Part shown: piece by piece, positions 1 to 64,000 of the stretch
How positions within the stretch are numbered: the stretch's first letter is position 1
Layout of the letters: each line of letters begins with the position of its first letter
Assembly: GCF_026991495.1 (NCBI RefSeq)
Contig: NZ_JALXBJ010000025.1
Location: 1-64,000 of the forward strand
From: Thermococcus sp.
GTDB lineage: Archaea > Methanobacteriota_B > Thermococci > Thermococcales > Thermococcaceae
Direction: 5' to 3'
DNA: 64,000 bases
Program-made: the position numbers and the translations under genes
Notes under the pieces: model-generated
Databases searched by the model: none
The model's input: only the letters and a program-made list of their open reading frames with translations
What the model was told of the DNA's origin: nothing

Positions 1-86
1 ATGGAGAGAGGAGATTGTGAATGGTAGCTCTTCTGCACGCGTTTCAATGAGGTCAAAGAAACTCTAAAACGGACGTTCGGCATTTG
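1..86. other. Intergenic start of window
   Basis: 86 bp downstream of the methyltransferase gene's stop. It contains no supported gene; a short frame from base 1 stops after eight codons. The GTTTCAATGAGG stretch recalls Thermococcales CRISPR repeats but is single-copy here. Confidence 0.4.
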
Positions 87-1187
87 CTAACCCCTGTACC
101 TCAGCAAGTGGATGTCCCTGATTAAGCGGTGCCTCTCCTCGTAGTCGAGGTATCTCCCCAGAACCTCGAAGCCGAGCTTTCCGAGCCACTTCCTTTCTTT
201 TCTGTAAATCCCCCCGTCACTCAGCCTGTAGGCAGGGAAGACGAAGACGACCTTTGCGTTCCTCTTGAGGACGTCGGTAAAGCTCTCGAAGACATGGTAG
301 TAAAAGCGATCGAGCTCGTTGGCGAGCTTTATCGCCTCCCCCCTGCCCGGGTTCCTCCGGAGAGGCTTTCCGAGGTACGGCTCGGTAACTATGGCATCAA
401 ATCTCTGTCCAAAACAGCGTTTCAGTTTTTTAGCATCGCAGACCTCCAAATGGGCCGAGTTCTTAAGGCGGAACTCCTTCCTGAGCCAGGCGATGTTTCT
501 CTTGGCCTCCTTTACGCGTTTCTCATCCCTGTCACTGCCGTAGGCGTTCAAACCCTGAAGGATGAACTCTTGGAGAACAGTCCCTATCCCGCAGAAGGGG
601 TCGAGGAAGTTGCCCTTTCTGACCTCCGTGAGGTTCACCATTATCCTCGCCAGTCTGGGGGGTATTGAAAGGATGGGCCTCTGAACGGGCCTTTCAACGT
701 CGAGCTTCTTCAGCTCGAAGGGGTCTGTAACCTTAACTGTCTCTCCAACGAGGAAGCTTCCATCCTCGCGGAAGAGGAAGACGAAGTCTTTAACCTCGGG
801 AAAGCCCTTCAGAATGAGTTCCGCCGGCATCGCGTACACCTTGGCCGGCTTGAAGAACTTCGCCGGGCCTTCGGCATTAAACTCCTTCTTTATCTCACTC
901 CCGAGCTTCCTCCAGAGCCTCCAGTCGTCCCTCCCGTAGAGGCTGACCGTGAAAAGTTTTGAGTATTCGAGGTCTTTTATAGCCTCCTCACCCTCGCCGA
1001 TTACCTTAACCAGCTTGAGGGAACCGCCGAGCCAGCGGAAGCAGCCCTCAATGCTCCGCGGCGAATCGAAGAGCAGCCAGTCCCGATATTCGCCGGTTAT
1101 TCTAACCTTAAGATTAAATCTGCGGGTAAAGCTGTAAAATTCCGCCCTGCTGAGCCCTGGATTCTTGCCAAAGATTACGCTGTACAT
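87..1187 (-). CDS. Trm11/COG1041-like RNA (tRNA) methyltransferase
   Basis: A 366-residue protein: an N-terminal region of about 150 residues, then a class I SAM-dependent methyltransferase domain. Motif I is DPFCGIGT (about residues 196-203), and the catalytic motif IV is TEPYLG (about 268-273). This architecture is that of the COG1041/Trm11-like family, whose characterised members make N2-methylguanosine in tRNA. The motif IV form TEPY differs from the (D/N)PPY of canonical TrmG10, so the exact substrate is uncertain. It is transcribed alone and divergently from the helical-repeat gene at 1275. The ATG at 1187 has only a weak upstream ribosome-binding site, so the mRNA may be leaderless. 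Family assignment is firm; tRNA as substrate is inference from the family. Confidence 0.82.
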   Translation of the reverse strand: MYSVIFGKNPGLSRAEFYSFTRRFNLKVRITGEYRDWLLFDSPRSIEGCFRWLGGSLKLVKVIGEGEEAIKDLEYSKLFTVSLYGRDDWRLWRKLGSEIKKEFNAEGPAKFFKPAKVYAMPAELILKGFPEVKDFVFLFREDGSFLVGETVKVTDPFELKKLDVERPVQRPILSIPPRLARIMVNLTEVRKGNFLDPFCGIGTVLQEFILQGLNAYGSDRDEKRVKEAKRNIAWLRKEFRLKNSAHLEVCDAKKLKRCFGQRFDAIVTEPYLGKPLRRNPGRGEAIKLANELDRFYYHVFESFTDVLKRNAKVVFVFPAYRLSDGGIYRKERKWLGKLGFEVLGRYLDYEERHRLIRDIHLLRYRG

Positions 1188-1274
1188 AGAAAGGCCTTTA
1201 CTCAGCCTTTTAAAAGCATTTGGGCCGATAACGTTAAGAACCTTCTATTCAAAAAATAAACCGGGGGTGCTCTA

Positions 1275-2579
1275 ATGCTAATACCCGAGATAATAAGCAC
1301 GGCAGAGGTCATCCGGGATCCCTACCTCCGGGCCGTCACGTACGCTAAAATCGGTGAGCGCCTTTCTAAAGCCCGTGATCCAAACTTCAAGTTGGTATTC
1401 CTTAAGGCCGTTGAAACGGCGAAGATGATTGATGATCCCGTGAAAATGCTTAGGGCCCTCCTGTCAATAGGGTACTCAATGCGCAAGGCCGGACTGAAGA
1501 CCTCGAAGAAGCTCTACCAGCGCGTTGTTGAGGACTCCGCAGAGCTCCCCCCGCCGGTGCGCGATGAGCTCATGGCGGTAGCGGCCAGGTACATGCTCGG
1601 ACTCGGCGGAATTGGGGACGCGATCATCTACGCCTCTAAGATAGAGGATCCAAAGCTCAGGGATACGGTTCTCCTCCAGATCATACGGCGCAACACCTCT
1701 CTCATAGGGACAGAGAAGGTCCGCGTCGCGTACAGGATAAGGAAGAGTAAGATGGCCCTCGAACTCATAACCACTGAGCCGGCCCGCTCGAAGGCCCTGA
1801 TAGAGATAATGAAGTCCTACTTCCTCATGGACAGCTACGAAAACGGGATAGGGACAATAGGCAGGATAAAGCTCAAGGAGTGGGCAAAGCACGCGTTCAA
1901 GGAGGCCCTCTTCTTCATGAAGGAGAGGGGGGTCCTTGAGAGGTACGTCCTCAACCTAAAGACCCTCGCGAAGGAGCTCGTGGAGAAGTTCGGGGATGAG
2001 TTCAAGGTTGAGCTCGCCATATCCTTCGCCCTCGCAGAGGAGCCCCTTGAGGCCGTTGATCTCCTAAGGAAGTTCGGGGAGAAGGAGATCCTCGTGAATG
2101 CCGCCCTCAGACTGCTTGAGGTCTCCCCCCACTCACTGCCTAACTTCATCAGGGTTCTGCGTGAAGACGAGGCCACGCTGGTTGGGAAGGCTATAATGAA
2201 CCGCTTCCTTGAAAAGCCCGACGAAGGTGATTGGGAAACCGTGAGGGCACTCTGGGAGCGCTCGAAGAGCGACGAGCTGAGGGTGAAGATAGGGAGGTAC
2301 TCCGTTCTCAAGGACGACATAGACGACGCGCTGCGCATAGCCTCCGCGATAAAAGATGAGAGGCTCAGGTCCATAGTGCTGGCAGACGTCGCGCACAGGC
2401 TCCTCAAGATAGGGGACGTATCTCGCGCCATAGACGTGGCCCTCGGGGTGAGGGATCCGCGCTTCTCCTCAATACTCGTGGCCGAGATACTCCTGAGCGC
2501 CCTCGACAGGGAGATAGACAGGAGGGTGATGGTGAATGGAGCGGCTAAGGGCTCTAATGCGCAGCAGGGACAGAAGTAA
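1275..2579 (+). CDS. Helical-repeat protein of unknown function
   Basis: A 434-residue soluble protein that I do not recognise as a named family. It shows a degenerate repeat of about 30-35 residues, roughly A-x-x-I-x-D-P-x-L-R followed by hydrophobic helix residues. Copies occur near the N-terminus (AEVIRDPYLRA), next (AKMIDDPVKML), near residue 120 (ASKIEDPKLRD) and twice near the C-terminus (ASAIKDERLRS, ALGVRDPRFSS). Such paired-helix units suggest an alpha-solenoid scaffold of HEAT/TPR type. There is no signal peptide or membrane segment. The start ATG follows GGGGGTGC. Its 3' end overlaps the next gene by 44 nt, so the two are probably co-transcribed. A binding or scaffolding role is inference. 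Confidence 0.85.
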   Translation: MLIPEIISTAEVIRDPYLRAVTYAKIGERLSKARDPNFKLVFLKAVETAKMIDDPVKMLRALLSIGYSMRKAGLKTSKKLYQRVVEDSAELPPPVRDELMAVAARYMLGLGGIGDAIIYASKIEDPKLRDTVLLQIIRRNTSLIGTEKVRVAYRIRKSKMALELITTEPARSKALIEIMKSYFLMDSYENGIGTIGRIKLKEWAKHAFKEALFFMKERGVLERYVLNLKTLAKELVEKFGDEFKVELAISFALAEEPLEAVDLLRKFGEKEILVNAALRLLEVSPHSLPNFIRVLREDEATLVGKAIMNRFLEKPDEGDWETVRALWERSKSDELRVKIGRYSVLKDDIDDALRIASAIKDERLRSIVLADVAHRLLKIGDVSRAIDVALGVRDPRFSSILVAEILLSALDREIDRRVMVNGAAKGSNAQQGQK

Positions 2580-2838
2580 CACCGTTGACTACGTGAGGGA
2601 GCTCTCGCAGACGATACTCGAGGGCAAGCTTATGGGTGAGGAGGTGCTCTTCAGGGACGCTGTGGGGGAGATATACTCCGCCCTCAGGGGCGAACTCTTC
2701 AGCGGAAGGAAGAGCTCCATCCCCCGGGAAAAGCTCATAGAGGCCTATGAACTGGCCGTTATCCTTAAGTACCTCGTCCAGGACGGGGTTAAGACCTCAA
2801 TGGAAATACTCGAGGAGCTCGTGAAGATCCTGTCCTGA
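2536..2838 (+). CDS. Small helical hypothetical protein
   Basis: A 100-residue, mostly helical and charged protein with no recognised domain. It begins inside the 3' end of the helical-repeat gene in another frame (44-nt overlap). The ATG at 2536 is preceded by GGGTGATGGTG, a good ribosome-binding site, which supports real translation. The long overlap implies co-transcription and perhaps translational coupling, so the two proteins may act together. The sequence is Leu/Glu/Lys rich like its neighbours, and its base use looks native. Function unknown. Confidence 0.75.
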   Translation: MERLRALMRSRDRSNTVDYVRELSQTILEGKLMGEEVLFRDAVGEIYSALRGELFSGRKSSIPREKLIEAYELAVILKYLVQDGVKTSMEILEELVKILS

Positions 2839-2883
2839 GGGCAAAGCTTAACTCCTTTTCCTCTTAACCCCTCCGGTGGTTCC

Positions 2884-3309
2884 ATGCTCTTCGAGGTTGA
2901 GATCCCGACAAGGGAGAGATTCCAGATAGTGGACGTAACGGAGAAGATCCAGGAGGCCGTCTGGAAGGGAAAGATGAAGCACGGGCTCGCCGTGGTTTAC
3001 ACCAAGCACACAACGACGGGGCTTTTAATAAACGAACCCGAGGAGGGACTCCTCCAGGACTTCAAGGCCAAGATGAAGGAGCTGATCCCCAAAGGGGCCG
3101 GCTACCTTCATGACAGGATAGACAGCAACGCCCACTCCCACCTGCGTGCAGGCCTTCTCCTGAACCCGGAGGTCGTCATCCCCGTTGATCAGGGAGAGCT
3201 GCAGCTCGGCACGTGGCAGAGGGTGCTCTTCGTTGAGCTCGACGGCCCGAGGCACAGGCGCGTTATCGTCATGCTCTGCCCCTGCAGTGAGTACCCGGAG
3301 GAGGAGTGA
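2884..3309 (+). CDS. YjbQ/UPF0047 family protein (secondary thiamine-phosphate synthase-like)
   Basis: A 141-residue protein, the normal full length of the YjbQ (UPF0047) family. Typical conserved segments are visible: KHTTTGLLINEPEEG (about residues 40-54), a middle DSNAHSHLRAGLL segment, and LGTWQRVLFVELDGPRHRR near the C-terminus. Bacterial members have weak thiamine-phosphate synthase activity in vivo; the physiological reaction in archaea is not established. The protein is cytosolic, with no signal sequence. It lies 45 nt after the small helical gene, so it could be read from the same transcript. Family call is confident; function is tentative. Confidence 0.9.
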   Translation: MLFEVEIPTRERFQIVDVTEKIQEAVWKGKMKHGLAVVYTKHTTTGLLINEPEEGLLQDFKAKMKELIPKGAGYLHDRIDSNAHSHLRAGLLLNPEVVIPVDQGELQLGTWQRVLFVELDGPRHRRVIVMLCPCSEYPEEE

Positions 3310-3352
3310 GGGATTAGAAAGGTTTATCGTCCCGGGCGCTGAACATGAACCG

Positions 3353-3715
3353 ATGAGGATCGTAAAAGTCCCGGGGAAGGAGAAAGTGGGGGTCGTCCCC
3401 TACGGCTCGGCTCCTGAGGTTGAGCTCGACATCGAGGTAGTCCCAGCGAGGGGGTATCTCATCGTCCGCGTTACCAACCCCAACCTGAGCAAGGTCGAGA
3501 TAAGCAACGCAGTGGAGCTCTACGAGTACAGGGGTTTCTGGAAGAAGGTTGAGTTAGGGATCGTCTTCTTAGAGAGGAGGATCGTTCTGATCCCGGGCGA
3601 AACCCACGTCCAGAAGCTTCCGGTTGAGCTCCAGCCCGGGCGCTACCGCATCGTGCGCTTTGCCTACATCGACGGAACCCGGGTGAAGGTGGAAAAGGAG
3701 TTCACAGTCCCTTAG
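3353..3715 (+). CDS. Beta-rich hypothetical protein (start at 3353)
   Basis: A 120-residue protein beginning MRIVKVPGKEKVG. I chose the ATG at 3353 over longer in-frame options because a TATA-like AAAGGTTTAT lies about 25-30 nt upstream (3319-3328) and the extension would run through the end of the YjbQ gene. The sequence alternates hydrophobic residues in short strands with turns and ends KEFTVP, suggesting a beta-sandwich fold. There is no signal peptide or membrane segment. Its last 14 nt overlap the 3' end of the convergent helicase gene. Function unknown. Confidence 0.72.
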   Translation: MRIVKVPGKEKVGVVPYGSAPEVELDIEVVPARGYLIVRVTNPNLSKVEISNAVELYEYRGFWKKVELGIVFLERRIVLIPGETHVQKLPVELQPGRYRIVRFAYIDGTRVKVEKEFTVP

Positions 3716-5615
3716 ACCAGAAACGCCTTAGATGGAGCCTCATCTTGGTCAAATCAACGGCCCTCATCGTCTCGACCATCCAGTCGGGCAGGTCCTTCCT
3801 CACGCTCCTCCAGAGGACGCGGTAGTCGAGGATAACTATGCTCCCCCTCTCCTCGGCCGAGCGGTGAACCCTTCCGGCTGCTTGAACCAGCTTCCTGTGA
3901 GCCGGCAGGTAATAGCCGTAGTAACGGCCCTTCCCCGGGAACTTCTTTTCGAAGTACCTTATCTGGGCCTGAACCCTTGGGGTTGGCCTCGCGTAGGGTA
4001 TCCCGACGAGGATCACCCCGTTCATCTCGTCCCCGCTGTAGTCCTGTCCCTCGCTGTTCCTCCCACCCATGACCCCGAGGAGGACAGCACCGTTGGCCTT
4101 TGCATGAGCCTTGAACTGGGCAACCAAAAGATCGTTTTCTCTGGAGGACGCGCCCTGCTTCTCGACGAAGACGGCCTTTCCAGTCTCCTCAATGCGAACC
4201 TTCAGGTTTGTCGAGAGAAGCCCCTGCAGAACCTCGTAAGAAGCTGCAAAAACCCCGACGTTTTTTGGAATCATCTTTACCGCCTCGACTATGTAGTCCG
4301 CCATCTTCCGGTAGAGTGCCAGGGAGCGCTCATCTCCTCTCGTCGAGACGTCTTTGGCAACCAAAACCTGTGCGTTTTCCCTCTTTACCATCCTCGGAAA
4401 CTTCTTGAGGCGGGCCTTCTCAATGCCCATAACGTCGCGGAAGGCCTCAAGCGGTGTGAGTGTGCCGGAGGTGAAGACAGCTGAGTGCGTCTCCCTCAGG
4501 AAGGTGAGGGCCTTTGATGGGTCGAGGGCGACGAGCTCAAGGCTTAGACCGCGCTCCCTCGTGAGAAGGAAGAGGTAGTCGTCCCTGCCGATGAGGGAAA
4601 ACCAGAGGAGAAGGAACTCGCCAGTTCTGCCGACGTAGGAGCGCGGTGGCTTCCCCTTCTCTATTCTGTCCTCCCTTATGGCATCGCCGACGGCGACCAT
4701 CTCGTTCAGGGTCTTGACGAGCCATCTCGGCGTTAAGCTGAGAACCTCGATGACGTGGGAGAAGGCCTCTTCTGGCATTATGGGAACTTCATCGGTTTCC
4801 CTCTCGGCGAGCTTCTCCCGGTAGAGTATCTCAAGCCCCCTGCCGAATATGCTGAGGAAGTTCGCTATTTCGTGCTCGTTGTACTCTTCAGCTTCCTTGA
4901 TGGCCCTGTTCACGGCGTTTATGCTCAGCCTGTCGCTGAGAGCTGAGATAGCCTGATCAGGAAGGTTGTGGGCCTCGTCGAAGACCACTATCAGGTCGGA
5001 GTAGTCGATGCCCAGCGAGCTCATCAGGCTCTCCCTTATGCTTGGGTTGAGGGCGTACAGGTAGCTCGCCACTATAACGTCGGCCTTCTCGGCTATCTTC
5101 CTCGTCAGGTCGTAGGGGCAGAGTTCGAGGGTTTCCGCGTAGCTCAGTATCTCGGCCGGATGGCTCGGCTCCTGAAGGAAGAAGCGGACTAACTCATCAA
5201 ACTCGGCCTTCTTCTTTTTCTCGTTCTCGTAAAAGGGGCACTTCCCGAGCTTCTTCAGGTTCTTGCAGACGACCATAGCTGTGTAGGCGTCGCTCGTGTA
5301 CTCCCTCAGATAGCTGTGGAGGCAGAGCTCCTTCCGGCTCCTCAGCTCGACACCGGAAACGGGGTTCTTGGCGTTTATCGCCTTCAGCTCCTCTATAACG
5401 CGGTCCATCTGCCTGTGCGTCCTCGCGAGGTAGAGAACCTTGAGGCCGAGCTCTTTGGCAACGGGGAGAGCTCCGGCCAGGACGCCTATCGTCTTCCCGA
5501 AGCCGGTTGGCGCTTCGATTATGGCGTTCTCTCCCCTCTCGGCAGATTTCCTAACGAGCTCGATGAACTCAAGCTGGTGCTCCCTTGGTTCGTAGGGGAA
5601 GTAGTCACCCGTCAT
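3702..5615 (-). CDS. XPD/Rad3-family (DinG-like) iron-sulfur DNA helicase
   Basis: A 637-residue superfamily 2 DNA helicase of the XPD/Rad3 type. Walker A reads EAPTGFGKT (about residues 33-41) and the Walker B/DEAH box reads VVFDEAHNLP. Four cysteines between the two motifs (in ELCLHSY, VVCKNLKKLGKC and ELCPYD) match the 4Fe-4S domain of XPD. Helicase motif VI is QAAGRVHRSAEERG near the C-terminus. Known XPD proteins unwind 5' to 3' in nucleotide excision repair; the archaeal role is less clear. The gene is transcribed alone and overlaps the 3' end of the convergent 120-aa gene by 14 nt. Confidence 0.93.
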   Translation of the reverse strand: MTGDYFPYEPREHQLEFIELVRKSAERGENAIIEAPTGFGKTIGVLAGALPVAKELGLKVLYLARTHRQMDRVIEELKAINAKNPVSGVELRSRKELCLHSYLREYTSDAYTAMVVCKNLKKLGKCPFYENEKKKKAEFDELVRFFLQEPSHPAEILSYAETLELCPYDLTRKIAEKADVIVASYLYALNPSIRESLMSSLGIDYSDLIVVFDEAHNLPDQAISALSDRLSINAVNRAIKEAEEYNEHEIANFLSIFGRGLEILYREKLAERETDEVPIMPEEAFSHVIEVLSLTPRWLVKTLNEMVAVGDAIREDRIEKGKPPRSYVGRTGEFLLLWFSLIGRDDYLFLLTRERGLSLELVALDPSKALTFLRETHSAVFTSGTLTPLEAFRDVMGIEKARLKKFPRMVKRENAQVLVAKDVSTRGDERSLALYRKMADYIVEAVKMIPKNVGVFAASYEVLQGLLSTNLKVRIEETGKAVFVEKQGASSRENDLLVAQFKAHAKANGAVLLGVMGGRNSEGQDYSGDEMNGVILVGIPYARPTPRVQAQIRYFEKKFPGKGRYYGYYLPAHRKLVQAAGRVHRSAEERGSIVILDYRVLWRSVRKDLPDWMVETMRAVDLTKMRLHLRRFWSKGL

Positions 5616-5696
5616 CTCACGACATCCCTCACTTTTCCTTTAACCCTTCCGGCCAAAGATTTTTAACCTTGCCTGCCATCTGGTCTCGGGGAGAGC

Positions 5697-6059
5697 ATGC
5701 GTCTGAATGAAAGGACAGAACTAAACGTCGAGAAGTTCGCGGAGTACGTCTTAGAGGCCCTGATCCTCGGATGGTTCATGTACCTCTTCGCCTATCAGAA
5801 CTACCTGCTCTACAACTGGCACAGGGGGCTGCGCCTCCCCTCTAAGGCCCCCTCCCTGCTCGTCGGCATCCTGAGCGCTGCGCTCTTCCTCTTCTACGGT
5901 TTTCGGCGCTCCATAGTGGTTGAAAGGGAGGAGCCAGCTCCCCCTGTAGCCCGGAGGACGGGGGTCATAAAGGAACACGTTGGAGAGCTCGACGAGTTCG
6001 ACGAACCCGAGGACTTCATCCCAGAGAGGGAAGAAAAGGTGGACATCGACGAGCTCTGA
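5697..6059 (+). CDS. Small two-TM membrane protein with acidic tail
   Basis: A 120-residue protein with two predicted membrane segments (about residues 18-38 and 54-72) separated by a short basic loop (NWHRGLRLPSK). A charged, Glu/Asp-rich C-terminal tail of about 45 residues follows. No known domain is recognised. The ATG at 5697 follows GGGGAGAGC, an acceptable ribosome-binding site, and a TATA-like TTTTTAAC lies at about 5658-5666. It is divergent from the XPD-like helicase and convergent with the TET aminopeptidase. Function unknown. Confidence 0.75.
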   Translation: MRLNERTELNVEKFAEYVLEALILGWFMYLFAYQNYLLYNWHRGLRLPSKAPSLLVGILSAALFLFYGFRRSIVVEREEPAPPVARRTGVIKEHVGELDEFDEPEDFIPEREEKVDIDEL

Positions 6060-6081
6060 GGGCCCGCCGGGCTTCTGAGGA

Positions 6082-7143
<1,062 letters not shown>

Positions 7144-7414
7144 TCAGATTTCCGTCTGAATGTGGGGTGAGGGATATTTAAGTTTTTCCAAAAGCGAGAC
7201 CAGCTCCCCAGCGGTTAGACAGTCCGGGCAGTCCTGCCTGAAGCTCCTGGCCACGAGGAGGTATCTTCTCTCCCCTCCCACGGAACGTTGTGGGCCTTGG
7301 CCATTAGCCTGCCGATTTCCCGGTAATCGTCACCAAAACTAGCCCGGATCTGGAGAGGGTGAACGCCCTCCTGAGGGCTTCAATCTCGTCCCGCCTGTTG
7401 TAGAACTTCATCAT
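7144..7414 (-). pseudogene. Remnant of an archaeal ATPase (PF01637-type) gene
   Basis: Reading the minus strand from the ATG pair at 7414 gives MMKFYNRRDEIEALRR, a typical beginning of Thermococcales archaeal ATPase (PF01637/DUF234) proteins, but translation stops after 36 codons at 7304. Further piecewise coding potential follows in two other frames (DDYREIGRLMAKAHN, then RRYLLVARSFR and LTAGELVSLLEKLK), ending at a stop at 7144. No Walker motifs remain, so a large internal deletion plus frameshifts is the simplest reading. An inverted repeat that looks like a promoter or operator still precedes it. The family call rests on the N-terminus only. Confidence 0.55.
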
Positions 7415-7429
7415 TATCCACCAACTGGA

Positions 7430-7448
7430 TTATCCAATAACTGGATAA
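7430..7448. promoter_or_regulatory. Inverted repeat TTATCCA-N5-TGGATAA upstream of ATPase relic
   Basis: A perfect 7-bp inverted repeat with a 5-nt spacer. A further direct TTATCCA lies at 7414-7420, and an imperfect half-site TGGATTA at 7425-7431. The array sits directly before the relic start codon, where a repressor would act. It probably survives from an autoregulated ATPase gene (inference). Confidence 0.45.
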
Positions 7449-7456
7449 AAACTCTG

Positions 7457-8053
7457 CTAAGGGTAGATTCTGACCCCCATCGCCCTCTCGCCGTTGTCGT
7501 AGATCTCGCGGATTTTGAAGAGGTATGCTGGTGTTTTACTCCAGTCCCTCGGCTTCTCCGGGCGGTGAAACGTGTCGTGGACGGCGTTGGTGTACTCCCA
7601 TATCGCGTCGCCCTCGTGAACTTCAACCTCACAGCGAACCTCGTAGGAAGTGCTCGGTGGGGTAAAGAAGAGTATCGTCGCCTCTCTGCTCCCCGAGGTG
7701 ACGTTCCGCCATGTGTGCTTCTTCGCGAGCTCAAGGGAGACGAACTTCGTGAAGTCTATCCTCTCGCGGACGTATATCTCGTTCAGAAGGAACTCAAGAG
7801 CTTCTCTTGGATTGTATGGCCTTCTCAGCTCTTCCCTCAGCTTCCCTATCGTCTCCGCGAGGAGCTCCTCGCGGTGGATGAAGCCGATTCCTTTTATCGA
7901 GCCGTTTACTCCTGCTTCACCACAGGTTATTATCGCCGCGTTGTGCCGAGTAAAGCCTATCAGCGCCTCAGGCCCGAACTTCCCCTCGGCGAGCTTCCTT
8001 ATCCCGGCAACCCTCTCCTCGAAGGCGTAGCGGATGAACTCCTCGGGTATCAT
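7457..8053 (-). CDS. Conserved hypothetical protein
   Basis: A 198-residue protein beginning MIPEEFIRYAFEERVAGIRK. I place the start at the ATG at 8053; the upstream in-frame extension would run across the divergent promoter and into sfsA, so it is rejected. The sequence is a mixed alpha/beta soluble protein with a central helical region (ELLAETIGKLREELRR) and a C-terminal strand-rich half. No catalytic motif is recognised. It shares a 49-nt divergent promoter region with sfsA. Function unknown. Confidence 0.8.
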   Translation of the reverse strand: MIPEEFIRYAFEERVAGIRKLAEGKFGPEALIGFTRHNAAIITCGEAGVNGSIKGIGFIHREELLAETIGKLREELRRPYNPREALEFLLNEIYVRERIDFTKFVSLELAKKHTWRNVTSGSREATILFFTPPSTSYEVRCEVEVHEGDAIWEYTNAVHDTFHRPEKPRDWSKTPAYLFKIREIYDNGERAMGVRIYP

Positions 8054-8102
8054 CGAACCACCGCTTAAGATTGCCCCAAAGTTAAAAACGCCTTTCGGTC
8101 TA

Positions 8103-8825
8103 ATGCCAGCCATGGGAAAGCCGATCCTGCTGAAGCTGAAGACCCTCCCGTGCACCTTCATCGAGAGGTTCAACCGCTTCGTGGCCTTAGTTGATGTAAA
8201 TGGGGAAATCAAAAGAGCCCTTATCACGAACACTGGTCGCTTGGAGGAGTTCATGATCCCAGGAAGGAGGGCTTTCTGCCTTCCAAAAACCGGGGGGAAG
8301 ACGGACTTCGTTCTGGTCGCGTTTGAGGACTTAGGGGGAAAGGGGGCCGTGATAGACACGAGGACTCAAGCTAAAGCCTTCGAGAGGGCCGTTGAGCTCG
8401 GATTGGTTCCCTGGCTGAGCGGCTGCAGGATAAAGCGGAAGGAGGTAACCGTCGGAAAATCCCGGCTCGATTATCTGTTCGACTGCCCGGGTGGAGAGGT
8501 TTACGCCGAGATGAAGAGCGCCGTTTTGAGGGGTGGAAAACGCGGAGAGTACGCGATGTACCCGGACTGTCCATCAACGAGGGGGCAGAAGCACATAAGG
8601 GAGTTGATAAGTCTGAGAAAGGCCGGAAGAAGGGCGATGATATTCTTCATTGGGGCGATGCCCGGTGTTGAGAAGTTCAGGGCCTACGAGAGAGGCGATC
8701 CGGAGATAGTGAGGCTTTTGATGGAGGCGAGAAAAGCAGGGGTCGAGATCCACGCCCTGAGCATCTCCCTGCTCCCGGGCGGAGAAGTGGTCGTTGAGAA
8801 GCCAGAGCTGGAGATCGAGGTTTAG
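8103..8825 (+). CDS. sfsA: SfsA family DNA/RNA nuclease-like protein
   Basis: A 240-residue SfsA family protein. Visible signatures are TNTGRLEEFMIPGRRAF (N-terminal OB-like part) and a C-terminal PD-(D/E)XK nuclease-like core with DCPGGEVYAEMKSAVL and YPDCPSTRGQKHI. E. coli SfsA is linked to sugar-fermentation gene regulation and DNA binding; the archaeal role is unknown. I chose the ATG at 8103 because a TATA-like GTTAAAAAC lies about 20-25 nt upstream, consistent with a leaderless mRNA; the ATG at 8112 is the alternative. It converges on rpo12 with a 4-nt 3' overlap. Confidence 0.9.
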   Translation: MPAMGKPILLKLKTLPCTFIERFNRFVALVDVNGEIKRALITNTGRLEEFMIPGRRAFCLPKTGGKTDFVLVAFEDLGGKGAVIDTRTQAKAFERAVELGLVPWLSGCRIKRKEVTVGKSRLDYLFDCPGGEVYAEMKSAVLRGGKRGEYAMYPDCPSTRGQKHIRELISLRKAGRRAMIFFIGAMPGVEKFRAYERGDPEIVRLLMEARKAGVEIHALSISLLPGGEVVVEKPELEIEV

Positions 8826-8971
8826 ATCGCCTTAACCCTTCTTGAGACCTTTGGCCTGGGTTTGTAGAGTATCTTGCTGCCGCAGTAAGGGCAGCGGACT
8901 TCTCTCGTGGTTTCGAGATCGAGTTCGACCTCCCTTCCGCATTTGGCACAGCGGTAAACCGCCTTCACCAT
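8822..8971 (-). CDS. rpo12: DNA-directed RNA polymerase subunit Rpo12 (RpoP)
   Basis: A 49-residue zinc-binding RNA polymerase subunit, matching the archaeal Rpo12/RpoP size. It has two CxxC pairs (RCAKCG at about residues 7-12 and RCPYCGSK at about 26-33) and a basic C-terminus (PKVSRRVKAI). The start is the ATG at 8971, directly after GAGGTGAAAGGT; longer in-frame readings run into the upstream L37Ae gene and lack a ribosome-binding site. It follows L37Ae by 23 nt and is surely co-transcribed with it. Confidence 0.95.
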   Translation of the reverse strand: MVKAVYRCAKCGREVELDLETTREVRCPYCGSKILYKPRPKVSRRVKAI

Positions 8972-8994
8972 ACCTTTCACCTCAAAATTTGGGG

Positions 8995-9255
8995 TCAGGC
9001 CTTGGAGGCCGTTACGCGCTTGGCAACCCTTCCGGCCGGCGTGGCCGGCAGGTAGGCCCCACCTGCGAAGGTTGCACCGCACTTCTGGCACTGCCATATC
9101 CCGGTGCTTATTCTCTTGACCGCCCTTCTCCCGCAGACGGGGCAGACGTGCTTCTGCTTCATCCTGGCCTCAACGGCCGCGACCCTTCTCCTGATCTTGA
9201 GACCGTACCTGGTTCCAAACCTTCCAGCGGAACCAACCTTTGCAGTCCTTCCCAT
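8995..9255 (-). CDS. rpl37ae: 50S ribosomal protein L37Ae
   Basis: An 86-residue ribosomal protein beginning [18 protein letters not shown], with the typical zinc ribbon CPVCG...CQKCG at mid-protein and the C-terminal segment [12 protein letters not shown]. The ATG at 9255 is preceded by GGTGATGATC; upstream ATGs in frame (MMI) fall inside that ribosome-binding region. A TATA-like GGTTTATAAAAC lies at about 9307-9318 on the minus strand. It is the first gene of the rpl37ae-rpo12 operon. Confidence 0.96.
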
Positions 9256-9414
9256 GATCATCACCCCTGAGTTATCGATTCATGAGACTGTTGGCTTTTT
9301 TCGGGGACGTTTTATAAACCTTTGCCCCCATTCATTAACGCCCCGGGACTGCCTCGGCCGGCAGGGCCAATTGGATTTTTATACCGTGCTGTGGAAACGC
9401 CTGAGGTGGTGAAG

Positions 9415-9618
9415 GTGATAGAGGTGAAGGTCGTTGGAAGGGGGGTTGAGATGGAGCTTGAATGGAGGAGGGGAATGCTCGTCAAGGACGTCCTTCGTGA
9501 GGCAGGCTTCAACACCGAAAGCGCTATAGCGAAGGTGAACGGCAGGGTCGCCGTTGAGGACGAGACGGTGAACGATGGGGACAGGGTTGAGGTAATCCCC
9601 GTTGTCTCGGGGGGATGA
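9415..9618 (+). CDS. ThiS/MoaD-like ubiquitin-fold sulfur carrier
   Basis: A 67-residue beta-grasp protein ending in the di-glycine tail VVSGG, the hallmark of ThiS/MoaD/SAMP sulfur carriers that are adenylated by an E1-like enzyme. Motifs FNTESAIAKVNGR and DGDRVEVIPVVSGG fit the family. I place the start at the GTG at 9415 (reading MIEVKVVGRG), which has GAGGTGG 5 nt upstream and matches related proteins from memory. GTG codons at 9406, 9409 and 9424 are alternatives. A TATA box (TTTTTATA) lies at about 9375-9383. Whether it serves thiamine, molybdopterin or tRNA thiolation cannot be told here. Confidence 0.88.
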   Translation: MIEVKVVGRGVEMELEWRRGMLVKDVLREAGFNTESAIAKVNGRVAVEDETVNDGDRVEVIPVVSGG

Positions 9619-9704
9619 GCTTACGACTATCAACGATATCAATATTGGCGTTAAGCGAAATCCTTTTAAGGAGATGCGCACCAAAACCACTCAGGTGAAC
9701 TCGC

Positions 9705-9920
9705 ATGAAGGGCAGAATAAACCTGTTAAAAAGAAAGCTTGACGTTGTCAAGAAGCAGAAGGAGTACCTGATCCTTGAGGAGGCGAAGCTCGTCAGGATG
9801 TCGAGGCAGAAGAAGGCCGTCTCCAGAAAGCTCGATAAAATTCGCAGGGAGAAGTTCCAGGTTCTCGCGGAGGAGGCAAAGCTTCTGAGGGTTATAAGGC
9901 AGAGCAACAGCCCCGCATGA
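9705..9920 (+). CDS. Small basic coiled-coil protein
   Basis: A 71-residue, strongly basic and helical protein (MKGRINLLKRKLDVVKKQ...). It contains two similar heptad-like halves carrying EEAKLVRMSRQ and EEAKLLRVIRQ, suggesting an internal duplication or helical hairpin. The ATG at 9705 lies 8 nt after a GGTGAA motif. It is monocistronic, between the ThiS-like gene and aif2a, and is followed by a T-rich stretch. No domain is recognised; nucleic-acid binding is possible from its charge but unproven. Confidence 0.72.
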   Translation: MKGRINLLKRKLDVVKKQKEYLILEEAKLVRMSRQKKAVSRKLDKIRREKFQVLAEEAKLLRVIRQSNSPA

Positions 9921-9935
9921 GTTTTTCTTTCCCCC
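9920..9935 (+). terminator. T-rich terminator after coiled-coil gene
   Basis: The tract GTTTTTCTTTCCCCC immediately follows the stop codon of the 71-aa gene. Oligo-T runs of this kind are the usual archaeal intrinsic termination signal. No hairpin precedes it. Confidence 0.45.
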
Positions 9936-10006
9936 GATTTCCATTGCCAAAGCTTAATAAAGTCTCTTCTGTAGACTCTTCAGGACAAAGTTGAGAGGTG
10001 GTTTTA

Positions 10007-10834
10007 ATGCCCAAGAAGGCCAAGGAGTACCCTGAGGAGGGGGAGTTCGTCATAGCGACCGTTAAGAACATTCATCCCTACGGTGCTTTCCTCAAACTTG
10101 ACGAGTACCCAGGGAAGGAAGGCTTCATGCACATAAGCGAGGTCGCACCGACGTGGGTCAAGAACATCAGGGACTACATCAAGGAGGGCCAGAAGATAGT
10201 CGCCAAGGTCATCCGCGTCGACCCGAGTAAGGGGCACATCGATTTGAGCCTGAAGCGCGTCAACCAGCAGCAGAGGAAGGCCAAACTCCAGGAGTACAAG
10301 CGCGCCCAGAAGGCTGAGAACCTCCTCAACATGGCGGCGGAGAAGCTCGGGAAGAGATTCGAGACGGCCTGGAGGGAGGTCTGGGTTCCCCTTGAGGAGG
10401 AGTACGGGGAGGTCTACGCGGCATTTGAAGACGCCGCCCAGAACGGAATCGATGTCCTGAAGGGCCTCATAAGCGACGAGTGGATCGAGGCGCTGAAGCC
10501 CATAATCGAGGCCTACGTCGAGGTCCCAACGGTAACGATAGACGCGGAGTTCGAGATAACGGTCCCAAGTTCGAACGGCGTTGAGGTGATAAGAAACGCC
10601 CTGATCCGCGCGCGGGACAGGGCCAATAAGGAAGCCGAGGTAGAGGTCAGGTTCACTTACCAGGGCGCCCCGCGCTACAGGATAGACATCAGCGCGCCGG
10701 ACTACTACAAGGCCGAGGAGGTTCTCGAAAGCATTGCCGACGAGATCCTCCGGGTTATCAAGGAAGCCGGCGGGGAGGCCACCCTCATAAGGAAGGAGAA
10801 GCGCATCAGGAAGATCAAGAAGAGGGGTGGCTGA
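10007..10834 (+). CDS. eif2a: Translation initiation factor 2 subunit alpha (aIF2-alpha)
   Basis: A 275-residue aIF2-alpha, full length for the family. An N-terminal S1/OB domain (EFVIATVKNIHPYGAFLKLDE to HIDLSLKRVN) is followed by a helical domain and a C-terminal alpha/beta domain ending in a Lys/Arg-rich tail. As part of the aIF2 heterotrimer it helps deliver initiator tRNA to the small subunit. The start is the ATG at 10007, with GAGGTG 6 nt upstream. It heads an operon with nop10 and the PAC2 gene; its TGA overlaps the nop10 ATG. Confidence 0.97.
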   Translation: MPKKAKEYPEEGEFVIATVKNIHPYGAFLKLDEYPGKEGFMHISEVAPTWVKNIRDYIKEGQKIVAKVIRVDPSKGHIDLSLKRVNQQQRKAKLQEYKRAQKAENLLNMAAEKLGKRFETAWREVWVPLEEEYGEVYAAFEDAAQNGIDVLKGLISDEWIEALKPIIEAYVEVPTVTIDAEFEITVPSSNGVEVIRNALIRARDRANKEAEVEVRFTYQGAPRYRIDISAPDYYKAEEVLESIADEILRVIKEAGGEATLIRKEKRIRKIKKRGG

Positions 10835-11022
10835 TGCACTTCAGGATAAGGAAGTGTCCGGTCTGCGGGAGGTACACCCTGAAGGAGGTCTGCCCCGTCT
10901 GTGGGGCCAAGACCAAGGTAGCCCATCCCCCGCGCTTTTCGCCTGAGGATCCCTACGGGGAGTACAGGCGAAGGCTCAAGAGGGAGCAGCTGGGCATAGT
11001 TCATAAGGGTGAGCGAAGATGA
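10834..11022 (+). CDS. nop10: Ribosome biogenesis protein Nop10
   Basis: A 62-residue Nop10, component of the H/ACA box pseudouridylation RNP with Cbf5, Gar1 and L7Ae. The archaeal zinc ribbon is visible as CPVCGRYTL...CPVCGAKT, followed by the conserved PPRFSPEDPYGEYRR segment. Its start overlaps the stop of aif2a (ATGA-type) and its end overlaps the PAC2 gene, so the three genes are translationally coupled. This aif2a-nop10-PAC2 order is common in Euryarchaeota. Confidence 0.97.
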   Translation: MHFRIRKCPVCGRYTLKEVCPVCGAKTKVAHPPRFSPEDPYGEYRRRLKREQLGIVHKGERR

Positions 11023-11819
11023 TGGAGAGCACGATCTACGTTCTTGAGAGGCCAATGCTCAGGGATCCGATATTCATCGAGGGACTCCCGGGAATAGGCC
11101 TCGTTGGAAAGCTCGCGGCGGAGCACCTGATACAGGAGCTCAAAGCCGTAAAGTTCGCGGAGCTCTACTCACCGCACTTCATGCATCAGGTCCTCATCAA
11201 GAAGAACTCGGTCGTCGAGCTGATGAAGAACGAGCTCTACTACTGGAGAAACCCGGACGAAAGCGGCAGGGACATCATAATCATCACCGGCGACCAGCAG
11301 GTTGCCCCGACGGACAGCCCGGGTCACTACGAGGTAGTCGGAAAGATCCTCGACTTCGCCCAGGCACTCGGCGTCAGGGAGATAGTGACCATGGGCGGCT
11401 ACCAGGTGCCGGAGCTCAACGGCGAACCAAGGGTTTTAGCGGCCGTAACCCACGAGGGGCTGATTGATTACTACAAGGGGAAGCTGAAGGACTGCCAGAT
11501 GGAGGTCCTCTGGAGGGAAGACGAGGGCGGGGCCATCGTCGGGGCGGCCGGGCTCCTCCTCGGCATGGGCAAGCTCCGCTCTATGTTCGGCATAAGCCTC
11601 CTCGGCGAGAGCTTAGGGTACATAGTGGACCCCAAGGCGGCGAAGGCCGTGCTCTCAGCTGTTACGAGGATACTCGGGATAGAGGTGGACATGAGCGCCC
11701 TCGATGAGAGGGCCAAGGAGACGGAGGAGATACTCCGGAAGGTTCAGGAGATGCAGAGAGCGATGCTGGAGCAGCAGATGCCGCCTAGCCCAGAGGAGGA
11801 AGACAGGGGCTACCTCTGA
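11019..11819 (+). CDS. PAC2-family proteasome assembly chaperone (PbaB-like)
   Basis: A 266-residue PAC2 family protein. Near the N-terminus it carries FIEGLPGIGLVGKLAAEHL; further in are IIIITGDQQVAPTDSPGHYEV and GGYQVPELNGEPRVLAAVT. Archaeal PbaA/PbaB proteins of this family assist 20S proteasome assembly or bind its alpha ring. The C-terminus is a helical extension ending in acidic residues and a final GYL, comparable to the HbYX-like tails that dock to the proteasome; that function is inferred. The ATG at 11019 follows GGTGAG by 6 nt; 11022 is an alternative. Confidence 0.9.
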   Translation: MMESTIYVLERPMLRDPIFIEGLPGIGLVGKLAAEHLIQELKAVKFAELYSPHFMHQVLIKKNSVVELMKNELYYWRNPDESGRDIIIITGDQQVAPTDSPGHYEVVGKILDFAQALGVREIVTMGGYQVPELNGEPRVLAAVTHEGLIDYYKGKLKDCQMEVLWREDEGGAIVGAAGLLLGMGKLRSMFGISLLGESLGYIVDPKAAKAVLSAVTRILGIEVDMSALDERAKETEEILRKVQEMQRAMLEQQMPPSPEEEDRGYL

Positions 11820-11831
11820 TTTTTCTTTCCA
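11819..11831 (+). terminator. T-rich terminator after PAC2 gene
   Basis: The tract ATTTTTCTTTCC directly follows the PAC2 stop codon and precedes the separately regulated nickel/cobalt transporter operon. It is a typical archaeal oligo-T terminator without a hairpin. Confidence 0.45.
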
Positions 11832-11846
11832 ACCCCCAACCCATGG

Positions 11847-11911
11847 TTGATAACACCAATATAGCAAAAGAGTTAAAAATCGTGCCACCATTTCTTTAAT
11901 TGATAACACCA
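11847..11911 (+). promoter_or_regulatory. Paired TTGATAACACCA repeats flanking the nikM promoter
   Basis: Two identical 12-bp direct repeats, TTGATAACACCA, lie at 11847-11858 and 11900-11911 (53 bp apart, about five helical turns). Between them is a TATA-like AGTTAAAAATC at 11871-11881. The expected transcription start at about 11897-11905 falls on the second repeat. Flanking the promoter in this way is what a looping metal-responsive repressor such as NikR would need; NikR itself is not in this window. Confidence 0.55.
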
Positions 11912-11924
11912 GGAGGTGCTCGCC

Positions 11925-12590
11925 TTGCACATCCCCGACGGCTACCTCGGTCCCTACACCTTCGGCTTTTTTTACGCAGTTATGATACCGATATGGTACA
12001 GGGCGTTTAAGTGGCTCAAGAAGCTCAGACCCCAGCAGGTTCCGCTGCTCGGCGTCCTGACGGCCTTCGCTTTCCTCGTTATGATGTACAACATGCCGGT
12101 TCCCGGCGGGACAACGGCCCACATAGTTGGGGGCACGATAATAGCCGTACTCATAGACCCCTGGGCAGCGACAGTTGCCCTCACGATAGTCCTCCTGATC
12201 CAGGCGCTCTTCTTCGGCGACGGGGGTATAACTGCATACGCCGCAAACGTCTTCAACATGGGGGTCGTCCTGCCCTTCGTCGGCTACTACACATACAGGT
12301 TCCTCAACCGGAAGCTCGGCCTGAGCGAGGTTCTCTCATCGGGCATCGGCGCCTACGTTGGGATAGTCACCGCGGCAACGGTAGCTGGGATAGAGCTCGG
12401 GATACAGCCGTACATACAGCCCGGCTACTGCCCCTACAAGCTGAGCGTTTCGGTTCCGGCGATGGCTATAGCACACCTCGTAACGGCGGGCCCGGCCGCA
12501 GCAGTGGTCACGGCCGCCGTCGTCTGGTACGTGAAGAAGAGCAGGCCAGACCTCTTCGAGATGAGGACGATCATGAAGAGCAGGGGGTGA
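11925..12590 (+). CDS. Nickel/cobalt ECF transporter, substrate-binding component NikM/CbiM
   Basis: A 221-residue membrane protein of the CbiM/NikM family, with about six or seven membrane segments. The start is the TTG at 11925, giving Met-His-Ile-Pro-Asp-Gly, because the family needs a free N-terminal Met-His for metal chelation, and GGAGGTG sits 6 nt upstream; the GTG at 11916 lies inside that ribosome-binding site. Conserved segments include VPGGTTAHIVGG, ALFFGDGGITAYAANVFNMG and YCPYKLSVSVPAMAIAHL. It captures Ni2+ or Co2+ outside the membrane and works with the next three genes. Metal specificity cannot be decided here. Confidence 0.94.
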   Translation: MHIPDGYLGPYTFGFFYAVMIPIWYRAFKWLKKLRPQQVPLLGVLTAFAFLVMMYNMPVPGGTTAHIVGGTIIAVLIDPWAATVALTIVLLIQALFFGDGGITAYAANVFNMGVVLPFVGYYTYRFLNRKLGLSEVLSSGIGAYVGIVTAATVAGIELGIQPYIQPGYCPYKLSVSVPAMAIAHLVTAGPAAAVVTAAVVWYVKKSRPDLFEMRTIMKSRG

Positions 12591-12594
12591 GTGG

Positions 12595-12930
12595 ATGGAC
12601 AGGCTCACCAAGACCCTACTGGTAGTAGTCGCCGCCCTGATAATCCTCTCGCCGATAGGGATACTCCTCGTGTGGAACTACAGCGACGCCTGGGGCGAGT
12701 GGGACGTCTCCACCGTGGAGCACATGGTAGGGCAGAAACTGCCCGGAATGGAGAAGCTCGCCAACTCCTGGAACCACGCGGTTCTCCCGGACTACAACGT
12801 CCCCGGCTGGGAGGACAAGCTCCACGCCTCAATAGGCTACATAATCTCTGCCGTGGTGGGGGTTGCGGTTGTACTGGCCGTCTACTACATACTCGTCCGC
12901 CTTGCGGCCGGGAGAGGCCCGGCCTCCTGA
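12595..12930 (+). CDS. Nickel/cobalt transporter auxiliary subunit (NikN/CbiN/PDGLE-like)
   Basis: A 111-residue protein with two membrane segments (about residues 7-27 and 82-103) and an external loop of about 55 residues rich in Trp and aromatic residues. This topology is that of CbiN/NikN small components of nickel/cobalt ECF transporters. Position confirms it: 4 nt after the M-component and directly before the T-component. The ATG at 12595 follows GGGGGTGAGTGG. CbiN-like proteins help load metal onto the M-component. Confidence 0.82.
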   Translation: MDRLTKTLLVVVAALIILSPIGILLVWNYSDAWGEWDVSTVEHMVGQKLPGMEKLANSWNHAVLPDYNVPGWEDKLHASIGYIISAVVGVAVVLAVYYILVRLAAGRGPAS

Positions 12931-12950
12931 GGCTTTTTTTGGTGATCCCC

Positions 12951-13769
12951 ATGGGCTTCCTTGAATCAACCGCCCGGGAGGTCCTTGAGTTCACGACGGA
13001 AGCCGTCTTTTCCGAGAGGTACGCGAGGGCCGAAGGCCTCCTCCAGGGTTTAGACCCACGGGTTAAGCTGGTCTCCCTCTTCACCCTTGTCACAGCAGTC
13101 GTGATGCTTAAATCAATGGGGGCGCTCCTCGTGTTCTACACAATCCCCTTGGCTTTGGCCGTCGCATCGGGGGTAAACCCGCTCGCGTTCGTCAAGAGGG
13201 TCTGGCTCTTCATCCCCCTCTTCACCGGCGTGATAGCCCTCCCATCGATCTTCATGATACCTGGCAAGGAGCTCTTCACGGTTCCCATACTGGGATGGGG
13301 CGCAACGAGGGAAGGCGTTTACTGGGCGACCCTCTTCACCCTCCGCGTCGCGACGGCGGTCTCGTACGCCATCCTGTTCACGATGACGACGAGGTGGAAC
13401 GACGTTGTATCAGCCCTCTCCAGCCTCCGGGTTCCCGGCATGGTGATAACGATAACAACCCTCGCCTACCGCTACCTCTTCCTGCTCGCGAAGCTCCTCC
13501 TCGACGCCATGCACGCGAGGAGGGCGAGGCTCGCCGGCGACCTCGGGATGGTCGAGAGCTGGAAGGAGGCGGGAAAGCATATAGGGGCTACGTTCATAAA
13601 GGCCAACGCCTTAGGCGAGGAGGTCTACTACGCCATGCTCTCAAGGGGGTACGACAACGAAGTCGTAAACCAGTCCGATCTCCATTTCAGCGGAGCCGAC
13701 TACGCGGCCTCCGCGGCGACCGTCCTGCTCGTGCTCCTCGCCTTCCTGTTAGAGAGGGGGTTGCCATGA
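12951..13769 (+). CDS. cbiQ: ECF transporter transmembrane component (CbiQ/EcfT)
   Basis: A 272-residue T-component with about five membrane segments. Family signatures are LDPRVKLVSLF near the N-terminus and the coupling-helix Ala-Arg-Arg region (HARRARL); a second coupling motif is AMLSRGYD. It couples the ATPase to the M-component. The start is the ATG at 12951 with GGTGAT 4 nt upstream; longer open frame upstream only shadows the previous genes. Its TGA overlaps the ATG of the ATPase gene. Confidence 0.93.
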   Translation: MGFLESTAREVLEFTTEAVFSERYARAEGLLQGLDPRVKLVSLFTLVTAVVMLKSMGALLVFYTIPLALAVASGVNPLAFVKRVWLFIPLFTGVIALPSIFMIPGKELFTVPILGWGATREGVYWATLFTLRVATAVSYAILFTMTTRWNDVVSALSSLRVPGMVITITTLAYRYLFLLAKLLLDAMHARRARLAGDLGMVESWKEAGKHIGATFIKANALGEEVYYAMLSRGYDNEVVNQSDLHFSGADYAASAATVLLVLLAFLLERGLP

Positions 13770-14569
13770 ACGTCTACGAACTCAGGGGGGTTTCCTACAG
13801 GTACCCGACCGGGAGCTGGGCCCTGAAAGGGGTGGACATGAGGGTTGAGAGGGGTGAAACGCTCGCGATAGTCGGGCCCAACGGTGCCGGAAAGACGACT
13901 CTCCTCAAGATAATGGACGCCCTCGTAATGCCGACCGAGGGGGAGGTGTTCTTCGAAGGGGAGCCCGTAACCGAGGAGACGATGACCGACCGCGGGTTCC
14001 GGCGGAAGGTCGGCTTCCTCTTCCAGAGCCCGGACGTCATGCTCTTCAGCGCGACGGTCTTGGAGGACGTGGCCTTCGGGCCGGTTCACCTCTGGGGAAA
14101 AGAAAAGGGCCTTGAAAAGGCCAGAGAAGCCTTAAAGCTCCTCGGGATAGAGAACCTCGCCGACAGGCATCCCTACAGCCTCAGCGGAGGAGAGAAGAAG
14201 AAGGCCTCGATAGCGGCTGTGCTCTCGATGGAGCCGGAGGTTCTCCTTCTCGACGAGCCGACGCGGGATCTGGACCTGAGAAACAGGAACTTCGTCCTGG
14301 AAATGATAAAGCGCTGGAAGAGAGAGGGGAAGACCGTGGTGGTGGTCAGCCACGACCTAAGGCTGATTCGCCTCGCGGACAGGGTCTACGTCATCAATGG
14401 GGAGGTGCTCTTCGAGGGGACCCCGGGGGAGCTTTTCTCAAGGCCAGAGCTGGTAGAGAGAGCGAACCTCGACGTCCCGGAGATAGTCAGGCTCTTCCAC
14501 CGGCTGGGAATCGAAGAGGTGCCGATGAGCGTCGAGGAGGCGGCTGAGATACTGAAGAGGAGGTGCTAA
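13766..14569 (+). CDS. cbiO: ECF transporter ATP-binding protein (CbiO/EcfA)
   Basis: A 267-residue ABC ATPase. Walker A is GPNGAGKTT (about residues 35-43), the Q-loop is FLFQSPDVMLF with the energy-coupling-type acidic residue, the signature is SLSGGEKKK, Walker B is VLLLDEPT followed by DLDLRN, and the switch His is in VSHDL. The C-terminal extension is typical of CbiO. It overlaps the T-component gene by 4 nt and powers the M-N-T-A transporter. The 3' end overlaps the convergent ABC ATPase gene by 4 nt. Confidence 0.94.
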   Translation: MNVYELRGVSYRYPTGSWALKGVDMRVERGETLAIVGPNGAGKTTLLKIMDALVMPTEGEVFFEGEPVTEETMTDRGFRRKVGFLFQSPDVMLFSATVLEDVAFGPVHLWGKEKGLEKAREALKLLGIENLADRHPYSLSGGEKKKASIAAVLSMEPEVLLLDEPTRDLDLRNRNFVLEMIKRWKREGKTVVVVSHDLRLIRLADRVYVINGEVLFEGTPGELFSRPELVERANLDVPEIVRLFHRLGIEEVPMSVEEAAEILKRRC

Positions 14570-15252
14570 GACTCCAGCTTGAGCCTGAAGAGCCTCTCAA
14601 CCTCCCCCCTGACCTCATCCACCTCCCCGCTAAGGACGAGCTTTCCACTCGCGATGACGTAGACCCTATCGACCACCGGGAGGAGGGGCTCCCAGATGTG
14701 GCTGATTATCACGAAACTCCTCTTCCCGCGCTCCTCTTTGAGGAGTTTTACAAACCTCCCCATGCTCTCAAAGTCCAGGTTCGCCAGCGGCTCGTCTATC
14801 ATGACCAGCTCTGGATCTCCGACGAAAGCCTGGGCCACCGCGAGCTTCTTCAGCATCCCGGAGGAGTAGTTCTTGGTGATCTCATCGAGGAAGTCCAGCC
14901 CGAAGAGCTTTGCAACCCTCTCGACCTCTTCCATACCATAGCCCTTCGACCTCGCTATGAACTCAAGCCACTCCCTCCCGGAGATGAGGGGAGGGAAGGA
15001 GACCGGGTCGTAGGCCACCCCAATTCTCATCTTCACAGCGGCGTCCCTCCAGGGGTCCTTTCCCATGAGCCTTATCCTCCCGGAGGTCGGCCTGTAGACG
15101 CCGGTGGCGAGCTTGAAAAACGTGCTCTTCCCGCCGCCGTTCGGGCCGAGGATAAGGTTCGTGCCCTCTGGAATCTCAACCGTAACCCCGTCGAGGGCCT
15201 TTATGCTCCCAAAGCGCTTGATAAGGTTCTCTGCCTCTATCAACTCCACCAC
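14566..15252 (-). CDS. ABC-2 exporter ATPase (secreted-protein locus 1)
   Basis: A 228-residue ABC ATPase of the ABC-2 export (CcmA/NatA) type. Walker A is GPNGGGKST (about residues 36-44), the signature is NYSSGMLKK, Walker B is LVMIDEPLANLD, and the switch is IISHIWE. It is the last gene of an operon that reads secreted protein, anchored ectodomain protein, permease, two-TM protein, ATPase. It starts with a GTG at 15252, overlapping the preceding small membrane gene by 13 nt, so the two are coupled. The substrate is unknown; genomic context points to a peptide or protein. Confidence 0.92.
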   Translation of the reverse strand: MVELIEAENLIKRFGSIKALDGVTVEIPEGTNLILGPNGGGKSTFFKLATGVYRPTSGRIRLMGKDPWRDAAVKMRIGVAYDPVSFPPLISGREWLEFIARSKGYGMEEVERVAKLFGLDFLDEITKNYSSGMLKKLAVAQAFVGDPELVMIDEPLANLDFESMGRFVKLLKEERGKRSFVIISHIWEPLLPVVDRVYVIASGKLVLSGEVDEVRGEVERLFRLKLES

Positions 15253-15686
15253 CTCCAGAGGAGAAAGGCGAGGAGAACTGACAGCACTCCAACTGAAACC
15301 CAGAGGACGCCCTGGGTTCTTGAGGTTGGGTAGAGCTCCGAGATGTAACCCGAACAGAACATACTGCCGTTTGTGTAAAGTGAGTAGGTGCCTTCATGGG
15401 GGATCACAACAACCCTGCTAACGTGGGGTTCAACGGGGATATCCAAAAGATTTCTGCCCGAAAGCTGATCCTTCAGCAGAAGGCTTCCCCTACCGTTGCA
15501 GGAGATGTTGAGGAGAGCCCATCCCGGGGAATGGAAGGGGATGTAGCTGAGCCTTCCGCTTTCCAGCTGGATCTTTCCCGGCCCGATGTAGCCCCGCACA
15601 TGCTCGTTGGCCCTGTAGGCCGCCAAAAACGACATCAGCATCAGGATCATAATAACCAGGAGACCGATTAAAAAGCGGTGCCTCAT
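15240..15686 (-). CDS. Two-TM protein with exposed Cys-containing domain (locus 1)
   Basis: A 148-residue protein with an N-terminal membrane segment (about residues 5-23) and a C-terminal one (about 125-145). The intervening domain of about 100 residues is beta-rich and holds two cysteines (ISCNG and FCSGYIS) that could form an external disulfide. It lies between the permease and ATPase genes and overlaps both. A similar-sized, similar-topology protein sits at 53094-53456 beside the second exporter locus. No family is recognised; a receptor, immunity or accessory role is inference. Confidence 0.8.
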   Translation of the reverse strand: MRHRFLIGLLVIMILMLMSFLAAYRANEHVRGYIGPGKIQLESGRLSYIPFHSPGWALLNISCNGRGSLLLKDQLSGRNLLDIPVEPHVSRVVVIPHEGTYSLYTNGSMFCSGYISELYPTSRTQGVLWVSVGVLSVLLAFLLWRWWS

Positions 15687-16450
15687 ACAACATCCCCCCT
15701 GAGGAATACGACGAGGGAAAGCAGCAGGAGGGTGATTGGAAGGGCGAGCCCGGCGGCAGCGTTCGCAGGCGAGAAGGGAGTGCCCCCGTTGAGGACAGCA
15801 GTGAAGCCCTCAACGAAGGAGAAGGGGGGTAACATTAGGGATGAGAAGTAGGGAACCACCGTAACGAAAAATGCCGCTAAAAACGAGAGGAACATGTTCT
15901 TAAAGAGCACACCGAAGAGAACCGAAACCGACAGCACAAAGAACACGAAGTAGAAGGTGAGGACGAGCTCGTAGAGGAAGGTAGTACTCCCCAAAAGGGA
16001 CCAGAGCACGGGGGAGAGGTCGGCGTTCAGGAAAACCGCAACGGCGATGAGGGGGAATATAGATGCAAGAACGGCAAATACGAGGGTGGAGGCAACCTTT
16101 GAGAGGTATATCCCAAGCTTCGAGTAGGGGAGGGAATAGAGCGAGAGGGCATAGCCCCTGTCCCTGTCGTACCTGAAGGTCAGCACCGAGATCACAGACG
16201 TGAACAGGGACAGGAGGATCCAAAAACCCGGGACAAGACTCGGATACACAAAGAGCCAGTGGGCACTCATGCTCGACGTTGCAGTGGACGGGGAGAAGGT
16301 GGGGGGTTCGTTTCCGTGAATAAGCGCGAGGCCCGCCATGGAGTGAAGGTAGCCCGCGGCCAAGAGGTATGAGAGGACGGGAACCGTAATCACGGCAACT
16401 AAAACCTTCAGGGGATCGCCGACCTCCCAGGAAATTAAATTCCCTTTCAT
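15683..16450 (-). CDS. ABC-2 type permease (locus 1)
   Basis: A 255-residue integral membrane protein with about six membrane segments, consistent with an ABC-2 permease. It has a short cytosolic N-terminus, a conserved-looking RYDRDRGYALSLYSLPYSK coupling loop between segments 2 and 3, and a final TM ending VVFLRGDVV. It overlaps its upstream neighbour by 4 nt (ATGA type) and its downstream neighbour by 4 nt. It should pair with the ATPase at 14566 to export a substrate, probably linked to the secreted protein encoded at the head of the operon. Confidence 0.86.
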   Translation of the reverse strand: MKGNLISWEVGDPLKVLVAVITVPVLSYLLAAGYLHSMAGLALIHGNEPPTFSPSTATSSMSAHWLFVYPSLVPGFWILLSLFTSVISVLTFRYDRDRGYALSLYSLPYSKLGIYLSKVASTLVFAVLASIFPLIAVAVFLNADLSPVLWSLLGSTTFLYELVLTFYFVFFVLSVSVLFGVLFKNMFLSFLAAFFVTVVPYFSSLMLPPFSFVEGFTAVLNGGTPFSPANAAAGLALPITLLLLSLVVFLRGDVV

Positions 16451-17499
16451 GCCTTACCCCTCCTCCACAGCAGCAGGCCCGCTATTACGACGGCAGTTAA
16501 TCCCCCGACCCCAACCAGCCAGTACCTGGATGACGGCCTGGGCTCGTAGACGGGAGCGGGGGCTTCAGAAGAGGTTCCGGCCGTTTTTGGAACCTTTAGG
16601 GAATACAGCATGACCCCAACTGCGGGGTATTTGCTTATTGAGAAATGGGCGCCCTCCTTTGAGATCTCATTAAAGTACTTATTCGTGAGGCTATCCACGG
16701 CGATGAGCATCTTAACTCCGATGGCTTCCAAATCCGGTATAAACCCAAACATACCGGAGGTCACATCGTTGCCGGGATTGAAATTGAGGACGGTTCTACC
16801 GGTTGCGTTTCCCCCGAGCGTCATTACGCTCACAGGGGGGTACTTTATGAATAGGTTTGGGGGAGTAAAGTCGCGGTAGTAGGTTACGTGGGTTATGTTC
16901 ACCCTCCTCATTGTTTCGGGCAGGTATGGTTTTCCGTTTATGACTACGGGGAGCTCCTCCTTGTTTGAAATGTAGAGCCCGAAGAGGAGAGTATGGCCGT
17001 AGTAAGTACCGTTGAGCGAGTAAACCGAACCGTTCGTGAGCACCAATTTATACTCCCCTGAAACGGTGAGGTTTTTGTAGAGGTCGTCCTCAAGCCTCTT
17101 CCCCCTCGGCGAAAACGGGGTGGAGTTGATCAGCGGACCGGGCAGGGGCTTACATGATGCCGGGCGGACCACGTTGACGTAGGAAAACGGCCTGCGAAGT
17201 ACGGGATTTCCCAGGAAAAGGAGCGTTACGTTGACGTAGGCCGTGTTCTCCGTCACCCGCTGGACCCTGAACTTCACAAAGATCTGCTGGAAGCCAATGG
17301 AGTATGCGCATTTACCGTGTACATACTCCACACTTCCTCCCCATGCATACGTTTTAGCCGGGGTTGCATTGGCGTAGTATTCCAATGTGGTGCCGCTTTT
17401 AAACCAGTAGGGTACGGTAGCAGTCCCGACAGCTCCGGAGGCCAGAGGGAGCAGCAGGGTCAGCAGGGCGATTGCACTCAAAAAGAAAAGGGACTTCAT
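16447..17499 (-). CDS. Membrane-anchored ectodomain protein (locus 1)
   Basis: A 350-residue protein with an N-terminal signal peptide (about residues 1-22, ending LASGAVG), a long extracellular domain with many Asn-x-Ser/Thr sites, and a C-terminal membrane anchor (WLVGVGGLTAVVIAGLLLW) followed by RRGKA. There are three cysteines in the first third. No family is recognised. The start ATG has GGAGGTG 6 nt upstream. It lies 17 nt after the small secreted protein gene and overlaps the permease gene. The protein at 50698-51591 has the same place and build in locus 2. Confidence 0.84.
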   Translation of the reverse strand: MKSLFFLSAIALLTLLLPLASGAVGTATVPYWFKSGTTLEYYANATPAKTYAWGGSVEYVHGKCAYSIGFQQIFVKFRVQRVTENTAYVNVTLLFLGNPVLRRPFSYVNVVRPASCKPLPGPLINSTPFSPRGKRLEDDLYKNLTVSGEYKLVLTNGSVYSLNGTYYGHTLLFGLYISNKEELPVVINGKPYLPETMRRVNITHVTYYRDFTPPNLFIKYPPVSVMTLGGNATGRTVLNFNPGNDVTSGMFGFIPDLEAIGVKMLIAVDSLTNKYFNEISKEGAHFSISKYPAVGVMLYSLKVPKTAGTSSEAPAPVYEPRPSSRYWLVGVGGLTAVVIAGLLLWRRGKA

Positions 17500-17516
17500 C
17501 GGAGCACCTCCTGAAA

Positions 17517-17919
17517 TTAAATCGAATTGGGCGGAATGCCTACTGAAGCAATAACCCCGAAATAGGCGCCCATAACGTCTCCGTATGCAATGGTTTCGAC
17601 AGAGTACAGGGTATTATCAGGGCAGTAACACCACAGATCCCCAAGTCCATATGACCATCCGTAGTGCGTGTCGTCGTACCAGTAGGAAGGAGAGCAGACG
17701 TAGAAGTATGCTGTGGCACTTGCACCGATCCCTCCGAGCAGCGATATACCATTGGTCTCTATATCCTCCCCGTACCATACGCACTTGGAGATCTGCTTGT
17801 AGTGGACATCAGCTGGCTGAGGAGCTGATGCAACGCTTGCCGCTTTTACAATGCCACTCAACAGTCCAGTTGCCACCAGCATTCCCAATAGCCCCCAACA
17901 ACAACTTTCGGTGTTGCAT
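17517..17919 (-). CDS. Small secreted Cys/Tyr-rich protein, signal peptide frameshifted (locus 1)
   Basis: The open frame from the TTG at 17888 (or ATG at 17882) encodes about 120 residues beginning MLVATGLLSGIVKAASVASA. The mature part is rich in Tyr, Trp and Gly, with four cysteines (SKCVW, YVCSP, LWCYC). Upstream, the ATG at 17919 gives MQHRKLLLGAIG, the missing positive and hydrophobic start of the signal peptide, but in another frame. Reading GGG at 17884-17886 as GG would join them into one perfect signal peptide. A TATA-like ACTTTAAATTTATG lies at about 17961-17974. It heads the ABC-2 exporter operon. Function unknown; a bacteriocin-like product is a guess. Confidence 0.7.
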
Positions 17920-18091
17920 TGTCCCCCCCAATGATGTTGAGGGCAGTATAAACTCTCATATCATAAATTTAAAGTTTTTGTTCGAATGTACGCACTATAT
18001 TCCAACAACAGTTTTGGGATTTCACTCTCCATTTAAAATCCCCGACCCACGGCGAAAAGAACTCGGTGGGGCAGAAAAGTAAAGGGCCCCT

Positions 18092-19462
18092 TCAAGCCCT
18101 GAGGGCCTCCTCAAGCAACTTTAACCCGAACTGGAGATACTCCTCTGCCTTCTCCTCGCTCTTCGCCTCGCTGAAGACCCTGATTATGGGCTCGGTTCCG
18201 CTGGCCCTGACCAGAACCCAGCCGTCGCTGAAGAGGATTTTTGTTCCGTCGGTGGTGTCCATCTTATAGCCCCTTGCCTCTGCAAGCTCGGCGACCTTGG
18301 CCACTACCGCCCTCCTGTCGCCTTCGACCTTTCTCTTCGTCTTGAACTGGTAGTACCTCGGGAGCTCATCGATCAGCTCGCTGAACTTTTTGCCTGACTT
18401 CGCGAATATCTCAACTATCTTTGCCGTCGTCATCGCCCCGTCCCTTCCCAAGACGAAGTCCGGGAATATTACGCCGCCGTTCTCCTCGCCGCCTATCGTT
18501 CCGCTGTGTTCAAGGAGAGCCCTCGCGACAATGAGGTCGCCGACTTTGGTTCTCATCACCTTCGCGTTGTTCCTCTCCGCTATATCATCAAGGAGGTTTG
18601 AGGTCGCAACAGTTGTAACGAGAAGCCCACCGCCCTTCTCTCTCAGAACGGCATCGGCAACGAGCGCGAAGGTCTTGTCGCCCTGGATGAAGCGTCCGTT
18701 CTCGTCTATGAAGACCGCCCTGTCAGCGTCACCGTCCTGCGCAACGCCGAAGTCGGCACCAAGGGCCTTGACGATCCTCATGAGCTCCCACAGGTTCTTC
18801 TCCGTCGGCTCGGGGTTTCTGGCCGGGAAATGGCCGTCCGGATGGGCGTTTACAGAGACGACCTTACAGCCGAGCTCCCTGAGGAGGTAGGGAAGTGTCA
18901 GAGAGCCGGCGCCGTTTGAGGGGTCAACGACGACAAAGGGCCTGCTCTTCCCTATCGCCTCGACGTCAACGCGGGCCTTTATCGCCTCGATGTAGGGCTT
19001 TATTATATTCTCCTTCCTGATTTCGCCTATCTCGTCCCATTTAGCTCTGTCAAAGTCCCCGTTGAAGAATATCTCCTCAACTACCGCCTCGCGTTCCTTC
19101 TTCAGGCCCATACCGTTCGGCTCAAGGAGCTTTATTCCGTTGTACTCCGGCGGATTGTGGCTGGCCGTTATAACCGCCCCGCCATCTGCCTTGAAGTGGT
19201 TGGTAGCCCACTGTATTGCCGGCGTCGGGGCTATTCCAACGTCTATGACGTCACAGCCCACGCTCAGCAAACCGCTGATTAAAGCGTCCTTGAGCATCTC
19301 ACCGCTGACGCGCGTATCCCTGCCGACAACAACGAGCGGCTTTTTCCTGCCCTCCCTCTTGAGCATCGTCCCGAAGGCCATGCCCATCTTGAGGGCGAAC
19401 TCAGGGGTTATCCTCTCGTTCGCTATACCGCGAACTCCAAAGGTCCCGAAGAGCTTTCCCAT
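18092..19462 (-). CDS. manB: Phosphomannomutase/phosphoglucomutase family
   Basis: A 456-residue alpha-D-phosphohexomutase. The phosphoserine loop is ITASHNPPEYNGIK (about residues 92-105), the Mg-binding motif is DGDADR, the sugar-binding loop is GGEENGGVIF, and the phosphate-binding motif RASGTEPIIRVF lies near the C-terminus. I start at the ATG at 19462 because GAGGTGG lies 5 nt upstream and the GTG at 19471 is inside it. As last gene of the mannosylglycerate operon, it should interconvert mannose-6-P and mannose-1-P; phosphoglucosamine activity is also possible in this family. Confidence 0.92.
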   Translation of the reverse strand: MGKLFGTFGVRGIANERITPEFALKMGMAFGTMLKREGRKKPLVVVGRDTRVSGEMLKDALISGLLSVGCDVIDVGIAPTPAIQWATNHFKADGGAVITASHNPPEYNGIKLLEPNGMGLKKEREAVVEEIFFNGDFDRAKWDEIGEIRKENIIKPYIEAIKARVDVEAIGKSRPFVVVDPSNGAGSLTLPYLLRELGCKVVSVNAHPDGHFPARNPEPTEKNLWELMRIVKALGADFGVAQDGDADRAVFIDENGRFIQGDKTFALVADAVLREKGGGLLVTTVATSNLLDDIAERNNAKVMRTKVGDLIVARALLEHSGTIGGEENGGVIFPDFVLGRDGAMTTAKIVEIFAKSGKKFSELIDELPRYYQFKTKRKVEGDRRAVVAKVAELAEARGYKMDTTDGTKILFSDGWVLVRASGTEPIIRVFSEAKSEEKAEEYLQFGLKLLEEALRA

Positions 19463-19472
19463 CTCAACCACC

Positions 19473-19865
19473 TCACGTCATTGCACTCGCAAAGTTCAGT
19501 ATCTCCAAGACAAAGATGTAGAGGCCGTAGATAAATGCTCCAGCCTGGAGGAGGGCAACTAAGACCTTCAGGGGCTTCAGCTTTCCCGAGAGGAGCGGTA
19601 CCGGAAGGCCGGCCAAAACCGCCGCGAAGAGGTAGATGACCGCGTTCTTCAGGGGTGTGTAGTCAATGGGCACGCTGACCCCCGGGTATCTGAAGGTAAC
19701 CTCCTGCCCCTTGACTTTAAAAGTGAAGTCCGCGTTCTGCAGGCCAACGACGAGCACGTAGGCCATTATGAGGACGAAGAGCAGCGTCGGGAGGAGGCTG
19801 AGGGAGAGGGAGGAGATCGAAGAGCTGAACCTCTCCCACGAGTCCGCACACTTTTCCTTCGCCAT
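19473..19865 (-). CDS. Small membrane protein inside the mannosylglycerate operon
   Basis: A 130-residue protein with about three hydrophobic segments (about residues 24-44, 78-96 and 103-122) and a strand-rich loop (FTFKVKGQEVTFRYPGVSVPIDY) between the first two. I chose the ATG at 19865; GGAAGTGAG lies just upstream, and the GTG at 19874 lies within that site. It is 7 nt from the mannose-1-P guanylyltransferase and 10 nt from the phosphomannomutase gene, so it is surely in the same transcript. It is not part of the four-gene operon described in Pyrococcus horikoshii. Function unknown. Confidence 0.78.
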   Translation of the reverse strand: MAKEKCADSWERFSSSISSLSLSLLPTLLFVLIMAYVLVVGLQNADFTFKVKGQEVTFRYPGVSVPIDYTPLKNAVIYLFAAVLAGLPVPLLSGKLKPLKVLVALLQAGAFIYGLYIFVLEILNFASAMT

Positions 19866-19870
19866 GATGC

Positions 19871-21265
19871 TCACTTCCTTCCAAAGTCATCCGCAAAGCG
19901 GACTATGTCGTCCTCGCCGAGGTATTCACCTATCTGGGTTTCTATAACTTCGAGGACGACCTTTCCGGGGTTTTCAAGCCTGTGGACTGTGCCGGCCGGT
20001 ATGAATGTGCTCTCCCCCGGCCTGAGGAGAATCTCCCTGTCGCCAACGCGAACCTTAGCGGTTCCCCTCACCACGACCCAGTGCTCCGAGCGGTGGTAGT
20101 GCATCTGAAGGGAGAGCTTTTTGCCGGGCAAAACCGTCAGGCGCTTTATCTTGTAGCGCTCGCCCTCCTCAAGGAGAGTGTAGCTTCCCCAGGGCCGATA
20201 GGCGGTTCTGTGGACTATTGCCCTCTCGTCGTTCTTCTCCTTCAGAACCTTGTATATTTCCTTGACCTTCTGGCTCTCCCCCTTCTTCGCCACGAGGAGG
20301 GCATCGTCGGTATCGATTATGATGAGGTCTTCAACGCCCACCGTCGCGGTTAGGCGTTCGGATATTATGAGGTTGTTCTTAGAGTTTACCCCGATGTGGT
20401 AGGCGTTTTTGCTCGTTATCCTCATGGCGTTCCCGTCTTCGTCCTTCTCAAGAACCTCGTATATCGCGTCGAAACTGCCGAGGTCGTTCCAGTAGGTGTT
20501 GAGTGGAACAACGGCAGCCTTGTCGGTCTTCTCCATAACTCCATAATCCACGCTTATCTCCGGGGCCAGCTCGTAGACCTTCTCTATGCTCTCCTCCTCG
20601 AAGGCCTTCACAAGCTCCGGCGCGTGCTTCTCCGCCTCCTCAAGGAAGAGCGACGTCGAGAAGGCGAACATCCCGCTGTTCCAGTAGTAGCCGCTCTCAA
20701 CGTATTTCTTGGCCGTCTCAAGGTCCGGCTTCTCCTTGAACTCGGCAACGGTGTAGCCGAGAACCTTCTCACCTTCCTTGATGGCCTCGCCCGGCCTTAT
20801 GTAGCCGTAGCCGGTGTGGGGCCTCGTCGGCTTTATGCCGAAGGTCACTAAGTAATCCTTAGCGAGCTTCTCCGCACTGGCGAAAGCGGTCTCGTAGGCC
20901 TCGTTCACCTCAATAAGGTGGTCACTCGGCAGAACTGCAACAACCGAGTCACCAAAGGCCTCGTCTATCGTCTTAACCCCCCAGTAGATGGCCGGGAGGG
21001 TGTTCTTGCCAACCGGTTCAAGGAGGATGTTCTCGGCCGGAAGCTCGACGCCGAGCTCCCTCAGGTCGTCGAGAACCCTGAAGCGGTACTCCCAGTTGGT
21101 GACCACGAATATCTCCGCCGGCCTTGAGAACCCAAGCGCTCTCTCGACGGTCTTCTGGAAAAGGCTCTTATAGTCGAGGAAGCGGACGAACTGCTTGGGC
21201 ATGAGTTCTCTGCTCAGGGGCCACAGTCGGGTTCCCTTTCCCCCGGCTAAGATCAGCGTCTTCAT
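19871..21265 (-). CDS. manC: Mannose-1-P guanylyltransferase / mannose-6-P isomerase (bifunctional)
   Basis: A 464-residue bifunctional enzyme. The N-terminal nucleotidyltransferase begins [18 protein letters not shown] and includes LPSDHLIEV. The C-terminal cupin (isomerase) domain carries the metal-binding [18 protein letters not shown] and ends with [17 protein letters not shown]. It makes mannose-6-P from fructose-6-P and GDP-mannose from mannose-1-P, the donor for mannosyl-3-phosphoglycerate synthase encoded two genes upstream. It overlaps the mpgP gene by 4 nt. Confidence 0.95.
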
Positions 21266-21999
21266 CCTATCACCCCCAGTAACTCATCCGGAGAGCTTAT
21301 ATTTTTAGCCTTGGCATGGCTAAGGTCCCCAACGATGAAGGCCCTATCGACAACCTCGAAGAGCGGGAAGTCGTTTTCCCCATCGCCAACGGCATAGCTC
21401 TCAACCTCTCCAAGGCGCGAGTAGAGGTTGAGGAGGACTAAGGCAGCCCTTCCCTTATCGGTGTTCCCGGTCACGTTCACGAACCTGCTCCCCCTGACGA
21501 CCCTAAGCCCCTTAGCTTCAAGCTCCTCCGTAAAGCCCTCCCTCGACCACCTGAAGATTGTCTCGCTGTACTCCCTCCGAAACGCTAAAGGAACGAGCTC
21601 CTCCGGGAGACCCGTGAAGGCCATGACCTCCTCCGGAGTCGAGTTCCCGTAGTATTTGAGGCCGTATCTGTCGGCGAGTGCATCCAGGACGGTTTTTATC
21701 CTCCCGTACCTCTCGCCGAGCTCGATTACCGTGTAGCTACTTTTTCTAACTCCCCCCACCTCAAAGGGGAAGTAGCCGTCAGGTATTAAGACCGCGCTGC
21801 CGTTCTCGACTATGAAAGGTTCCCTGAGCTTCCACGCCCTCCTGTAGTACTCCTGCTCGGCCCTCGTCTTGGAGGAGTTAATGACCACCTCGAAGCCCGC
21901 TTTCTTCAAGGAGCCGATGAGCTCTTTAGCAGGCTCGGGCGAGTAATCCTCCCCAAGTAAGGTCTTATCGAGGTCGAGGAAGATAACCCTCATTTTCAC
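21262..21999 (-). CDS. mpgP: Mannosyl-3-phosphoglycerate phosphatase
   Basis: A 245-residue HAD-superfamily phosphatase. Motif I is [11 protein letters not shown] (nucleophile Asp in DLDKT, about residues 9-13) and the C-terminal acidic motif is [10 protein letters not shown]. Size and position between mpgS and manC identify it as MpgP, which dephosphorylates mannosyl-3-phosphoglycerate to the compatible solute mannosylglycerate. It overlaps both neighbours by 4 nt, giving strict translational coupling. Confidence 0.95.
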
Positions 22000-23177
22000 A
22001 CCTCGAACTTCAAGAGCGTGTCCGACTCGCTCTCAACTGCTTTCATCCACCTCTCAACATCTACCTCTCCAATTGAGGGCATAACCTTTGGCTTTGGTGG
22101 TTCCTCTTTCTCCCCGATTAGAGAGTGTATCCTGAGATCTTCAAGTATGGCATTCCTCAGGGACTCGGTGGCGAGCTCGGAGTGGTATATCGTCCCAAGC
22201 GAGCTGAGTATCATGTCCCTGACGTGCTCCTGCCCCTTGTCCTCGTGGAGATGGGGGTTCAGCGTCTCTATCTGGAAAACCTCGACGCCCTGGTCGTAGA
22301 CCTCTTTGAACTTCTCCCTCTCCTTCCACTGCCCGAAGGTCTCGAAGAGGTAAACTAACTCGTAGGGCTCTATGGAGTAGCCGGTGGAGAAGGGCATGAC
22401 ATCCGCCAACTTCATGCTCATCGCGTGCTCGCCGGCGTTGCCGGTGACTATTATGCTCGTCTCGAAGCCCGTGGCAACGCCGAAGAGGGCGTTCATGTAG
22501 CGGTTCGTTATCTCGCTAACCCTACCCCACTTCCTGAAGTACAAACCTCTCGTGCTCACCTTGGGCTTGTGGCGCCAGCTCAGCCTGACCATCGAGTAGT
22601 CGCTCTCGCTCATAAGGAAGCCAGCCGCGTAGTCCTTCACGTACTCGTTTACCGACCCGGGTATGTAGTTGTCCGCGTCAACAAAGCCGACGTATTTGGC
22701 CCCAAGGGCCTTAGCCAGAAGCACTCCGATTATCATTCCCTCGCCTTTCCCGCTCCTCACGCTCTCACCATCCAGTATGTCCGTGTAACCGACCTCCCTG
22801 AATGCTTCTCCTATCCCCGGGTCGCGCTGGTGCACCATGACTATCCTCGACTTCGTGAGGCTGTAGAAGTGCTTTACCAAGTCAACCTCCTGCTTGAAGA
22901 CGTTGGGGCCTTCTCGTTTGCTGTTGGAGACTATTATGATGGGACACTGATGAGGAATAGCCTTGAGGACGCCGTCAACGAGCTGGAGCTTCTCGTTCTT
23001 CATCGGAACTACCACCGCAATGTCCTCAAGAGTTTTGTAGATGTCCTCCCTGGGAACGTTCTTCACCGTGAGCGAGCCGACCTCCCTGGTCTGGCTGTCG
23101 AGCTTGATGACCTTGAGGACCTCGTATATCTCCACCGCGCCGAACAGCTCCTTGTAAACAGGGGCCTCAAGTAGCAA
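21996..23177 (-). CDS. mpgS: Mannosyl-3-phosphoglycerate synthase
   Basis: A 393-residue glycosyltransferase (family GT55). The metal-binding [10 protein letters not shown] lies near the middle, with MIRSGKG-like [10 protein letters not shown] and [13 protein letters not shown] motifs. It transfers mannose from GDP-mannose to 3-phosphoglycerate, the first step of mannosylglycerate synthesis, a heat and salt stress solute in Thermococcales. The start is the TTG at 23177 ([13 protein letters not shown]), with a G-rich ribosome-binding site upstream. It is the first gene of the operon; a 7-bp inverted repeat overlaps its promoter. Confidence 0.96.
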
Positions 23178-23197
23178 GCTACCACCCCCCCGAAAAG

Positions 23198-23216
23198 TTT
23201 ACCTACCGGAGGTAAA
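23198..23216. promoter_or_regulatory. Inverted repeat TTTACCT-N5-AGGTAAA at the mpgS promoter
   Basis: A perfect 7-bp inverted repeat with spacer ACCGG. It overlaps the end of the minus-strand TATA-like TTTTATTTACC (about 23212-23222), 20 nt before the mpgS start codon. This is where a transcriptional repressor would block TFB/TBP or polymerase. The cognate regulator is unknown. Confidence 0.5.
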
Positions 23217-23245
23217 TAAAAGAAAACTCCCTAAAAGGTTTTGCC

Positions 23246-24628
<1,383 letters not shown>

Positions 24629-24640
24629 AAGATGGGAGAG

Positions 24641-25810
24641 CTAATAAGACTTGCGCCTGAGGAAGTACCTCCTCCCCCTCACCTCGACCATCCTGTAAAC
24701 CTCGCCCTCGCTCAGCTCCACCGGGGGCTTCTCGACCTCGTAGGTCTGGTAGTTCCCCATATCCATCATCTGAACCTCCTCCCTGCCGATGCTCGTCACC
24801 ATCGCCTCGCTCTCCTCGTGCTCCACCGTGTCGAGGCCATCCCTCCTCGCGGTCTTCCAGTCCCTGTGCTCCCCCCTGCCGGTTGAGAGGTTCCTCAGAG
24901 AGATGCCCTTTCCATCCACAGCGGTTACCTCGTAGACGTTGCCGGCCCTATCGGAAACTATGTCTCCCCGCCTAAACTTCGGGATTCTCACGCTGACGCT
25001 CGTCCTGTAGGTTTCCTTGCTCGTCTGCCTGTCCATGCCAACGAGCTCATAGGCCTCACTTATCGTGCCACCGAAGCGCTCTCTTATCGCCTGTGCGAGC
25101 TTCCTCGCGCTCGACGTTGAACCCATGTAGAAGTCGAGCCCCTCCTCCTTCTCGATGGTGTCCTGTATGAAGCCCATCCTGTCCCTGCGCATTATTTCAT
25201 CAACCTTCTCCTCAACGAGCTTTCCTATGGCCTTCCTCTCCTCATCGCTCAGGGGCCTTCCCTCGGCGCGAACCTGCAGAATGGCCTCGAAGTAGCCACC
25301 GAGGAACTTCTGACAGCGGGGACAGACCGTCTGCCTAACGTAGACCGTAACGTACTTCCTCTCGTCGTGGAGCTCGCGCTGGAGCTCGTGGGTTCTGGCC
25401 TTAACGCGAACCTCGTAGGTAACTATCGCGGGGAAATGCTCTATGTGCCAGCTTACCGGGGTGAAGGCGATGACCGCTTTGCCAACGGGAAGGTTTTCCA
25501 CGTCCTCAAGCTCTTCCATCGAAACGACCTCGAACTCCTTAACCTTCTCGCTCAGCGAATCCTCGAGGGCCTCAAGGAGTGCGCTGTCGGCGACCTCGAA
25601 TATGAGCTCTTCCAGGTTGTAGCTCTTTGGGTCAACCCACACTCCCCTCTTCTTGTAGCTCCCGCAGTTTCCACAGAGCTCCGTGTTGATTTCATCCGAA
25701 ATGAGGAGCACAGGGTTTTCCTTACGGTAGCAAACCTGGCAGAGGCCCTCGATGAGCGGTCCACCTTCCTCCTCGCTTATCCCGCAGCGGTAGCAGAAGC
25801 GCTCGCCCAT
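24641..25810 (-). CDS. aNMD3, 60S export factor NMD3-related protein
   Basis: A 389-residue archaeal NMD3-family protein. The N-terminus has zinc-ribbon cysteine pairs (FCYRCG, LCQVCY, LCGNCG), with a further CPRC in the VRQTVCPRCQKF segment. An alpha/beta core and a C-terminal SH3/OB-like region (RRGDIVSDRAGNVYEVTAVDG) follow. Eukaryotic NMD3 exports the 60S subunit; archaeal members are thought to act in large-subunit biogenesis or translation. It lies upstream of glkA with a 33-nt gap, but glkA has its own regulated promoter. Confidence 0.93.
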   Translation of the reverse strand: MGERFCYRCGISEEEGGPLIEGLCQVCYRKENPVLLISDEINTELCGNCGSYKKRGVWVDPKSYNLEELIFEVADSALLEALEDSLSEKVKEFEVVSMEELEDVENLPVGKAVIAFTPVSWHIEHFPAIVTYEVRVKARTHELQRELHDERKYVTVYVRQTVCPRCQKFLGGYFEAILQVRAEGRPLSDEERKAIGKLVEEKVDEIMRRDRMGFIQDTIEKEEGLDFYMGSTSSARKLAQAIRERFGGTISEAYELVGMDRQTSKETYRTSVSVRIPKFRRGDIVSDRAGNVYEVTAVDGKGISLRNLSTGRGEHRDWKTARRDGLDTVEHEESEAMVTSIGREEVQMMDMGNYQTYEVEKPPVELSEGEVYRMVEVRGRRYFLRRKSY

Positions 25811-25849
25811 GGTCTCACCAGTTGAGAAGAAGGCTGGAGGTTTAAAAAG

Positions 25850-26149
25850 TTAGAGGAACAGCTTGGCCATCTGGGCGTGCGGAACCCCCTGGATGCGGAG
25901 AACCCTATCCGGGTCCACGTAGCCGAGGTCTATGGCCTTGGAGACGCAGCGCTCGCCGGTCAGGTTTGCTATCGTGGCCTCCTCCAACAGTTCCCTGAGC
26001 CTGCCCTCCTCCACGAGCTCGCCCCCGTAGAACCTCTCCTTGACCTCCAGCTTGAACTCGCCCTCCCTGAAGGTCTTCCCGAGCAGTTCCTCGTCGCATG
26101 CCGCTAAAAGAACCTCCCCTTGAACCCGGTAGACCTTGATGTATATCAT
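25850..26149 (-). CDS. DUF424 family protein
   Basis: A 99-residue protein beginning MIYIKVYRVQGEVLLAACDEELLGKTF, the recognisable start of archaeal DUF424 proteins. A strand-rich N-terminal half is followed by a helical segment and C-terminal PHAQMAKLFL. The family is conserved in archaea beside translation genes, and its role is unknown. It precedes aNMD3 by 39 nt on the same strand, so the two may form an operon. A divergent promoter region of about 100 nt separates it from the ArsR-type regulator. Confidence 0.88.
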   Translation of the reverse strand: MIYIKVYRVQGEVLLAACDEELLGKTFREGEFKLEVKERFYGGELVEEGRLRELLEEATIANLTGERCVSKAIDLGYVDPDRVLRIQGVPHAQMAKLFL

Positions 26150-26252
26150 ACCTCACCGCTAAGCCTGGGCAAACATGGCTTATAAACCTGCCTCCGACCA
26201 AAAGGTTTATAGGGATTTTTCCTTACATTAAGTTAGATTAGGGGGTGGTACC

Positions 26253-26843
26253 ATGGAATCAGACATGGGGAGGCTCCTAGATGTGCTTGGGAACAGGACG
26301 CGGCGGAAGATACTGATCCTGCTCACAAGAAGACCGTACTACGTCAGCGAGCTGAGCCAAGAACTGGGCGTTGGCCAGAAGGCAGTACTTGAACACCTCA
26401 GGATACTCAAGAGCGTCGGACTCGTTGAGGAGCGAACCGAGAGGATCCCGCGGGGGAGGCCGAGGAAGTACTACGCCATAAGCCGCGGCTTCAGGCTGGA
26501 GGTCATGCTCACGCCGTACCTCTTCGGCACCGAGCTCTACGAACCAAAGGGAAGGGGGAAGGGCGTTCTATACGAGGAGGCCAGGTCGATCATAAAGTCC
26601 ACGGAGCCCCTCGATGAAAAGCTCAGGGATCTCGTCGATTTCCTCGATGAGCTTGAGGAAAAGCTCGATGAGACGATGAGACTGAAGAGCGAACTTGAGG
26701 AGGTCAGGCTCCTCGTCGAGACATACATAGAGAACCTGATGCGCAGAACCTACACCGAAGACGAGAGAACCTTTGAGGCTCTGTTCAAAGAGATAAAGGC
26801 GAGGCTTCCGAAGGACCTGCGGGAGAAGATAGAGGGCTTTTAG
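26253..26843 (+). CDS. ArsR-family winged-helix transcriptional regulator
   Basis: A 196-residue regulator. The N-terminal winged helix (about residues 5-75) reads LLDVLGNRTRRKILILL, then the recognition region YVSELSQELGVGQKAVLEHLRILKSVGLV and the wing RGRPRKYYAIS. The C-terminal half is a long charged coiled coil (LDELEEKLDETMRLKSELEEVR), probably for dimerisation. There is no cysteine metal-sensor motif. The ATG at 26253 is preceded by GGGGGTGG; a TATA box (GGTTTATAGG) lies at about 26203-26213. Targets are unknown; autoregulation of the divergent promoter region is plausible. Confidence 0.88.
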   Translation: MESDMGRLLDVLGNRTRRKILILLTRRPYYVSELSQELGVGQKAVLEHLRILKSVGLVEERTERIPRGRPRKYYAISRGFRLEVMLTPYLFGTELYEPKGRGKGVLYEEARSIIKSTEPLDEKLRDLVDFLDELEEKLDETMRLKSELEEVRLLVETYIENLMRRTYTEDERTFEALFKEIKARLPKDLREKIEGF

Positions 26844-26867
26844 AAAGTCTGAAAAGAAGAACTGAAT

Positions 26868-27071
26868 TCAGAGTATCTTACCCTCTTCCTTCATCCTCAC
26901 GAGCTTGGTTATGTAGCCAGCTATCCTGTTCCTGATGGTTTTGCTGGTCACGTTGGTGAGCTCCTCGACCTTCTTCTTGTTGTACTCGAAGTCGGCCATG
27001 AACTGGTCGGGATAGCGGTCAAACAGCTCGCGAGCAACCCTCTTGATGAAAGTCTGCTTGATGTTACCCAT
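26868..27071 (-). CDS. rps17e: 30S ribosomal protein S17e
   Basis: A 67-residue S17e protein beginning [21 protein letters not shown], with the family core [26 protein letters not shown]. The start is the ATG at 27071, which has GGAGGG 6 nt upstream; the ATG at 27077 is too close to that site. A minus-strand TATA (AAGTTTTAAAAC) lies at about 27117-27128. It is monocistronic and convergent with the ArsR-type regulator, whose stop lies 24 nt away. Confidence 0.96.
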
Positions 27072-27269
27072 TCTCATCCCTCCGTTACCTTGAAAGCCAT
27101 AGCAAATTTCCGGGCCTGTTTTAAAACTTTTCCCTTGCTCATTGGCGTTCGAGCAGCCGGGAGTAATGCGGGCGGTATTTGGAAGAAATTCATCACCCTA
27201 TTTAAGCTAAATGACGTATCGTTATCCCGAGGGGCAAAGGATTTAAATCTTAAAATGCAGAGAGGCCCA

Positions 27270-27347
27270 CATGCCCCCACTGATGAAGATAACCAAGGGG
27301 CTCACCGCGTTGGAGCCGTGGTTCAATCGCTCTTCTGCTGTCCCTTA
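27270..27347 (+). CDS. Possible 25-residue small ORF with own promoter
   Basis: In the roughly 330-nt spacer between rps17e and the AsnRS gene, a strong plus-strand TATA-like GGATTTAAATCTTAAAA (27237-27253) is followed about 25 nt later by an ATG at 27270, as in leaderless genes. The frame encodes MPPLMKITKGLTALEPWFNR and five more residues before a TAG. It could be a leader peptide, or the promoter could instead make a long AsnRS 5' leader or a small RNA. No family recognised. Confidence 0.3.
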
Positions 27348-27399
27348 GAGTAATCGCTACCGTTATAAAGCCGTCATCAAAGCCCAAGGAGGTGGTTGT

Positions 27400-28695
27400 A
27401 TGATAGATAAAGTTTACTGCGCCGATGTAACACCCGAAATGGAGGGTGAACACGTTAAGCTTGCCGGATGGGTTTACAGGAAGAGGGAGGTCGGTAAAAA
27501 GGTCTTCATAGTCCTCAGGGACTCAAGCGGCATAGTTCAGGTGGTGTTCTCCAAGGATCTAAGCGAGGATGCGTACCGGGTTGCCAGAACTCTCGGAATA
27601 GAGTCAAGCGTTGTGATAGAGGGGACGGTCAAAGCCGATTCACGCGCCCCAACTGGGGCCGAAGTCCGGGCCGAGAAGATCGAAGTGATCCAGAACGTCG
27701 AGTTCTTCCCCATAACAAAGGATGCGAGCCGCGATTTCCTCCTCGACGTCAGGCACCTGCACCTCCACTCACCCAAGGTCGCGGCCGTTATGAAGGTTAA
27801 GGCAGCACTAATGCAGGCGGCCAGGGAGTGGCTGCTCCAAGACGGCTGGTACGAGGTTTTTCCGCCGATACTCGTCACGGGAGCGGTCGAAGGGGGGGCA
27901 ACCCTCTTCAAGCTCAAGTACTTCGACAAGACCGCTTATCTGAGTCAGTCGGCCCAGCTCTACCTTGAGGCGGCCATCTTCAGCCTTGAAAAGGTGTGGT
28001 CGCTCACGCCAAGCTTCAGGGCCGAGAAGAGCAGAACGAGAAGGCATCTGACAGAGTTCTGGCACCTTGAACTTGAGGCCGCGTGGATGGACCTCTGGGA
28101 CATCATGAAGGTCGAGGAGGAGCTGGTGAGCTACATGGTAGGGCGGGCGCTTGAACTCCGGAAGAAGGAGATTGAACTCTACCGCAAGGACGACCTCAAG
28201 ACCCTCAAGAACACGGTCCCACCCTTCCCGAGGATAAGCTACGACGAGGCTATAGACATACTCCAGAGCAAGGGCGTCCGGATAGAGTGGGGCGAGGACA
28301 TGGGGGCGGACGAGGAGAGGGTTCTAACGGAGGAGTTCGAGAGCCCGTTCTTCGTCTACGGCTACCCAAAGGGCATAAAGGCCTTCTACATGAAGGAAGA
28401 CCCCAGTGACCCACGGAAGGTATTGGCCGCGGACATGCTCGCGCCCGAGGGATACGGCGAGGTTATCGGGGGGAGCCAGCGTGAGGACGACTACGACAAG
28501 CTTGTGCGGCGCATAATCGAGGAGGGAATGGACCCGAAGAACTACGAGTGGTACCTCGACCTCAGGAAGTACGGCAGCGTTCCGCACAGCGGCTTCGGCC
28601 TCGGCTTGGAGAGGCTCGTGGCATGGGTTCTCAAGCTCGACCACGTCCGCTGGGCCACGCTCTTCCCGAGGACGCCGAGCAGGCTTTACCCGTGA
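27400..28695 (+). CDS. asnS: Asparaginyl-tRNA synthetase
   Basis: A 431-residue class IIb aminoacyl-tRNA synthetase. An N-terminal anticodon-binding OB domain (VKLAGWVYRKREVGKKVFIVLRD...) is followed by the catalytic core: motif 2 PSFRAEKSRTRRHLTEFWHLE and motif 3 GFGLGLERLVAWVL. The short length and the motif 2 sequence match the Pyrococcus AsnRS rather than the longer AspRS. Direct charging of tRNA-Asn is therefore expected. GGAGGTGG precedes the ATG at 27400; a TATA (CGTTATAAAG) lies at about 27361-27370. Confidence 0.92.
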   Translation: MIDKVYCADVTPEMEGEHVKLAGWVYRKREVGKKVFIVLRDSSGIVQVVFSKDLSEDAYRVARTLGIESSVVIEGTVKADSRAPTGAEVRAEKIEVIQNVEFFPITKDASRDFLLDVRHLHLHSPKVAAVMKVKAALMQAAREWLLQDGWYEVFPPILVTGAVEGGATLFKLKYFDKTAYLSQSAQLYLEAAIFSLEKVWSLTPSFRAEKSRTRRHLTEFWHLELEAAWMDLWDIMKVEEELVSYMVGRALELRKKEIELYRKDDLKTLKNTVPPFPRISYDEAIDILQSKGVRIEWGEDMGADEERVLTEEFESPFFVYGYPKGIKAFYMKEDPSDPRKVLAADMLAPEGYGEVIGGSQREDDYDKLVRRIIEEGMDPKNYEWYLDLRKYGSVPHSGFGLGLERLVAWVLKLDHVRWATLFPRTPSRLYP

Positions 28696-28698
28696 GAA

Positions 28699-28738
28699 CT
28701 TTGCTGGTGCAAAGCGCTCGCGGGTAGGGTTCTTTTTT
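28699..28738 (+). terminator. Hairpin plus T-run after asnS
   Basis: A 6-bp stem CTTTGC-TGGT-GCAAAG (28699-28714) begins 4 nt after the stop codon of asnS and is followed by a T6 run at 28733-28738. It could terminate asnS transcription. The stem is one member of a CTTTGC/GCAAAG hairpin family repeated in this neighbourhood. Confidence 0.5.
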
Positions 28739-28885
28739 CCCTTTCCATGGAGAGGCCCTTTATCAGCATTCTTGAGAGGATTCAAATGCGGGACAGCCAC
28801 AGAAACGAATTTCCTGAGCCTTGGAATCCCAACAGTAGACAACTGAAGCTTTTCAGATGCCCACCAGAGAAACTTTGCAGGACAA

Positions 28886-28897
28886 AGCTTAAAAGCG
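28886..28897 (+). promoter_or_regulatory. Box A (TATA) of tRNA-Arg
   Basis: AAGCTTAAAAGC lies about 25-30 nt upstream of the mature tRNA-Arg 5' end, the usual archaeal TATA spacing. No other gene starts here. Confidence 0.6.
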
Positions 28898-28920
28898 TGA
28901 TTCTGTTCTATCCATTGCAC

Positions 28921-28998
<78 letters not shown>

Positions 28999-28999
28999 A

Positions 29000-29023
29000 G
29001 AAACTTTGCCTGCGCAAAGTTTC
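29000..29023 (+). repeat. Perfect hairpin GAAACTTTGC/GCAAAGTTTC after tRNA-Arg
   Basis: A 10-bp perfect stem with a 4-nt loop (CTGC), beginning 3 nt after the CCA of tRNA-Arg. Related sequences occur at 28699-28714 and 28869-28890. It may act in tRNA 3' processing or termination, or be a small dispersed repeat. Confidence 0.6.
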
Positions 29024-29149
29024 ATCAAAGTCCGTGGCTCCTTTTAAAACTCGAAATCCTAAGTGATTTTTCTATCCACTGGCCATTTTGGGCATGAGAG
29101 CTTTTTGATCTGCTTATGTAGGTATAAGGTTTAGCTTTAAAATCGACGC

Positions 29150-29336
29150 TTCCAGACGTCAAGAAGAGAGTAAACCCTATTTTGAGGTTTATTTCAACTT
29201 GCTCTCTCTCGAAAATAAGCACTTGGGAGTAAAGGTTCTTGCATCAGGATCTTTTTGAAGAAAAGCTACAAGCTTTTGGTGAAGCTTTTTCTAAAAGCTT
29301 CAGCGCTGGCGGAAGCAGTGTGTACCTTTTTTTTTT
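29150..29336 (+). ncRNA. Candidate structured RNA (promoter, stems, T10 end)
   Basis: TATA-like sequences at 29121-29143 (GGTATAAGG, GCTTTAAAATC) precede a stretch that can fold by eye: an outer GAGAG/CTCTC and TAAACC/GGTTTA stem (29166-29213), then AAAAGCT-ACA-AGCTTTT and GAAGCTTTT-TCT-AAAAGCTTC, ending in T10. No coding potential is seen. This is a by-eye proposal only; the boundaries are approximate. Confidence 0.3.
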
Positions 29337-29716
29337 AAGAGTTCCATTTTAACTGGGTTTCTCCTAATCTGATTCTTTGTGGTTGTCTACTTAAGAAAGT
29401 GCCCTTCGGACGAGATACAACCTTTGCTTGCCCAAAGGTTGGCCAAATAGTTCAAGAGAATAGCCTTGAAAAGTTCGTACGTGCCTAATGAGGGGAAGTC
29501 TTAGAGGGCTTTCTCAGACAGAATGACTAGACACTTAGTGGGTTACGTCTTTTGCGCCCAAAGGGCGCTATTCAAGTTAAACCCCATTTAAATAGGGCCT
29601 TTTTAAAAGAGTGAACGCCTCCAAAAACACATCAAACAAAAGCACGTACAAGTCTTGGGAACACATCAAGGGCAGTACTTAACATTCCGCCAGTGCTTTC
29701 GTCAGAAAGGGCTGTA

Positions 29717-29794
29717 TGGCGCCCGGGCCGGGATTTGAACCCGGGTCACGGGAGTGACAGTCCCGTATGATAGGCCGGGCTACACCACCCGGGC
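29717..29794 (-). tRNA. tRNA-Asp (anticodon GTC)
   Basis: Minus-strand cloverleaf: acceptor GCCCGGG/CCCGGGC, anticodon stem ACGGGA-region with loop CTGTCAC (anticodon GTC, aspartate), and T arm ACCCGGG-TTCAAAT-CCCGG. Discriminator G at 29720 and DNA-encoded CCA at 29717-29719. It follows the 5S rRNA by about 6 nt and is surely co-transcribed with it, the usual Thermococcales arrangement. Confidence 0.97.
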
Positions 29795-29800
29795 GCTTGA

Positions 29801-29924
29801 GTGGCCGGCGGCGTTCCCGGGTTCCCGCCCCCTCTCGGAGGGCAGTACTACCGGGAACGCTGGCGGGCTTAACTTCCGGGGTCGAAACGAGACCGGGTGT
29901 AACCCCGCCGCCCTGGCCGCCGTA
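29801..29924 (-). rRNA. rrf: 5S ribosomal RNA
   Basis: Minus-strand, about 124 nt, starting near TACGGCGGCC and ending near CGCCGGCCACT. The conserved archaeal 5S core is readable: the GTTACACCCGGTCTCG region, CCGGAAGTTAAGCCCGCCAGCG, and GGTAGTACTGCCCTCCGAGAGG-like helix IV/V sequence. The termini pair (GGCGGC/GCCGCC). It lies alone with tRNA-Asp, away from 16S/23S. Exact ends are good to a few nucleotides. Confidence 0.94.
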
Positions 29925-29947
29925 CCGGTACTGCCCTCTCGAGGGGA

Positions 29948-29958
29948 GTTTATAAGCT
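29948..29958 (-). promoter_or_regulatory. TATA box of the 5S rRNA-tRNA-Asp unit
   Basis: On the minus strand AGCTTATAAAC lies about 25-30 nt before the 5S 5' end, ideal spacing for archaeal TATA-driven initiation at the mature 5S start. The box resembles strong stable-RNA promoters. Confidence 0.7.
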
Positions 29959-30043
29959 TTGCGGTGGCCCTCAGCTTTTAACTATAAAAAATCGTAATGA
30001 CCTACACAAAAGCTATATAAAATTTGGCGCTGAAACCTGACTG

Positions 30044-31060
30044 ATGAAAATGTTCGACAAGGGAAAGGGTGGCCTCAGCTGGGACTACCTGAAGGAGAGG
30101 CACCTCGACATAGTCTCCGAGCTCAAGAGCCTGAGGGAGTGGGAGGCCATAAAGGCGGCCATCCCAGAGTCGGAGAACATAAAGGACTACTCCCTCTTGG
30201 CCCTTCAGTCTGTGGCCGCCCTCACCAGGGAGTTCCATACCGAGAAGAACCTCCTCAACGAGAAGCTTCATGCACTTGAGGAGAGGCTCGACGACACGAG
30301 GACCGAGATGAGGGAGCGCGATTCGGCCCTTGAAAAGCGCATCAAGAACCTTGAGTCTTCAATGGAGGACGTCCAGAGGAAGCTCCTTCTCGTTGAGGGA
30401 ATAGGGAACATGCTGCCAAAGATAAGCGAGCTTGAGGAGCGCCTTGAAGCCGGCAACGTCCAGCTTTCTTCCAAGGTAGAGGAGCGCTACTCGCGTCTGA
30501 TAGAGGAGCTCGTTGACAAAAGGGTCCGTGCCCTGGAGGAAGAGCTGAGGGGCTCGGTACTCGGGATAGGGGCAGAGCTCGCAAAGTCCCTCAGGGAGAT
30601 GCAGGAGAGGGACGAACGGCTCGCGGTGGAGAACTACGATCTAAGGATGAAGCTGAAGCGCATCAATTCAGAGCTCGACAGGGTAAGGGAGGAAGCCGAG
30701 AAGCTCCGCAAGAGACTTGAGGAGTACAGGGAAATGAACCGCAGTATAGAGGATCTGCACCGCAGGGTTCAGGAGTACGAGAAGAGGCTCAACTCTCTGT
30801 CAGCAATGGAGAAGAGGCTCATGCAGCTCACCGGGGCGGGCAGCTTAGAGGAAGCCCTGAACATAGTGGAGAGGATGAAATCGAACTGCGTCCCCAAATC
30901 CAAGGTAACCCCTGTTCTCAACGAGCTGAAACGCCTCCAGGAGAGGGTCGAGGAGCTCGAAGCCGAGAACGGTAGGCTACGGGAGAAGAATGAGAAACTA
31001 ACCGAAGCCCTGAAGACGCTCCTCGAACGGACCGAAGAAGGCGAAGACTCTACTCAATGA
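30044..31060 (+). CDS. Long coiled-coil protein of unknown function
   Basis: A 338-residue protein, almost entirely charged heptad-like helix from about residue 60 to 330 (for example LHALEERLDDTRTEMRERD and RLQERVEELEAENGRLREK). The N-terminal 45 residues (MFDKGKGGLSWDYLKERHLD) may form a small globular cap. There is no ATPase head, zinc hook or membrane segment, so it is not a complete SMC/Rad50. A TATA (AGCTATATAAAA) lies at about 30010-30021, fitting a leaderless or short-leader mRNA. It converges on the cyclase-family gene with an 11-nt overlap. Function unknown. Confidence 0.8.
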   Translation: MKMFDKGKGGLSWDYLKERHLDIVSELKSLREWEAIKAAIPESENIKDYSLLALQSVAALTREFHTEKNLLNEKLHALEERLDDTRTEMRERDSALEKRIKNLESSMEDVQRKLLLVEGIGNMLPKISELEERLEAGNVQLSSKVEERYSRLIEELVDKRVRALEEELRGSVLGIGAELAKSLREMQERDERLAVENYDLRMKLKRINSELDRVREEAEKLRKRLEEYREMNRSIEDLHRRVQEYEKRLNSLSAMEKRLMQLTGAGSLEEALNIVERMKSNCVPKSKVTPVLNELKRLQERVEELEAENGRLREKNEKLTEALKTLLERTEEGEDSTQ

Positions 31061-31622
31061 TGGCCACTGCCCTGACCGGGCTTCCAGAGCCGCCCTCAAT
31101 CTTCAGGGGAAAGGCCACGAAGGTGAACTCTTCTCCCAGTACCTCCTCGATGTTGGTCAGGTTCTCGAAAATCGGTATCTCCTCGCTCAGGAGTATCGTG
31201 TGCACGTCCTCGTTCCCGATGCTCGCTGAGTCAGTCCCCACGGCCTTCGCCCCCTGGGCCGCAAGGAAGAGGGCGACCTCGGGGGAGAGCTCCCTGCCTC
31301 CAGTTAGGAAAAGCACGATCCTGCCGGAGTAAGCTTCCTCCGGAACCTCATCGAGGGATACCTCTCCCTCTCCTCCCCTGACGTCTACGACGAGGCCAGG
31401 CCCGATGAAGCTGTCAAGGGGCATCTCGTCCACGGTCTTACCGCCTGGAATGAGGTGCGCCGGTGCATCGACGTGCGTACCAGAGTGCTCCCCGAGTTTC
31501 AAGACGTTCATGTAGTAGCCGTCCCTGTCTATGAAAGCCCAGGGCTTCACCTTTATCTCAGGGTCGCCAGGGTAGGGCGGCGTCCCCTCACTAAGTGGAA
31601 TGGACAGGTCAACGAGTTTCAT
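31050..31622 (-). CDS. Cyclase family (kynurenine formamidase-like) metal hydrolase
   Basis: A 190-residue member of the cyclase/formamidase family. The metal-binding signature HSGTHVDAPAH (about residues 46-56) is complete, and the second half holds GTDSASIGNEDVHTILL. Characterised relatives hydrolyse N-formylkynurenine or cyclic imides; with no tryptophan-catabolism genes nearby, the substrate is open. The ATG at 31622 begins MKLVDLSIPLSEGTPPYPGDP, typical for the family. Its 3' end overlaps the convergent coiled-coil gene. Confidence 0.9.
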   Translation of the reverse strand: MKLVDLSIPLSEGTPPYPGDPEIKVKPWAFIDRDGYYMNVLKLGEHSGTHVDAPAHLIPGGKTVDEMPLDSFIGPGLVVDVRGGEGEVSLDEVPEEAYSGRIVLFLTGGRELSPEVALFLAAQGAKAVGTDSASIGNEDVHTILLSEEIPIFENLTNIEEVLGEEFTFVAFPLKIEGGSGSPVRAVAIIE

Positions 31623-31673
31623 CGTTTCATAAAGGGCCTTTCTCCATATAAACCTTGCCCCTCCTCCCAGGTT

Positions 31674-33293
31674 TCACTCCCGGCCGCCTGAACCCCTATC
31701 GCCCCTCCCGAGGCCCGCTTCCACTCCTTCGTCTCCTCCCTCTTTTCCCAGCCCTTCGCCCAGGTAGAAATCGCTGAAAAGCTCCAACTCCTGGACGTAG
31801 CTTCTCCTGATCTTCAAAGCGGTTTTAGCCCTCTCCATCTCCCTCCCAAGGTAGAAGGCGTGCCTCGGGCTTATATCGAAGTGCTCTAAGATGGCGTCTA
31901 TTATCGCGTTCGGGCTTTTTCCGGTTATCGTGAGCACCGCCTTCGTCCCGCGGTAGGCGTTCACCCAGATCCTCCCGCTCTCGATCCAGACGCGGAAGTA
32001 AATCGGTTCTAATTCAACCGGCTTCTCCTCGGCCTCTACGATTTTCTCAGCCGGCTCAAACCTCCACTCCCTTGCCCGCTTCTCCTTTAGCATCAGGAGG
32101 TTAAAGCCGAGGTCTTTTGGTGAATCGAAGAGGTTCATGTCCACCGCTCGCTTCAGCTCCCTGACGGAGCCCCTTGCCTTAGTGCTGACTTCGGTGGTTA
32201 GAAGCAGGTTTATCGAGAGCTCCTTAGCGATTCCAGCGAGCAATGCGTTCATCCCAACGCTGTCTGCATCATAAAGCTCCACCACGTTGCCAACGCCCGC
32301 GAGCAGGACATCATCGGGGTTCCTCTCGCGGTAGAGCTGGAAGGCTGTGATGGAGCGCGCTAAGTGGGGCACCTGCTCAAGGACGGGGTCGGGGATGACT
32401 GTCTTGTAGCCCAAATCAGAGGCTTTCTCCTTCAGCCTTTCGAGGAACTCGACGCGCTCTCCCGACTTCGTGGGGAAGAAGCCTTCCCTCTGGTTGGTTG
32501 GTATTAAAACAACGGGCTTCTCAGTCACAAGCTCCTCAATGTTTCCGGCATCAACGCTGAGGAATAGATCCGCGTAGTCTAAAGCCCTCTCAATCTCCGC
32601 CGCCTTGAGCGAGTCAAAGCTTATTGGGACATCGAAGCCACTCTCTTTGAGTCGCTCGCGGATCTCCGGGATTTCCTCTATGAAGTCGAGATTGCTCTCT
32701 CCAGAAATCATTCCGACGTCAACTATGTCAGCGCCTTCGTTGAGGTAGTAGAGGGCCTTTTCAACGGTCTTTTCAAGGCCGAGCTTTGGGGCGTCAACCA
32801 CCTCACCTAAAATCCTCGCCGGGAAGTCCCTACCCGCTGGGAGGTTCCCGATGGGGACGTTCCAGGGTTTTCTGAGAGCCCTCTCGATGTAGCGTCTGTC
32901 CCGGGTTTTGTTTCGGATGTCTTCGACCTTCTTGAGCGCGTTGACCGAGAAGAGCTCGTCTGCAGGAACTTCCCTGCTCAGCTTGAACCCATCCCTGAGG
33001 GCTTTAATGGTCTGAGGCAAGTCCATAGCGTTCCTCGGCCCTTTGAAGGCAGGAATTCCGAGCTCGTTCTCAATGACCTGAGCGGAACCGCGAACGAGGC
33101 CCGGGATTAGGATGAGGCCGTAGTCCCCACTTCGAATCCCGGCCCTTTTCAGGTAGCGGGCGATAAGCTCGGGCGTTAGAAAGGCCGCGACACTGACCGG
33201 GGCCGCGAAGACATCACAGCCCTTTCCGTACTTCCTCACCAGGGGCTCGGCGAGCTTTCCTGTGACGAGGAGGATCCTCCCGGGCTTCCGCAT
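31674..33293 (-). CDS. Archaeal dihydropteroate synthase-like protein (TIGR00284 type)
   Basis: A 539-residue protein of the archaeal DHPS-like family. A TIM-barrel pterin-binding-like core is visible in NEGADIVDVGMISGES and PISFDSLKAAEIERALDYADLFLSVDAG, with flanking N-terminal and C-terminal domains. It is thought to act in archaeal pterin or methanopterin-related metabolism, but the reaction is unproven. I start at the ATG at 33293 (MRKPGRILLVTG): a TATA (CATTTAAGTT) lies about 25 nt upstream, and the upstream in-frame extension runs into the preceding gene. The last 25 residues are an unusual Gly/Glu/Arg-rich tail. Confidence 0.85.
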   Translation of the reverse strand: MRKPGRILLVTGKLAEPLVRKYGKGCDVFAAPVSVAAFLTPELIARYLKRAGIRSGDYGLILIPGLVRGSAQVIENELGIPAFKGPRNAMDLPQTIKALRDGFKLSREVPADELFSVNALKKVEDIRNKTRDRRYIERALRKPWNVPIGNLPAGRDFPARILGEVVDAPKLGLEKTVEKALYYLNEGADIVDVGMISGESNLDFIEEIPEIRERLKESGFDVPISFDSLKAAEIERALDYADLFLSVDAGNIEELVTEKPVVLIPTNQREGFFPTKSGERVEFLERLKEKASDLGYKTVIPDPVLEQVPHLARSITAFQLYRERNPDDVLLAGVGNVVELYDADSVGMNALLAGIAKELSINLLLTTEVSTKARGSVRELKRAVDMNLFDSPKDLGFNLLMLKEKRAREWRFEPAEKIVEAEEKPVELEPIYFRVWIESGRIWVNAYRGTKAVLTITGKSPNAIIDAILEHFDISPRHAFYLGREMERAKTALKIRRSYVQELELFSDFYLGEGLGKEGGDEGVEAGLGRGDRGSGGRE

Positions 33294-33388
33294 GTTAGTG
33301 TTTTTGATGGTGAACTTAAATGCCCTTCGGCTCCCGTTGGCTTTTCCCCTGGTCTTTCCCATGTCGAACCCAATAAAAGGGGGAAGGC

Positions 33389-33544
33389 TCAAAAGCCGCT
33401 TCCCCCGCTGTTTCCCAGGACTTCGTCTATCTGCTGCAGTAGAAAGCTATCCTCGGCGCAGAGAACCTTCACTATGGTCTCCTTGTCCACGCCAGTGGTC
33501 TTCTCTATGTAGTCCACGAGATCCCGCTTGAGCTCCCTGATCAT
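33389..33544 (-). CDS. Short helical protein, 51 residues
   Basis: A 51-residue ORF starting at the ATG at 33544: MIRELKRDLVDYIEKTTGVD, then KETIVKVLCAEDSFLLQQID and a Gly/Ser-rich end. It has a clear ribosome-binding site (GAGGGGG, 6 nt upstream) and lies 2 nt after the stop of the exported-protein gene, so it belongs to that operon. The sequence is helical, with a pattern resembling small helix-turn-helix or UBA-like bundles, but no family is certain. Confidence 0.65.
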   Translation of the reverse strand: MIRELKRDLVDYIEKTTGVDKETIVKVLCAEDSFLLQQIDEVLGNSGGSGF

Positions 33545-33546
33545 GA

Positions 33547-34173
33547 CTACCCCCTCTTGAGGGGGACGTTCAGCAGCACAAGTCCTATCCCTGTGAGCGC
33601 AGCCAGTGCGAGGAAGATTTTGTTGGCCCCGCTTTCCTTATAGGGCAGCTCGTACTTTATGACGCTCCCGTCGATCTTTATGTTCTTAGCCCCCTTCGGG
33701 AGAACGACCGTGGCCGTCTCTATCACCCTGCCCTGGCCGTCGAAGATGGGCCGGGCGGAGGTGAGGACGAGGGTGTTTCCATTCCTGCTTGAGAGGGTTA
33801 CATCATCGCCGCCGAGGTCGAGTTCCCAGTGGGAGCCCTTGTTCACGGCCGCACCGAGCATCGTGTAGCTTGCCTTCAGCCGGTTGTTCGAGTCGTCCCA
33901 CTCTATCTTCATGTTCCTGTACTCAACGTCGCTCCTCTTGTTCTCGAACTCCCTCTTCAGCATGTAGGTAGTTGGGTACGCCTGCTTCATCTGAAGGTAC
34001 AGGTTGGGGGTGAACTTCCAGACCTCAACGACCTGGGCGTTCCCGACCTCATCAACGGTAACCTTCATGTTTCCGTCCACCTTGTACTCCTCGATATTTA
34101 TGCCCTGTGCCATTATCAACGGGAGGAGCAGCAGGATAGCAAAGGTAACGAGATACCACTTCATTTCCATCAC
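33547..34173 (-). CDS. Exported, C-terminally anchored protein
   Basis: A 208-residue protein with a signal peptide (KWYLVTFAILLLLPLIMAQG), a beta-rich ectodomain of about 150 residues, and a C-terminal membrane segment (IFLALAALTGIGLVLLNVP) followed by LKRG. No cysteines or known domain. It overlaps the transglutaminase-like gene by 4 nt and is followed 2 nt later by the 51-residue gene, forming a three-gene operon of cell-surface proteins. Function unknown. Confidence 0.8.
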   Translation of the reverse strand: MMEMKWYLVTFAILLLLPLIMAQGINIEEYKVDGNMKVTVDEVGNAQVVEVWKFTPNLYLQMKQAYPTTYMLKREFENKRSDVEYRNMKIEWDDSNNRLKASYTMLGAAVNKGSHWELDLGGDDVTLSSRNGNTLVLTSARPIFDGQGRVIETATVVLPKGAKNIKIDGSVIKYELPYKESGANKIFLALAALTGIGLVLLNVPLKRG

Positions 34174-35786
34174 CTCAGCTTAAAGCTACCCACTATGTGC
34201 TCCCCGAGCTGGTTGTAGTCCTCGTTGTTCTTCGGGAAGTCGTAGATGACCGCGTAGCCAACTCCGCCGCTCGTGAAATACCTGGCAACGGCAGTGTAGT
34301 CGCCGTAGTCAGTCGAGAGGGAGTACAGGACTGCGTAAACGTTCATGCCCGCTATGCTGCCCTGGGCTTCCTGCCGGGCGTTTACCTGAACCCCACCCTT
34401 GACCAGGCTGTTCTCAAAGGCCGAGACCATGTCCTCCACGCTCGCCCCTTCCTGGTAGAGAACCATGAACTCAAACTCCCCGTCGGGGCTCACGAGGTAA
34501 ACCTCTCCCCCGTACTCCTGGGGGGCATCCCAGCCGGCGGGGTACTCGAAGGAGAAGTATTCCCCGTTGTACGCGCTCCACTGGGTCTGCGCCCCACCGT
34601 TTCCACCGTTGTTGCCTCCCCCGTTGTTGGGGTTCCCTCCACCTCCATTACCACCGTTATTTCCACCCGCGTTCCCTCCAGCTCCCTGAAGGGTTATACC
34701 CCACTTGCTCAGCACATCGGCTGGAAGTTCGGGGAGCTCGGGCGGAATTATCCCCTTACTGTGCATCTCAGCGATGTCAACGATGATGTGCGGACCGCTC
34801 ACGGCTTTCTGCCAGGTGTTTACTCCAGCCTGAACTGCCTCCTGGAACGAAACGCCGTCGTTTATTGTCGTTGCCTCAACGGGGATTATTGAACCGCTGG
34901 GGAGCTGGATCAGGGGGAAAGCATGGCCCGGTATGAGAACCAGGTAGGCCTTCAGCCCCTGGGACATCGCCAGCGAAGCAAACCAGATGGCCAGGTCTAT
35001 GCACGTACCGCTCTTGTCCCTGATGACGTCGCGGGGGTACATCACGTGCTCCGCAAACTTCCCTGTCCAGTAGTCCGATGCCTCAGTTTTGTAGGAGAAG
35101 CCGTTTCTGACGGCGAGCTCCCATATCCCGCTCAGGCTCTTCACCGCCTCGTCGTCGCTCAGGCTTGCCCCGGCTCCCCCGGCCAGCTTGTTGCCCATGT
35201 CCGCGAACTCCCTGACAACGGGGTCGCTCGGGGTCACCCACGCGGCTATGAAGGGCGTGTTGCTGAATGTGTCGTAGAAACTGCCCGTGCTCTCCTCCGG
35301 GCTCAGCGATGAGAACACGAAGTCGTTGATACCTAAGATCTTTATGGTCTTAGTCGTGCTCTCCTCGTGGATCTTCCCGTTGGACTCGTAGGTTATCTTG
35401 ATCCTCAGGTTCGAAGGCGTGGCGGAGCTGAGCTTGGTGACATCGCTTGAGATTATGGGGTAGTAAAGATCCACTACGGTGCCGTTGGGGACTATGATCG
35501 GATAAGTCTTCTCGACCTCGGGTGCGTAGTTGTCGATGGAGTATTTTACGTGGACGTTCGTTACCGGGGCCCCTCCGGAGTTGTGGATCACCACCTTCGC
35601 CACCCAGAACCCCAAGTCGGGGTTTCCATAGACTTTGTATATCCCGGACATTATGCTGTCCTTGGCGTAGACGGTGTACTCGATTTTTCCAGCCTTGGAA
35701 CTCCTCCCGAAGGCCCCGGCGTAACCGAGAAGGGAAAAGATCAGGAGTAAGGCCAAAACCGCGGAGCCTACCACTTTAAGGTTCAT
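34170..35786 (-). CDS. Secreted transglutaminase-like (cysteine protease fold) protein
   Basis: A 538-residue exported protein. Signal peptide about residues 1-25; an Ig-like N-terminal region; then a transglutaminase-like domain with the triad visible as Cys in DKSGTCIDLA, His in IPGHAFPL and an acidic residue in VEATT. A linker of about 35 residues made mostly of Gly and Asn leads to a C-terminal domain (YFSFEYPAGWDAPQEYGG...). Such proteins may cleave or cross-link surface proteins. GGTGATTCC precedes the ATG. It heads the three-gene operon, divergent from herA. Confidence 0.86.
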   Translation of the reverse strand: MNLKVVGSAVLALLLIFSLLGYAGAFGRSSKAGKIEYTVYAKDSIMSGIYKVYGNPDLGFWVAKVVIHNSGGAPVTNVHVKYSIDNYAPEVEKTYPIIVPNGTVVDLYYPIISSDVTKLSSATPSNLRIKITYESNGKIHEESTTKTIKILGINDFVFSSLSPEESTGSFYDTFSNTPFIAAWVTPSDPVVREFADMGNKLAGGAGASLSDDEAVKSLSGIWELAVRNGFSYKTEASDYWTGKFAEHVMYPRDVIRDKSGTCIDLAIWFASLAMSQGLKAYLVLIPGHAFPLIQLPSGSIIPVEATTINDGVSFQEAVQAGVNTWQKAVSGPHIIVDIAEMHSKGIIPPELPELPADVLSKWGITLQGAGGNAGGNNGGNGGGGNPNNGGGNNGGNGGAQTQWSAYNGEYFSFEYPAGWDAPQEYGGEVYLVSPDGEFEFMVLYQEGASVEDMVSAFENSLVKGGVQVNARQEAQGSIAGMNVYAVLYSLSTDYGDYTAVARYFTSGGVGYAVIYDFPKNNEDYNQLGEHIVGSFKLR

Positions 35787-35917
35787 GGAATCACCTCACG
35801 GGCAAGTGGGGCAAACCTCTACTTATCAATTGGCTTTGCCGAAAATCATCAAATCCACTCCCGCGAGGCGGACGAAAGGTTTTTGTTCTCCCACCTGAAT
35901 CAACTTAAGGTGGTAAT

Positions 35918-37591
35918 ATGGAGAAGCCGGTTGGAATAGTGTTCGGCGAATCGACCACGGATCACTTCACCTTCATAGTGAATCCCCGGGGCGAGCTCCC
36001 CCGCTTCGGCGAGTTCCTGGTCGTAAAAAACAGGGATGGGGATGAAGTTCTCGCGCTTCTCAGGGCCGTCAGAAACATGAACTGGCTGATGGACGCCAGC
36101 AGGGGCAGCTACGACTACGTTGAGAAGACCGTGAGCGTTTTCGCCACTGGGGTTCTTGAGAAGAGCGAGGCCATACTCGCGACCGCCAAGATCCTCGGGA
36201 TCCTGAGGACGGAGAAGGGGGAGTTCCTGAGGAAGCCGGTCCCCAACAGGGTTCCCATAAAACCCGGCGAGAGGGTTTACCTCGCGAGCGATGAGGATCT
36301 GGAGAGGATATTCTCAAGCGGACAGGTGAGGATCGGGAGGCTCATAGCGAGGGAGAGGGTTGAGGTGGGCCTTGACGTCAACAGGCTGGTCTCAAGGCAC
36401 TTCGCCGTTCTCGCAGTTACGGGCGCCGGTAAGTCCAACACGATAGCCGTTCTCGCCAAGGAGATAGTGAGCAAGGTGAGGGGGACGATAGTCATCCTCG
36501 ACCCACACGGCGAGTACAGGAGCCTGAGCTGGCCCGGCGCGCGTGTGAACCCGATAAGAGCGACGATAGACCCGGCGAGGATAAGGCTGGGGGAGTTTGC
36601 AGCCCTCTTGGGAATAGCGGAGAACGCGAGCCTTCAGAGGCGCTTTCTCTCCCTCGCCTACAGAACCGTTAAGGCCGAGGCCCGTGAGTCGGGCCGGATC
36701 GTTGGAGGCTTGGACTTCATAGAGGCCATGGAGGATAAGATGGAGGAGTGGATCCGGGCCTACGAGAACGCGGAGGGCAGCGAAGATAGGGTGATATACT
36801 ACTACGACGAGAGGGGCAACAGGGTTAGGCGGAGCATACAGGCGAGGGATCTCGACTCCCTGATAAGGCTCAAGGACTACCTTGGAGAGCTCCGCGCCAA
36901 CTTCGGCGAGTTCATAAGCGCGAGGGACGTGCTGAGCGAGATAAGGCCCGGGATGGTGAACGTGATAGACCTCAGCGGAATGGAGGAGGAACAGATGATA
37001 TCCCTCGCGAGCTTCACGCTAAGGGGCATCCTCAAAAAGCGCGTTGACTACGTTAAGGGCGTGAGAACCAACGACAGGGCGCTCGTTAGGGAGGTCTCCG
37101 AGGCCTACCCTGCCCTCACAAGACCCCTCCTCGTTATAGTCGAGGAGGCCCACATATTCGCCCCGAGGGGGGAGAGCAACCCGGCCTCTAAGTGGCTCGG
37201 AAAGATAGCGCGCGAGGGCAGGAAGTTCGGGGTTGGCCTTGGCATAGTCTCCCAGAGGCCGAAGAAGCTTGACGACGACATCTTAAGCCAGACGAACACG
37301 AAGATAATCCTCAGGCTCGTCGAGCCGAACGACCAGCGCTACGTGCAGCAGGCGAGCGAACAGATAAGCGAGGATCTGCTCAACGACATAGCCTCCCTCG
37401 GGGTCGGAGAAGCCGTTGTGGTCGGCTACGCGATAACGATCCCGGCGATGGTGAAGGTGTACAGCTTCGAGAGGGACATGAACGGGCACTACGGCGGCGG
37501 CGACATAGACATCGTCTCCGAGTGGCTTGAGGGAAAGGAAGAGGACGATGAAATAACGGAAGAGGAGGCCATCAACGCCCTCCCTCTGTGA
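35918..37591 (+). CDS. herA: HerA bipolar DNA translocase/helicase
   Basis: A 557-residue HerA hexameric DNA pump. An N-terminal HAS-barrel domain (about residues 1-130), then an FtsK/HerA ATPase with Walker A TGAGKSNT (about residues 167-174) and Walker B LLVIVEEAH (about 402-410); a C-terminal DQRYVQQASEQI segment holds the arginine-finger region. It works with the NurA nuclease and Mre11-Rad50 to resect DNA double-strand ends. The ATG follows AAGGTGG. It is the first gene of herA-mre11-rad50-nurA, 9 nt before mre11. Confidence 0.97.
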   Translation: MEKPVGIVFGESTTDHFTFIVNPRGELPRFGEFLVVKNRDGDEVLALLRAVRNMNWLMDASRGSYDYVEKTVSVFATGVLEKSEAILATAKILGILRTEKGEFLRKPVPNRVPIKPGERVYLASDEDLERIFSSGQVRIGRLIARERVEVGLDVNRLVSRHFAVLAVTGAGKSNTIAVLAKEIVSKVRGTIVILDPHGEYRSLSWPGARVNPIRATIDPARIRLGEFAALLGIAENASLQRRFLSLAYRTVKAEARESGRIVGGLDFIEAMEDKMEEWIRAYENAEGSEDRVIYYYDERGNRVRRSIQARDLDSLIRLKDYLGELRANFGEFISARDVLSEIRPGMVNVIDLSGMEEEQMISLASFTLRGILKKRVDYVKGVRTNDRALVREVSEAYPALTRPLLVIVEEAHIFAPRGESNPASKWLGKIAREGRKFGVGLGIVSQRPKKLDDDILSQTNTKIILRLVEPNDQRYVQQASEQISEDLLNDIASLGVGEAVVVGYAITIPAMVKVYSFERDMNGHYGGGDIDIVSEWLEGKEEDDEITEEEAINALPL

Positions 37592-37600
37592 GGTGTCGCT

Positions 37601-39004
37601 ATGAAGTTCGCGCACATCGCTGATGTCCATCTGGGCAGGGAGCAGTTCAACCAGCCCTTCCGCTACGACGACTACCTCAGGGTCTTTCGCGAGGCCGTAG
37701 AGAAGGCCGTGAAGGCCGACGTTGACTTCATACTCATCGCGGGAGACCTGTTCCACGTTAGCAGGCCTTCACCGAGGACGATACGCGATGCCGTTGAGGT
37801 CCTCGAACTGCCGAGGAGGAAGGGCATCCCGGTTTTCACGATAGAGGGCAACCACGACAAAACCATACGGGAGACGTCCGTCTTCGACCTCCTCGAGCAC
37901 CTCGGGCTGGTTTACACCATCGGCCTTAAGAGGGAGCCGAGGAGAGGCGAGTTTCAGGAGAGCAAAAAGCTTTCAGAGAACCGCTATCTCGTGTGGGGAA
38001 AGGTCGGCGACCTTGAGATCCATGGCCTTAGGCACCACACCCGCTGGCAGCTCATAAGGGGTGATGTCAACGTTCTCAAGGCCCTCTTTAAAGGGAAGCG
38101 GGGAATCCTCATGCTCCACCAGGCAATTGACTACCTCGCCAAGGACACACCCTATCAAGATGCCTTCGACCTGAGGCTGGGCGAACTTCCCGATGGGTTC
38201 TCCTACTACGCCCTCGGGCACATCCACGTAAGGAGGACAGCGGAGCCATCTCAGACGGGCCTGAGCGGTCCTTTAGTGTATCCCGGCTCCCTTGAGAGGA
38301 CGGACGTGAGGGAGGCGAGCCACCTAATCCTCTACTCTGCAAGGGACAGAAAGCCGAAGGTGCTGGAGAACCACGAAGCTAAGGGGTTCTACATCGTTGA
38401 GGACTTCACCCCGGAGTTCGTGGGGGTGCACGCGAGGCCATTCTACTCCGTCAGGGTAGAGGGGAGCAGCAAAGCCGAGCTCAGGAGGAAGGTTGAGGAG
38501 GTTTCTTCGCTAATCCCGAGAAATGCGATAGCGGTCATAACGCTCGAAGGGGTCGTAAAGGGCGGTGTAAGCTTGGCCGAGTTCAACGACCTTCTCAAGG
38601 ACTCTGGAATAAGGTACTACACCTTCAGGAGCAGGGTCGTTGGGGAAGCGGTTCTCTCGAAGGAGAGGCTGAGCGAGGAGGAGCTGTTCACGGAGTGGGA
38701 GAGAGAGCTTTTGCTTCACCTCCGCGTTGATCCCAAGGAGTTCTCTGAAGGCCTCTCCGAGTTCGTCTCCTGGCTGGTGGAGAGGTACAGGAAGGGGATG
38801 CCCCAAGCGGCAACAATCCCGAAGGGGGAAACCGGGGAAAAGACACCCAAGAAGGCCAAAGTCCCGGAAAAAGCGCCGAAGGTAAGGGAGCCAGAGAAAA
38901 CCGAGAAGCCCGGTAAAGAAGAGAAAAAGCACGAAAAGAAGCCCGTCCCCAAACCCAAGAATCCGACAAGCCTCGATGCATGGCTGAGGAGGGGTAAGCC
39001 GTGA
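37601..39004 (+). CDS. mre11: Mre11 DNA double-strand break repair nuclease
   Basis: A 467-residue Mre11. All phosphoesterase motifs are visible: IADVHLGR (about residues 5-12), AGDLFHV (about 46-52), EGNHDKT (about 82-88), the HH in LRHHTR, and GHIHVRR. The C-terminal tail of about 60 residues is Lys/Pro/Glu-rich and disordered, ending DAWLRRGKP. The dimer binds Rad50 through its C-terminal part to form the end-sensing nuclease. GGTGTCGCT precedes the ATG. Its stop overlaps the rad50 start (GTG) by 4 nt. Confidence 0.97.
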   Translation: MKFAHIADVHLGREQFNQPFRYDDYLRVFREAVEKAVKADVDFILIAGDLFHVSRPSPRTIRDAVEVLELPRRKGIPVFTIEGNHDKTIRETSVFDLLEHLGLVYTIGLKREPRRGEFQESKKLSENRYLVWGKVGDLEIHGLRHHTRWQLIRGDVNVLKALFKGKRGILMLHQAIDYLAKDTPYQDAFDLRLGELPDGFSYYALGHIHVRRTAEPSQTGLSGPLVYPGSLERTDVREASHLILYSARDRKPKVLENHEAKGFYIVEDFTPEFVGVHARPFYSVRVEGSSKAELRRKVEEVSSLIPRNAIAVITLEGVVKGGVSLAEFNDLLKDSGIRYYTFRSRVVGEAVLSKERLSEEELFTEWERELLLHLRVDPKEFSEGLSEFVSWLVERYRKGMPQAATIPKGETGEKTPKKAKVPEKAPKVREPEKTEKPGKEEKKHEKKPVPKPKNPTSLDAWLRRGKP

Positions 39005-41664
39005 GGATAAGACGGATCAAGATCAAAAACTTCAGGGCACACGAGAGGAGCGAGGTCGAGTTCAGCGACGGCATAAACCTCCTGATAGGCCAGAACGGCG
39101 CGGGGAAGAGCTCGATCCTTGAGGCTATCTTCGCGGCCCTCTACATGGGACACCCGAGCTTCCCCAGGGGCTACCTCCAGGCCAACACGCGCGTCAACGC
39201 AAAGGGCGGCATAGCGCTTGCTTTGGAGTTCGAGCACGGCGGGAAGACGTACCAGATCGTGAGGGACAGCAGAAAGAGCGAGCTTTTGGAGAACGGCTCG
39301 CTGATAGCGGAGAAAAGCTCGGACATAGCCAAGTGGGTGGAGAGGAACGTCTACCCGATACAGGTCTTCACAAACGCCCTCTACATAAGGCAGGGTGAGA
39401 TAGAGGGCATAATCACGAACCGCGAGGTAATGGAGAAGGTTCTGAGGAAGGTTCTCGGAATTGAAGACTACGAGAACGCCGAGAAGAACGCCGCCGAGGT
39501 GATACGGGAGCTCAAGAGGAAGAGGGAATACCTCAGGAAGCTCATCGAGAGGAAGGAGGAGGTCGAAGCTAACCTCCGCGATGCAGAGAAGCGCTTCTCC
39601 GAGACGCTGAGGAGGATAAGCGGACTGAGGGAAAGGGTGAGGAAGCTCGAAGGGGAGTTTGGGGAAGCTGAGGAGGAGTACTCCAGACTCAAGACCCTGA
39701 AGGAAGAGCTTGACAACCTGGAGAAGAGGAAGGCCGTCCTGGAGCAGAGGATAAAGGCCGAGGAGGAGAGGACAAAGGAGTACGAGGGCCAGATCTCCGA
39801 GGTGGGGAAGGAGATAGAGGAGCTTGAGGAAAGGCTGGCTCGCCTGAAGGAGCTCGAACCTCTCACGGAAGAATACCTGAAGCTTAAATCGCTCCTCTCG
39901 CTCAAGGACGAGCTCGCAAAGCTCGAAGTCTCGGAGGCCAGGCTGAGGGAAAAGAAGAAAACACTGGAGGAAAGGGTCGCCAAAATCGACGAGGTCTCTT
40001 CAAAGATAGCTGAGCTGGAGAAGGAGGAGAGTGCCCTCAGGGAGACCTACGAGGAGCTCAAGCGGAAGAACAGCCTCTACCAGCGCGTTCTCGGACTGAA
40101 GGCGGAGGCGGAGAGGTACAGGAAAGAGCTTGAGAAAGCCGGGATCACCCTAAAAAAGCTTGAAGAGGAGCTGAATTCCATTGAGAAGGCAAAGGAAGAG
40201 CTCGAAAACCTCCGCGAGGAAGTGGCAAGGATAAGGGAGGAGATGGCAAGCCTCAGGGGACAGAAGGATAGCCTCATTGAAAACCTCTCGAAGCTCGAAG
40301 GCGCTAAAGTATGTCCGCTGTGCAAGAGGCCAATCTCGGAGCACGAGGAGGGGGAGATAAAGGCCGAGTACGATGCCGAGATAGCCTCCATCGACGGGAA
40401 GCTGCAGAAAGCCATGGAAAGACTTGAAAAGCTCAAGAAAAAGGAACTCAAGCTCAGGGAGGTCGTAAAGAGGGAGCCGAAGCTGATAAGGCTGAAGAAG
40501 ACCGCCGATCTCTTAGGAGAAGTCAAGGAGAAGCTTTCAAAGTACGATTTGGGGGAGCTTGAGAAAGCTTCTGAGGAGTTCGAGAAGGCTAAAACAAGGC
40601 TCATCGAAATAAAGAAGGAGCTGAGGCACCTTCAGGAGGAGTTTGAAGATTTAGAGAATGCCAGAGAAGAGCTTGCAAGAATAGAGAAGCGGCTCGCCGA
40701 GATAGGGGCGAAGAAAGAAAGAATCGCGGGAAAGATGAAGGGTGAAGGCTTCGGCTCCTTTGAAGAGGTTGAGGATAGGCTTAAAGAACTCGAACCTGCC
40801 TACCGCGAGTACCTTTCCCTGAAGGGCGTCCCGGCACAGCTTGAGAGGGCTAAGAAGAAGCTCGCCGCCCTTGAGGGGAAGCGCAGTGAGAGCCTTAAGA
40901 GCCTCAAAGAACTGGAAGGCGAACTAAGGGAGCTGAAGAAGGAGATAGAAAAGCTCTCGAAGGAGTTCTCAGAGGAGGCCTACAGTGAAGCGGAAAGGAG
41001 GTACATGGATAGTGCGAGAGAGCTTGAGAAGGCGAGGGCAGAGCTGAAGGGGGCTGAAGAAGTTAGGGACGAGGTGATGAAGCTCCTTGACGAGTTGAAG
41101 ACCAAGAAGAAGGAGATAGAGGAGGCGGAGAAAGAGGTGGAGGTTGTTGAGAAGGCCATAGCGGACATGACCGCCTTCAAGGAGAAGGTTGCGAGGTTCA
41201 AGGCGGAGGAGGAGCTCCGAGGATTAGAGGAGGTGCAGAAGCTCGCCGGGGAAACATTCTCGGAGATGAGCGAGGGCAAGTACCAGGGGGTAAAGCTAAA
41301 GCGGGAGAGGAGGTACGGGAAGGAGAGGATAGAGCTGAAGGTGCTCTACGCGGGCAACGAGGTGGGATTAGAGTTCCTCAGCGGCGGGGAGAGGATAGCA
41401 CTCGGTTTGGCGTTCCGCTTAGCCCTCTCGCTCTACAAGGTGGGAAACCTTGAGCTCCTCATTTTAGACGAGCCAACGCCCTTCCTCGACGAAGAAAGGA
41501 GGAAGAAGCTCGTTGAGATAATCTCAAGTCAGCTCAGGAAGATACCGCAGGTTATCATAGTTTCCCACGACGAGGAGCTGAAGGACGCGGCCGACTACGT
41601 GATAAGGGTGGAGAACGTCGGCGGGAAGAGCAGGGTGGAGGTTGAGGAGATTGGAGCGTATTAG
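39001..41664 (+). CDS. rad50: Rad50 SMC-like ATPase
   Basis: An 887-residue Rad50. Walker A GQNGAGKSS is near residue 31-39, long coiled coils flank a zinc hook CPLC (Cys438 and Cys441), and the C-terminal half carries the signature EFLSGGERIALGL and Walker B LLILDEPTPFLD. Size is typical for Thermococcales. The start is a GTG at 39001 within the end of mre11. Rad50 tethers DNA ends and gates Mre11. Its 3' end overlaps nurA. Confidence 0.97.
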   Translation: MRIRRIKIKNFRAHERSEVEFSDGINLLIGQNGAGKSSILEAIFAALYMGHPSFPRGYLQANTRVNAKGGIALALEFEHGGKTYQIVRDSRKSELLENGSLIAEKSSDIAKWVERNVYPIQVFTNALYIRQGEIEGIITNREVMEKVLRKVLGIEDYENAEKNAAEVIRELKRKREYLRKLIERKEEVEANLRDAEKRFSETLRRISGLRERVRKLEGEFGEAEEEYSRLKTLKEELDNLEKRKAVLEQRIKAEEERTKEYEGQISEVGKEIEELEERLARLKELEPLTEEYLKLKSLLSLKDELAKLEVSEARLREKKKTLEERVAKIDEVSSKIAELEKEESALRETYEELKRKNSLYQRVLGLKAEAERYRKELEKAGITLKKLEEELNSIEKAKEELENLREEVARIREEMASLRGQKDSLIENLSKLEGAKVCPLCKRPISEHEEGEIKAEYDAEIASIDGKLQKAMERLEKLKKKELKLREVVKREPKLIRLKKTADLLGEVKEKLSKYDLGELEKASEEFEKAKTRLIEIKKELRHLQEEFEDLENAREELARIEKRLAEIGAKKERIAGKMKGEGFGSFEEVEDRLKELEPAYREYLSLKGVPAQLERAKKKLAALEGKRSESLKSLKELEGELRELKKEIEKLSKEFSEEAYSEAERRYMDSARELEKARAELKGAEEVRDEVMKLLDELKTKKKEIEEAEKEVEVVEKAIADMTAFKEKVARFKAEEELRGLEEVQKLAGETFSEMSEGKYQGVKLKRERRYGKERIELKVLYAGNEVGLEFLSGGERIALGLAFRLALSLYKVGNLELLILDEPTPFLDEERRKKLVEIISSQLRKIPQVIIVSHDEELKDAADYVIRVENVGGKSRVEVEEIGAY

Positions 41665-42901
41665 CGACGCCCACGTTGAGGGGATAAGGAGGTTCTTAGA
41701 GAAGGGCATCGAGGAGGTTGAGAAGCTGAGGGACGGCGTGAGGAGGCACTTCAGGTGGGAGGGCCTGCCATCGCCTTCGCCCGGCAACGTTTACGCCGTT
41801 GATGGCAGCAGAATGATGAAGCGCCTGAGCGGGGCCGTTATCTACGCCGTATCAGCCTCGGCCGTGGGGGAGAGGCTTTACTACTGGAACGACATCGGCA
41901 TGGTCTTTCCATACAAGAACGTCGACGAGCGCGTTAGAATCCACATGGACATACTTGAGAAGAGGATGGGGGCCATAAGCGGTGAGCTCGGCGCCGACCT
42001 CGTCCTCATGGACGGAACGATAAGCAGCGCCCTCATAACCCCGCCCACCTACGCGTCCTCCACCACGAGGGAGCTCTACTCAAAGCACGGGAGAGTACTC
42101 GTGGACGCTGCCCTCGACTTTCTCGACTTCCTCGACGGGCAGTGGGCCTCATGGAAGCGGGAGCTGGAAGAAAAAGAAGTCCTGAACGGGTTTTCACTCC
42201 CCTCAAGGGGGTGGGCGGGAAAAGAGATATTCAGCGTTCTCATGGAGAACGGCGCGAGGAGCATAAAGGGAAGCTGGTGGTGGGTCAAGGACAGGGAAGA
42301 CCTGATAGTCCTTTTCGAGTACCTTGAGTATCTCCACGCCCTCGACAAGCTGCTCGGGGGCCAGATAGCGGCCGTAGCTAAAACATTCTACAAGACGGAC
42401 GTGGTTAAGAAGGTCAAGGAGCTCGAACCGAGGATCCTCGGGGGCAGTCCGACAATAATAGACACGCCCGTTGTGGCTTCCCTGACCGATGAAAGCGGCT
42501 ACCTCAGGTTCAGCTACATTGAGAAGCCCAAGGGAGGTCTTCCAAAACTCGTGGTCGAGCTGATGGATCACGGGAAGTTCCAGAACCTGAGGGAAGGCCT
42601 CGTCTTAGATGGGGGCGAGATAAAGGGGACGAGGATAAAGCCAGCCTACGTTCGCTTTGTCAAAGGGGGCCTTATCTACCTCCTTGAAGTTCCGGCGTGG
42701 CAGGACTTCGACGAGACGCTTTCAAAAATCCTCTCCGTAGCCGAGGACGAGTACGTGATCCCTCTCGAATACGCCCACCACTCCGTCGTCATAAAGAAGA
42801 GGGAGTTCGACTCCTACGTGAGTGCCGTGCTGAGCGCACTGGTGGGCGAGAACGAGAGGTTCCTGAGCTTCCTGCGCTACGGGAGGGAGCCGCTGGAGTG
42901 A
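41642..42901 (+). CDS. nurA: NurA 5'-3' nuclease
   Basis: A NurA-family nuclease of 416-419 residues. The catalytic Asp is in YAVDGSRMMKR near the N-terminus; further acidic and His residues occur in LVLMDGTIS and near the C-terminus (EYAHHSVVIKKREF). With HerA it makes the long 3' overhang for RadA. The start is a TTG: either 41642 or 41651, the latter having GGAGG 8 nt upstream. Both lie inside the last codons of rad50, giving a coupled operon. Confidence 0.94.
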   Translation: MRRLERISDAHVEGIRRFLEKGIEEVEKLRDGVRRHFRWEGLPSPSPGNVYAVDGSRMMKRLSGAVIYAVSASAVGERLYYWNDIGMVFPYKNVDERVRIHMDILEKRMGAISGELGADLVLMDGTISSALITPPTYASSTTRELYSKHGRVLVDAALDFLDFLDGQWASWKRELEEKEVLNGFSLPSRGWAGKEIFSVLMENGARSIKGSWWWVKDREDLIVLFEYLEYLHALDKLLGGQIAAVAKTFYKTDVVKKVKELEPRILGGSPTIIDTPVVASLTDESGYLRFSYIEKPKGGLPKLVVELMDHGKFQNLREGLVLDGGEIKGTRIKPAYVRFVKGGLIYLLEVPAWQDFDETLSKILSVAEDEYVIPLEYAHHSVVIKKREFDSYVSAVLSALVGENERFLSFLRYGREPLE

Positions 42902-42906
42902 TGGCG

Positions 42907-43626
42907 ATGATAAGGGTCGGAACCTGCGGCTTCTGCGAGGGGCATGCGAAGTACTACCGGGACTTCGATGCGATAGAGATCCAATGGACCTTTTACAGGG
43001 TTGTTGGGGAGCGAACCCTCCAGAGGTGGAGGGAAGAGGCACCTGAGAACTTCGTCTTTTCCATCAAGGCCTTCCAGGGTGTGACCCACCCATCCAACAG
43101 CCCCACATGGAGGAGGAGCAACGTGAGGCCGCCGAAGGGCACGGGTTTTCTGAGGCCCAACAGCGAGGTACTTCACTTCTGGCGCTTGACGCTTAACGAA
43201 GCCTCAACCCTCGGGGCCCGCTTCATACTCATCCAGCTGCCGAGGAGCTTCAAGGAGAGCGAGGAGAGCTTCCAGAACGCGGAGCGCTTTTTTAAAATGG
43301 CCGAGAGGAGGAACTTTGAGATAGCGGTGGAGCTTAGGGGCTGGAGCGAGTCGGGAGTTAAGCGCTTCGTCAGGGAGTTCAATGTCATAGACGTTACCGA
43401 CCCTCTCATCAGGGCCCCGCTGCACAGGGGAGACGTCAACTACTACCGCCTCCACGGGCGCTACGAGGGCGGAAGGATAGTCTACAACCACGCCTACAGC
43501 GATGAGGAGCTGGAGAGGACAAGGAGAAGGATCCTCGGCTGGAACCGCTCCGAGAGCTTCGTCTTCTTCAACAACTCGAACATGTGCGCAGATGCAAAGA
43601 GGCTCAAAGAGATTTTGGGCAAGTAG
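42907..43626 (+). CDS. DUF72 family TIM-barrel protein
   Basis: A 239-residue DUF72 protein. It starts MIRVGTCGF, and contains IEIQWTFYR, FSIKAFQGVTHP, AVELRGWS, YYRLHGRYEGG and FVFFNNSNMCADA, all typical. DUF72 proteins have a TIM-barrel fold, and their activity is unknown. I chose the ATG at 42907 because GGAGTGA lies 5 nt upstream; the ATG at 42901 overlaps the nurA stop. It may be the last gene read from the herA operon. Its 3' end faces L37e with a 94-nt spacer. Confidence 0.88.
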   Translation: MIRVGTCGFCEGHAKYYRDFDAIEIQWTFYRVVGERTLQRWREEAPENFVFSIKAFQGVTHPSNSPTWRRSNVRPPKGTGFLRPNSEVLHFWRLTLNEASTLGARFILIQLPRSFKESEESFQNAERFFKMAERRNFEIAVELRGWSESGVKRFVREFNVIDVTDPLIRAPLHRGDVNYYRLHGRYEGGRIVYNHAYSDEELERTRRRILGWNRSESFVFFNNSNMCADAKRLKEILGK

Positions 43627-43647
43627 AAGGGCAGATAATGGCAAACC

Positions 43648-43703
43648 GCCTCGGTGAAGTCCCTTCTCATCACGGATCAGCGTGCTGACGTTTCTTCATC
43701 GGC
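43648..43703 (-). ncRNA. Candidate C/D box guide RNA
   Basis: On the minus strand this 56-nt stretch reads GCC-GATGA (box C-like), a 15-nt guide, CTGA (box D'), spacer TCCG, TGATGA (box C'), a 12-nt guide, then CCGA-GGC (degenerate box D with pairing ends). The internal D'/C' pair and the spacing are textbook for archaeal C/D RNAs. The terminal boxes are imperfect, so this is tentative. It lies between the convergent DUF72 and L37e genes. Confidence 0.35.
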
Positions 43704-43720
43704 AGGAAGAAAAGGAAAGG

Positions 43721-43912
43721 TCAGTACTTGAGGTTCCTCTTCTTCTTCCATTTGTGGCTCCAGCTGTACTTCCTCATTCTCCTGCTCCTGCCGAAGCCGC
43801 AGGCGGCGCAGTAGCCCTTCTTGACGTTGAAGGCCCTCCTCCCGCAGCGCCTGCATCTGATGTGGGTGGGCGTTCTGTTCCTCTTCCCCTTCGGCTCCGT
43901 TCCTGCACCCAT
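43721..43912 (-). CDS. rpl37e: 50S ribosomal protein L37e
   Basis: A 63-residue L37e. The zinc-binding cysteines are CRRCG and CAACG (about residues 20-40), in a very basic chain ([20 protein letters not shown], then [18 protein letters not shown]). The ATG at 43912 follows GGGGGG. It lies 14 nt after the LSm gene, the common Lsm-L37e pairing of archaea. Confidence 0.97.
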
Positions 43913-43926
43913 TCAATCCCCCCCGC

Positions 43927-44157
43927 TCATTCTATCTCGACCGGGGAGATTGCAAGGACGTTGTCTCCCCTGATGACGATTTTACCGTACTTCTTAACGG
44001 CCTCGCCGTCCTGTATGAGATCCGCCTCGGCGAGGACGACGTTCAGGTGGATGTCGTAACCGATAAGCTTGCCCCTGAACTCGCCACCCCTCTTGAGGAG
44101 CACGAGGACGTCCTTATCAAGGGACTTGTGAATAACGTCGAGTGGTCTTTCCGCCAT
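43927..44157 (-). CDS. Sm-like (LSm/SmAP) RNA-binding protein
   Basis: A 76-residue archaeal Sm-like protein. Sm1 is in DKDVLVLLKRGGEFRGKLIGYDIHLNVVL and Sm2 in KIVIRGDNVLAISP. Such proteins form heptameric rings that bind U-rich RNA. GGTGTG precedes the ATG at 44157. It heads a two-gene operon with L37e. Confidence 0.97.
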   Translation of the reverse strand: MAERPLDVIHKSLDKDVLVLLKRGGEFRGKLIGYDIHLNVVLAEADLIQDGEAVKKYGKIVIRGDNVLAISPVEIE

Positions 44158-44312
44158 TTTTCACACCTCCAAACAATCAAAGCTCATAGCCTTAACTGGG
44201 GAAACGGTTTATAACTCTTTCCCCCCGCGGTGGGGGAGCTTTCCGCGCGGAACGTCTTCCGGATGCACCCCCAAAGCCAAGCTTTAATTTCAACCGGAAA
44301 ACTAATAACCTG

Positions 44313-44329
44313 TATCACCGAGAGTGATG
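44313..44329. promoter_or_regulatory. Glycolytic motif (TGM-like) at GH13 lipoprotein promoter
   Basis: TATCAC-N5-GTGATG matches the Thermococcales glycolytic motif with one mismatch. It lies downstream of a TATA-like GCTTTAATTT (44281-44290) and 11 nt before the start codon. This position predicts repression by TrmBL1/Tgr that is relieved by maltodextrins (inference from known TGM sites). Confidence 0.72.
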
Positions 44330-44340
44330 AAGGTGGTCCA

Positions 44341-46623
44341 ATGGGAAGGGAAGTCGGAGTCCTTGCAGTTCTGCTCGTTCTCCTGGCGGCGGTATCTTCA
44401 GGCTGCCTGAGCGCTTCTCCGGGCACATCTCCAGCCCCTCCGTCGGGTACCGGGTCAATAAGCAACTCATCGCCTGTCCTCAACTCCAGCACGTCCACTG
44501 CGGTCTCATCTCCTCCCCTCAGCCTGCCCGCCGGGAACTATACACCCCTCTACGTTTCGGCCAAATCCTGCCCCCCAGGGAGGGTCCCCGTGGAATTCAC
44601 CTACAGACCGGCCAACGGGAGCGTCAGCTCCGTAAGCGTGCGGGGCAGCTTCAACAAGTGGGGCAAACTGCCCATGAGGTACGAAAACGGCACCTGGGAG
44701 GTCGCCGTCTGCCTCCGGCCTGGGAGGTATCAGTACAAGTACTTCATCAACGGCCAGTGGGTCAGGGACATGTCTAAGGACAACGGGGGAAAGCCAGTTG
44801 ACCCCGATGCCGATGACTACGTTCCAGACGGCTACGGGGGGAAAAACGCCGTGAGGATCATCAGGGGGGAGGCAGCCTTTTACTTTGAGTTCGACCCGCG
44901 GGATCCGACGTACCTGAGCGTCGCCGACAACGGGACTGTGGTGAGGGTTGAGGTCAAGCCGGGAACCCTCTCATCGGCCGTTCTCGTGACGGACAGGGGA
45001 AACTACACGATGAAACCCCAGGTCTGGTGGGGCTCGGGTGCGGTCTGGCGCGCCGAAGTCCCGGCGGTTGAACCGATGAGGTACTATCTCCTGCTAAACT
45101 CCACCGACGGAAAGCGGCTCGCCGTCCTGAACTCCAGCAAAAGCCCGTTCTTCACCTTTGACGGCATCGACAGGTTCCCCCAGATCCAGTGGGTAAGCAA
45201 CGGGATAACCTACCAGATATTCCCAGAGAGGTTCAACGACGGCAACGAGAGCAACGACCCCCTCGCCCTTCAGACCGACGAGCTCTGGTTCAACGAGATG
45301 ACCGGTGGGAGGCCCATCCTCTCGAACTGGAGCGGCCCGATAACGCCCCTCAACTGCTGCCACCAGTACTACGGAGGAGACATAACCGGCATAACGGAGA
45401 AGCTCGACTACCTGCAGAGCTTGGGCGTCACGATAATCTACCTCAACCCGATCTTCATCTCGGGCAGTGCCCACGGCTACGACACCTACGACTACTACCG
45501 CGTGAATCCCCACCTCGGCACCGAAAGGGAGCTCAGGGAGTTCCTCGACGAGGCGCGCAGGCGCGGGATCAGGGTGATCTTTGACTTCGTGCCCGACCAC
45601 ACAGGAGTAGGCCACTGGGCCTTCCTGGACGTTGCAGCGAGGGGCAAGGGGAGTCCCTACTGGAACTGGTACCTCATCAAAAAATGGCCCTTCAAGCTCG
45701 GCGATGGAAATGCCTACGCCGGCTGGTGGGGTATTGGCAGTTTGCCGAAGCTCAACACCGCCAACCCGGAGGTTAGGGAGTACCTCATCGGTGCAGCGCT
45801 ACACTGGATTGAGTTCGGCTTCGACGGGATAAGGGTTGACGTTCCCAACGACGTCCTCGACTCCGGGACTTTCTTCAGAGAGCTGAGGGAACGGGTCAAG
45901 GCCGAGAAGCCGGATGCCTACCTCGTTGGGGAGATTTGGACTCTCTCGCCGGAGTGGGTTAAGGGAAACCGCTTCGACTCGCTCATGAACTACGCCCTTG
46001 GCAGGGATATCCTCCTGAACTACGCGAGGGGCTACCTGAGCGGGAACGCGACGCTTAAGATGCTCGGGAGGTATTACGCGAGCTACGGGGAGAACGTCGT
46101 CGCGATGGGCTTCAACCTCGTTGACTCCCACGATACATCGAGGGTTCTCACCGACCTCGGGGGCGGTTCCCTCGGGGATAAACCGAGCAATGAGTCCATA
46201 AAGAGGCTCAAGCTCCTCTCAACACTCCTCTACGCCCTTCCTGGAACCCCCGTGACCTTCCAGGGCGACGAGAGGGGGCTGCTTGGAGATAAAAACCACT
46301 ACGACGAGCAGCGCTACCCGATACAGTGGGACGAAGTGAACGGGGACGTGCTGAGCCACTACAGAGCCCTGGCGAAGCTCAGGAAGACCGTTCCCGCCCT
46401 GAGGAGCAGTGCTATAAGGTTCTACACAGCGAAGGACGGGGCTCTGGCATTCTTCAGGGGGCACGACGATGAGGTTCTCGTTGTAGCGAACGCCTGGAGG
46501 AAGCCAGCCAAGCTCCAGCTCCCGCCCGGAGAGTGGAGAGTCATCTGGCCAGAGAGCGGAGGTACTGTCACCGGGACTATTGAAGTGCCCCCTATTGGCA
46601 TCTTGATACTCGAGAGGGGGTGA
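44341..46623 (+). CDS. Secreted GH13 lipoprotein, pullulan hydrolase/cyclomaltodextrinase-like
   Basis: A 760-residue exported glycoside hydrolase. Signal peptide with lipobox-like VSSGC (Cys22) and a Ser/Thr/Pro linker; then a carbohydrate/AMPK-type glycogen-binding module (SVRGSFNKWGKLPM...QYKYFINGQW) and a GH13 barrel. Conserved regions: DFVPDH (about 415), GIRVDVPND (nucleophile Asp about 500), GEIW (acid/base Glu about 532) and DSHDTSR (about 597). Length and layout resemble the type III pullulan hydrolases of Thermococcus. GGTGG precedes the ATG at 44341. It should degrade external pullulan/starch. Confidence 0.92.
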   Translation: MGREVGVLAVLLVLLAAVSSGCLSASPGTSPAPPSGTGSISNSSPVLNSSTSTAVSSPPLSLPAGNYTPLYVSAKSCPPGRVPVEFTYRPANGSVSSVSVRGSFNKWGKLPMRYENGTWEVAVCLRPGRYQYKYFINGQWVRDMSKDNGGKPVDPDADDYVPDGYGGKNAVRIIRGEAAFYFEFDPRDPTYLSVADNGTVVRVEVKPGTLSSAVLVTDRGNYTMKPQVWWGSGAVWRAEVPAVEPMRYYLLLNSTDGKRLAVLNSSKSPFFTFDGIDRFPQIQWVSNGITYQIFPERFNDGNESNDPLALQTDELWFNEMTGGRPILSNWSGPITPLNCCHQYYGGDITGITEKLDYLQSLGVTIIYLNPIFISGSAHGYDTYDYYRVNPHLGTERELREFLDEARRRGIRVIFDFVPDHTGVGHWAFLDVAARGKGSPYWNWYLIKKWPFKLGDGNAYAGWWGIGSLPKLNTANPEVREYLIGAALHWIEFGFDGIRVDVPNDVLDSGTFFRELRERVKAEKPDAYLVGEIWTLSPEWVKGNRFDSLMNYALGRDILLNYARGYLSGNATLKMLGRYYASYGENVVAMGFNLVDSHDTSRVLTDLGGGSLGDKPSNESIKRLKLLSTLLYALPGTPVTFQGDERGLLGDKNHYDEQRYPIQWDEVNGDVLSHYRALAKLRKTVPALRSSAIRFYTAKDGALAFFRGHDDEVLVVANAWRKPAKLQLPPGEWRVIWPESGGTVTGTIEVPPIGILILERG

Positions 46624-46738
46624 TGAGCAGGTGCTCCCTTCCCTCCCCCTCGCTACGGGGAGTTCCTCTGACACGGTGACGGGCCGTTCCCCAAAAGGTT
46701 TTTATGAAGTCCCTCGCTCCAGTTTCAGGTGGTGAGCG

Positions 46739-48448
46739 ATGGGAGAAGCTGATAAGTACGAGATTCTTCAGGATTTGATGAGGAGGAGGGGCTTTGCCTG
46801 GGGGAGCTTTGAAATCTACGGCGGTTCACGCGGATTCTATGACTACGGCCCGCTCGGCGCGACGATAAAGCGCAAAATCGAGAGGAAGATAAGGGAGGCC
46901 TTCCAGAGGGAGGGCTTCTTTGAGGTCGAAACGCCTGACATAACGCCGGAGAAGGTGTTCATAGCCAGCGGTCACGTCGAGAAGTTCGTTGATCCTCTCG
47001 TCGAGTGCAGGAAGTGCGGTGCGAGGTTTAGAGCGGACCACCTCGTTGAAGAGGCCTTAGGAATAGACGCCGAGGGGCTCTCCGCCGAGGAACTTACAAG
47101 GCTCATAAGGGAGAACGGCATAAAGTGTCCCGAGTGCGGCGGAGAGCTTTCGGACGTCTGGTACTTCAACCTCATGTTCGAGACGAGAATCGGCCCCTAC
47201 GGCGACCAGAAGGGCTATCTAAGGCCTGAAACTGCCCAGGGCATGTTCGTTAACTTCAAACGCCTAAACGCCTTCGCGAGGAACAAACTGCCTTTCGGCG
47301 TCTTCCAGATTGGAAAGGCCTACCGCAACGAGATTTCTCCGAGGCAGGGAATGCTCCGCTTGAGGGAGTTCACGCAGGCGGAAGCGGAGATATTCTTCAA
47401 CCCGAAGGAGACAGCTCATCCGCACTTCAAGGAGGTTAAAGACGAAAAGCTTAGGCTCTACCCGATAGAGCACCAGCTCAAGAACCTCGGGGAGATAGAG
47501 CTAACTGCTGGAGAGGCCGTCGAGAAGGGCTACCTGATGAACGCCTTCTTTGCCTACTATCTCGTTATGGTCAAGAGAACCCTCCTCGACATAGGTATTC
47601 CTGAGGACAAGATACGCTTCAGGCAGCAGCTGCCGGAGGAGAGGGCCCACTACTCGCGCGACACCTGGGACGCCGAAATCCACAGTGAGCGCTTCGGCTG
47701 GGTGGAGTGCGTTGGGATAGCCAACCGCGGTGACTACGACCTGAGCAGACACATGCGCGAGAGCGGAGCTGACTTAACAGTTCTCATCCACTACGAGGAA
47801 CCAAAAACCGTGAAGAGACTGGAAGTTTCCCTCAACATGAAGCGCGTCGGTCCAAAGCTCAGGAAAGATGCCAAGAGGATAAACGAAATGATAAAGGGCT
47901 GGAACGAGGAGAAGAAGCGCGAGTTAGCGGAGCTCCTTGAGAAGGAAGGAAAAGTCACCATCGAGGGCTACGAGCTTGAGAAGGACGACTTCATAATCAA
48001 GGAAGTTGAGGAGAAGATAACGGGAGAGAAGATAGTACCCCACGTTTTGGAGCCGAGTTTCGGCATAGACAGGCCCTTCTACCTGCTCCTCGAAAACAGC
48101 CTCGTCATCGAGGAGGACAGGACTTACCTCAAACTCAAGAAGGACATGGCGCCGATAGAGGTTGCTGTGCTTCCTCTAGTTGCCAAGGAGCCTCTCAAGG
48201 GCATAGCCTACGATGTCTTCAGAACCCTCCAGAAGGAGGGCTTTATAGTGGTATACGACGAGAAGGACACGATAGGGAGGCGTTACCTGAGATACGACGA
48301 GATTGGAACTCCATACTGCGTCACCATCGACAACCAGACGCCGGAAGACGGGGCCGTTACGATCCGCGACCGCGACACGAGGGAGCAGGTGAGGGTTAGC
48401 ATTGAAGAGCTGTCCGGCAGGCTGAGGGAGCTGATTTTCGGGAGTTAG
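46739..48448 (+). CDS. glyS: Glycyl-tRNA synthetase
   Basis: A 569-residue class II GlyRS of the archaeal/eukaryotic alpha2 type. N-terminal RRGFAWGSFEIYGGSRGFYDYGPLG, a zinc-ribbon insertion (CRKCG...CPECG), motif 2 AYRNEISPRQGMLRLREFTQAE, motif 3 EPSFGIDRPFYLLL, and a C-terminal anticodon-binding domain. The ATG at 46739 follows GGTGGTGAGCG; a TATA (GGTTTTTATG) lies at about 46699-46708. Its 3' end overlaps the convergent hepT gene by 4 nt. Confidence 0.97.
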   Translation: MGEADKYEILQDLMRRRGFAWGSFEIYGGSRGFYDYGPLGATIKRKIERKIREAFQREGFFEVETPDITPEKVFIASGHVEKFVDPLVECRKCGARFRADHLVEEALGIDAEGLSAEELTRLIRENGIKCPECGGELSDVWYFNLMFETRIGPYGDQKGYLRPETAQGMFVNFKRLNAFARNKLPFGVFQIGKAYRNEISPRQGMLRLREFTQAEAEIFFNPKETAHPHFKEVKDEKLRLYPIEHQLKNLGEIELTAGEAVEKGYLMNAFFAYYLVMVKRTLLDIGIPEDKIRFRQQLPEERAHYSRDTWDAEIHSERFGWVECVGIANRGDYDLSRHMRESGADLTVLIHYEEPKTVKRLEVSLNMKRVGPKLRKDAKRINEMIKGWNEEKKRELAELLEKEGKVTIEGYELEKDDFIIKEVEEKITGEKIVPHVLEPSFGIDRPFYLLLENSLVIEEDRTYLKLKKDMAPIEVAVLPLVAKEPLKGIAYDVFRTLQKEGFIVVYDEKDTIGRRYLRYDEIGTPYCVTIDNQTPEDGAVTIRDRDTREQVRVSIEELSGRLRELIFGS

Positions 48449-48789
48449 CACTCCCTCTCGATGATTTTCTCAATTTCCTCCTTCAATTCTCCAAGCTGAG
48501 AACTCACGATGACCCAGACCACCGAAAGGTCAACACCGAAGTAGTGATGAATGACAACGTTTCTGAGGCCAACGATTCTCCTCCAAGGAACAGAGGGATA
48601 TCTCTCCCTCACCTCGTCTGGAATATTTCTCGCAGCCTCTCCAATAATCTCAAGGTTCCTCAGTACAGCATCAACCGTTTTCCTGTCGTTAACGAAGGTT
48701 TCAAAGGTGTAGCCGCTGGTATACTCTTCTATCCGACTTATGGCCTCTAAGATATCATTCATGAAAAGGCAGGGGTCCCGTTTAGACAT
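48445..48789 (-). CDS. hepT: HepT-type toxin (DUF86, HEPN RNase)
   Basis: A 114-residue HEPN/HepT protein. The catalytic RX4-6H motif is intact as RNVVIHHY, and the N-terminus has the typical DILEAISRIEEYTSGYTFETF. HepT toxins cleave RNA and are neutralised by AMPylation of the nearby Tyr by the cognate MntA nucleotidyltransferase, encoded 8 nt overlapping upstream. The tyrosine of the HHY is where modification would occur. The pair could act in stability or phage defence. Confidence 0.92.
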   Translation of the reverse strand: MSKRDPCLFMNDILEAISRIEEYTSGYTFETFVNDRKTVDAVLRNLEIIGEAARNIPDEVRERYPSVPWRRIVGLRNVVIHHYFGVDLSVVWVIVSSQLGELKEEIEKIIEREC

Positions 48790-49084
48790 AGACCAAATCC
48801 TCCCTAATATGTTCCCACAGCCCTTTTCTGCTCATGGCGGCGTTTTTTGTAATTACGTCCACAGGCAGGCCGAGAAGTTCCTCCAAGTAGTCCCTGAGAT
48901 CGACTATCTCCCACCCGATAGGCCTTTCAAATTCAACGAGTATGTCAACGTCGCTCAGCTCGGTCTCCTCACCCCTTGCATAGGAGCCAAAGATGGCTAT
49001 TGAACTAACCCCGAAGCGTTCCCTGAGCTCTTCCTTGTGCTTCCGGAGAATGGCTTCGATTTCCTCAAGCTTCTTTGTCATCAT
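48782..49084 (-). CDS. mntA: MntA-type nucleotidyltransferase antitoxin
   Basis: A 100-residue minimal nucleotidyltransferase. The active site is FGSYARGEETELSDVDILVEF (GSx10DxD). A C-terminal LPVDVITKNA strand-helix completes the fold. It partners the HepT toxin, overlapping it by 8 nt. The start may be the ATG at 49084 or 49081. A single TATA-like region at 49099-49108 appears to serve this gene and the divergent DUF402 gene. Confidence 0.93.
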   Translation of the reverse strand: MMTKKLEEIEAILRKHKEELRERFGVSSIAIFGSYARGEETELSDVDILVEFERPIGWEIVDLRDYLEELLGLPVDVITKNAAMSRKGLWEHIREDLVYV

Positions 49085-49131
49085 TTCTGGTAATTTGTGA
49101 ATGTATAAAAGGCTTAGTGTAAACGTTCTCT

Positions 49132-49719
49132 ATGTTGTCCAAAATCCACCTCATCTACAAGAGGATCCCAAACCGCGTTCTTAAGAGGGACGACGAGGTA
49201 ATAGCTGATTTGGGCAATATCATCGTCGCCAAGTCAACCTTCTCCGGCATGCTCGCGCCTTTGAGGGTAAATGGCGTTGAGGTCATCAAGAACGGCTACA
49301 ACATGCTCTACTTCGCATTCATCGGGGAGAACTACGACATCCTCAAGGTCTACGATGAAGAGGGAAACTTCAAGGGGCTCTACATTGACGTTTTGGCCTA
49401 CACAAAGCGCGAGGGAAACACCTTAGAGATGCTCGACCTCTTCTTAGACATCTTCGTCTTCCCGGATGAAGGGGCGTTTCTCCTCGACGAGGACGAGCTG
49501 GAGATGGCCCTGAACCACGGGCTGATAGGTAGGGAGGCCTTTGAGTTCGCCTACTCCGTTGCCAGGAGGATACTCGAAAAGCTTAAACGCGGTGACTTTC
49601 CCCCTAAAATCGTCTGGGAATACGACTGGAGGGATTACCGTGAAGTTCCTGAAGGAGACGAAAGAGGGAGCTCTCCTCCTGATCTACGTCCAGCCAAAGG
49701 CGAAGAAGAACGCGATTGA
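49132..49719 (+). CDS. DUF402 protein (FAU-1 C-terminal-like)
   Basis: A 195-residue protein of the DUF402 type, related to the C-terminal RNA-binding/ribonuclease part of FAU-1. Core: YFAFIGENYDILKVYDEEGNFKGLYIDVLAYTKREGN...MLDLFLDIFVFPD with ALNHGLIGREAFEFA. Compared with full FAU-1 it lacks the N-terminal RNase E/G-like S1 part. A TATA (ATGTATAAAAGG) lies about 25-30 nt before the ATG, so the mRNA is leaderless. Its 3' end overlaps the DUF167 gene by 80 nt. Confidence 0.82.
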   Translation: MLSKIHLIYKRIPNRVLKRDDEVIADLGNIIVAKSTFSGMLAPLRVNGVEVIKNGYNMLYFAFIGENYDILKVYDEEGNFKGLYIDVLAYTKREGNTLEMLDLFLDIFVFPDEGAFLLDEDELEMALNHGLIGREAFEFAYSVARRILEKLKRGDFPPKIVWEYDWRDYREVPEGDERGSSPPDLRPAKGEEERD

Positions 49720-49924
49720 AGGCATCGATGAGTGGCGCGGAAGACTGAAGGTCAAAATCAAAGCTCCGCCCGTTGAGGGGAAGGCCAACAAGGAAGTGGT
49801 GAAGTTCTTCTCGAAGCTCCTCGGTGCTGAGGTCACTATAGTCCGAGGGGAGACGGGCAGGGAGAAGGATCTGCTCGTGAGGGGGCTTGGGGCGGAAGAT
49901 GTGAGGAAGAGGCTCGGCCTCTAA
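49640..49924 (+). CDS. DUF167/YggU family protein
   Basis: A 94-residue protein starting MKFLKETKEGALLLIYVQPKAKKN, with LKVKIKAPPVEGKANKEVVKFFSKLLG and VTIVRGETGREKDLLV, the recognised YggU/DUF167 pattern. The start is a GTG at 49640 with GGAGGGA 5 nt upstream; it lies inside the end of the DUF402 gene in another frame, so the two are co-transcribed. Function of the family is unknown. Confidence 0.9.
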   Translation: MKFLKETKEGALLLIYVQPKAKKNAIEGIDEWRGRLKVKIKAPPVEGKANKEVVKFFSKLLGAEVTIVRGETGREKDLLVRGLGAEDVRKRLGL

Positions 49925-49962
49925 CCCCGGACTGCCTCTGAACCAGGTGTCTGAAAGGGGGA

Positions 49963-50023
49963 GTTGTAATGAATTACAACCCGTATAAACCAAATCCATC
50001 TTAATGTTTGTAATGCTTACAAC
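49963..50023. promoter_or_regulatory. Two related palindromes upstream of secreted-protein locus 2
   Basis: GTTGTAATGAATTACAAC (49963-49980) is a perfect 8-bp inverted repeat, and GTTTGTAATGCTTACAAC (50006-50023) is its near copy, 43 bp apart (about four helical turns). Both lie upstream of the TATA-like AGCTTATAAGC (50037-50047). They look like tandem sites for one dimeric regulator of the whole locus; the protein is unknown. Confidence 0.6.
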
Positions 50024-50092
50024 CAAAGATGCGTAAAGCTTATAAGCTCTGCTGTGCATAAGACAATGCCCATCACTCTACGGGGGGGGCAG

Positions 50093-50644
50093 ATGAAGAG
50101 GAGAAACTACCTGGCTGCGTTGTTCCTTGGGTTTGTTGTTTTGGGGCTTGTAAGCCCGGCAGTGTCGGCAGGGATACCCGGTAGCGTGACATTAAAGATA
50201 CAGAAAAAAGTCTGGTGGGCTGAGGCACACGTGTACACCACAATTTTTTACAATGTGGAAAGTAACCCCTACGGCTTTGTCGAGTTCGCGCCCCTCGGGG
50301 CACCGTACAACTACATCCACTTTGGAAGCCATTCGGGAACAGCCAGTAACGCGTACTGGAAGTCAGTAACAGCCAGTACCTCAGCGCTAAAGCATTACGC
50401 TTCAGGATGGTGGCACGTTGAAGCACTGGGGTCCTCAAGAGATGGGACTATGCAGATGTGGCTTTACATCGAGTACCAAGACAGCCTTAACCAGGGAGAC
50501 AAAGAGCTTAATGTTGATTATATCGGAGGCACGCCCTATCTTATGGTCAGGTACACCGTTGACAGTTCGGGAGGTAGTGAACTGGCAAATAAGGCCTATG
50601 ACATTGCAATTGGTGCAATAAAGGACTATCTGGTCTCAGCTTGA
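50093..50644 (+). CDS. Secreted aromatic-rich protein (locus 2)
   Basis: A 183-residue protein with a clear signal peptide (MKRRNYLAALFLGFVVLGLV, ending SPAVSAG) and a mature chain of about 157 residues, rich in Trp, Tyr, Ser and Gly (KKVWWAEAHVY, YASGWWHVEALG) and lacking cysteine. No family is recognised. The ATG at 50093 follows CGGGGGGGGCAG, a G-run ribosome-binding site also seen at the locus 1 secreted gene. It is the first gene of locus 2. Confidence 0.82.
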   Translation: MKRRNYLAALFLGFVVLGLVSPAVSAGIPGSVTLKIQKKVWWAEAHVYTTIFYNVESNPYGFVEFAPLGAPYNYIHFGSHSGTASNAYWKSVTASTSALKHYASGWWHVEALGSSRDGTMQMWLYIEYQDSLNQGDKELNVDYIGGTPYLMVRYTVDSSGGSELANKAYDIAIGAIKDYLVSA

Positions 50645-50697
50645 AAGCTCTCTTTATATTTTTAAGGCCCAACTCGATTGACAACAAGGTGATGGGG

Positions 50698-51591
50698 ATG
50701 AGAAGCAAAAGGAAGACCTACACGTTGGCCGGCTTCGTCTTCCTCCTCTTGGCATTCGCCCTCGTCATGTACCCGATAGCGAGCTACTACCTGGGCATTT
50801 ACCTCGGCTCAAATCACAGCATCCGCAAACCAGGCTCATCCTTCACCTACGTGGGGGCCCTCGTTTCCAGGACGTACGTCTACCACTTCGAAGTCCTGGA
50901 GAACGGGAGCTACAACTTCACCGCCATACTCTACCGGGGCGGCCCCGGGTACGGCTACAGCCAGAGCAAGAGCCCGCCAAGGGACTGGAGGTTCCCCTTC
51001 TTCACCAACATGACGAGGGATCAGGTAAAGGAAATCTGCGAGGTCAACATGATACTCCCCAGGAACGACTCCTTGGTTAGGCTCTTCTTCCCAAAAGATG
51101 CCGTTTACCTGCTGAACAGGTCGAGGCCGATTGTAAAGCTTCCTCCCCTTGAAGACCACGGCTACATAAACTGGTACTTCCTCCCCAAGTTCTTAGGTTT
51201 CCCAAGACTCTACGCACCGGAAGGCCTGGAGAGGTTTAACAAAACCCTCGCGGTAAAGCTCAACTCCAGCGAGTACTTTCCGGTGGTTAGATATCTCAAA
51301 GCCAGCGACGGGTACTATATAATTGCCTACAATTCCCATATACCCCAAACCTTTGAGCCGCTCCAGCTCGGGAGGGTCTTCGACCACTGTCTGAACACAT
51401 GGCTTTTGGTCAAGATGTACAACGGGGACTTTCCCCCGATTCTCCTCGTTAACTCCAACGTCCAGCCCCTTTCCCAGGATTGGAAGCAGGCGATCAAGTA
51501 CAGCGCCATACAATACACAGCTCCCGTTGACTTCGTGCTCATCCTCACAGGTGTAATCCTCCTGATCTTAGCCGGGAGGGCGAGGGGATGA
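50698..51591 (+). CDS. Membrane-anchored ectodomain protein (locus 2)
   Basis: About 297 residues (start at the ATG at 50698, or 299 from 50692, GGTGAT just upstream). An N-terminal membrane segment (GFVFLLLAFALVMYPIASYY) and a C-terminal one (FVLILTGVILLILAG) bracket an extracellular domain with several Asn-x-Ser/Thr sites. It resembles in build and gene order the 16447-17499 protein of locus 1, including an early strand pair (YHFEVLENGSYNFTAILYRG here). It overlaps the ATPase gene by 4 nt. Function unknown. Confidence 0.82.
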   Translation: MRSKRKTYTLAGFVFLLLAFALVMYPIASYYLGIYLGSNHSIRKPGSSFTYVGALVSRTYVYHFEVLENGSYNFTAILYRGGPGYGYSQSKSPPRDWRFPFFTNMTRDQVKEICEVNMILPRNDSLVRLFFPKDAVYLLNRSRPIVKLPPLEDHGYINWYFLPKFLGFPRLYAPEGLERFNKTLAVKLNSSEYFPVVRYLKASDGYYIIAYNSHIPQTFEPLQLGRVFDHCLNTWLLVKMYNGDFPPILLVNSNVQPLSQDWKQAIKYSAIQYTAPVDFVLILTGVILLILAGRARG

Positions 51592-52409
51592 GGGTTGAAG
51601 CGGCGAACTTAGGGGTGAACTACGGCAGCGTGTGGGGTGTAAGGGGCGTGACCTTCAAAGTTAAAGCCCAGAGGCTGGCCGTAGTCGGCCACAACGGGAG
51701 CGGAAAGACGACCCTCCTCTCAGTCCTCTCCGGGCTCAGGAAGCCGACCGAAGGAAAGGCAGAGGTAAACGGAGTTGAGCCTTACAGGCGCGGCGATAAG
51801 TGGGTTGCAATAAGGTACTCCTTTGAGAAGCCCCAGTTCAGCGTACCCGTTAAGGTCAGAGACCTCGTGGAGACCCTCCGGGCCAATCCAAACTGCCCGA
51901 AGGTTGATGATCTCGTCGAGGCCCTGGGGATAAGCGGTTTCCTTGACCACAGGCTGGACGGTCTCTCCAGCGGTCAGGCCCAGCTCTGCAACCTCCTGAT
52001 GGCGCTGTCCTGCGATGCCGAACTGGTCATCCTCGACGAGCCAACGGCGCACCTCGACTCCTACAGGGCGGGTCTGGTTGACGACCTCCTCTCCAAAAGG
52101 AAGGGGCTGATAATGGCCACCCACGACCCGGAGGAGGGGGAAGCGGTCGCGGACCACTTCATCATAATGAAGGAGGGAAGGCTCGTGTGGCAGGGCGGCA
52201 GAAGGGAGCTCTTTGCCAACGGCGTCTACGAGGTCACCCTCGTTGACGGAACCTCCGGGGTTCCCCCTGGCATTGAAGTCGTTCACAGCTTCGGGGCCAT
52301 AGTCATAGCGAGGGCGAAAGAGGAGACCCTGAGCGAGCTCTTCAGGAGGGGTTTGATAGCGGGCTTCAAAAGGGCGGGGTTGCGCTATGCTTATGCGGAA
52401 AGCCGTTAA
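51588..52409 (+). CDS. ABC-2 exporter ATPase (locus 2)
   Basis: A 273-residue ABC ATPase. Walker A GHNGSGKTT (about residues 34-42), signature GLSSGQAQL, Walker B LVILDEPTAHLD and switch ATHDPEE. Its C-terminal 70 residues form an extra domain (EVTLVDGTSGVPPGIEV...), longer than in the locus 1 ATPase. The start overlaps the anchored-protein gene (ATGA) and the end overlaps the permease gene by 23 nt. Confidence 0.92.
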   Translation: MRVEAANLGVNYGSVWGVRGVTFKVKAQRLAVVGHNGSGKTTLLSVLSGLRKPTEGKAEVNGVEPYRRGDKWVAIRYSFEKPQFSVPVKVRDLVETLRANPNCPKVDDLVEALGISGFLDHRLDGLSSGQAQLCNLLMALSCDAELVILDEPTAHLDSYRAGLVDDLLSKRKGLIMATHDPEEGEAVADHFIIMKEGRLVWQGGRRELFANGVYEVTLVDGTSGVPPGIEVVHSFGAIVIARAKEETLSELFRRGLIAGFKRAGLRYAYAESR

Positions 52410-53070
52410 GTGGTACCTCCGTGGCCTGTTTCCCCCGGCGGCCACCACGGTGCTCCTCCTGCTCATGCTCTTAGCGGCCGACTCCTCCCTCAACGCGATA
52501 AAGACCGAGGGGCCGAGCCAGTTCATAGCGCTCATGGAGTACATATTCTTCCCCGTCTACGGGGTGCTCATAGGCTCCCACGTTTTCAGGGACTCAAGGA
52601 CGACGATCTTCGAGCTGGGCATCTTCAACGGCCCCAAGACGGTTTTCTTAGCCCGCACGGTCATCGTTGCAATCGGCCTCCTCCCGGGCATGGGAAGCGT
52701 GGCCCTGCTGGCCTGGTGGAAGGGGCATCCCGAGTTCCTCGTGCCGATCCTTCTGAAGGTTCCCCTCTACACGGCCTTCATAGCGGTTCTCGCCGCCTAT
52801 CTCGACTCACTCGCGGGGACGCTGACTCTATTCATCATAGCGTCAGCGGTTCCAATGTCCTTCAGCGTCCTCCTCGGAAGGAGCGGCTCCGGGTCCCCGG
52901 ACGCGCTGATGACGTCCCTTGCCTACGTGTTCTCACCGGTGCTCTGCGTCAGGTACAGGGGGCTTCTTCCGATTGACGGCGCCCACGGCACGGCCCTCGA
53001 TCTTGCCGTCTCAGCCCTGCTCCTCCTCTGGGGCTACTGGGCGTTCTCAAGGAGGGAGTTCTCCCCCTGA
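52387..53070 (+). CDS. ABC-2 type permease (locus 2)
   Basis: A 227-residue integral membrane protein with about six membrane segments: FPPAATTVLLLLMLLA near the N-terminus, VFFPVYGVLIGSHVF-like second, then VIVAIGLLPGMGSVALLAW, and the last LAVSALLLLWGYWAF. The RDSRTTIFELGIFNGPKTVFLAR loop parallels the coupling loop of the locus 1 permease. It starts within the ATPase gene (ATG 52387 or 52393) and completes the exporter. Confidence 0.84.
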   Translation: MLMRKAVKWYLRGLFPPAATTVLLLLMLLAADSSLNAIKTEGPSQFIALMEYIFFPVYGVLIGSHVFRDSRTTIFELGIFNGPKTVFLARTVIVAIGLLPGMGSVALLAWWKGHPEFLVPILLKVPLYTAFIAVLAAYLDSLAGTLTLFIIASAVPMSFSVLLGRSGSGSPDALMTSLAYVFSPVLCVRYRGLLPIDGAHGTALDLAVSALLLLWGYWAFSRREFSP

Positions 53071-53093
53071 CGGCCTCTCCGTTTTCGCTGTCC

Positions 53094-53456
53094 TCACCTG
53101 TACTTCAGGAAAGCCATGTAGAAAAACGCCCCTCCGGCCAGGGAGAGCCCGCCTGCAAAGGCGAGCAGGTAGCCGGGCCCCTTGTAGCGGATCTCAACGG
53201 TGTAGCAGCCCGTGGAGTTTGAGTAGGTGTACTCCAGGCCCACCTTTCTTAGGATGACCCTGTCCCTCCACGCAACGAAGACGTCCCCTGTGGAGGCCGA
53301 GACCCGGAGGAAGCCGTCGGCAACGTTTACGCGGTAGTCTCCCAGCCTGCCCGATTGCCCCTCGCAGAAAGTTCCCCTCACCGACTGCCCCGGAAGTATG
53401 AGGGCCGCGACCGCGATTAGGATCCCCGCTATTAGAAGGGCCTCTTCAATGTCCAT
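53094..53456 (-). CDS. Two-TM protein with exposed Cys-containing domain (locus 2)
   Basis: A 120-residue protein with an N-terminal membrane segment (ALLIAGILIAVAALILP), a beta-rich middle of about 65 residues with two cysteines (GTFCEGQ and TGCYTVEI), and a C-terminal membrane segment (LLAFAGGLSLAGGAFFYMAF). It matches the size and topology of the 15240-15686 protein in locus 1, but here is transcribed towards the permease gene from its own promoter (TATA-like GAGTTAAAAGC at 53485-53495). Function unknown. Confidence 0.75.
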   Translation of the reverse strand: MDIEEALLIAGILIAVAALILPGQSVRGTFCEGQSGRLGDYRVNVADGFLRVSASTGDVFVAWRDRVILRKVGLEYTYSNSTGCYTVEIRYKGPGYLLAFAGGLSLAGGAFFYMAFLKYR

Positions 53457-53495
53457 AGACCTCAGGGTAAAAGAGGGAAAAGGGCTTTTAACTCT

Positions 53496-54500
53496 TCACT
53501 TCAAAATGCCAAGCGAGCGGTTCGTCTTCCTCATGCTCTCCCGCTTGTCGGCGAGCTCGAACATCGCCCTTATTGCATCGACGTTCTCAGGCACTACATC
53601 GCTCTCCTGGTGCACCGCCTGGATGTAGAACAGCCTGTTTCCTTTCACGCTTATGCTCTCCTTCCAGACCGCTATTTCATACAGGTTGTTCCACTCGCGG
53701 TGCAGGTCGCGGGCGAACTCTATTAGCTGAGCGGTGCTCTCAAAGCCCCTCTCCTTCTCGAAAAGGAGAACCCTCGTCGTGTTCTCGAAGATGTCTATGA
53801 CGTCCTTCTCTGTGAGGGGTTTCTTGAGCTCTATCATGACGCTGTGGACGTGCATGAGCGTTGTTGGAACGACGAAGGCCATCGTCTCGATGTTTATCGG
53901 GATGACAGTCTGCACATCGGGCCCGTGATGGGAGGGGACTTCAACGGTCGGCTTTATCGCGTTTATCGGCCCGCGCTTGGAGTCGTTCGGGTCAGCGGCA
54001 CGGCGTATCATCACAGCGTAAACGTAGTCTATATACTCCTGCAGGGCCGAGAGAGTTCTGCTTAAGCCAGTCGTGTTGCAGGAGACAACGCGAACGTAGT
54101 CCTTTCCAAGGGCCTTCTCGTAGTTGGCCTGAGCGACGAAAGATACTTCGGCAACGCTCGCCTTCTCGCCGCCCTCGAAAACCGCCTTAACCCCTGCCTT
54201 CTCGTAGAGCGTTTTGTTCTTCGCCCCCATTCCTCCAGGGGTTGCATCAACGATGACATCGGCCTTCTCAAGGAGGTCGTTCAAAGTGCCCGCAACATCA
54301 AAGCCGGCCTTTTCAAAGCGCTGGATGAAGCCATCGCTTGCAGCGTAAACCGGGATTCCCATCTCCTTTGCCAGATAGGCCTCGAAGTCCGGCTTCGTCT
54401 TCGTGACACCAATGAGCTCCATGTCGTCCTGCCTTGAGACGGCATAGGCGACGCGCTTCCCTATCGTCCCGTAGCCGTTCACACCCACGCGCACCTTCAT
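53496..54500 (-). CDS. gap: Archaeal glyceraldehyde-3-phosphate dehydrogenase
   Basis: A 334-residue archaeal-type phosphorylating GAPDH. The N-terminal nucleotide-binding motif is [14 protein letters not shown] and the catalytic Cys is in [10 protein letters not shown] (about residue 140); the substrate His is in the PSHHGPD or MHVHSV segment. In Thermococcales, where GAPOR carries glycolytic flux, this enzyme serves gluconeogenesis. A glycolytic-motif-like palindrome lies upstream of the TATA (about 54526-54538), the activating position. The ATG at 54500 has GGTGGGAGC upstream. Confidence 0.96.
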
Positions 54501-54544
54501 GCTCCCACCGAAAGTTTTACAGCGGTAAAATACTTAAGCCTTGT

Positions 54545-54561
54545 TTTCACCGGCGGTGAAA
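54545..54561. promoter_or_regulatory. Glycolytic motif (TGM-like) upstream of gap promoter
   Basis: TTTCAC-N5-GTGAAA is a perfect palindrome matching TATCAC-N5-GTGATA at 10 of 12 positions. It lies just upstream of the BRE/TATA (GGCTTAAGTATTTTA on the minus strand), where TrmBL1/Tgr activates gluconeogenic genes. The divergent CinA-like gene starts about 80 nt away and might also be affected. Confidence 0.6.
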
Positions 54562-54638
54562 GCAGCCTCTTCTCAGGAAGTCGGCTCAATGCCGAGGGGA
54601 TTATAAGGGCCGCCGCCCAATTGAAGCCGGTGGTCGGG

Positions 54639-55394
54639 ATGTTCGCGGAGATCCTCACGATAGGGGATGAACTCCTGACCGGGCACACGGTGGACAGCAA
54701 CTCGGCCTTCATAGGCCAGAGGCTAACTGAGAGGGGCTACTGGGTCAGGAGAAAGACAACCGTCGGAGACGACGTGGAGGAGATAAAGGCAGCGGTTGGG
54801 GAGATACTCGCGAGAAAGCCGGAGGTTCTCGTCATAAGCGGCGGCCTCGGGCCGACCCACGACGACGTTACAATGCCGGCCGTTGCGGAGGCCCTCGGCA
54901 GGAAACTCGTCCTCTGCTCTCCCTGCCTTGAGGATATCAAAGCCTTCTACGAGCGGCTTTACAGGGAGGGCTACATAGACGACCCCTCTTTGAACGAAGG
55001 GCGGAGGAAAATGGCCTACCTTCCGGAGGGGGCGGAGCCCCTTGAGAACACTGAAGGGGCCGCACCCGGGGCATACATCGAGCACGAGGGCGTTAAGATC
55101 TTCGTTCTGCCGGGCATGCCCCGTGAGATGAAGGCGATGCTCGAAAGGGGAGTCCTCCCGAGGCTCGGGGAGAGGAGGTTCATCCAGAAGAAGCTATTGG
55201 CTGAGATAACGGACGAGAGCAAGCTCGCTCCGGTCCTCAGCGAGGCCGTTGAGAGGTTTAAAGTTAGGATACACTCCTCCCCCAAGGGGTTCGGGAAGTA
55301 CATAGGCGTGATCATCTTCGCCGAGAGCGAGGAGGAAGCTGAGAAGGCGAAGGAGTTCATGGAGGCCAAGGGTGTGCGCTTTGAGGAGCCCTGA
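54639..55394 (+). CDS. CinA-like / nicotinamide mononucleotide deamidase-related protein
   Basis: A 251-residue MoaB/CinA N-terminal-like protein. Motifs: AEILTIGDELLTGHTVDSNSAFIGQRL at the N-terminus, VISGGLGPTHDDVT, and VLPGMPREMKAM. It is the COG1058 family found in archaea without the C-terminal PncC deamidase domain, so NMN deamidation is uncertain. I start at the ATG at 54639 with GGTGGTC upstream; the TTG at 54621 lacks a site. A TATA (GATTATAAGG) lies at about 54599-54608. Confidence 0.9.
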   Translation: MFAEILTIGDELLTGHTVDSNSAFIGQRLTERGYWVRRKTTVGDDVEEIKAAVGEILARKPEVLVISGGLGPTHDDVTMPAVAEALGRKLVLCSPCLEDIKAFYERLYREGYIDDPSLNEGRRKMAYLPEGAEPLENTEGAAPGAYIEHEGVKIFVLPGMPREMKAMLERGVLPRLGERRFIQKKLLAEITDESKLAPVLSEAVERFKVRIHSSPKGFGKYIGVIIFAESEEEAEKAKEFMEAKGVRFEEP

Positions 55395-55453
55395 GGCGAA
55401 AAGCTGATAAGGGCAGAGGAGCAGGTAGGCCGTTGGCCAGGGGGCTGAATCCC

Positions 55454-56281
55454 ATGATCCCGGTGGAAGTCGGACGGATCCTTGAGGAGATGAGGACTGA
55501 GAGAATACGCGGGGCGAGCTGGCTCGCAAGGAGGGGTGCAGAGGCCTACCTCCTCCTCTCCGAGATGCTGAGCGGGGACGAGCTCAGGAGGGCACTTGAG
55601 GAGATGAGGGAGAGGATCCCCGCGGTGAACCGAAGCATGGCGTCCCTCTACAACCTCGCACGGTTCATACCCGTTACCGGAGACCCGGAGTTTCTAAGGG
55701 CCAGGGCGGAGGAGTTCATCAGGCTCGTAGACGAGTCCAAGAGGGAGATAGGCAACATAGGGAGCGAGCTCATCGACGAAAACGAGGTAGTGATAACCCA
55801 CTCCTTCTCCTCCGCTGTTCTTGAGATCCTGCTCACGGCCAGGAGGAAGGGGAAGCCCTTCAGGGTGATCCTAACGGAGAGCGCCCCCGACAACGAGGGC
55901 ATCGCAATGGCCAGGGAGCTGGACGCTGCTGGGGTGCCCTTTGAGCTCATAACTGACGCCCAGCTCGGCGTCTTCGCGCGGAAGGCGACCCTTGCCCTCG
56001 TCGGGGCAGACAACGTAACCCGGGACGGCGCGGTGGTGAACAAGGCCGGCACTTATCTCTTAGCCCTGGCGTGCTACGACTCGGGCGTTCCCTTCTACGT
56101 CGCCGCGGAGAGCTTCAAACTCCACCCCGAGCTGGAGGCTAAGGACGTTGAGCTCGTTGAGAGGCCCTACTCAAGGAACGGTTACCCGGTCAGGAACCTC
56201 CTCTTCGACGTTACTCCCTGGAAATACGTGAGGGGTGTGATAACAGAACTCGGCATACTCGTCCCTCCAAAGGAGATATGA
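55454..56281 (+). CDS. aIF2B/eIF2B-alpha-like family protein
   Basis: A 275-residue protein of the eIF2B-alpha/ribose-1,5-bisphosphate isomerase superfamily. Motifs NPSMASLYNLARF-like (here NRSMASLYNLARFIP), ITHSFSSAVLEI, ILTESAPDNEG, VGADNVTRDGAVVNKAGTYLLAL and DVTPWKYV. It is close in size and sequence to the Pyrococcus horikoshii aIF2B-like protein and shorter than the R15P isomerase of AMP metabolism, so its role (regulatory or isomerase) is unsettled. The ATG at 55454 aligns with homologues from memory; the TTG at 55433 is the alternative. Confidence 0.88.
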   Translation: MIPVEVGRILEEMRTERIRGASWLARRGAEAYLLLSEMLSGDELRRALEEMRERIPAVNRSMASLYNLARFIPVTGDPEFLRARAEEFIRLVDESKREIGNIGSELIDENEVVITHSFSSAVLEILLTARRKGKPFRVILTESAPDNEGIAMARELDAAGVPFELITDAQLGVFARKATLALVGADNVTRDGAVVNKAGTYLLALACYDSGVPFYVAAESFKLHPELEAKDVELVERPYSRNGYPVRNLLFDVTPWKYVRGVITELGILVPPKEI

Positions 56282-56284
56282 AGG

Positions 56285-57496
56285 CTAACCGAGGAGTTTG
56301 ACGATCTCATCCCAGATTCTCTCGGCGAGCTCCCGCTTTCCCATCTTGGGGAGCCTTTTGACGAAGTTTCTCCCCACGAGGATGACCTCGTTTTCATCGC
56401 TCCCAAAGGCCCCGAGTGAGTTGGCCACCACCAAATCGCTTCCCGCCCTCTCAATCTGCCCCTTAGCGGCCTTTAGCAGATCCTCTCCCAGGGAGGTCTC
56501 GGCCTTGAAGCCGACTAAAAAGACATCCCCCTGGATCTTCTTAACGCGGTCTATTATCTTCGGCGTTGGCCTGAGCCTCAGGATGAGGGTTTTCCCGCTC
56601 TTTATCTTGGCGTCCGCTTTCCCATCAACCTGAAAGTCGCTGACGGCAGCAGCGAGAACCACAACATCGTATTTTCTGCTCCCGAGCTCGGACTCGACCG
56701 CTTTCAGCATATCCTCAACGGTCTCAACCTCGATCTGGTTCTCAACAAAGCTCTGCAAGCTCCCCCGCGTTCTTATCAGTGTGACCTCCGCGCCCCTGAA
56801 GTCCGCCTCCTCCGCCATGGCGACGCCCATCCTTCCGCTGCTCGCGTTGGTTATGTAGCGTATCGGGTCTATGTACTCCCTCGTCGCCCCCGCGGTTACG
56901 AGAACCCTTTTTCCCATCAAATCCTTTTTGTGGAGCTTTTTGATGACCCTGTAAACTATCTCGTCGGTTGAGGCCACCTTGGCTTTTCCCTCCTCAAACC
57001 TCGGGGAGATGAACTCGACGCCGAGCCTTTGGAGCTTGGCGATGTTCTCCCTTACGATTGGATGCTCGTACATGCTCGCGTGCATCGCGGGCGCTATCAT
57101 CACGGGTGTGTGGGCGAAGGCCGTCGTAACGACCGTTGTAACGGGCGTATCGTCTATCCCGCAGGCTATCTTCCCTATGGTGTTGGCAGTCGCGGGGCAG
57201 ACGAGTACCAGGTCAGCTTTGTCCGAGTGCTCTCCAGCCAGTTCAACGTGCTCTATGGAGCCGGTGAGCTCAGTCACAACAGGGTTTCCGGTGGCGAACT
57301 CCATGGCGTAGGGGTGGATTATCTTCTGCGCGTTCGGGCTCATGACGGCGTGGACTTCGGCGCCGTGCCTTATCAGCTCCCTCGCTAACTTAACGCACTC
57401 GACTGCCGCTACGCTACCCGATATCGCAAGGACTATCTTCTTCCCCACGAGCTTTCTACTCTTCCTCGCGTATATGAGCTCAACGTGATGCCTCAT
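56285..57496 (-). CDS. coaBC: Bifunctional phosphopantothenoylcysteine decarboxylase/synthase
   Basis: A 403-residue CoaBC for coenzyme A synthesis. The N-terminal flavin decarboxylase (CoaC) shows VLAISGSVAAVECVKLAREL, the PATANTIGKIACGIDD motif and APAMHASMYEHP. The C-terminal CoaB shows TAGATREYIDPIRYITNASSGRMG and VLAAAVSDF. I chose the ATG at 57496, with a GGGGGGAAGT site just upstream; the longer frame overlaps the DUF835 gene. The gene overlaps DUF835 by 17 nt. Confidence 0.95.
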   Translation of the reverse strand: MRHHVELIYARKSRKLVGKKIVLAISGSVAAVECVKLARELIRHGAEVHAVMSPNAQKIIHPYAMEFATGNPVVTELTGSIEHVELAGEHSDKADLVLVCPATANTIGKIACGIDDTPVTTVVTTAFAHTPVMIAPAMHASMYEHPIVRENIAKLQRLGVEFISPRFEEGKAKVASTDEIVYRVIKKLHKKDLMGKRVLVTAGATREYIDPIRYITNASSGRMGVAMAEEADFRGAEVTLIRTRGSLQSFVENQIEVETVEDMLKAVESELGSRKYDVVVLAAAVSDFQVDGKADAKIKSGKTLILRLRPTPKIIDRVKKIQGDVFLVGFKAETSLGEDLLKAAKGQIERAGSDLVVANSLGAFGSDENEVILVGRNFVKRLPKMGKRELAERIWDEIVKLLG

Positions 57497-58271
57497 ACTT
57501 CCTTCCCCCCTTTTCAAAGGGCTGAAGCCATGGGATCTCCCTCTCAAGAATGCTGAGCTGCTTTTCATCGAAGGTCATAGGATCAACCACAACGAGCAGG
57601 CTGGCCCCTTTGAGGAGCAACCTGTCCTTCAGGTTCGTGAGAAAGCGGAAGACGGAGTTGAAGCCGTTTTCGATTATGAGGTACTCGATTCCGTCGAGGA
57701 TCACAACGGTTCCCGGCTCAACGCTGTCAACGAGCCTCTGGAGCAGCGGGGCAAGGGCACGCGGGTCTATCGTGTTCTCACCGTTCCTTGCAGGGGTTAT
57801 CCAGATGTAGGGTATACCGGCTTCCGCGTAGTGAGAGGGCGTTCTCGTCACCGCGAGAACCTTGAACCCCTTGAGGATTGACTTGAGCTCCTCGTATTTG
57901 GGGGGTACGAGGAAGACACCGTTTATGGTCATCGAAGGCGTACCGCTGAGCTTCTTCGGGGAGGGAAGGGCCCTGCTGAGTATCTGAGCGGTTGTCCAGA
58001 GGTAGATGGCCCCCAAGAAGGCACCGAGGGCAATGAAAACGTCATCGAGAACCTTCATGAGGGGGGTTAGGATGATGTCGTTCAGGACGTTTATGAGGTA
58101 GCCGGTCCAGAATATGAAGAGGGAGAGCCTGATCCCGAACCATAGCCTCCTGCTGGTGTACTCCTCAATGTGCGGGCCGAGAATGTACACACTGTAGACC
58201 GCGAGCGTTACGGCCGAGAAGGCTGTTATCTCGGCGATGAGCTTCACTTCCCTATAGCCAATGCCAATCAT
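57480..58271 (-). CDS. DUF835 membrane protein
   Basis: A 263-residue protein with about three membrane segments in the first 105 residues, then a soluble DUF835 domain: IPYIWITPARNGENTIDP...GTVVILDGIEYLIIENGF...LLVVVDPMTFDEKQL. DUF835 is common in Thermococcales and resembles a RecA/KaiC-like fold without Walker motifs. It overlaps coaBC by 17 nt, so the two are co-transcribed. Function unknown. Confidence 0.88.
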   Translation of the reverse strand: MIGIGYREVKLIAEITAFSAVTLAVYSVYILGPHIEEYTSRRLWFGIRLSLFIFWTGYLINVLNDIILTPLMKVLDDVFIALGAFLGAIYLWTTAQILSRALPSPKKLSGTPSMTINGVFLVPPKYEELKSILKGFKVLAVTRTPSHYAEAGIPYIWITPARNGENTIDPRALAPLLQRLVDSVEPGTVVILDGIEYLIIENGFNSVFRFLTNLKDRLLLKGASLLVVVDPMTFDEKQLSILEREIPWLQPFEKGGRKYEASR

Positions 58272-58326
58272 TCACATCACGGCTTAGCTTCAACTCCATG
58301 GTGTATAAATTTTTTTCGATTGTCTA

Positions 58327-58803
58327 TTACGGGCTTATAACAACCCTTGTCATGCCGTTCTCTCGGGTTATCCTCGTGTGATCCGGGTTTGAGAGACTGA
58401 AGGGCCCTATTGAGACCTTCAAAAGTGAGGATATTATCTCCTTCGGCGAATCCGAGCGCGTTAACAGCTGGACCTCATCGGGAACGCGGGGGTTTGTCTC
58501 AAAGTGCATGAGGACAACGATTGGGTACCTCTTCTCCCCGATGAGGGCGGACGTCAGAAAAGCCTGATCTAACTTTACAACAGCTCCCTCGGGCAGAATA
58601 CTGACTTCGAGTGGCTCTTCTAAAGCACCCGCCATCTCCAAAAGCGTCTCTTCCAGTTCGATTTCCGGGACTAACACCCTCACGGCGAAGGCATTCCGGT
58701 GATCCTGGTAGAACACCCACCTTATGAGGGCTCCCCTCGTGAGGAAGACGTCCATTATATCGTTTAGAGAGCTGAAAGGAAGTTCAAAGTCAAGCTCTAT
58801 CAT
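58327..58803 (-). CDS. Hypothetical protein, possibly DUF835-associated
   Basis: A 158-residue soluble protein, mixed strand-helix, with no recognised domain. It begins MIELDFELPFSSLNDIMDVFL and ends VVISP. It lies 55 nt upstream of the DUF835 gene on the same strand and may be co-transcribed. Two possible TATA regions lie upstream: about 58835-58847 (close), and AGTTTATATAG at 58962-58972 (which would give a leader of about 130 nt). Confidence 0.75.
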   Translation of the reverse strand: MIELDFELPFSSLNDIMDVFLTRGALIRWVFYQDHRNAFAVRVLVPEIELEETLLEMAGALEEPLEVSILPEGAVVKLDQAFLTSALIGEKRYPIVVLMHFETNPRVPDEVQLLTRSDSPKEIISSLLKVSIGPFSLSNPDHTRITRENGMTRVVISP

Positions 58804-59049
58804 TATTCCACCCCCACAATTGGAGATAGTCCCTTATTTTTTATTAGACTTTCGGAAGAAAAGGGGAAATAATCCCGGAGGGTCGGTTATTGGGAGCATC
58901 TTATTGGAGCGGCTTATTGAACCACGGGGTGCCGCCCGCTTGACATTATTAGGGACTTAAACTATATAAACTTTTCCCCAAGAATTGTGGTTTTTTCAAT
59001 TTAATTTTGGAATTTTTTGATTCAACTGTAAATTTTCCAGAGAAGGGCC

Positions 59050-59806
<757 letters not shown>

Positions 59807-59817
59807 CTGATCACCAT

Positions 59818-59831
59818 CGTACCTTGGTACG
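59818..59831. repeat. Short inverted repeat CGTACC-TT-GGTACG before crcB
   Basis: A perfect 6-bp stem with a 2-nt centre in the 27-nt gap between the coiled-coil gene and crcB. As RNA a 2-nt loop is poor; as DNA it could be an operator. Significance is uncertain. Confidence 0.3.
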
Positions 59832-59833
59832 GG

Positions 59834-60244
59834 TCAGATGCTCAGGTAGTAGCGGATGAGCTCCTCCGCTTCACTCCAGTCCTTCTCCTCCAAGCCGAGG
59901 GTCTTCCTCAACCTCTTGTTCTCGGCTATCATCCCGGACAGCTGTATCGAGAGGTTCCTGTTGTCCTGCACGATGTAGTAGGTCTTGAACCTGAGGGGCG
60001 ACCACTTGCCCTCGAGCTTGTAGACCTCCTCCTCCAGCCGGGACACTTCCTCGGAGAGGGACTTGAGCTCCCCGTCGCTGACGGCTGGCACGTCGATGCT
60101 CTCTGTCCTCGCCAGATCCAGCAGGAGGGCATCAAGTCGAAAGCCGTACTCCGAAAGCAGGGTCTCCAATCGCCTGAAGGACTCGTCGGGCATCTTTAGG
60201 ACTACCTTTCTCCTGTCCCTCTTGGACCTCACGATTATCCTCAT
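59834..60244 (-). CDS. Coiled-coil hypothetical protein in the crcB operon
   Basis: A 136-residue charged protein: a basic, strand-like N-terminus (MRIIVRSKRDRRKVVLKMP), then two helical segments, one with LSEEVSRLEEEVYKLEG. The beginning resembles ribbon-helix-helix DNA-binding proteins (MPDESFRRLETLLSEYGFRLDALLLDLA), so a regulatory role is possible but unproven. It overlaps the preceding gene by 4 nt and precedes crcB by 27 nt. Confidence 0.72.
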   Translation of the reverse strand: MRIIVRSKRDRRKVVLKMPDESFRRLETLLSEYGFRLDALLLDLARTESIDVPAVSDGELKSLSEEVSRLEEEVYKLEGKWSPLRFKTYYIVQDNRNLSIQLSGMIAENKRLRKTLGLEEKDWSEAEELIRYYLSI

Positions 60245-60567
60245 CCTCTCCCCCTCAGCATCCCTCTCAGTCTGTTGTTTTCCTTTCTGAGCTCCTCCCT
60301 TAGCTCCATAAAGGCCTTTCTATCTTCCCGGGCCTTTACATCGAACTCCGTGAGCTCTCTGTAACTTGACTCAAGCTCCGCCAGGCGCTTTGCGAGGGCT
60401 TCCCTCTTTGAGAGGAGCTCCTTGTAGAGTAGGTACCTGATGATCCTCTCAAGCGCCCCGTCGTCTCTGAGTATCGCCTCAACCTCCCCCTTCCTCTCCT
60501 TGAGGAGTTCGAGCTCATCGGGCCTTACAGAAACTTCAACAGTCTCCTCTTTTTTAAAGCTGAACAC
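60241..60567 (-). CDS. Small coiled-coil protein in the crcB operon
   Basis: A 108-residue helical protein. An N-terminal strand (EETVEVSVRPDELELLKE) is followed by a coiled coil (ALAKRLAELESSYRELTEF to ELRKENNRLRGMLRG). Its fold pattern is similar to its downstream neighbour (RHH-like start plus coil). It starts with a GTG at 60567 inside the end of the Cys-rich gene (43-nt overlap), implying co-transcription. Function unknown. Confidence 0.7.
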   Translation of the reverse strand: MFSFKKEETVEVSVRPDELELLKERKGEVEAILRDDGALERIIRYLLYKELLSKREALAKRLAELESSYRELTEFDVKAREDRKAFMELREELRKENNRLRGMLRGRG

Positions 60568-61211
60568 CTTCCATCACCCAGTGAAACAGCTGTCCTCTTC
60601 CCCTTGAGGGCCTCTATCGTCTCGGGGAGGGCCCAAGCGTTCTTCCCTGTCTCCTTAGAACGGTAGTCGTAGCTGTCTATGAACTCCGAAAGGGCCCTTT
60701 CAAGGGACCTGAGCTTCTTGAGGTGAACCTCCTTAAGTTCCGAGGTATCAATTCCCCTCTCTTTTAAAGCTTTGACTATGAGCCCGTAGTGCCTCTTACA
60801 GAAGATGGCAGGGGACTCCCGGTAGATCCTTGTGAACTCCTCCGGATGGGACGCGATTTCATCCACTACGTCCTTCTCCCTCTCCAGGGAGTGCCTGCAT
60901 ATCAGGCATTCACCATCTAAGTCCGCTTCCTGCTCGATTGACCTGATGAAGGTCGAGAGCATGTCGTCGTATATCACCGAGATGCCGAGGGGCCCGAGGA
61001 GGGGGTTTGAGTACGCTGTCTCGAAAAGCGCCCACGCGTGATAGGGGCAGAGGCCGAGGCTCTTCCTTATCTCTGCCCTAACATGGGGGCTGTTGACGTG
61101 TTCGTAGAGGATGTTCTCCATCTCCCTCTTCTCAAATTCCTTCAGCACGGAGCATACAGGACATCCATGCCCCTTGAAATGCTCCTTGAGTCTAACGGTA
61201 ACCAGGCTCAT
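60525..61211 (-). CDS. DUF6062-like cysteine-motif protein
   Basis: A 228-residue mostly helical protein with paired cysteines: HGCPVCSVL near the N-terminus, GLCPYHAW, GECLICRHSLE and FCKRHYG. The repeated C-x2-C and CxxH-like pattern matches DUF6062-type proteins, thought to bind metal. It lies 8 nt after the prenyltransferase-like gene and overlaps the next gene by 43 nt. Function unknown. Confidence 0.78.
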   Translation of the reverse strand: MSLVTVRLKEHFKGHGCPVCSVLKEFEKREMENILYEHVNSPHVRAEIRKSLGLCPYHAWALFETAYSNPLLGPLGISVIYDDMLSTFIRSIEQEADLDGECLICRHSLEREKDVVDEIASHPEEFTRIYRESPAIFCKRHYGLIVKALKERGIDTSELKEVHLKKLRSLERALSEFIDSYDYRSKETGKNAWALPETIEALKGKRTAVSLGDGRCSALKKRRLLKFL

Positions 61212-61219
61212 GGTCTCGC

Positions 61220-62086
61220 CTACAGGTATTTTATCATCGCGTCAACGACGGCGACCGCACGGTACGTGTTCTGGAAGTTCGAGATGCCAAGCTCAAGGGA
61301 ACGCCTGAAGCCTCCGTTCGGGTTCTGAAGCTGCCTTATGAAATGGATATGCCTCCTCGGGCAGTCCGGCAGCTGTCCTGAGAGTTCCAGTCCCCTCGCG
61401 CCATAGAATGTCGGCTCAAGGTAGGGTGGGAGACTGTAGGGAACCTCTGTAAAACCGCCCCAGTCACCGCAGAGCTCAACCCTCTTGAAGTGATCCGTTC
61501 TCGGGGGCCTGTACCCGAGGGCTCTGAGGCTGTAGAGGGCTTGATATGTCATCGTGGTCGTGGGGTCCCTCACCCCGTAGGCCGCTCCCTTCCGGTAGGC
61601 CATTACAAACTCCCTTATTCTCTCCCTCTCCTCGGTGTCAAAGCTCTCACCTATCGAACTGAAGGCCTTCACAACCCAGTAGGTGGCCTCTAAGGGGGTC
61701 GCCGTCCCGAACTCCTCGCTGCCGCCGAGGCCGACCGCAAACTTGCCCTCAAGGGGGTTGTACTTGGTGAAGACTATCTCCACGTGCTCCCTGGCGAGGT
61801 CGGGGGCACCGAGGATTGCCAGCCCCTCCAAAGCCATTGCTATTGCCACAACGGCGGTCTGGGGCTGGATGGCCTTCTCAAGGAACTCAACGGTTCTCTC
61901 CTTTTCAGGTATTTCTATGTTGAGGAGGTCGTAGGTTTTAACGGCGTAGTAAGTGTCGTTAACGTTTGTGTCGTCCAGCACGCTTACGAAGCAGTACCCC
62001 CCGTCCTCATGCCTCCTCTCGCCGATGTACTCAAGAACCCCTCCAATGGATATGAACCTGCCTATCTCCTCGAGCTTCGAGCCCAT
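61220..62086 (-). CDS. Prenyltransferase/squalene-oxidase-repeat protein
   Basis: A 288-residue protein of the alpha/alpha-toroid (prenyltransferase beta, squalene-hopene cyclase repeat) type. Repeats include EDGGYCFVS, GGFTEVPYSLPPYLEPTFY and LQNPNGGFRRSLELGISNFQNTYRAV. It lacks a DxDD cyclase motif; an Asp-Cys-His zinc triad as in protein prenyltransferases is not obvious. It heads the six-gene operon ending with crcB-DUF190. A lipid- or peptide-modifying role is a guess. Confidence 0.83.
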   Translation of the reverse strand: MGSKLEEIGRFISIGGVLEYIGERRHEDGGYCFVSVLDDTNVNDTYYAVKTYDLLNIEIPEKERTVEFLEKAIQPQTAVVAIAMALEGLAILGAPDLAREHVEIVFTKYNPLEGKFAVGLGGSEEFGTATPLEATYWVVKAFSSIGESFDTEERERIREFVMAYRKGAAYGVRDPTTTMTYQALYSLRALGYRPPRTDHFKRVELCGDWGGFTEVPYSLPPYLEPTFYGARGLELSGQLPDCPRRHIHFIRQLQNPNGGFRRSLELGISNFQNTYRAVAVVDAMIKYL

Positions 62087-62251
62087 TCTACCGCCTCCCG
62101 CAGTAGAACAGGCGTCATCAGCCCGGAGGGCGCTTCGGGGTTTCTCCCCGGGTGGACGCCATCACCCATTGTAACTCGAGGGGAGAGTATTTTTAAGGAT
62201 TGCGCCGGGAACCGTTAAAAAGGTGGGGCCTGAAACCCCTGTGGTGGTGGA

Positions 62252-62983
62252 ATGGCAACCTTCCTTCCCTTCGGAGAGAGACCAAACAGGGAGGGCGTTG
62301 AGTACGTTAAAAGGCTCCTTGAGCGGGAGGGCCTGGTAGATGAGGCTAAGGTTATAAGCGCCGGAAACCTCAGGGCCCTGAGGGAAAAGCTGGTGGGTGA
62401 CTGCTGTTACGTCGTTGGTGAGCACTTGGCAACCTACGCTATCTTAGACCTCCTCCGTCCGTCCTCGGTTATAAGCGTTGACGCCCACACAGACCTTATG
62501 CACGACTACCTCGACCACGGCTCCTGGCTCGCCTACGCCCTGGAGAACAACCCCAACCTAAGGGCCGCCGTTTTCGGGCCCGTCCTTATGATACCAACAA
62601 CCCCGAGGACGCAGCTCTGGACGAGGCGGGTCAGGATCTTCCCGGCTCTCCAGAGGACGCGGAGAACTGGAAGGGGATGGAAGGCGTACACGAGCATCAG
62701 ACCCTCACCGGCGCGGGCCATCTCAAAGGCCAAGGAGTACCTCGGGGAGGAGGTGTACCTCACCGTTGACATGGACGTTCTCAGACCTGAGTACGGGATA
62801 GCGCGCTTCCAGCACGGTGAGCTCGACCTCGACGAGCTCCTCGACCTCTTAGGCGGGATCCTTGAGAACTTCAGGGTAAGGGCCTTTGACATCGCAGAGA
62901 TCTCAGCGAGAATAAAGCGCTCTAAAAAGGGAAAGAGAGCTGTTGTTGAGGTTTTCAGTCTGCTCAGGGAGGGAGTGGAATGA
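62252..62983 (+). CDS. Arginase/agmatinase-fold protein with local double frameshift
   Basis: A 243-residue ureohydrolase-like protein. Metal motifs SVDAHTDL (DAHxD) and TVDMDVLRPEY (DMDxxxP) are present. The short length (usual arginase fold about 280) and loss of some ligands make enzymatic activity unsure. Residues about 133-142 (ALQRTRRTGRG) look out of frame: shifting one base at 62650 and back near 62677 gives PEDAENWKG, which fits the context better. GGTGGTGGA precedes the ATG at 62252. It overlaps the zinc-ribbon gene by 4 nt. Confidence 0.8.
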   Translation: MATFLPFGERPNREGVEYVKRLLEREGLVDEAKVISAGNLRALREKLVGDCCYVVGEHLATYAILDLLRPSSVISVDAHTDLMHDYLDHGSWLAYALENNPNLRAAVFGPVLMIPTTPRTQLWTRRVRIFPALQRTRRTGRGWKAYTSIRPSPARAISKAKEYLGEEVYLTVDMDVLRPEYGIARFQHGELDLDELLDLLGGILENFRVRAFDIAEISARIKRSKKGKRAVVEVFSLLREGVE

Positions 62984-63300
62984 AAGGCCCTACAGAGGAG
63001 GAGATAAGGAACGTCATAATACCGCTGATGCTCTCGGGGGCTAAGATGCTCGACAGGCACTGCCCCAAATGCGGCTCCCCTCTCTTTGAGAAGGACGGGA
63101 GGGTCTTCTGCCCGGTTTGCGAGTACAGGGAAAAGAAGGGGAAGAACCGGGGGGAAGTTGATGCTATCCTCTTTGAAAAGCTTAACGAGCTCGCCGCCGG
63201 GCTCCCGGATGATGTGGGAGAACTGGAGAAACACTTAAGGGTCATGGGTATGATAATAGAATTGATAGAGAAGTACCGGAAACTGGAGGGAGCTAAATGA
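62980..63300 (+). CDS. Autoantigen p27 (PF06677) zinc-ribbon protein
   Basis: A 106-residue protein of the Sjogren's/scleroderma autoantigen 1 family. It begins IRNVIIPLMLSGAKMLDRHCPKCGSPLF and has the zinc ribbon CPKCG...CPVCEYRE, then a helical C-terminus. The function is unknown in archaea. It overlaps both neighbours by 4 nt (ATGA), so three genes form an operon. Confidence 0.9.
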   Translation: MKGPTEEEIRNVIIPLMLSGAKMLDRHCPKCGSPLFEKDGRVFCPVCEYREKKGKNRGEVDAILFEKLNELAAGLPDDVGELEKHLRVMGMIIELIEKYRKLEGAK

Positions 63301-63509
63301 AGAGCCTGAAAGTCCTGAAGGCCATTGAAGAGGGCCCCAAGACTGTTGAAGAGATAGCTAAGGAAACGGGACTCGGGGCGGGTGAGGTCAAGAGATACCT
63401 CCTCCGCTTCCTTGAGCAGGGGAAAGTGGAGAGCTACCAGGAGGGGGAGAAGATCCTCTGGAAGATCAGGGAAAAGAGCGAGCTCGAAGAGGAGTTCAAA
63501 TACGTTTGA
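63297..63509 (+). CDS. Small winged-helix-like protein
   Basis: A 70-residue HTH protein: VLKAIEEGPKTVEEIAKETGLGAGEVKRYLLRFLEQGKVESY is a compact winged-helix unit. It may be a DNA-binding partner of the upstream zinc-ribbon protein or a minimal regulator of the operon. It is followed by a T-rich stretch, and faces the convergent TrmB-like gene 35 nt away. Confidence 0.8.
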   Translation: MKSLKVLKAIEEGPKTVEEIAKETGLGAGEVKRYLLRFLEQGKVESYQEGEKILWKIREKSELEEEFKYV

Positions 63510-63523
63510 TTTTTCTTTTTCCT
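63509..63523 (+). terminator. T-rich convergent terminator
   Basis: ATTTTTCTTTTTCCT after the HTH gene, followed by an A-rich stretch (AAAAAAGAAGGGAAA) that reads as oligo-T-like on the minus strand. The short convergent spacer probably ends both transcripts. Confidence 0.45.
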
Positions 63524-63544
63524 TAAAAAAGAAGGGAAAGGGGA

Positions 63545-64000
63545 TCAGAGGGGCTTTGCCTTCTCCCAGTACTCGTTGAACTTTGCCTCGAAGAGGTTCC
63601 TTACCCTGAAGTCCCTGATCCAGATCTGGGTCTCGTAGTTGAAGTACCTGGCGGCCATGTCCTCGAGGGCGAAAAAGACTTCGTCGTCGCAGATGAGCAT
63701 CGGGAGCTCAAACTTGTCGAGGACCCTGACCTCGATCTTGCCCTCCTTCGCGTAGTCGAGGAGCCTTGACGCCTTGAGCCTCGGGAGTATGTTCTCGGCC
63801 ACTATGATCTTCACCTCTATGCCCCTGTTCACGGCCTCTAAGAGATCCTTCTCAAGGTTCACCGCTATGTAGCCGTCGTCGGCGAGGAGGACTTTCTCCT
63901 TGACGGTTTCGAACATCTCCTTGGTCTTCAGGGTTGCGTTCCTGATTCCGCGGACGACCCAGACCCTCTCAACACCATACTTGGGCATCTCCGTCTCTAT
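63545..64000 (-). CDS. TrmB-family regulator, C-terminal part (TrmBL2-like), cut by window end
   Basis: At least 151 residues are in frame, and the frame stays open through the window end, so the N-terminal DNA-binding part lies beyond 64000; the internal Met at 63988 is not the start. The visible part is the TrmB phospholipase-D-like effector domain: VKEKVLLADDGYIAVNLEKDLLEAVNRGIEVKIIVAENI and FALEDMAARYFNYETQIWIRD. The lack of the longer sugar-binding tail suggests the short, abundant chromatin regulator TrmBL2 rather than TrmBL1. That choice is from memory. Confidence 0.65.
   Translation of the reverse strand: METEMPKYGVERVWVVRGIRNATLKTKEMFETVKEKVLLADDGYIAVNLEKDLLEAVNRGIEVKIIVAENILPRLKASRLLDYAKEGKIEVRVLDKFELPMLICDDEVFFALEDMAARYFNYETQIWIRDFRVRNLFEAKFNEYWEKAKPL

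What the first reader, a model, noticed from the sequence alone, without database searches (positions are those of the whole stretch)
14566..17919. Exporter locus 1: secreted protein, anchored ectodomain protein, ABC-2 exporter, two-TM Cys protein
Five tightly linked genes, overlapping or 17 nt apart, encode a small secreted Tyr/Trp/Cys protein (17517-17919), a signal-peptide-plus-C-anchor protein (16447), an ABC-2 permease (15683), a two-TM protein with an exposed two-Cys domain (15240) and an ATPase (14566). I know no described system with this set. A second, unlinked copy of the same plan lies at 50.1-53.5 kb. The simplest reading is export of, or self-immunity to, a secreted protein (possibly antagonistic to neighbours, bacteriocin-like). 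Seen: gene order, topology, signal peptides. Inferred: any function.
Basis: partly seen in the sequence, partly recalled or inferred. Interest (0 to 1): 0.78.

Follow-up and report, generated by a model that had tools for sequence, protein, structure and literature searches.

The report
Archaeal toxin–immunity cassettes with orphan arrays
The five linked genes are one copy of a widespread, rapidly reshuffled gene cassette of heat-loving archaea whose behaviour in dozens of genomes looks like a secreted weapon paired with a membrane-anchored protector and a shared transporter, apparently undescribed, and in this genome the weapon gene itself seems to be broken.

Summary
The genes are real, except that the small secreted gene (A) is not one reading frame: the ATG at 17919 is out of frame, and close relatives lack one base present here at 17892-17896. 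The cassette A–B–C–D–E (secreted protein, anchored ectodomain protein, ABC-2 permease, two-TM protein, ATPase) recurs across Thermococcaceae, with 1–4 tandem B genes. Every intact A found sits beside a B. Of 111 complete B–C–D–E cassettes, about 65 have an intact A, 12 a broken one and 34 none, yet B, C and E stay under purifying selection without A. In one well-sampled subgroup, A's C-terminal half and the adjacent B are exchanged together (r≈0.85–0.89), independently of C, D and E (r≈0). Ten of 13 downstream Bs match lead Bs that carry their own A in other genomes, not their own lead B. This is the signature of effector–immunity replacement leaving orphan immunity genes. Best reading: A is a Sec-secreted, bacteriocin-like toxin, B its immunity protein, C–D–E a shared immunity transporter. 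Toxicity is untested; ligand–receptor signalling remains possible. No family or structural relative was found for A, B or D. Locus 2 is an independent, non-homologous system with the same logic.

The parts
17517..17888 (-). A1: small Tyr/Trp/Cys-rich protein, remnant or frame-broken ORF; intact relatives have an N-terminal signal peptide and about 107 aa mature
   Evidence: ORF list; relatives at 80-90% identity in G055 and G039, more distant in G050, G047, G043; no Pfam, NCBIfam, PADLOC, PHROG or PDB family
17892..17896 (-). GGGGG run carrying the extra base that puts the ATG (17919) out of frame with A1
   Evidence: direct comparison with L054, L055, L187, L188
17917..17919 (-). probable original ATG of A1, now out of frame
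   Evidence: corresponds to the in-frame ATG of L054 and L055
17964..17973 (-). TATA-like stretch (TTTAAATTTA), possible promoter of the operon
   Evidence: read from the sequence; inference only
16447..17499 (-). B1: signal peptide, about 300 aa all-beta ectodomain, C-terminal TM anchor; proposed cognate immunity protein
   Evidence: family profile in 61/115 phylum genomes, only the 6 Thermococcaceae genera, up to 15 copies per genome; AlphaFold model pLDDT 64, pTM 0.64, beta-rich; no structural match
15683..16450 (-). C1: ABC-2 type permease
   Evidence: Pfam PF12730 E=5e-7; linked to B and D in the cassettes read
15240..15686 (-). D1: two-TM protein with about 85 aa extracytoplasmic domain and two Cys
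   Evidence: family profile in 63/94 order genomes; alignment A2
14566..15252 (-). E1: ABC ATPase subunit
   Evidence: Pfam ABC_tran E=1.3e-18; last gene of the cassette
50093..50644 (+). A2: secreted protein at the head of the second, non-homologous system (locus 2)
   Evidence: found in 8/61 genus genomes; adjacent to B2
50641..51591 (+). B2: membrane-anchored ectodomain protein of locus 2 (likely start 50698)
   Evidence: tandem B2 without A2 in L211, L212, L213
51588..52409 (+). E2: ABC ATPase of locus 2
   Evidence: order A2-B2-E2-C2 conserved
52387..53070 (+). C2: predicted permease (about 5-6 TM) of locus 2

Best explanation
The locus is one member of a Thermococcaceae-specific secreted effector–immunity system. 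A is a small, Sec-secreted protein with a conserved N-terminal half and a hypervariable C-terminal half; it is proposed to be a diffusible, bacteriocin-like toxin aimed at close relatives. B is its cognate immunity protein, anchored on the outer face of the membrane. C-D-E is a shared ABC-2 transporter with a small two-TM ectodomain partner (D) that works with B to protect the membrane or cell surface, for example by expelling or displacing A (compare LanFEG plus LanI, or the lactococcin 972 transporter). New A–B pairs arrive by recombination at the head of the operon; the displaced A is lost while its B stays as an orphan immunity gene, giving tandem B arrays. In the window the cassette has one B, and its A seems frame-broken (or misassembled by one base). 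Shown: gene order, predicted signal peptides and anchors, A always with B, A-less B-C-D-E under purifying selection, joint exchange of the A C-terminus with the adjacent B, and orphan B arrays. Inferred: that A is toxic, that B gives immunity, and how C-D-E acts.
For: (1) Every intact A found by three family profiles over 94 genomes lies next to a B; the two A remnants without B are broken. (2) Of 111 complete B-C-D-E cassettes about 65 have an intact A, 12 a broken A and 34 none recognised (L160 reassigned to intact on inspection). At the ferritin-like-gene site, A-less cassettes are about 390 nt shorter between that gene and B, the size of A. (3) A-less cassettes keep dN/dS near 0.2 in B, C and E (0.21, 0.24, 0.18), against 0.19, 0.20, 0.15 with A. 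(4) In 16 cassettes of one A family, A C-terminal distance correlates with the adjacent B in all three thirds of B (r=0.84, 0.89, 0.85, permutation p about 0.0005) but not with the last B of arrays (-0.12), C (-0.02), D (0.04) or E (-0.03). L073 and L168 share C at 95% but A C-terminus 34% and B (middle third) 29%; L085 and L168 share A C-terminus 96% and B 93% with C only 75%. (5) 10 of 13 downstream Bs in that family are at least 60% identical to a lead B elsewhere and only 32% (median) to their own lead; A C-termini are 74% identical for such lead-lead pairs but 33% for lead-versus-orphan pairs. Kirchberger et al. (PMC5361080) describe the same pattern for V. cholerae T6SS effector replacement leaving orphan immunity arrays. 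(6) A-B modules are repeated in front of one exporter: A-B-A-B-C-D-E (L084), A-B-A-BB-A-B-X-C-D-E (L153). (7) The unrelated locus-2 system shows the same asymmetry: A2-B2-E-C in seven loci, BB-E-C without A2 in three, broken A2 in one.
Against: No toxin domain or known bacteriocin family is detectable in any A family tested. No activity has been measured. Joint exchange of the A C-terminus and first B could partly reflect their physical adjacency in one recombination block. A secreted ligand with an anchored receptor would give some of the same patterns. In the second well-sampled A family (A0) the A C-terminus also correlates with C, D and E (r about 0.7), and only 5 of 11 downstream Bs have a lead match of at least 60%. 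In the window A is broken, so this particular copy can at most act as immunity.
Confidence: 0.6

Rival explanations
1. Ligand–receptor signalling: A is a secreted pheromone-like protein, B its anchored receptor, and C-D-E a transporter that relays or clears the signal; orphan Bs let cells listen to other strains.
For: Specific A–B pairing and joint exchange; B-C-D-E retained without A.
Against: No regulator or signalling domain is part of the cassette; arrays of old receptors with lost ligands are less expected than arrays of old immunity genes; no cytoplasmic signalling part in B or D.
Confidence: 0.13
2. Exporter or assembly system for a surface protein: C-D-E and B export, fold or anchor A on the cell surface (adhesion, self-recognition).
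For: Operon linkage; B and D have large extracytoplasmic domains; hypervariability also fits surface recognition, as proposed for VARTIG (PMC8416519).
Against: A has its own Sec-type signal peptide; B-C-D-E persists under purifying selection where A is missing; old Bs without an A would have no use.
Confidence: 0.15
3. Lipid, glycan or small-molecule transporter in which B and D are substrate-binding partners and A is an accessory secreted protein.
For: ABC-2 transporters often move lipids or glycans (own knowledge); B has a beta-rich ectodomain.
Against: No structural match of the (moderate) B model to lipid-binding folds; copy number from 0 to 15 Bs per genome and head-of-operon swapping are atypical for housekeeping transport.
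Confidence: 0.08

Closest known systems
Lactococcin 972 cluster (lcn972-orf2-orf3)
   Different: No sequence match of any A tested to the Lactococcin_972 Pfam family; extra proteins B and D; tandem orphan Bs; lactococcin 972 binds lipid II (PMC4055356), which archaea lack (own knowledge).
LanFEG plus LanI lantibiotic immunity
   Same: ABC-2 transporter plus a separate surface-anchored protein, here proposed to protect the producer (plan from own knowledge).
   Different: ATPase scores far below the family cut-off (TIGR03740, 93 vs 310 bits); A is not a modified leader peptide and carries a Sec-type signal; D is additional.
T6SS effector–immunity arrays of Vibrio cholerae
   Same: Effector–immunity pair replaced by recombination, old immunity genes kept as orphan arrays (PMC5361080).
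   Different: No injection machine here; A is Sec-secreted; an ABC transporter is part of every complete cassette.
VARTIG module of Thermococcales
   Same: Hypervariable secreted-protein loci in the same order of archaea, proposed to act in conflict or recognition (PMC8416519).
   Different: Large Ig-domain protein as first gene; the paper's text never mentions ABC; different gene set.

Membership tests
ABC-2 type exporter | Permease of the ABC-2 membrane clan | tested here: met
   PF12730 30.3 bits over cut-off 27
ABC-2 type exporter | Linked ABC ATPase | tested here: met
   PF00005 E=1.3e-18, and C-D-E order in nearly all loci read
Lactococcin 972 family | Secreted protein matches PF09683 (Lactococcin_972) | tested here: not met
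   no such hit at E<=1 for nine A proteins of different families, window A1 and A2
Lactococcin 972 family | Beta-sandwich fold of the mature protein | tested here: inconclusive
   AlphaFold model of A1 pLDDT 33, not usable
Lactococcin 972 family | Immunity by the linked ABC transporter | not testable with these tools
   needs expression and inhibition assays
LanFEG lantibiotic immunity transporter | ATPase above the LanF-type model cut-off | tested here: not met
   TIGR03740 93.2 bits, cut-off 309.75
Effector–immunity pair with orphan immunity arrays (as in T6SS) | Effector gene not found without adjacent immunity gene | tested here: met
   intact A always next to B
Effector–immunity pair with orphan immunity arrays (as in T6SS) | Orphan genes resemble immunity genes that are paired elsewhere | tested here: met
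   10/13 in one A family; 5/11 in another
Effector–immunity pair with orphan immunity arrays (as in T6SS) | Effector toxicity neutralised by cognate immunity protein | not testable with these tools
Effector–immunity pair with orphan immunity arrays (as in T6SS) | Delivery by a type VI machine | tested here: not met
   A has a Sec-type signal peptide; no such genes in the cassette
VARTIG | Large Ig-domain protein as first gene | tested here: not met
   first gene is a 110-140 aa protein without Pfam match

The most novel reading that the evidence does not exclude
A previously undescribed class of archaeal diffusible toxin with an ABC-transporter-assisted, membrane-anchored immunity family: several sequence-unrelated toxin families share one immunity and transporter backbone, and immunity genes accumulate as orphan arrays across Thermococcaceae.
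Probability: 0.45. Interest if true: 0.85.

Novelty: new variant of a known kind. Interest (0 to 1): 0.74.

Why it matters
Few archaeal toxins with matching immunity are known, and searches of the paper library found none described for Thermococcales. If right, these model hyperthermophiles carry a large, rapidly exchanged repertoire of secreted antagonists with identifiable cognate protectors, so kin competition in hot vents becomes directly testable by genetics. It would also give a role to three gene families (A, B, D) that have no Pfam or NCBIfam annotation.

Tried and rejected
Lactococcin 972 membership: no Pfam match, and the A1 model is too poor to compare (pLDDT 33). Structure of B: Foldseek TM-scores about 0.2 or below against PDB and viral models, so no fold assignment. 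D as a mannose-binding lectin: weak profile hit to monocot agglutinins, E=0.005, no further support, rejected. Homology of locus 1 and locus 2: not supported. CipA/CipB cold-induced proteins of Pyrococcus as relatives: considered from memory, nothing useful found. Homology between A families: only clusters 3 and 6 link with confidence (84% probability). Structure prediction was limited to sequences from the window and from related-loci loci, so alignments were shallow (9 and 4 sequences). PADLOC and PHROGs gave only generic ATPase or weak hits. D dN/dS values are inflated, because the stop-to-stop fragments overlap C, and were not used.
Full report
What is in the window. On the minus strand, B (16447-17499), C (15683-16450), D (15240-15686) and E (14566-15252) are intact, overlapping genes. 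B has a signal peptide and a C-terminal membrane anchor. C is an ABC-2 permease (PF12730, 30.3 bits over cut-off 27) and E an ABC ATPase. D has two TM segments around a small domain with two cysteines. A, B and D match nothing above curated cut-offs in Pfam or NCBIfam. The small gene A is not a single frame as described: 17517-17919 is 403 nt and the ATG at 17919 is out of frame. Close relatives G055 and G039 have an intact ORF starting MQHRKLLLGLLGMLV, and the window carries one extra base at GGGGG 17892-17896. Whether this is a real frameshift or an assembly error cannot be decided here.

Distribution. A profile of B hits 61 of 115 phylum genomes, all in the six Thermococcaceae genera, with up to 15 copies per genome; none of the 21 genomes outside the order matched. 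A profile of D hits 63 of 94 order genomes. I read about 140 stretches of these genomes. The order is nearly invariant: [A] – B (1 to 4 copies) – C – D – E. In one subgroup a PEGA-domain secreted protein sits between B and C. The window genome has only one such cassette.

A proteins. In front of B there is usually a 110-140 aa protein with a signal peptide. These fall into at least seven sequence families. Only two of them, one being the window's A1 family, are clearly related to each other (hhalign 84%). Alignments of the two best-sampled families show a better conserved first half and a variable second half. None matches Pfam or PDB sequences. A and B can be repeated as modules: A-B-A-B-C-D-E in L084, A-B-A-BB-A-B-X-C-D-E in L153.

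Asymmetric dependence. Profiles of three A families searched through 94 genomes found no intact A without an adjacent B; the only orphans were two broken remnants, L196 and L197. In contrast, of 111 complete B-C-D-E cassettes 64 were scored with intact A, 13 broken and 34 none; on inspection L160 is intact, giving 65/12/34. 'None' means none recognised, so an unknown A family could be missed in some. At the site next to a ferritin-like gene, cassettes without A are about 390 nt shorter between that gene and B, as expected for a clean absence. B, C and E remain under purifying selection in A-less cassettes (median dN/dS 0.21, 0.24, 0.18 against 0.19, 0.20, 0.15 with A).

Pair exchange. For 16 cassettes with the MKKLVAVLFGLL-type A, pairwise distances of the A C-terminal half correlate strongly with the adjacent B (r 0.84, 0.89, 0.85 for its three thirds) but not with the last B in arrays (-0.12), C (-0.02), D (0.04) or E (-0.03). 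Individual cases are striking. L073 and L168 have nearly the same exporter (C 95%) but different A C-terminus (34%) and B (29%, middle third). L085 and L168 have nearly the same A C-terminus and B (96%, 93%) but different exporters (75%). The A C-terminus and its B therefore move together over a stable C-D-E backbone. Physical adjacency contributes to this, so it does not by itself prove functional pairing. In the A0 family the correlation with C, D and E is also high, so the independence shown is specific to the first family.

Orphan arrays. In the same family, 10 of 13 second-to-fourth Bs are at least 60% identical to a lead B elsewhere that carries its own A, while being only 32% (median) identical to their own lead. 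When two lead Bs are at least 60% identical their A C-termini are 74% identical (median); when a lead B resembles an orphan B, the A C-termini of the two arrays are only 33% identical. In the A0 family 5 of 11 downstream Bs behave this way. This matches the replacement of effector–immunity pairs with retention of old immunity genes reported for Vibrio cholerae T6SS (PMC5361080).

Locus 2. The set at 50.1-53.1 kb (A2, B2, ATPase, permease) shows no detectable homology to locus 1 outside the ATPase but the same logic: A2-B2-E-C in seven loci, tandem B2 without A2 in three, and a broken A2 in one. The convergent two-TM gene 53094-53456 was found in only three genomes and is probably not a member.

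Structure. The B model is moderate (pLDDT 64, pTM 0.64; about residues 60-170 above 80), almost all beta outside the terminal helices, with no credible Foldseek match. The A1 model is unusable.

Interpretation. The simplest account is a secreted antagonist (A) with an anchored cognate protector (B) and a shared ABC transporter (C-D-E) for protection, comparable in plan to lactococcin 972, where two genes downstream of the bacteriocin could encode an ABC transporter involved in immunity (PMC4055356). Export of A by C-D-E is less likely, because A has its own Sec-type signal peptide and the transporter outlives A. Toxicity, the target and the mechanism of protection are inferred. Ligand–receptor signalling and surface assembly are the main rivals. 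I found no description of this system in the held library, but one directly relevant survey (Makarova et al. 2019, mBio) was not held, so priority is not established.

Noticed in passing
17892-17919: One extra G relative to close relatives breaks the frame between the likely start codon and the rest of A1; real frameshift or assembly error.
   Followed up: partly
50093-53070: Second cassette (A2-B2-ATPase-permease) without detectable homology to the first outside the ATPase but with the same presence, loss and tandem-B pattern in relatives (L088-L093, L211-L214).
   Followed up: partly
48445-49084: Pair resembling a HEPN (HepT-like) and a nucleotidyltransferase (MntA-like) toxin–antitoxin module, judged from sequence motifs only, about 1 kb upstream of locus 2.
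   Followed up: no
11916-14569: Likely ECF-type cobalt transporter operon (CbiM/N/Q/O-like, judged from sequence), convergent with and abutting cassette 1.
   Followed up: no
L153:8159-9772 and L158:10864-12462: A secreted PEGA-domain protein of about 535 aa sits between B and C in one cassette subgroup.
   Followed up: partly
L176, L177, L178, L185, L186: Weak D-profile matches inside single proteins of about 345 aa without B, C or E nearby; possible distant relatives or chance.
   Followed up: no
L153:2737-3105, 4229-4591, 6691-7143: Three tandem A paralogues in one cassette with near-identical N-terminal halves and diverged C-terminal halves, suggesting segment exchange.
   Followed up: partly

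Follow-up and report, generated by a model that had tools for sequence, protein, structure and literature searches.

A candidate unit for antagonism with self-protection in Thermococcus: a secreted-protein gene linked to genes for an anchored ectodomain protein and an ABC transporter

Antimicrobial proteins known from Archaea are few, the halocins and the sulfolobicins. One described system that resembles the locus analyzed here is the Lactococcin 972-type operon, for example scbABC of streptococcin B, in which the gene for a Sec-secreted bacteriocin comes first, followed by presumed immunity and ABC transporter genes; some natural streptococcin B strains have lost the bacteriocin, and non-producers are inhibited (PMC11796350). 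Another is the self-protection of lantibiotic producers, in which a surface binding protein, the lipoprotein LanI, acts along with an ABC transporter, LanFEG, by which the bacteriocin is driven out of the membrane (PMC8538875). A third is a type of ABC operon of archaeal dark-matter islands, arCOG00194, represented by duplicated, variable cassettes, for which multidrug resistance has been proposed (Makarova et al., 2014; PMC4158269, section 9). Finally, the VARTIG Ig-domain modules of Thermococcales are hypervariable secreted or membrane-bound conflict candidates from the same archaeal order (main text of PMC8416519).

We analyzed a 64,000-nt stretch of DNA of Thermococcus sp. (GCF_026991495.1, NZ_JALXBJ010000025.1; hereafter the window), focusing on locus 2 (50093-53456; Table 1). 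The five open reading frames predicted here are real and lie where they had been placed, and the types of their products also stood: a secreted-type protein, a protein anchored at its N- and C-termini, an ABC ATPase, a permease and, on the opposite strand, a two-TM protein whose two Cys are invariant in nine aligned rows. However, the functional unit is made of four genes, S-E-A-P (50093-53070), and thus of the five-part plan originally predicted for this locus the presence of the five genes holds, while the membership of the fifth does not. Homologs of this gene, T2, are found in 23 of 94 genomes and four of six genera, including genomes without any E2-type locus; T2 is present, beside GAPDH, at the empty sites L122-L124, and it is missing from G048, G058 and G055, all of which possess S-E-A-P at the same site. 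T2 is therefore distributed independently of the unit, and we reject it as a fifth component.

Table 1. Features of loci 1 and 2 and of the region upstream of S2 (window positions)
Feature	Position	Strand	Remarks
Palindrome TTGTAATGAATTACAA, operator-like	49964..49979	.	Genome-wide pattern search
Second palindrome TTGTAATGCTTACAA	50008..50022	.	44 bp downstream of the first, TTGTAATGAATTACAA
TATA-like box of S gene	50040..50046	+	By eye; relatives have a similar A+T box in the same place
Leader TGCCC ... GGGGGGGGCA	50067..50091	+	Directly 5' of ATG; possible hairpin
S2 secreted protein	50093..50644	+	ATG start; signal peptide, then ~157 aa mature
E2 ectodomain protein	50698..51591	+	297 aa; hydrophobic segment at each end
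A2 ABC ATPase	51588..52409	+	PF00005, 3.9e-23; overlaps E2 and P2
P2 permease	52387..53070	+	227 aa; about six hydrophobic segments (~6 TM)
T2 two-TM protein	53094..53456	-	120 aa; insertion-site neighbor, outside the S-E-A-P unit
A1 ABC ATPase	14566..15252	-	Locus 1
T1	15240..15686	-	True member: 68/70 type 1 loci having E1
P1	15683..16450	-	PF12730, 30.3 bits, cut-off 27
E1	16447..17499	-	Locus 1 ectodomain position
S1 secreted protein	17517..17919	-	N-terminal part in another frame than the remainder when compared with the G051 copy

We propose that locus 2 is a candidate unit for antagonism with self-protection, toxicity, binding and transport all being predicted, and we give this reading a probability of about 0.45. 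S2, synthesized with a Sec-type signal peptide, would be set free at the cell surface, most likely to act against related archaea; E2, with both its ends anchored in the membrane, would bind S at the surface of its own cell; and A2/P2 would form an ATP-driven ABC transporter clearing S, or the damage by S, from the membrane, as LanI and LanFEG do with lantibiotics.

With its Sec-type signal peptide, recognized by inspection and hydropathy, encoded at the head of an operon with membrane and ABC genes, S2 matches the Lactococcin 972-type plan, and the loss of S described below recalls the bacteriocin-less streptococcin strains. However, S has no family match to the Lactococcin_972 models, S is about twice as long, the known target of these bacteriocins is lipid II, which archaea do not have, and, in contrast to the inhibited non-producers, E-A-P is kept under selection here. 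S matches no toxin in either sequence or fold, and this counts against the antagonist reading, although the S2 model, on which a beta-sandwich of the Lactococcin 972 type would also have to be judged, has a pLDDT of only 32. The proposed roles of E and A/P parallel those of LanI and LanFEG, but S-E-A-P encodes neither modification enzymes nor a peptide precursor, and E is anchored at both ends, unlike LanI. In favor of the parallel, TIGR03740, a model of lantibiotic-protection ATPases, hits A1 at 1.8e-26, but the score of 93.2 bits is far under the cut-off of 309.75 and the ABC match is a generic one; this model is not among the best 25 of the 197 matches listed for A2. E-A-P is also like the arCOG00194 operon as described in the text, with an ATPase, a 6-TM permease and a diverged binding protein together, and like it in duplicated, variable cassettes. 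Section 9 of that paper mentions no secreted partner, S loss, poly-G leader or family split, and in the literature covered, with few subscription journals, arCOG00194 was met only in Makarova et al. (2014), with nothing on an S partner, its turnover or a poly-G leader. The VARTIG modules are large Ig proteins, unlike S or E, and the words "ABC" and "permease" are absent from the main text describing them. Among the PADLOC anti-phage models, none matched S2, E2, P2 or T2 at E<=0.1, and A2 had generic ATPase matches only. Carriage on known mobile elements was considered and set aside, E2 being unmatched in plasmids, S2 in phages and the S profile in IMG/VR; a search of genome contigs returned six MAG loci only.

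Our reading is supported by the repeated loss of S. Of the 12 type 2 loci that could be scored, four lack S and in a fifth S is interrupted by a stop; in the nearest relative, from MAG S013_22 (L142), the flank is kept through the S signal peptide, after which another E replaces S. In type 1, 67 loci could be scored: 38 have an intact S, 8 a broken one and 8 the leader only, and in 13 no S was found, with "intact" meaning a stop-to-stop segment with E<1e-35, the S profiles built from the same loci that were then scored, the window locus and L259 classed manually as "broken" once inspected, L212 removed as overlapping L112, and some 57 weaker A1 matches left out. The loss has proceeded through a stop, a frameshift, or a deletion leaving the leader before E. 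Where S is gone, the transporter genes are under purifying selection (dN/dS 0.04-0.33), and so is E. Such loss of S, with the receptor and the pump kept, is what would be expected if an antimicrobial protein were paired with a system for self-protection, and the analogy with toxin-immunity systems drawn in the original prediction fits it. Loss of S would leave a resistant non-producer, and the retention of E-A-P and the occasional doubling of E would therefore be explained.

In contrast, the designation of the locus as an exporter is not supported. If E-A-P were a machine for the export, folding or release of S, the fixed S-E-A-P order and the gene overlaps, which suggest one transcript, would be accounted for, but S brings a Sec-type signal peptide of its own, and purifying selection maintains E-A-P in loci where S is gone and its leader is intact. 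Because S has been lost repeatedly while E and the transporter remain under purifying selection, we favor a secreted antagonist with receptor/ABC self-protection, and consider an exporter distinctly unlikely. The S-less loci could also be those of a general resistance pump against environmental antimicrobials or drugs, with S as an accessory scavenger or decoy, in line with the guess published for the arCOG00194 operon type (PMC4158269, section 9); however, this would leave unexplained why nearly all type 1 clades encode, at this one position, a secreted partner of their own, and we find it rather unlikely.

Additional copies of E follow the loss of S in part. In type 2, all four S-less loci have two E genes and all eight S-bearing loci have one, the doubling having three separate origins on the E tree. 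In type 1, several E genes occur in 12 of the 38 loci with intact S, where an exchange of S for an additional E thus fails, and in type 3 it is not fully held (one of three S-less loci); strict exclusion is thus true of type 2 only and is rejected as a general rule. E is found in tandem arrays of up to four genes, these locus tallies resting on greedy ORF calls in which some E genes may be too long because of a false upstream start.

Divergence is fastest in S and E and slowest in the ATPase, as in the S1b loci (identities of 51% for S, 45% for E, 73% for P, 76% for T and 81% for A), and S2 has dN/dS of 0.08-0.16. The S and E identities in type 2 are strongly correlated (rank correlation 0.96, 15 pairs), largely reflecting shared ancestry, as all pairs of parts correlate (0.74-0.96). 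The same S loss and S-E co-divergence would be seen if S were a secreted signal, for quorum sensing or kin recognition, with E as the receptor, the ABC transporter transducing or clearing the signal, and S-less strains as eavesdroppers, and Makarova et al. (2014; PMC4158269) proposed a toxin or quorum-sensing role for further families of secreted Thermococcus proteins. A private pair of palindromes suggests dedicated control: the pattern TTGTAAN{2,5}TTACAA has only two sites in the 1.99-Mb genome, both upstream of S2 (reversed control, 0), and among relatives L142 has two copies, L039 one and L038 a degenerate one. However, its absence elsewhere in the genome leaves no visible regulon, the unit is without a regulator or kinase gene, and S, at ~157 aa, is large for a signal. 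We consider signaling unlikely, if the least so of the alternatives. As to the leader, its G-run, GGGGGGGGCA, overlaps the ribosome-binding position of S2, and runs of G>=7 are enriched at S gene starts. The folding energy of the S2 leader does not differ significantly from shuffles (z -0.85), and that of seven leaders is unconvincing (z +0.7 to -1.9; the L039 leader was included as a piece without its C-run), and thus we limit the claim of enrichment to the G-tract.

A recurring plan of a secreted-protein gene with membrane and ABC genes is indeed common to loci 1 and 2, arranged as S-E-P-T-A in the former and S-E-A-P in the latter. However, the view of locus 2 as a diverged copy of locus 1 is not supported. 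The profiles of E1 and E2 (hhalign probability 2.3 and 3.4%, from shallow alignments) and of P1 and P2 (1.5%) do not match, and P2, unlike P1, matches no Pfam family; by sequence comparison, homology between the two loci appears detectable in the ABC ATPase only. In a tree with 26 other ABC proteins of the genome (24 from other contigs and two from the window, out of 49 matches), A2 is sister to A3 of a third locus, on contig C85 (G000:C85; 100/99), while A1 and A2 are weakly sisters (85/73) and not each other's closest relatives. The nearest relative of locus 2 in its own genome is this third locus.

The secreted proteins of the two loci are dissimilar, as had been noted (S1/S2 hhalign probability 14%). 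S2, of 183 aa, has zero Cys, and Trp and Tyr make up 12.7% of its mature part, versus a mean of 5.0% (sd 1.8) in the 51 window ORFs of at least 150 aa, none of which equals it, in agreement with the composition originally described. It matches nothing in Pfam or NCBIfam at E<=1, 10 S2/S3 members match nothing in Pfam at E<=5, and searches of Pfam, NCBIfam and PDB with S and E sequences gave no informative match. The S position in 73 type 1 loci is occupied by several families, mostly without detectable mutual similarity. Thus the suggestion that the cargo may vary while the machinery persists is borne out in that there are several S families, with ATPases 60-81% identical within families, but not in the sense of free exchange: each family is confined to a single ATPase clade, the number of changes being the lowest possible, and we reject free cassette exchange of S on a shared engine. 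We tentatively extend our reading, at lower confidence, to candidate Thermococcales-wide "archaeocins" with ABC-powered self-immunity, in which unrelated S families would each be locked to their own receptor-transporter clade, the shared poly-G leader, varying in length between relatives, may switch production, and precise removal of the toxin gene would keep turning producers into resistant non-producers.

The predicted fold of the E2 ectodomain bears a weak resemblance to LolA/RseB. While the best Foldseek E is 0.077, residues 40-256 align with LolA, RseB, MucB, LprF, YmcC-like proteins and lipovitellin at VIA Z of 3-6, values that are below trustworthy Z and, being under 8, may reflect a common arrangement. 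Taken at face value, these matches would suit a LolA/LppX-like carrier, with S as an envelope protein, in envelope or lipid trafficking; the distribution, patchy and limited to 13 of 94 genomes within one genus, is unlike that of a housekeeping role, and we regard this as the least probable explanation.

If S is indeed an antagonist, then most Thermococcaceae would carry a candidate archaeocin locus or an immunity remnant, as an A1-type ATPase is encoded in 60 of 94 genomes. Archaeal chemical warfare and the dynamics of producers and non-producers would become testable at once, in a group with genetic tools, and a function would be provided both for a long-noted type of dark-matter ABC operon and for a group of thermostable secreted proteins of no known fold.

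All five ORFs described for locus 2 in the original prediction are present (see the table below). The genome is that of a Thermococcus-like archaeon, and those relatives that carry a name are MAGs of Thermococcus. The signal of the secreted protein S2 appears on inspection to be Sec-type, and the sequence that follows contains no Cys and 12.7% Trp+Tyr, exceeding all 51 ORFs of at least 150 aa in the window. The genes for the anchored ectodomain protein (E2), the ATPase (A2) and the permease (P2) overlap by a few bases up to 23 bases, and thus likely share one transcript. In a Pfam search, P2 was assigned to no family.

Features discussed in the text (window positions unless another genomic region, L, is named)
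Feature	Position	Strand	Description
S2	start 50093		Lys/Arg-rich start, hydrophobic stretch, Ala-X-Ala-like end, then ~157 residues
E2	50698		hydrophobic segments at both ends
A2	51588		ABC ATPase
P2	52387		~6 hydrophobic segments
T2	53094-53456	-	two-TM protein
Two small genes	48445-49084	-	resemble a HEPN/MNT toxin-antitoxin pair (names from motifs)
S1	17517-17919	-	secreted protein of locus 1
S3-E3-A3-P3	L051 4440-7308		third locus (G000:C85), same genome

The functional unit of locus 2 comprises four genes, S-E-A-P, whose order is kept across homologue neighbourhoods. Homologues of E2 are found in 13 of the 94 genomes of the family, within a single genus, those of P2 in 14 of 94, and those of S2 in 9 of 94 by single-sequence search; a profile search across the phylum detected S2 in 9 of 115 genomes. 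The two-TM protein T2 had been counted as a fifth part, a role its distribution speaks against: homologues are found in 23 of the 94 genomes, spread over 4 of the 6 genera; in G072, G078 and G056 T2 adjoins GAPDH and no unit separates it from the DUF167/DUF402 side (in G072 as placed by the coordinates of the T2 match); and it is missing beside the unit in G048, G058 and G055, which carry S-E-A-P in the same glyRS-GAPDH interval. Judged by these neighbourhoods, T2 is a component of the insertion site. The two small genes adjoining this site are conserved there in several relatives. Further sites of the unit (L040, L041, L044, L047, L048) indicate that it moves or is re-sited. Compared with L141/L142, the regions from the nearest relative, MAG S013_22, window positions 44152-54482 form a mosaic, with 94-98% identity over E-A-P and 82-91% over much of 48346-50142, which suggests exchange between strains.

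Locus 2 had also been read as a diverged second copy of locus 1, in which S1 lies ahead of E1-P1-T1-A1. The shared plan holds as architecture; the reading as a copy is not supported, homology being seen for the ATPase only. Profile-profile comparison matched neither E1 with E2 nor P1 with P2, and A1 joins A2 and A3 weakly (85/73) in a tree that also includes 26 further ABC proteins encoded in the genome. The true, closest relative of locus 2 is the third locus: E3 aligns with E2, and A3 and A2 form a fully supported sister pair in the tree. The signal peptide of S1 is out of frame relative to the intact copy in G051, reflecting either real decay or an assembly error.

All 6 genera have A1-like ATPases (E<=1e-50), which were detected in 60 of the 94 genomes, and 73 distinct type-1 loci were annotated, 13 from earlier matches and 60 from regions around better A1-like matches. 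Among the 70 with E1, T1 is found in 68 and P1 in 66, a small secreted protein usually lies upstream of E1, and E1 forms tandem arrays of up to four copies. These secreted proteins fall into several families (S1a/a2, b, c, d and e), of which only S1a and S1a2 are clearly related (94%), with weak relations for d-e (54%) and a-d (47%). The families require five changes on the ATPase tree, the minimum possible, so replacement of one by another was rare and deep. Four loci (L112, L115, L216, L239) have a longer T1-labelled ORF (333-400 aa) and no separate P1 gene, and may encode a permease-T1 fusion. A single in-frame TGA lies within each of the A1-like matches in G014, G034, G045, G070 and G071, related ATPases from several species; it may be alignment overhang or shared decay.

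Loss of S recurs in both types. Among 67 scorable type-1 loci, S is intact in 38 (a stop-to-stop segment with E<1e-35, against profiles built from the same loci), broken in 8 (locus 1 of the window and L259 being so set by hand after inspection), reduced to the leader ahead of E1 in 8, and undetected in the other 13; L212, overlapping L112, was dropped. Within the S1d clade, loci that keep only the leader branch among those that bear S, which implies several separate losses. Of the 13 type-2 loci 12 are scorable, with S intact in 7, interrupted by a stop in 1 (G056) and absent in 4. In MAG S013_22 the match to the window stops where the S2 signal peptide does, at 50165, and is followed by another E gene, E' (47% to E2), then E2 (98%), A2 and P2; the E'-E2 junction rests on the assembly, as it falls at a contig end (L142 and L141 overlap by 151 bases). 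In type 2, each of the 4 S-less loci carries two E genes and each of the 8 with S a single one (split in G055). By the E tree this doubling arose three times: in G046, in a common ancestor of G021 and G033, and in G051, which acquired its second E from elsewhere and did not duplicate one locally. The other types speak against a swap of S for a second E as a general rule: in type 1, 12 of the 38 loci with intact S have several E genes, and in type 3, G042 is the single locus with two among 3 that lack S.

S2, E2, A2 and P2 show dN/dS of 0.05-0.16 wherever dS is computable, some values being saturated. In S-less loci, E, P, T and A show 0.04-0.33 (one pair, L109/L111, gives no computable value for E or A), so E-A-P is of use even where S is gone. 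Identity falls most steeply in S and E.

Identity (%) by part within type-1 loci
Loci	S	E	P	T	A
S1b	51	45	73	76	81
S1d	55	56	65	60	74
S1c	50	40	40	45	60
S1a	57	46	51	49	77

In type 2 the S-E rank correlation is 0.96 (15 genome pairs); most of it reflects shared descent, as all other part pairs also reach 0.74-0.88.

Upstream of S2, TTGTAAN{2,5}TTACAA occurs twice, 44 bp apart, its only two places in the whole genome, in which the reversed control has 0 occurrences; L142 has two copies, L039 one and L038 a degenerate one. A run of at least seven G directly precedes the S start codon in many S families: of 70 such runs in 1,045,821 bases, 26 lie at S starts, of which there are 52, and a further 9, counted by eye, at leader positions of S-less E genes. 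Tract length varies from 7 to 13 among relatives, which would allow phase variation, homopolymer sequencing error being also possible. The G-run might form a stem with a C-run further upstream, of which folding energies give no proof. In leaders of S1b loci (L223 and L226, for example), long stems, TGCCCG...CGGGCA, precede GGAGGG and the initiation codon and may represent a conserved RNA element.

The E2 model (pLDDT 69.5, pTM 0.67, from 8 sequences) gave no confident match in a structure search; residues 40-256 align with LolA, RseB/MucB, LprF, YmcC-like lipoproteins and lipovitellin at Z 3-6, under the tool's trustworthy level, hinting at a hydrophobic-pocket fold. Operons that combine arCOG00194 ATPases with a 6-TM permease and a putative, diverged binding protein are described by Makarova et al. 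(2014; PMC4158269), who, in the sections considered here, propose drug resistance for them and, for other secreted families of Thermococcus, a bacteriocin-like or quorum function. The S partner was not described in the literature searched, mostly outside subscription journals. A bacterial parallel, as far as the available text goes, is streptococcin B, a Sec-secreted protein with presumed immunity and ABC genes and natural strains without the bacteriocin (PMC11796350); LanI and LanFEG are treated in the consulted part of a lantibiotic review (PMC8538875). The exporter role originally proposed is weak, because S brings its own Sec-type signal and the transporter persists in loci that lack S. 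The main rival, that S is a signal with its receptor system, predicts nearly the same traces as an antagonist with self-protection. We infer all biochemical steps of the latter: S would be a secreted antagonist, and the receptor and ABC transporter would protect the producer against it. Such an antagonist with self-protection accounts for why S is lost, why E is kept and multiplied, why S and E diverge together, and why the engine is conserved.
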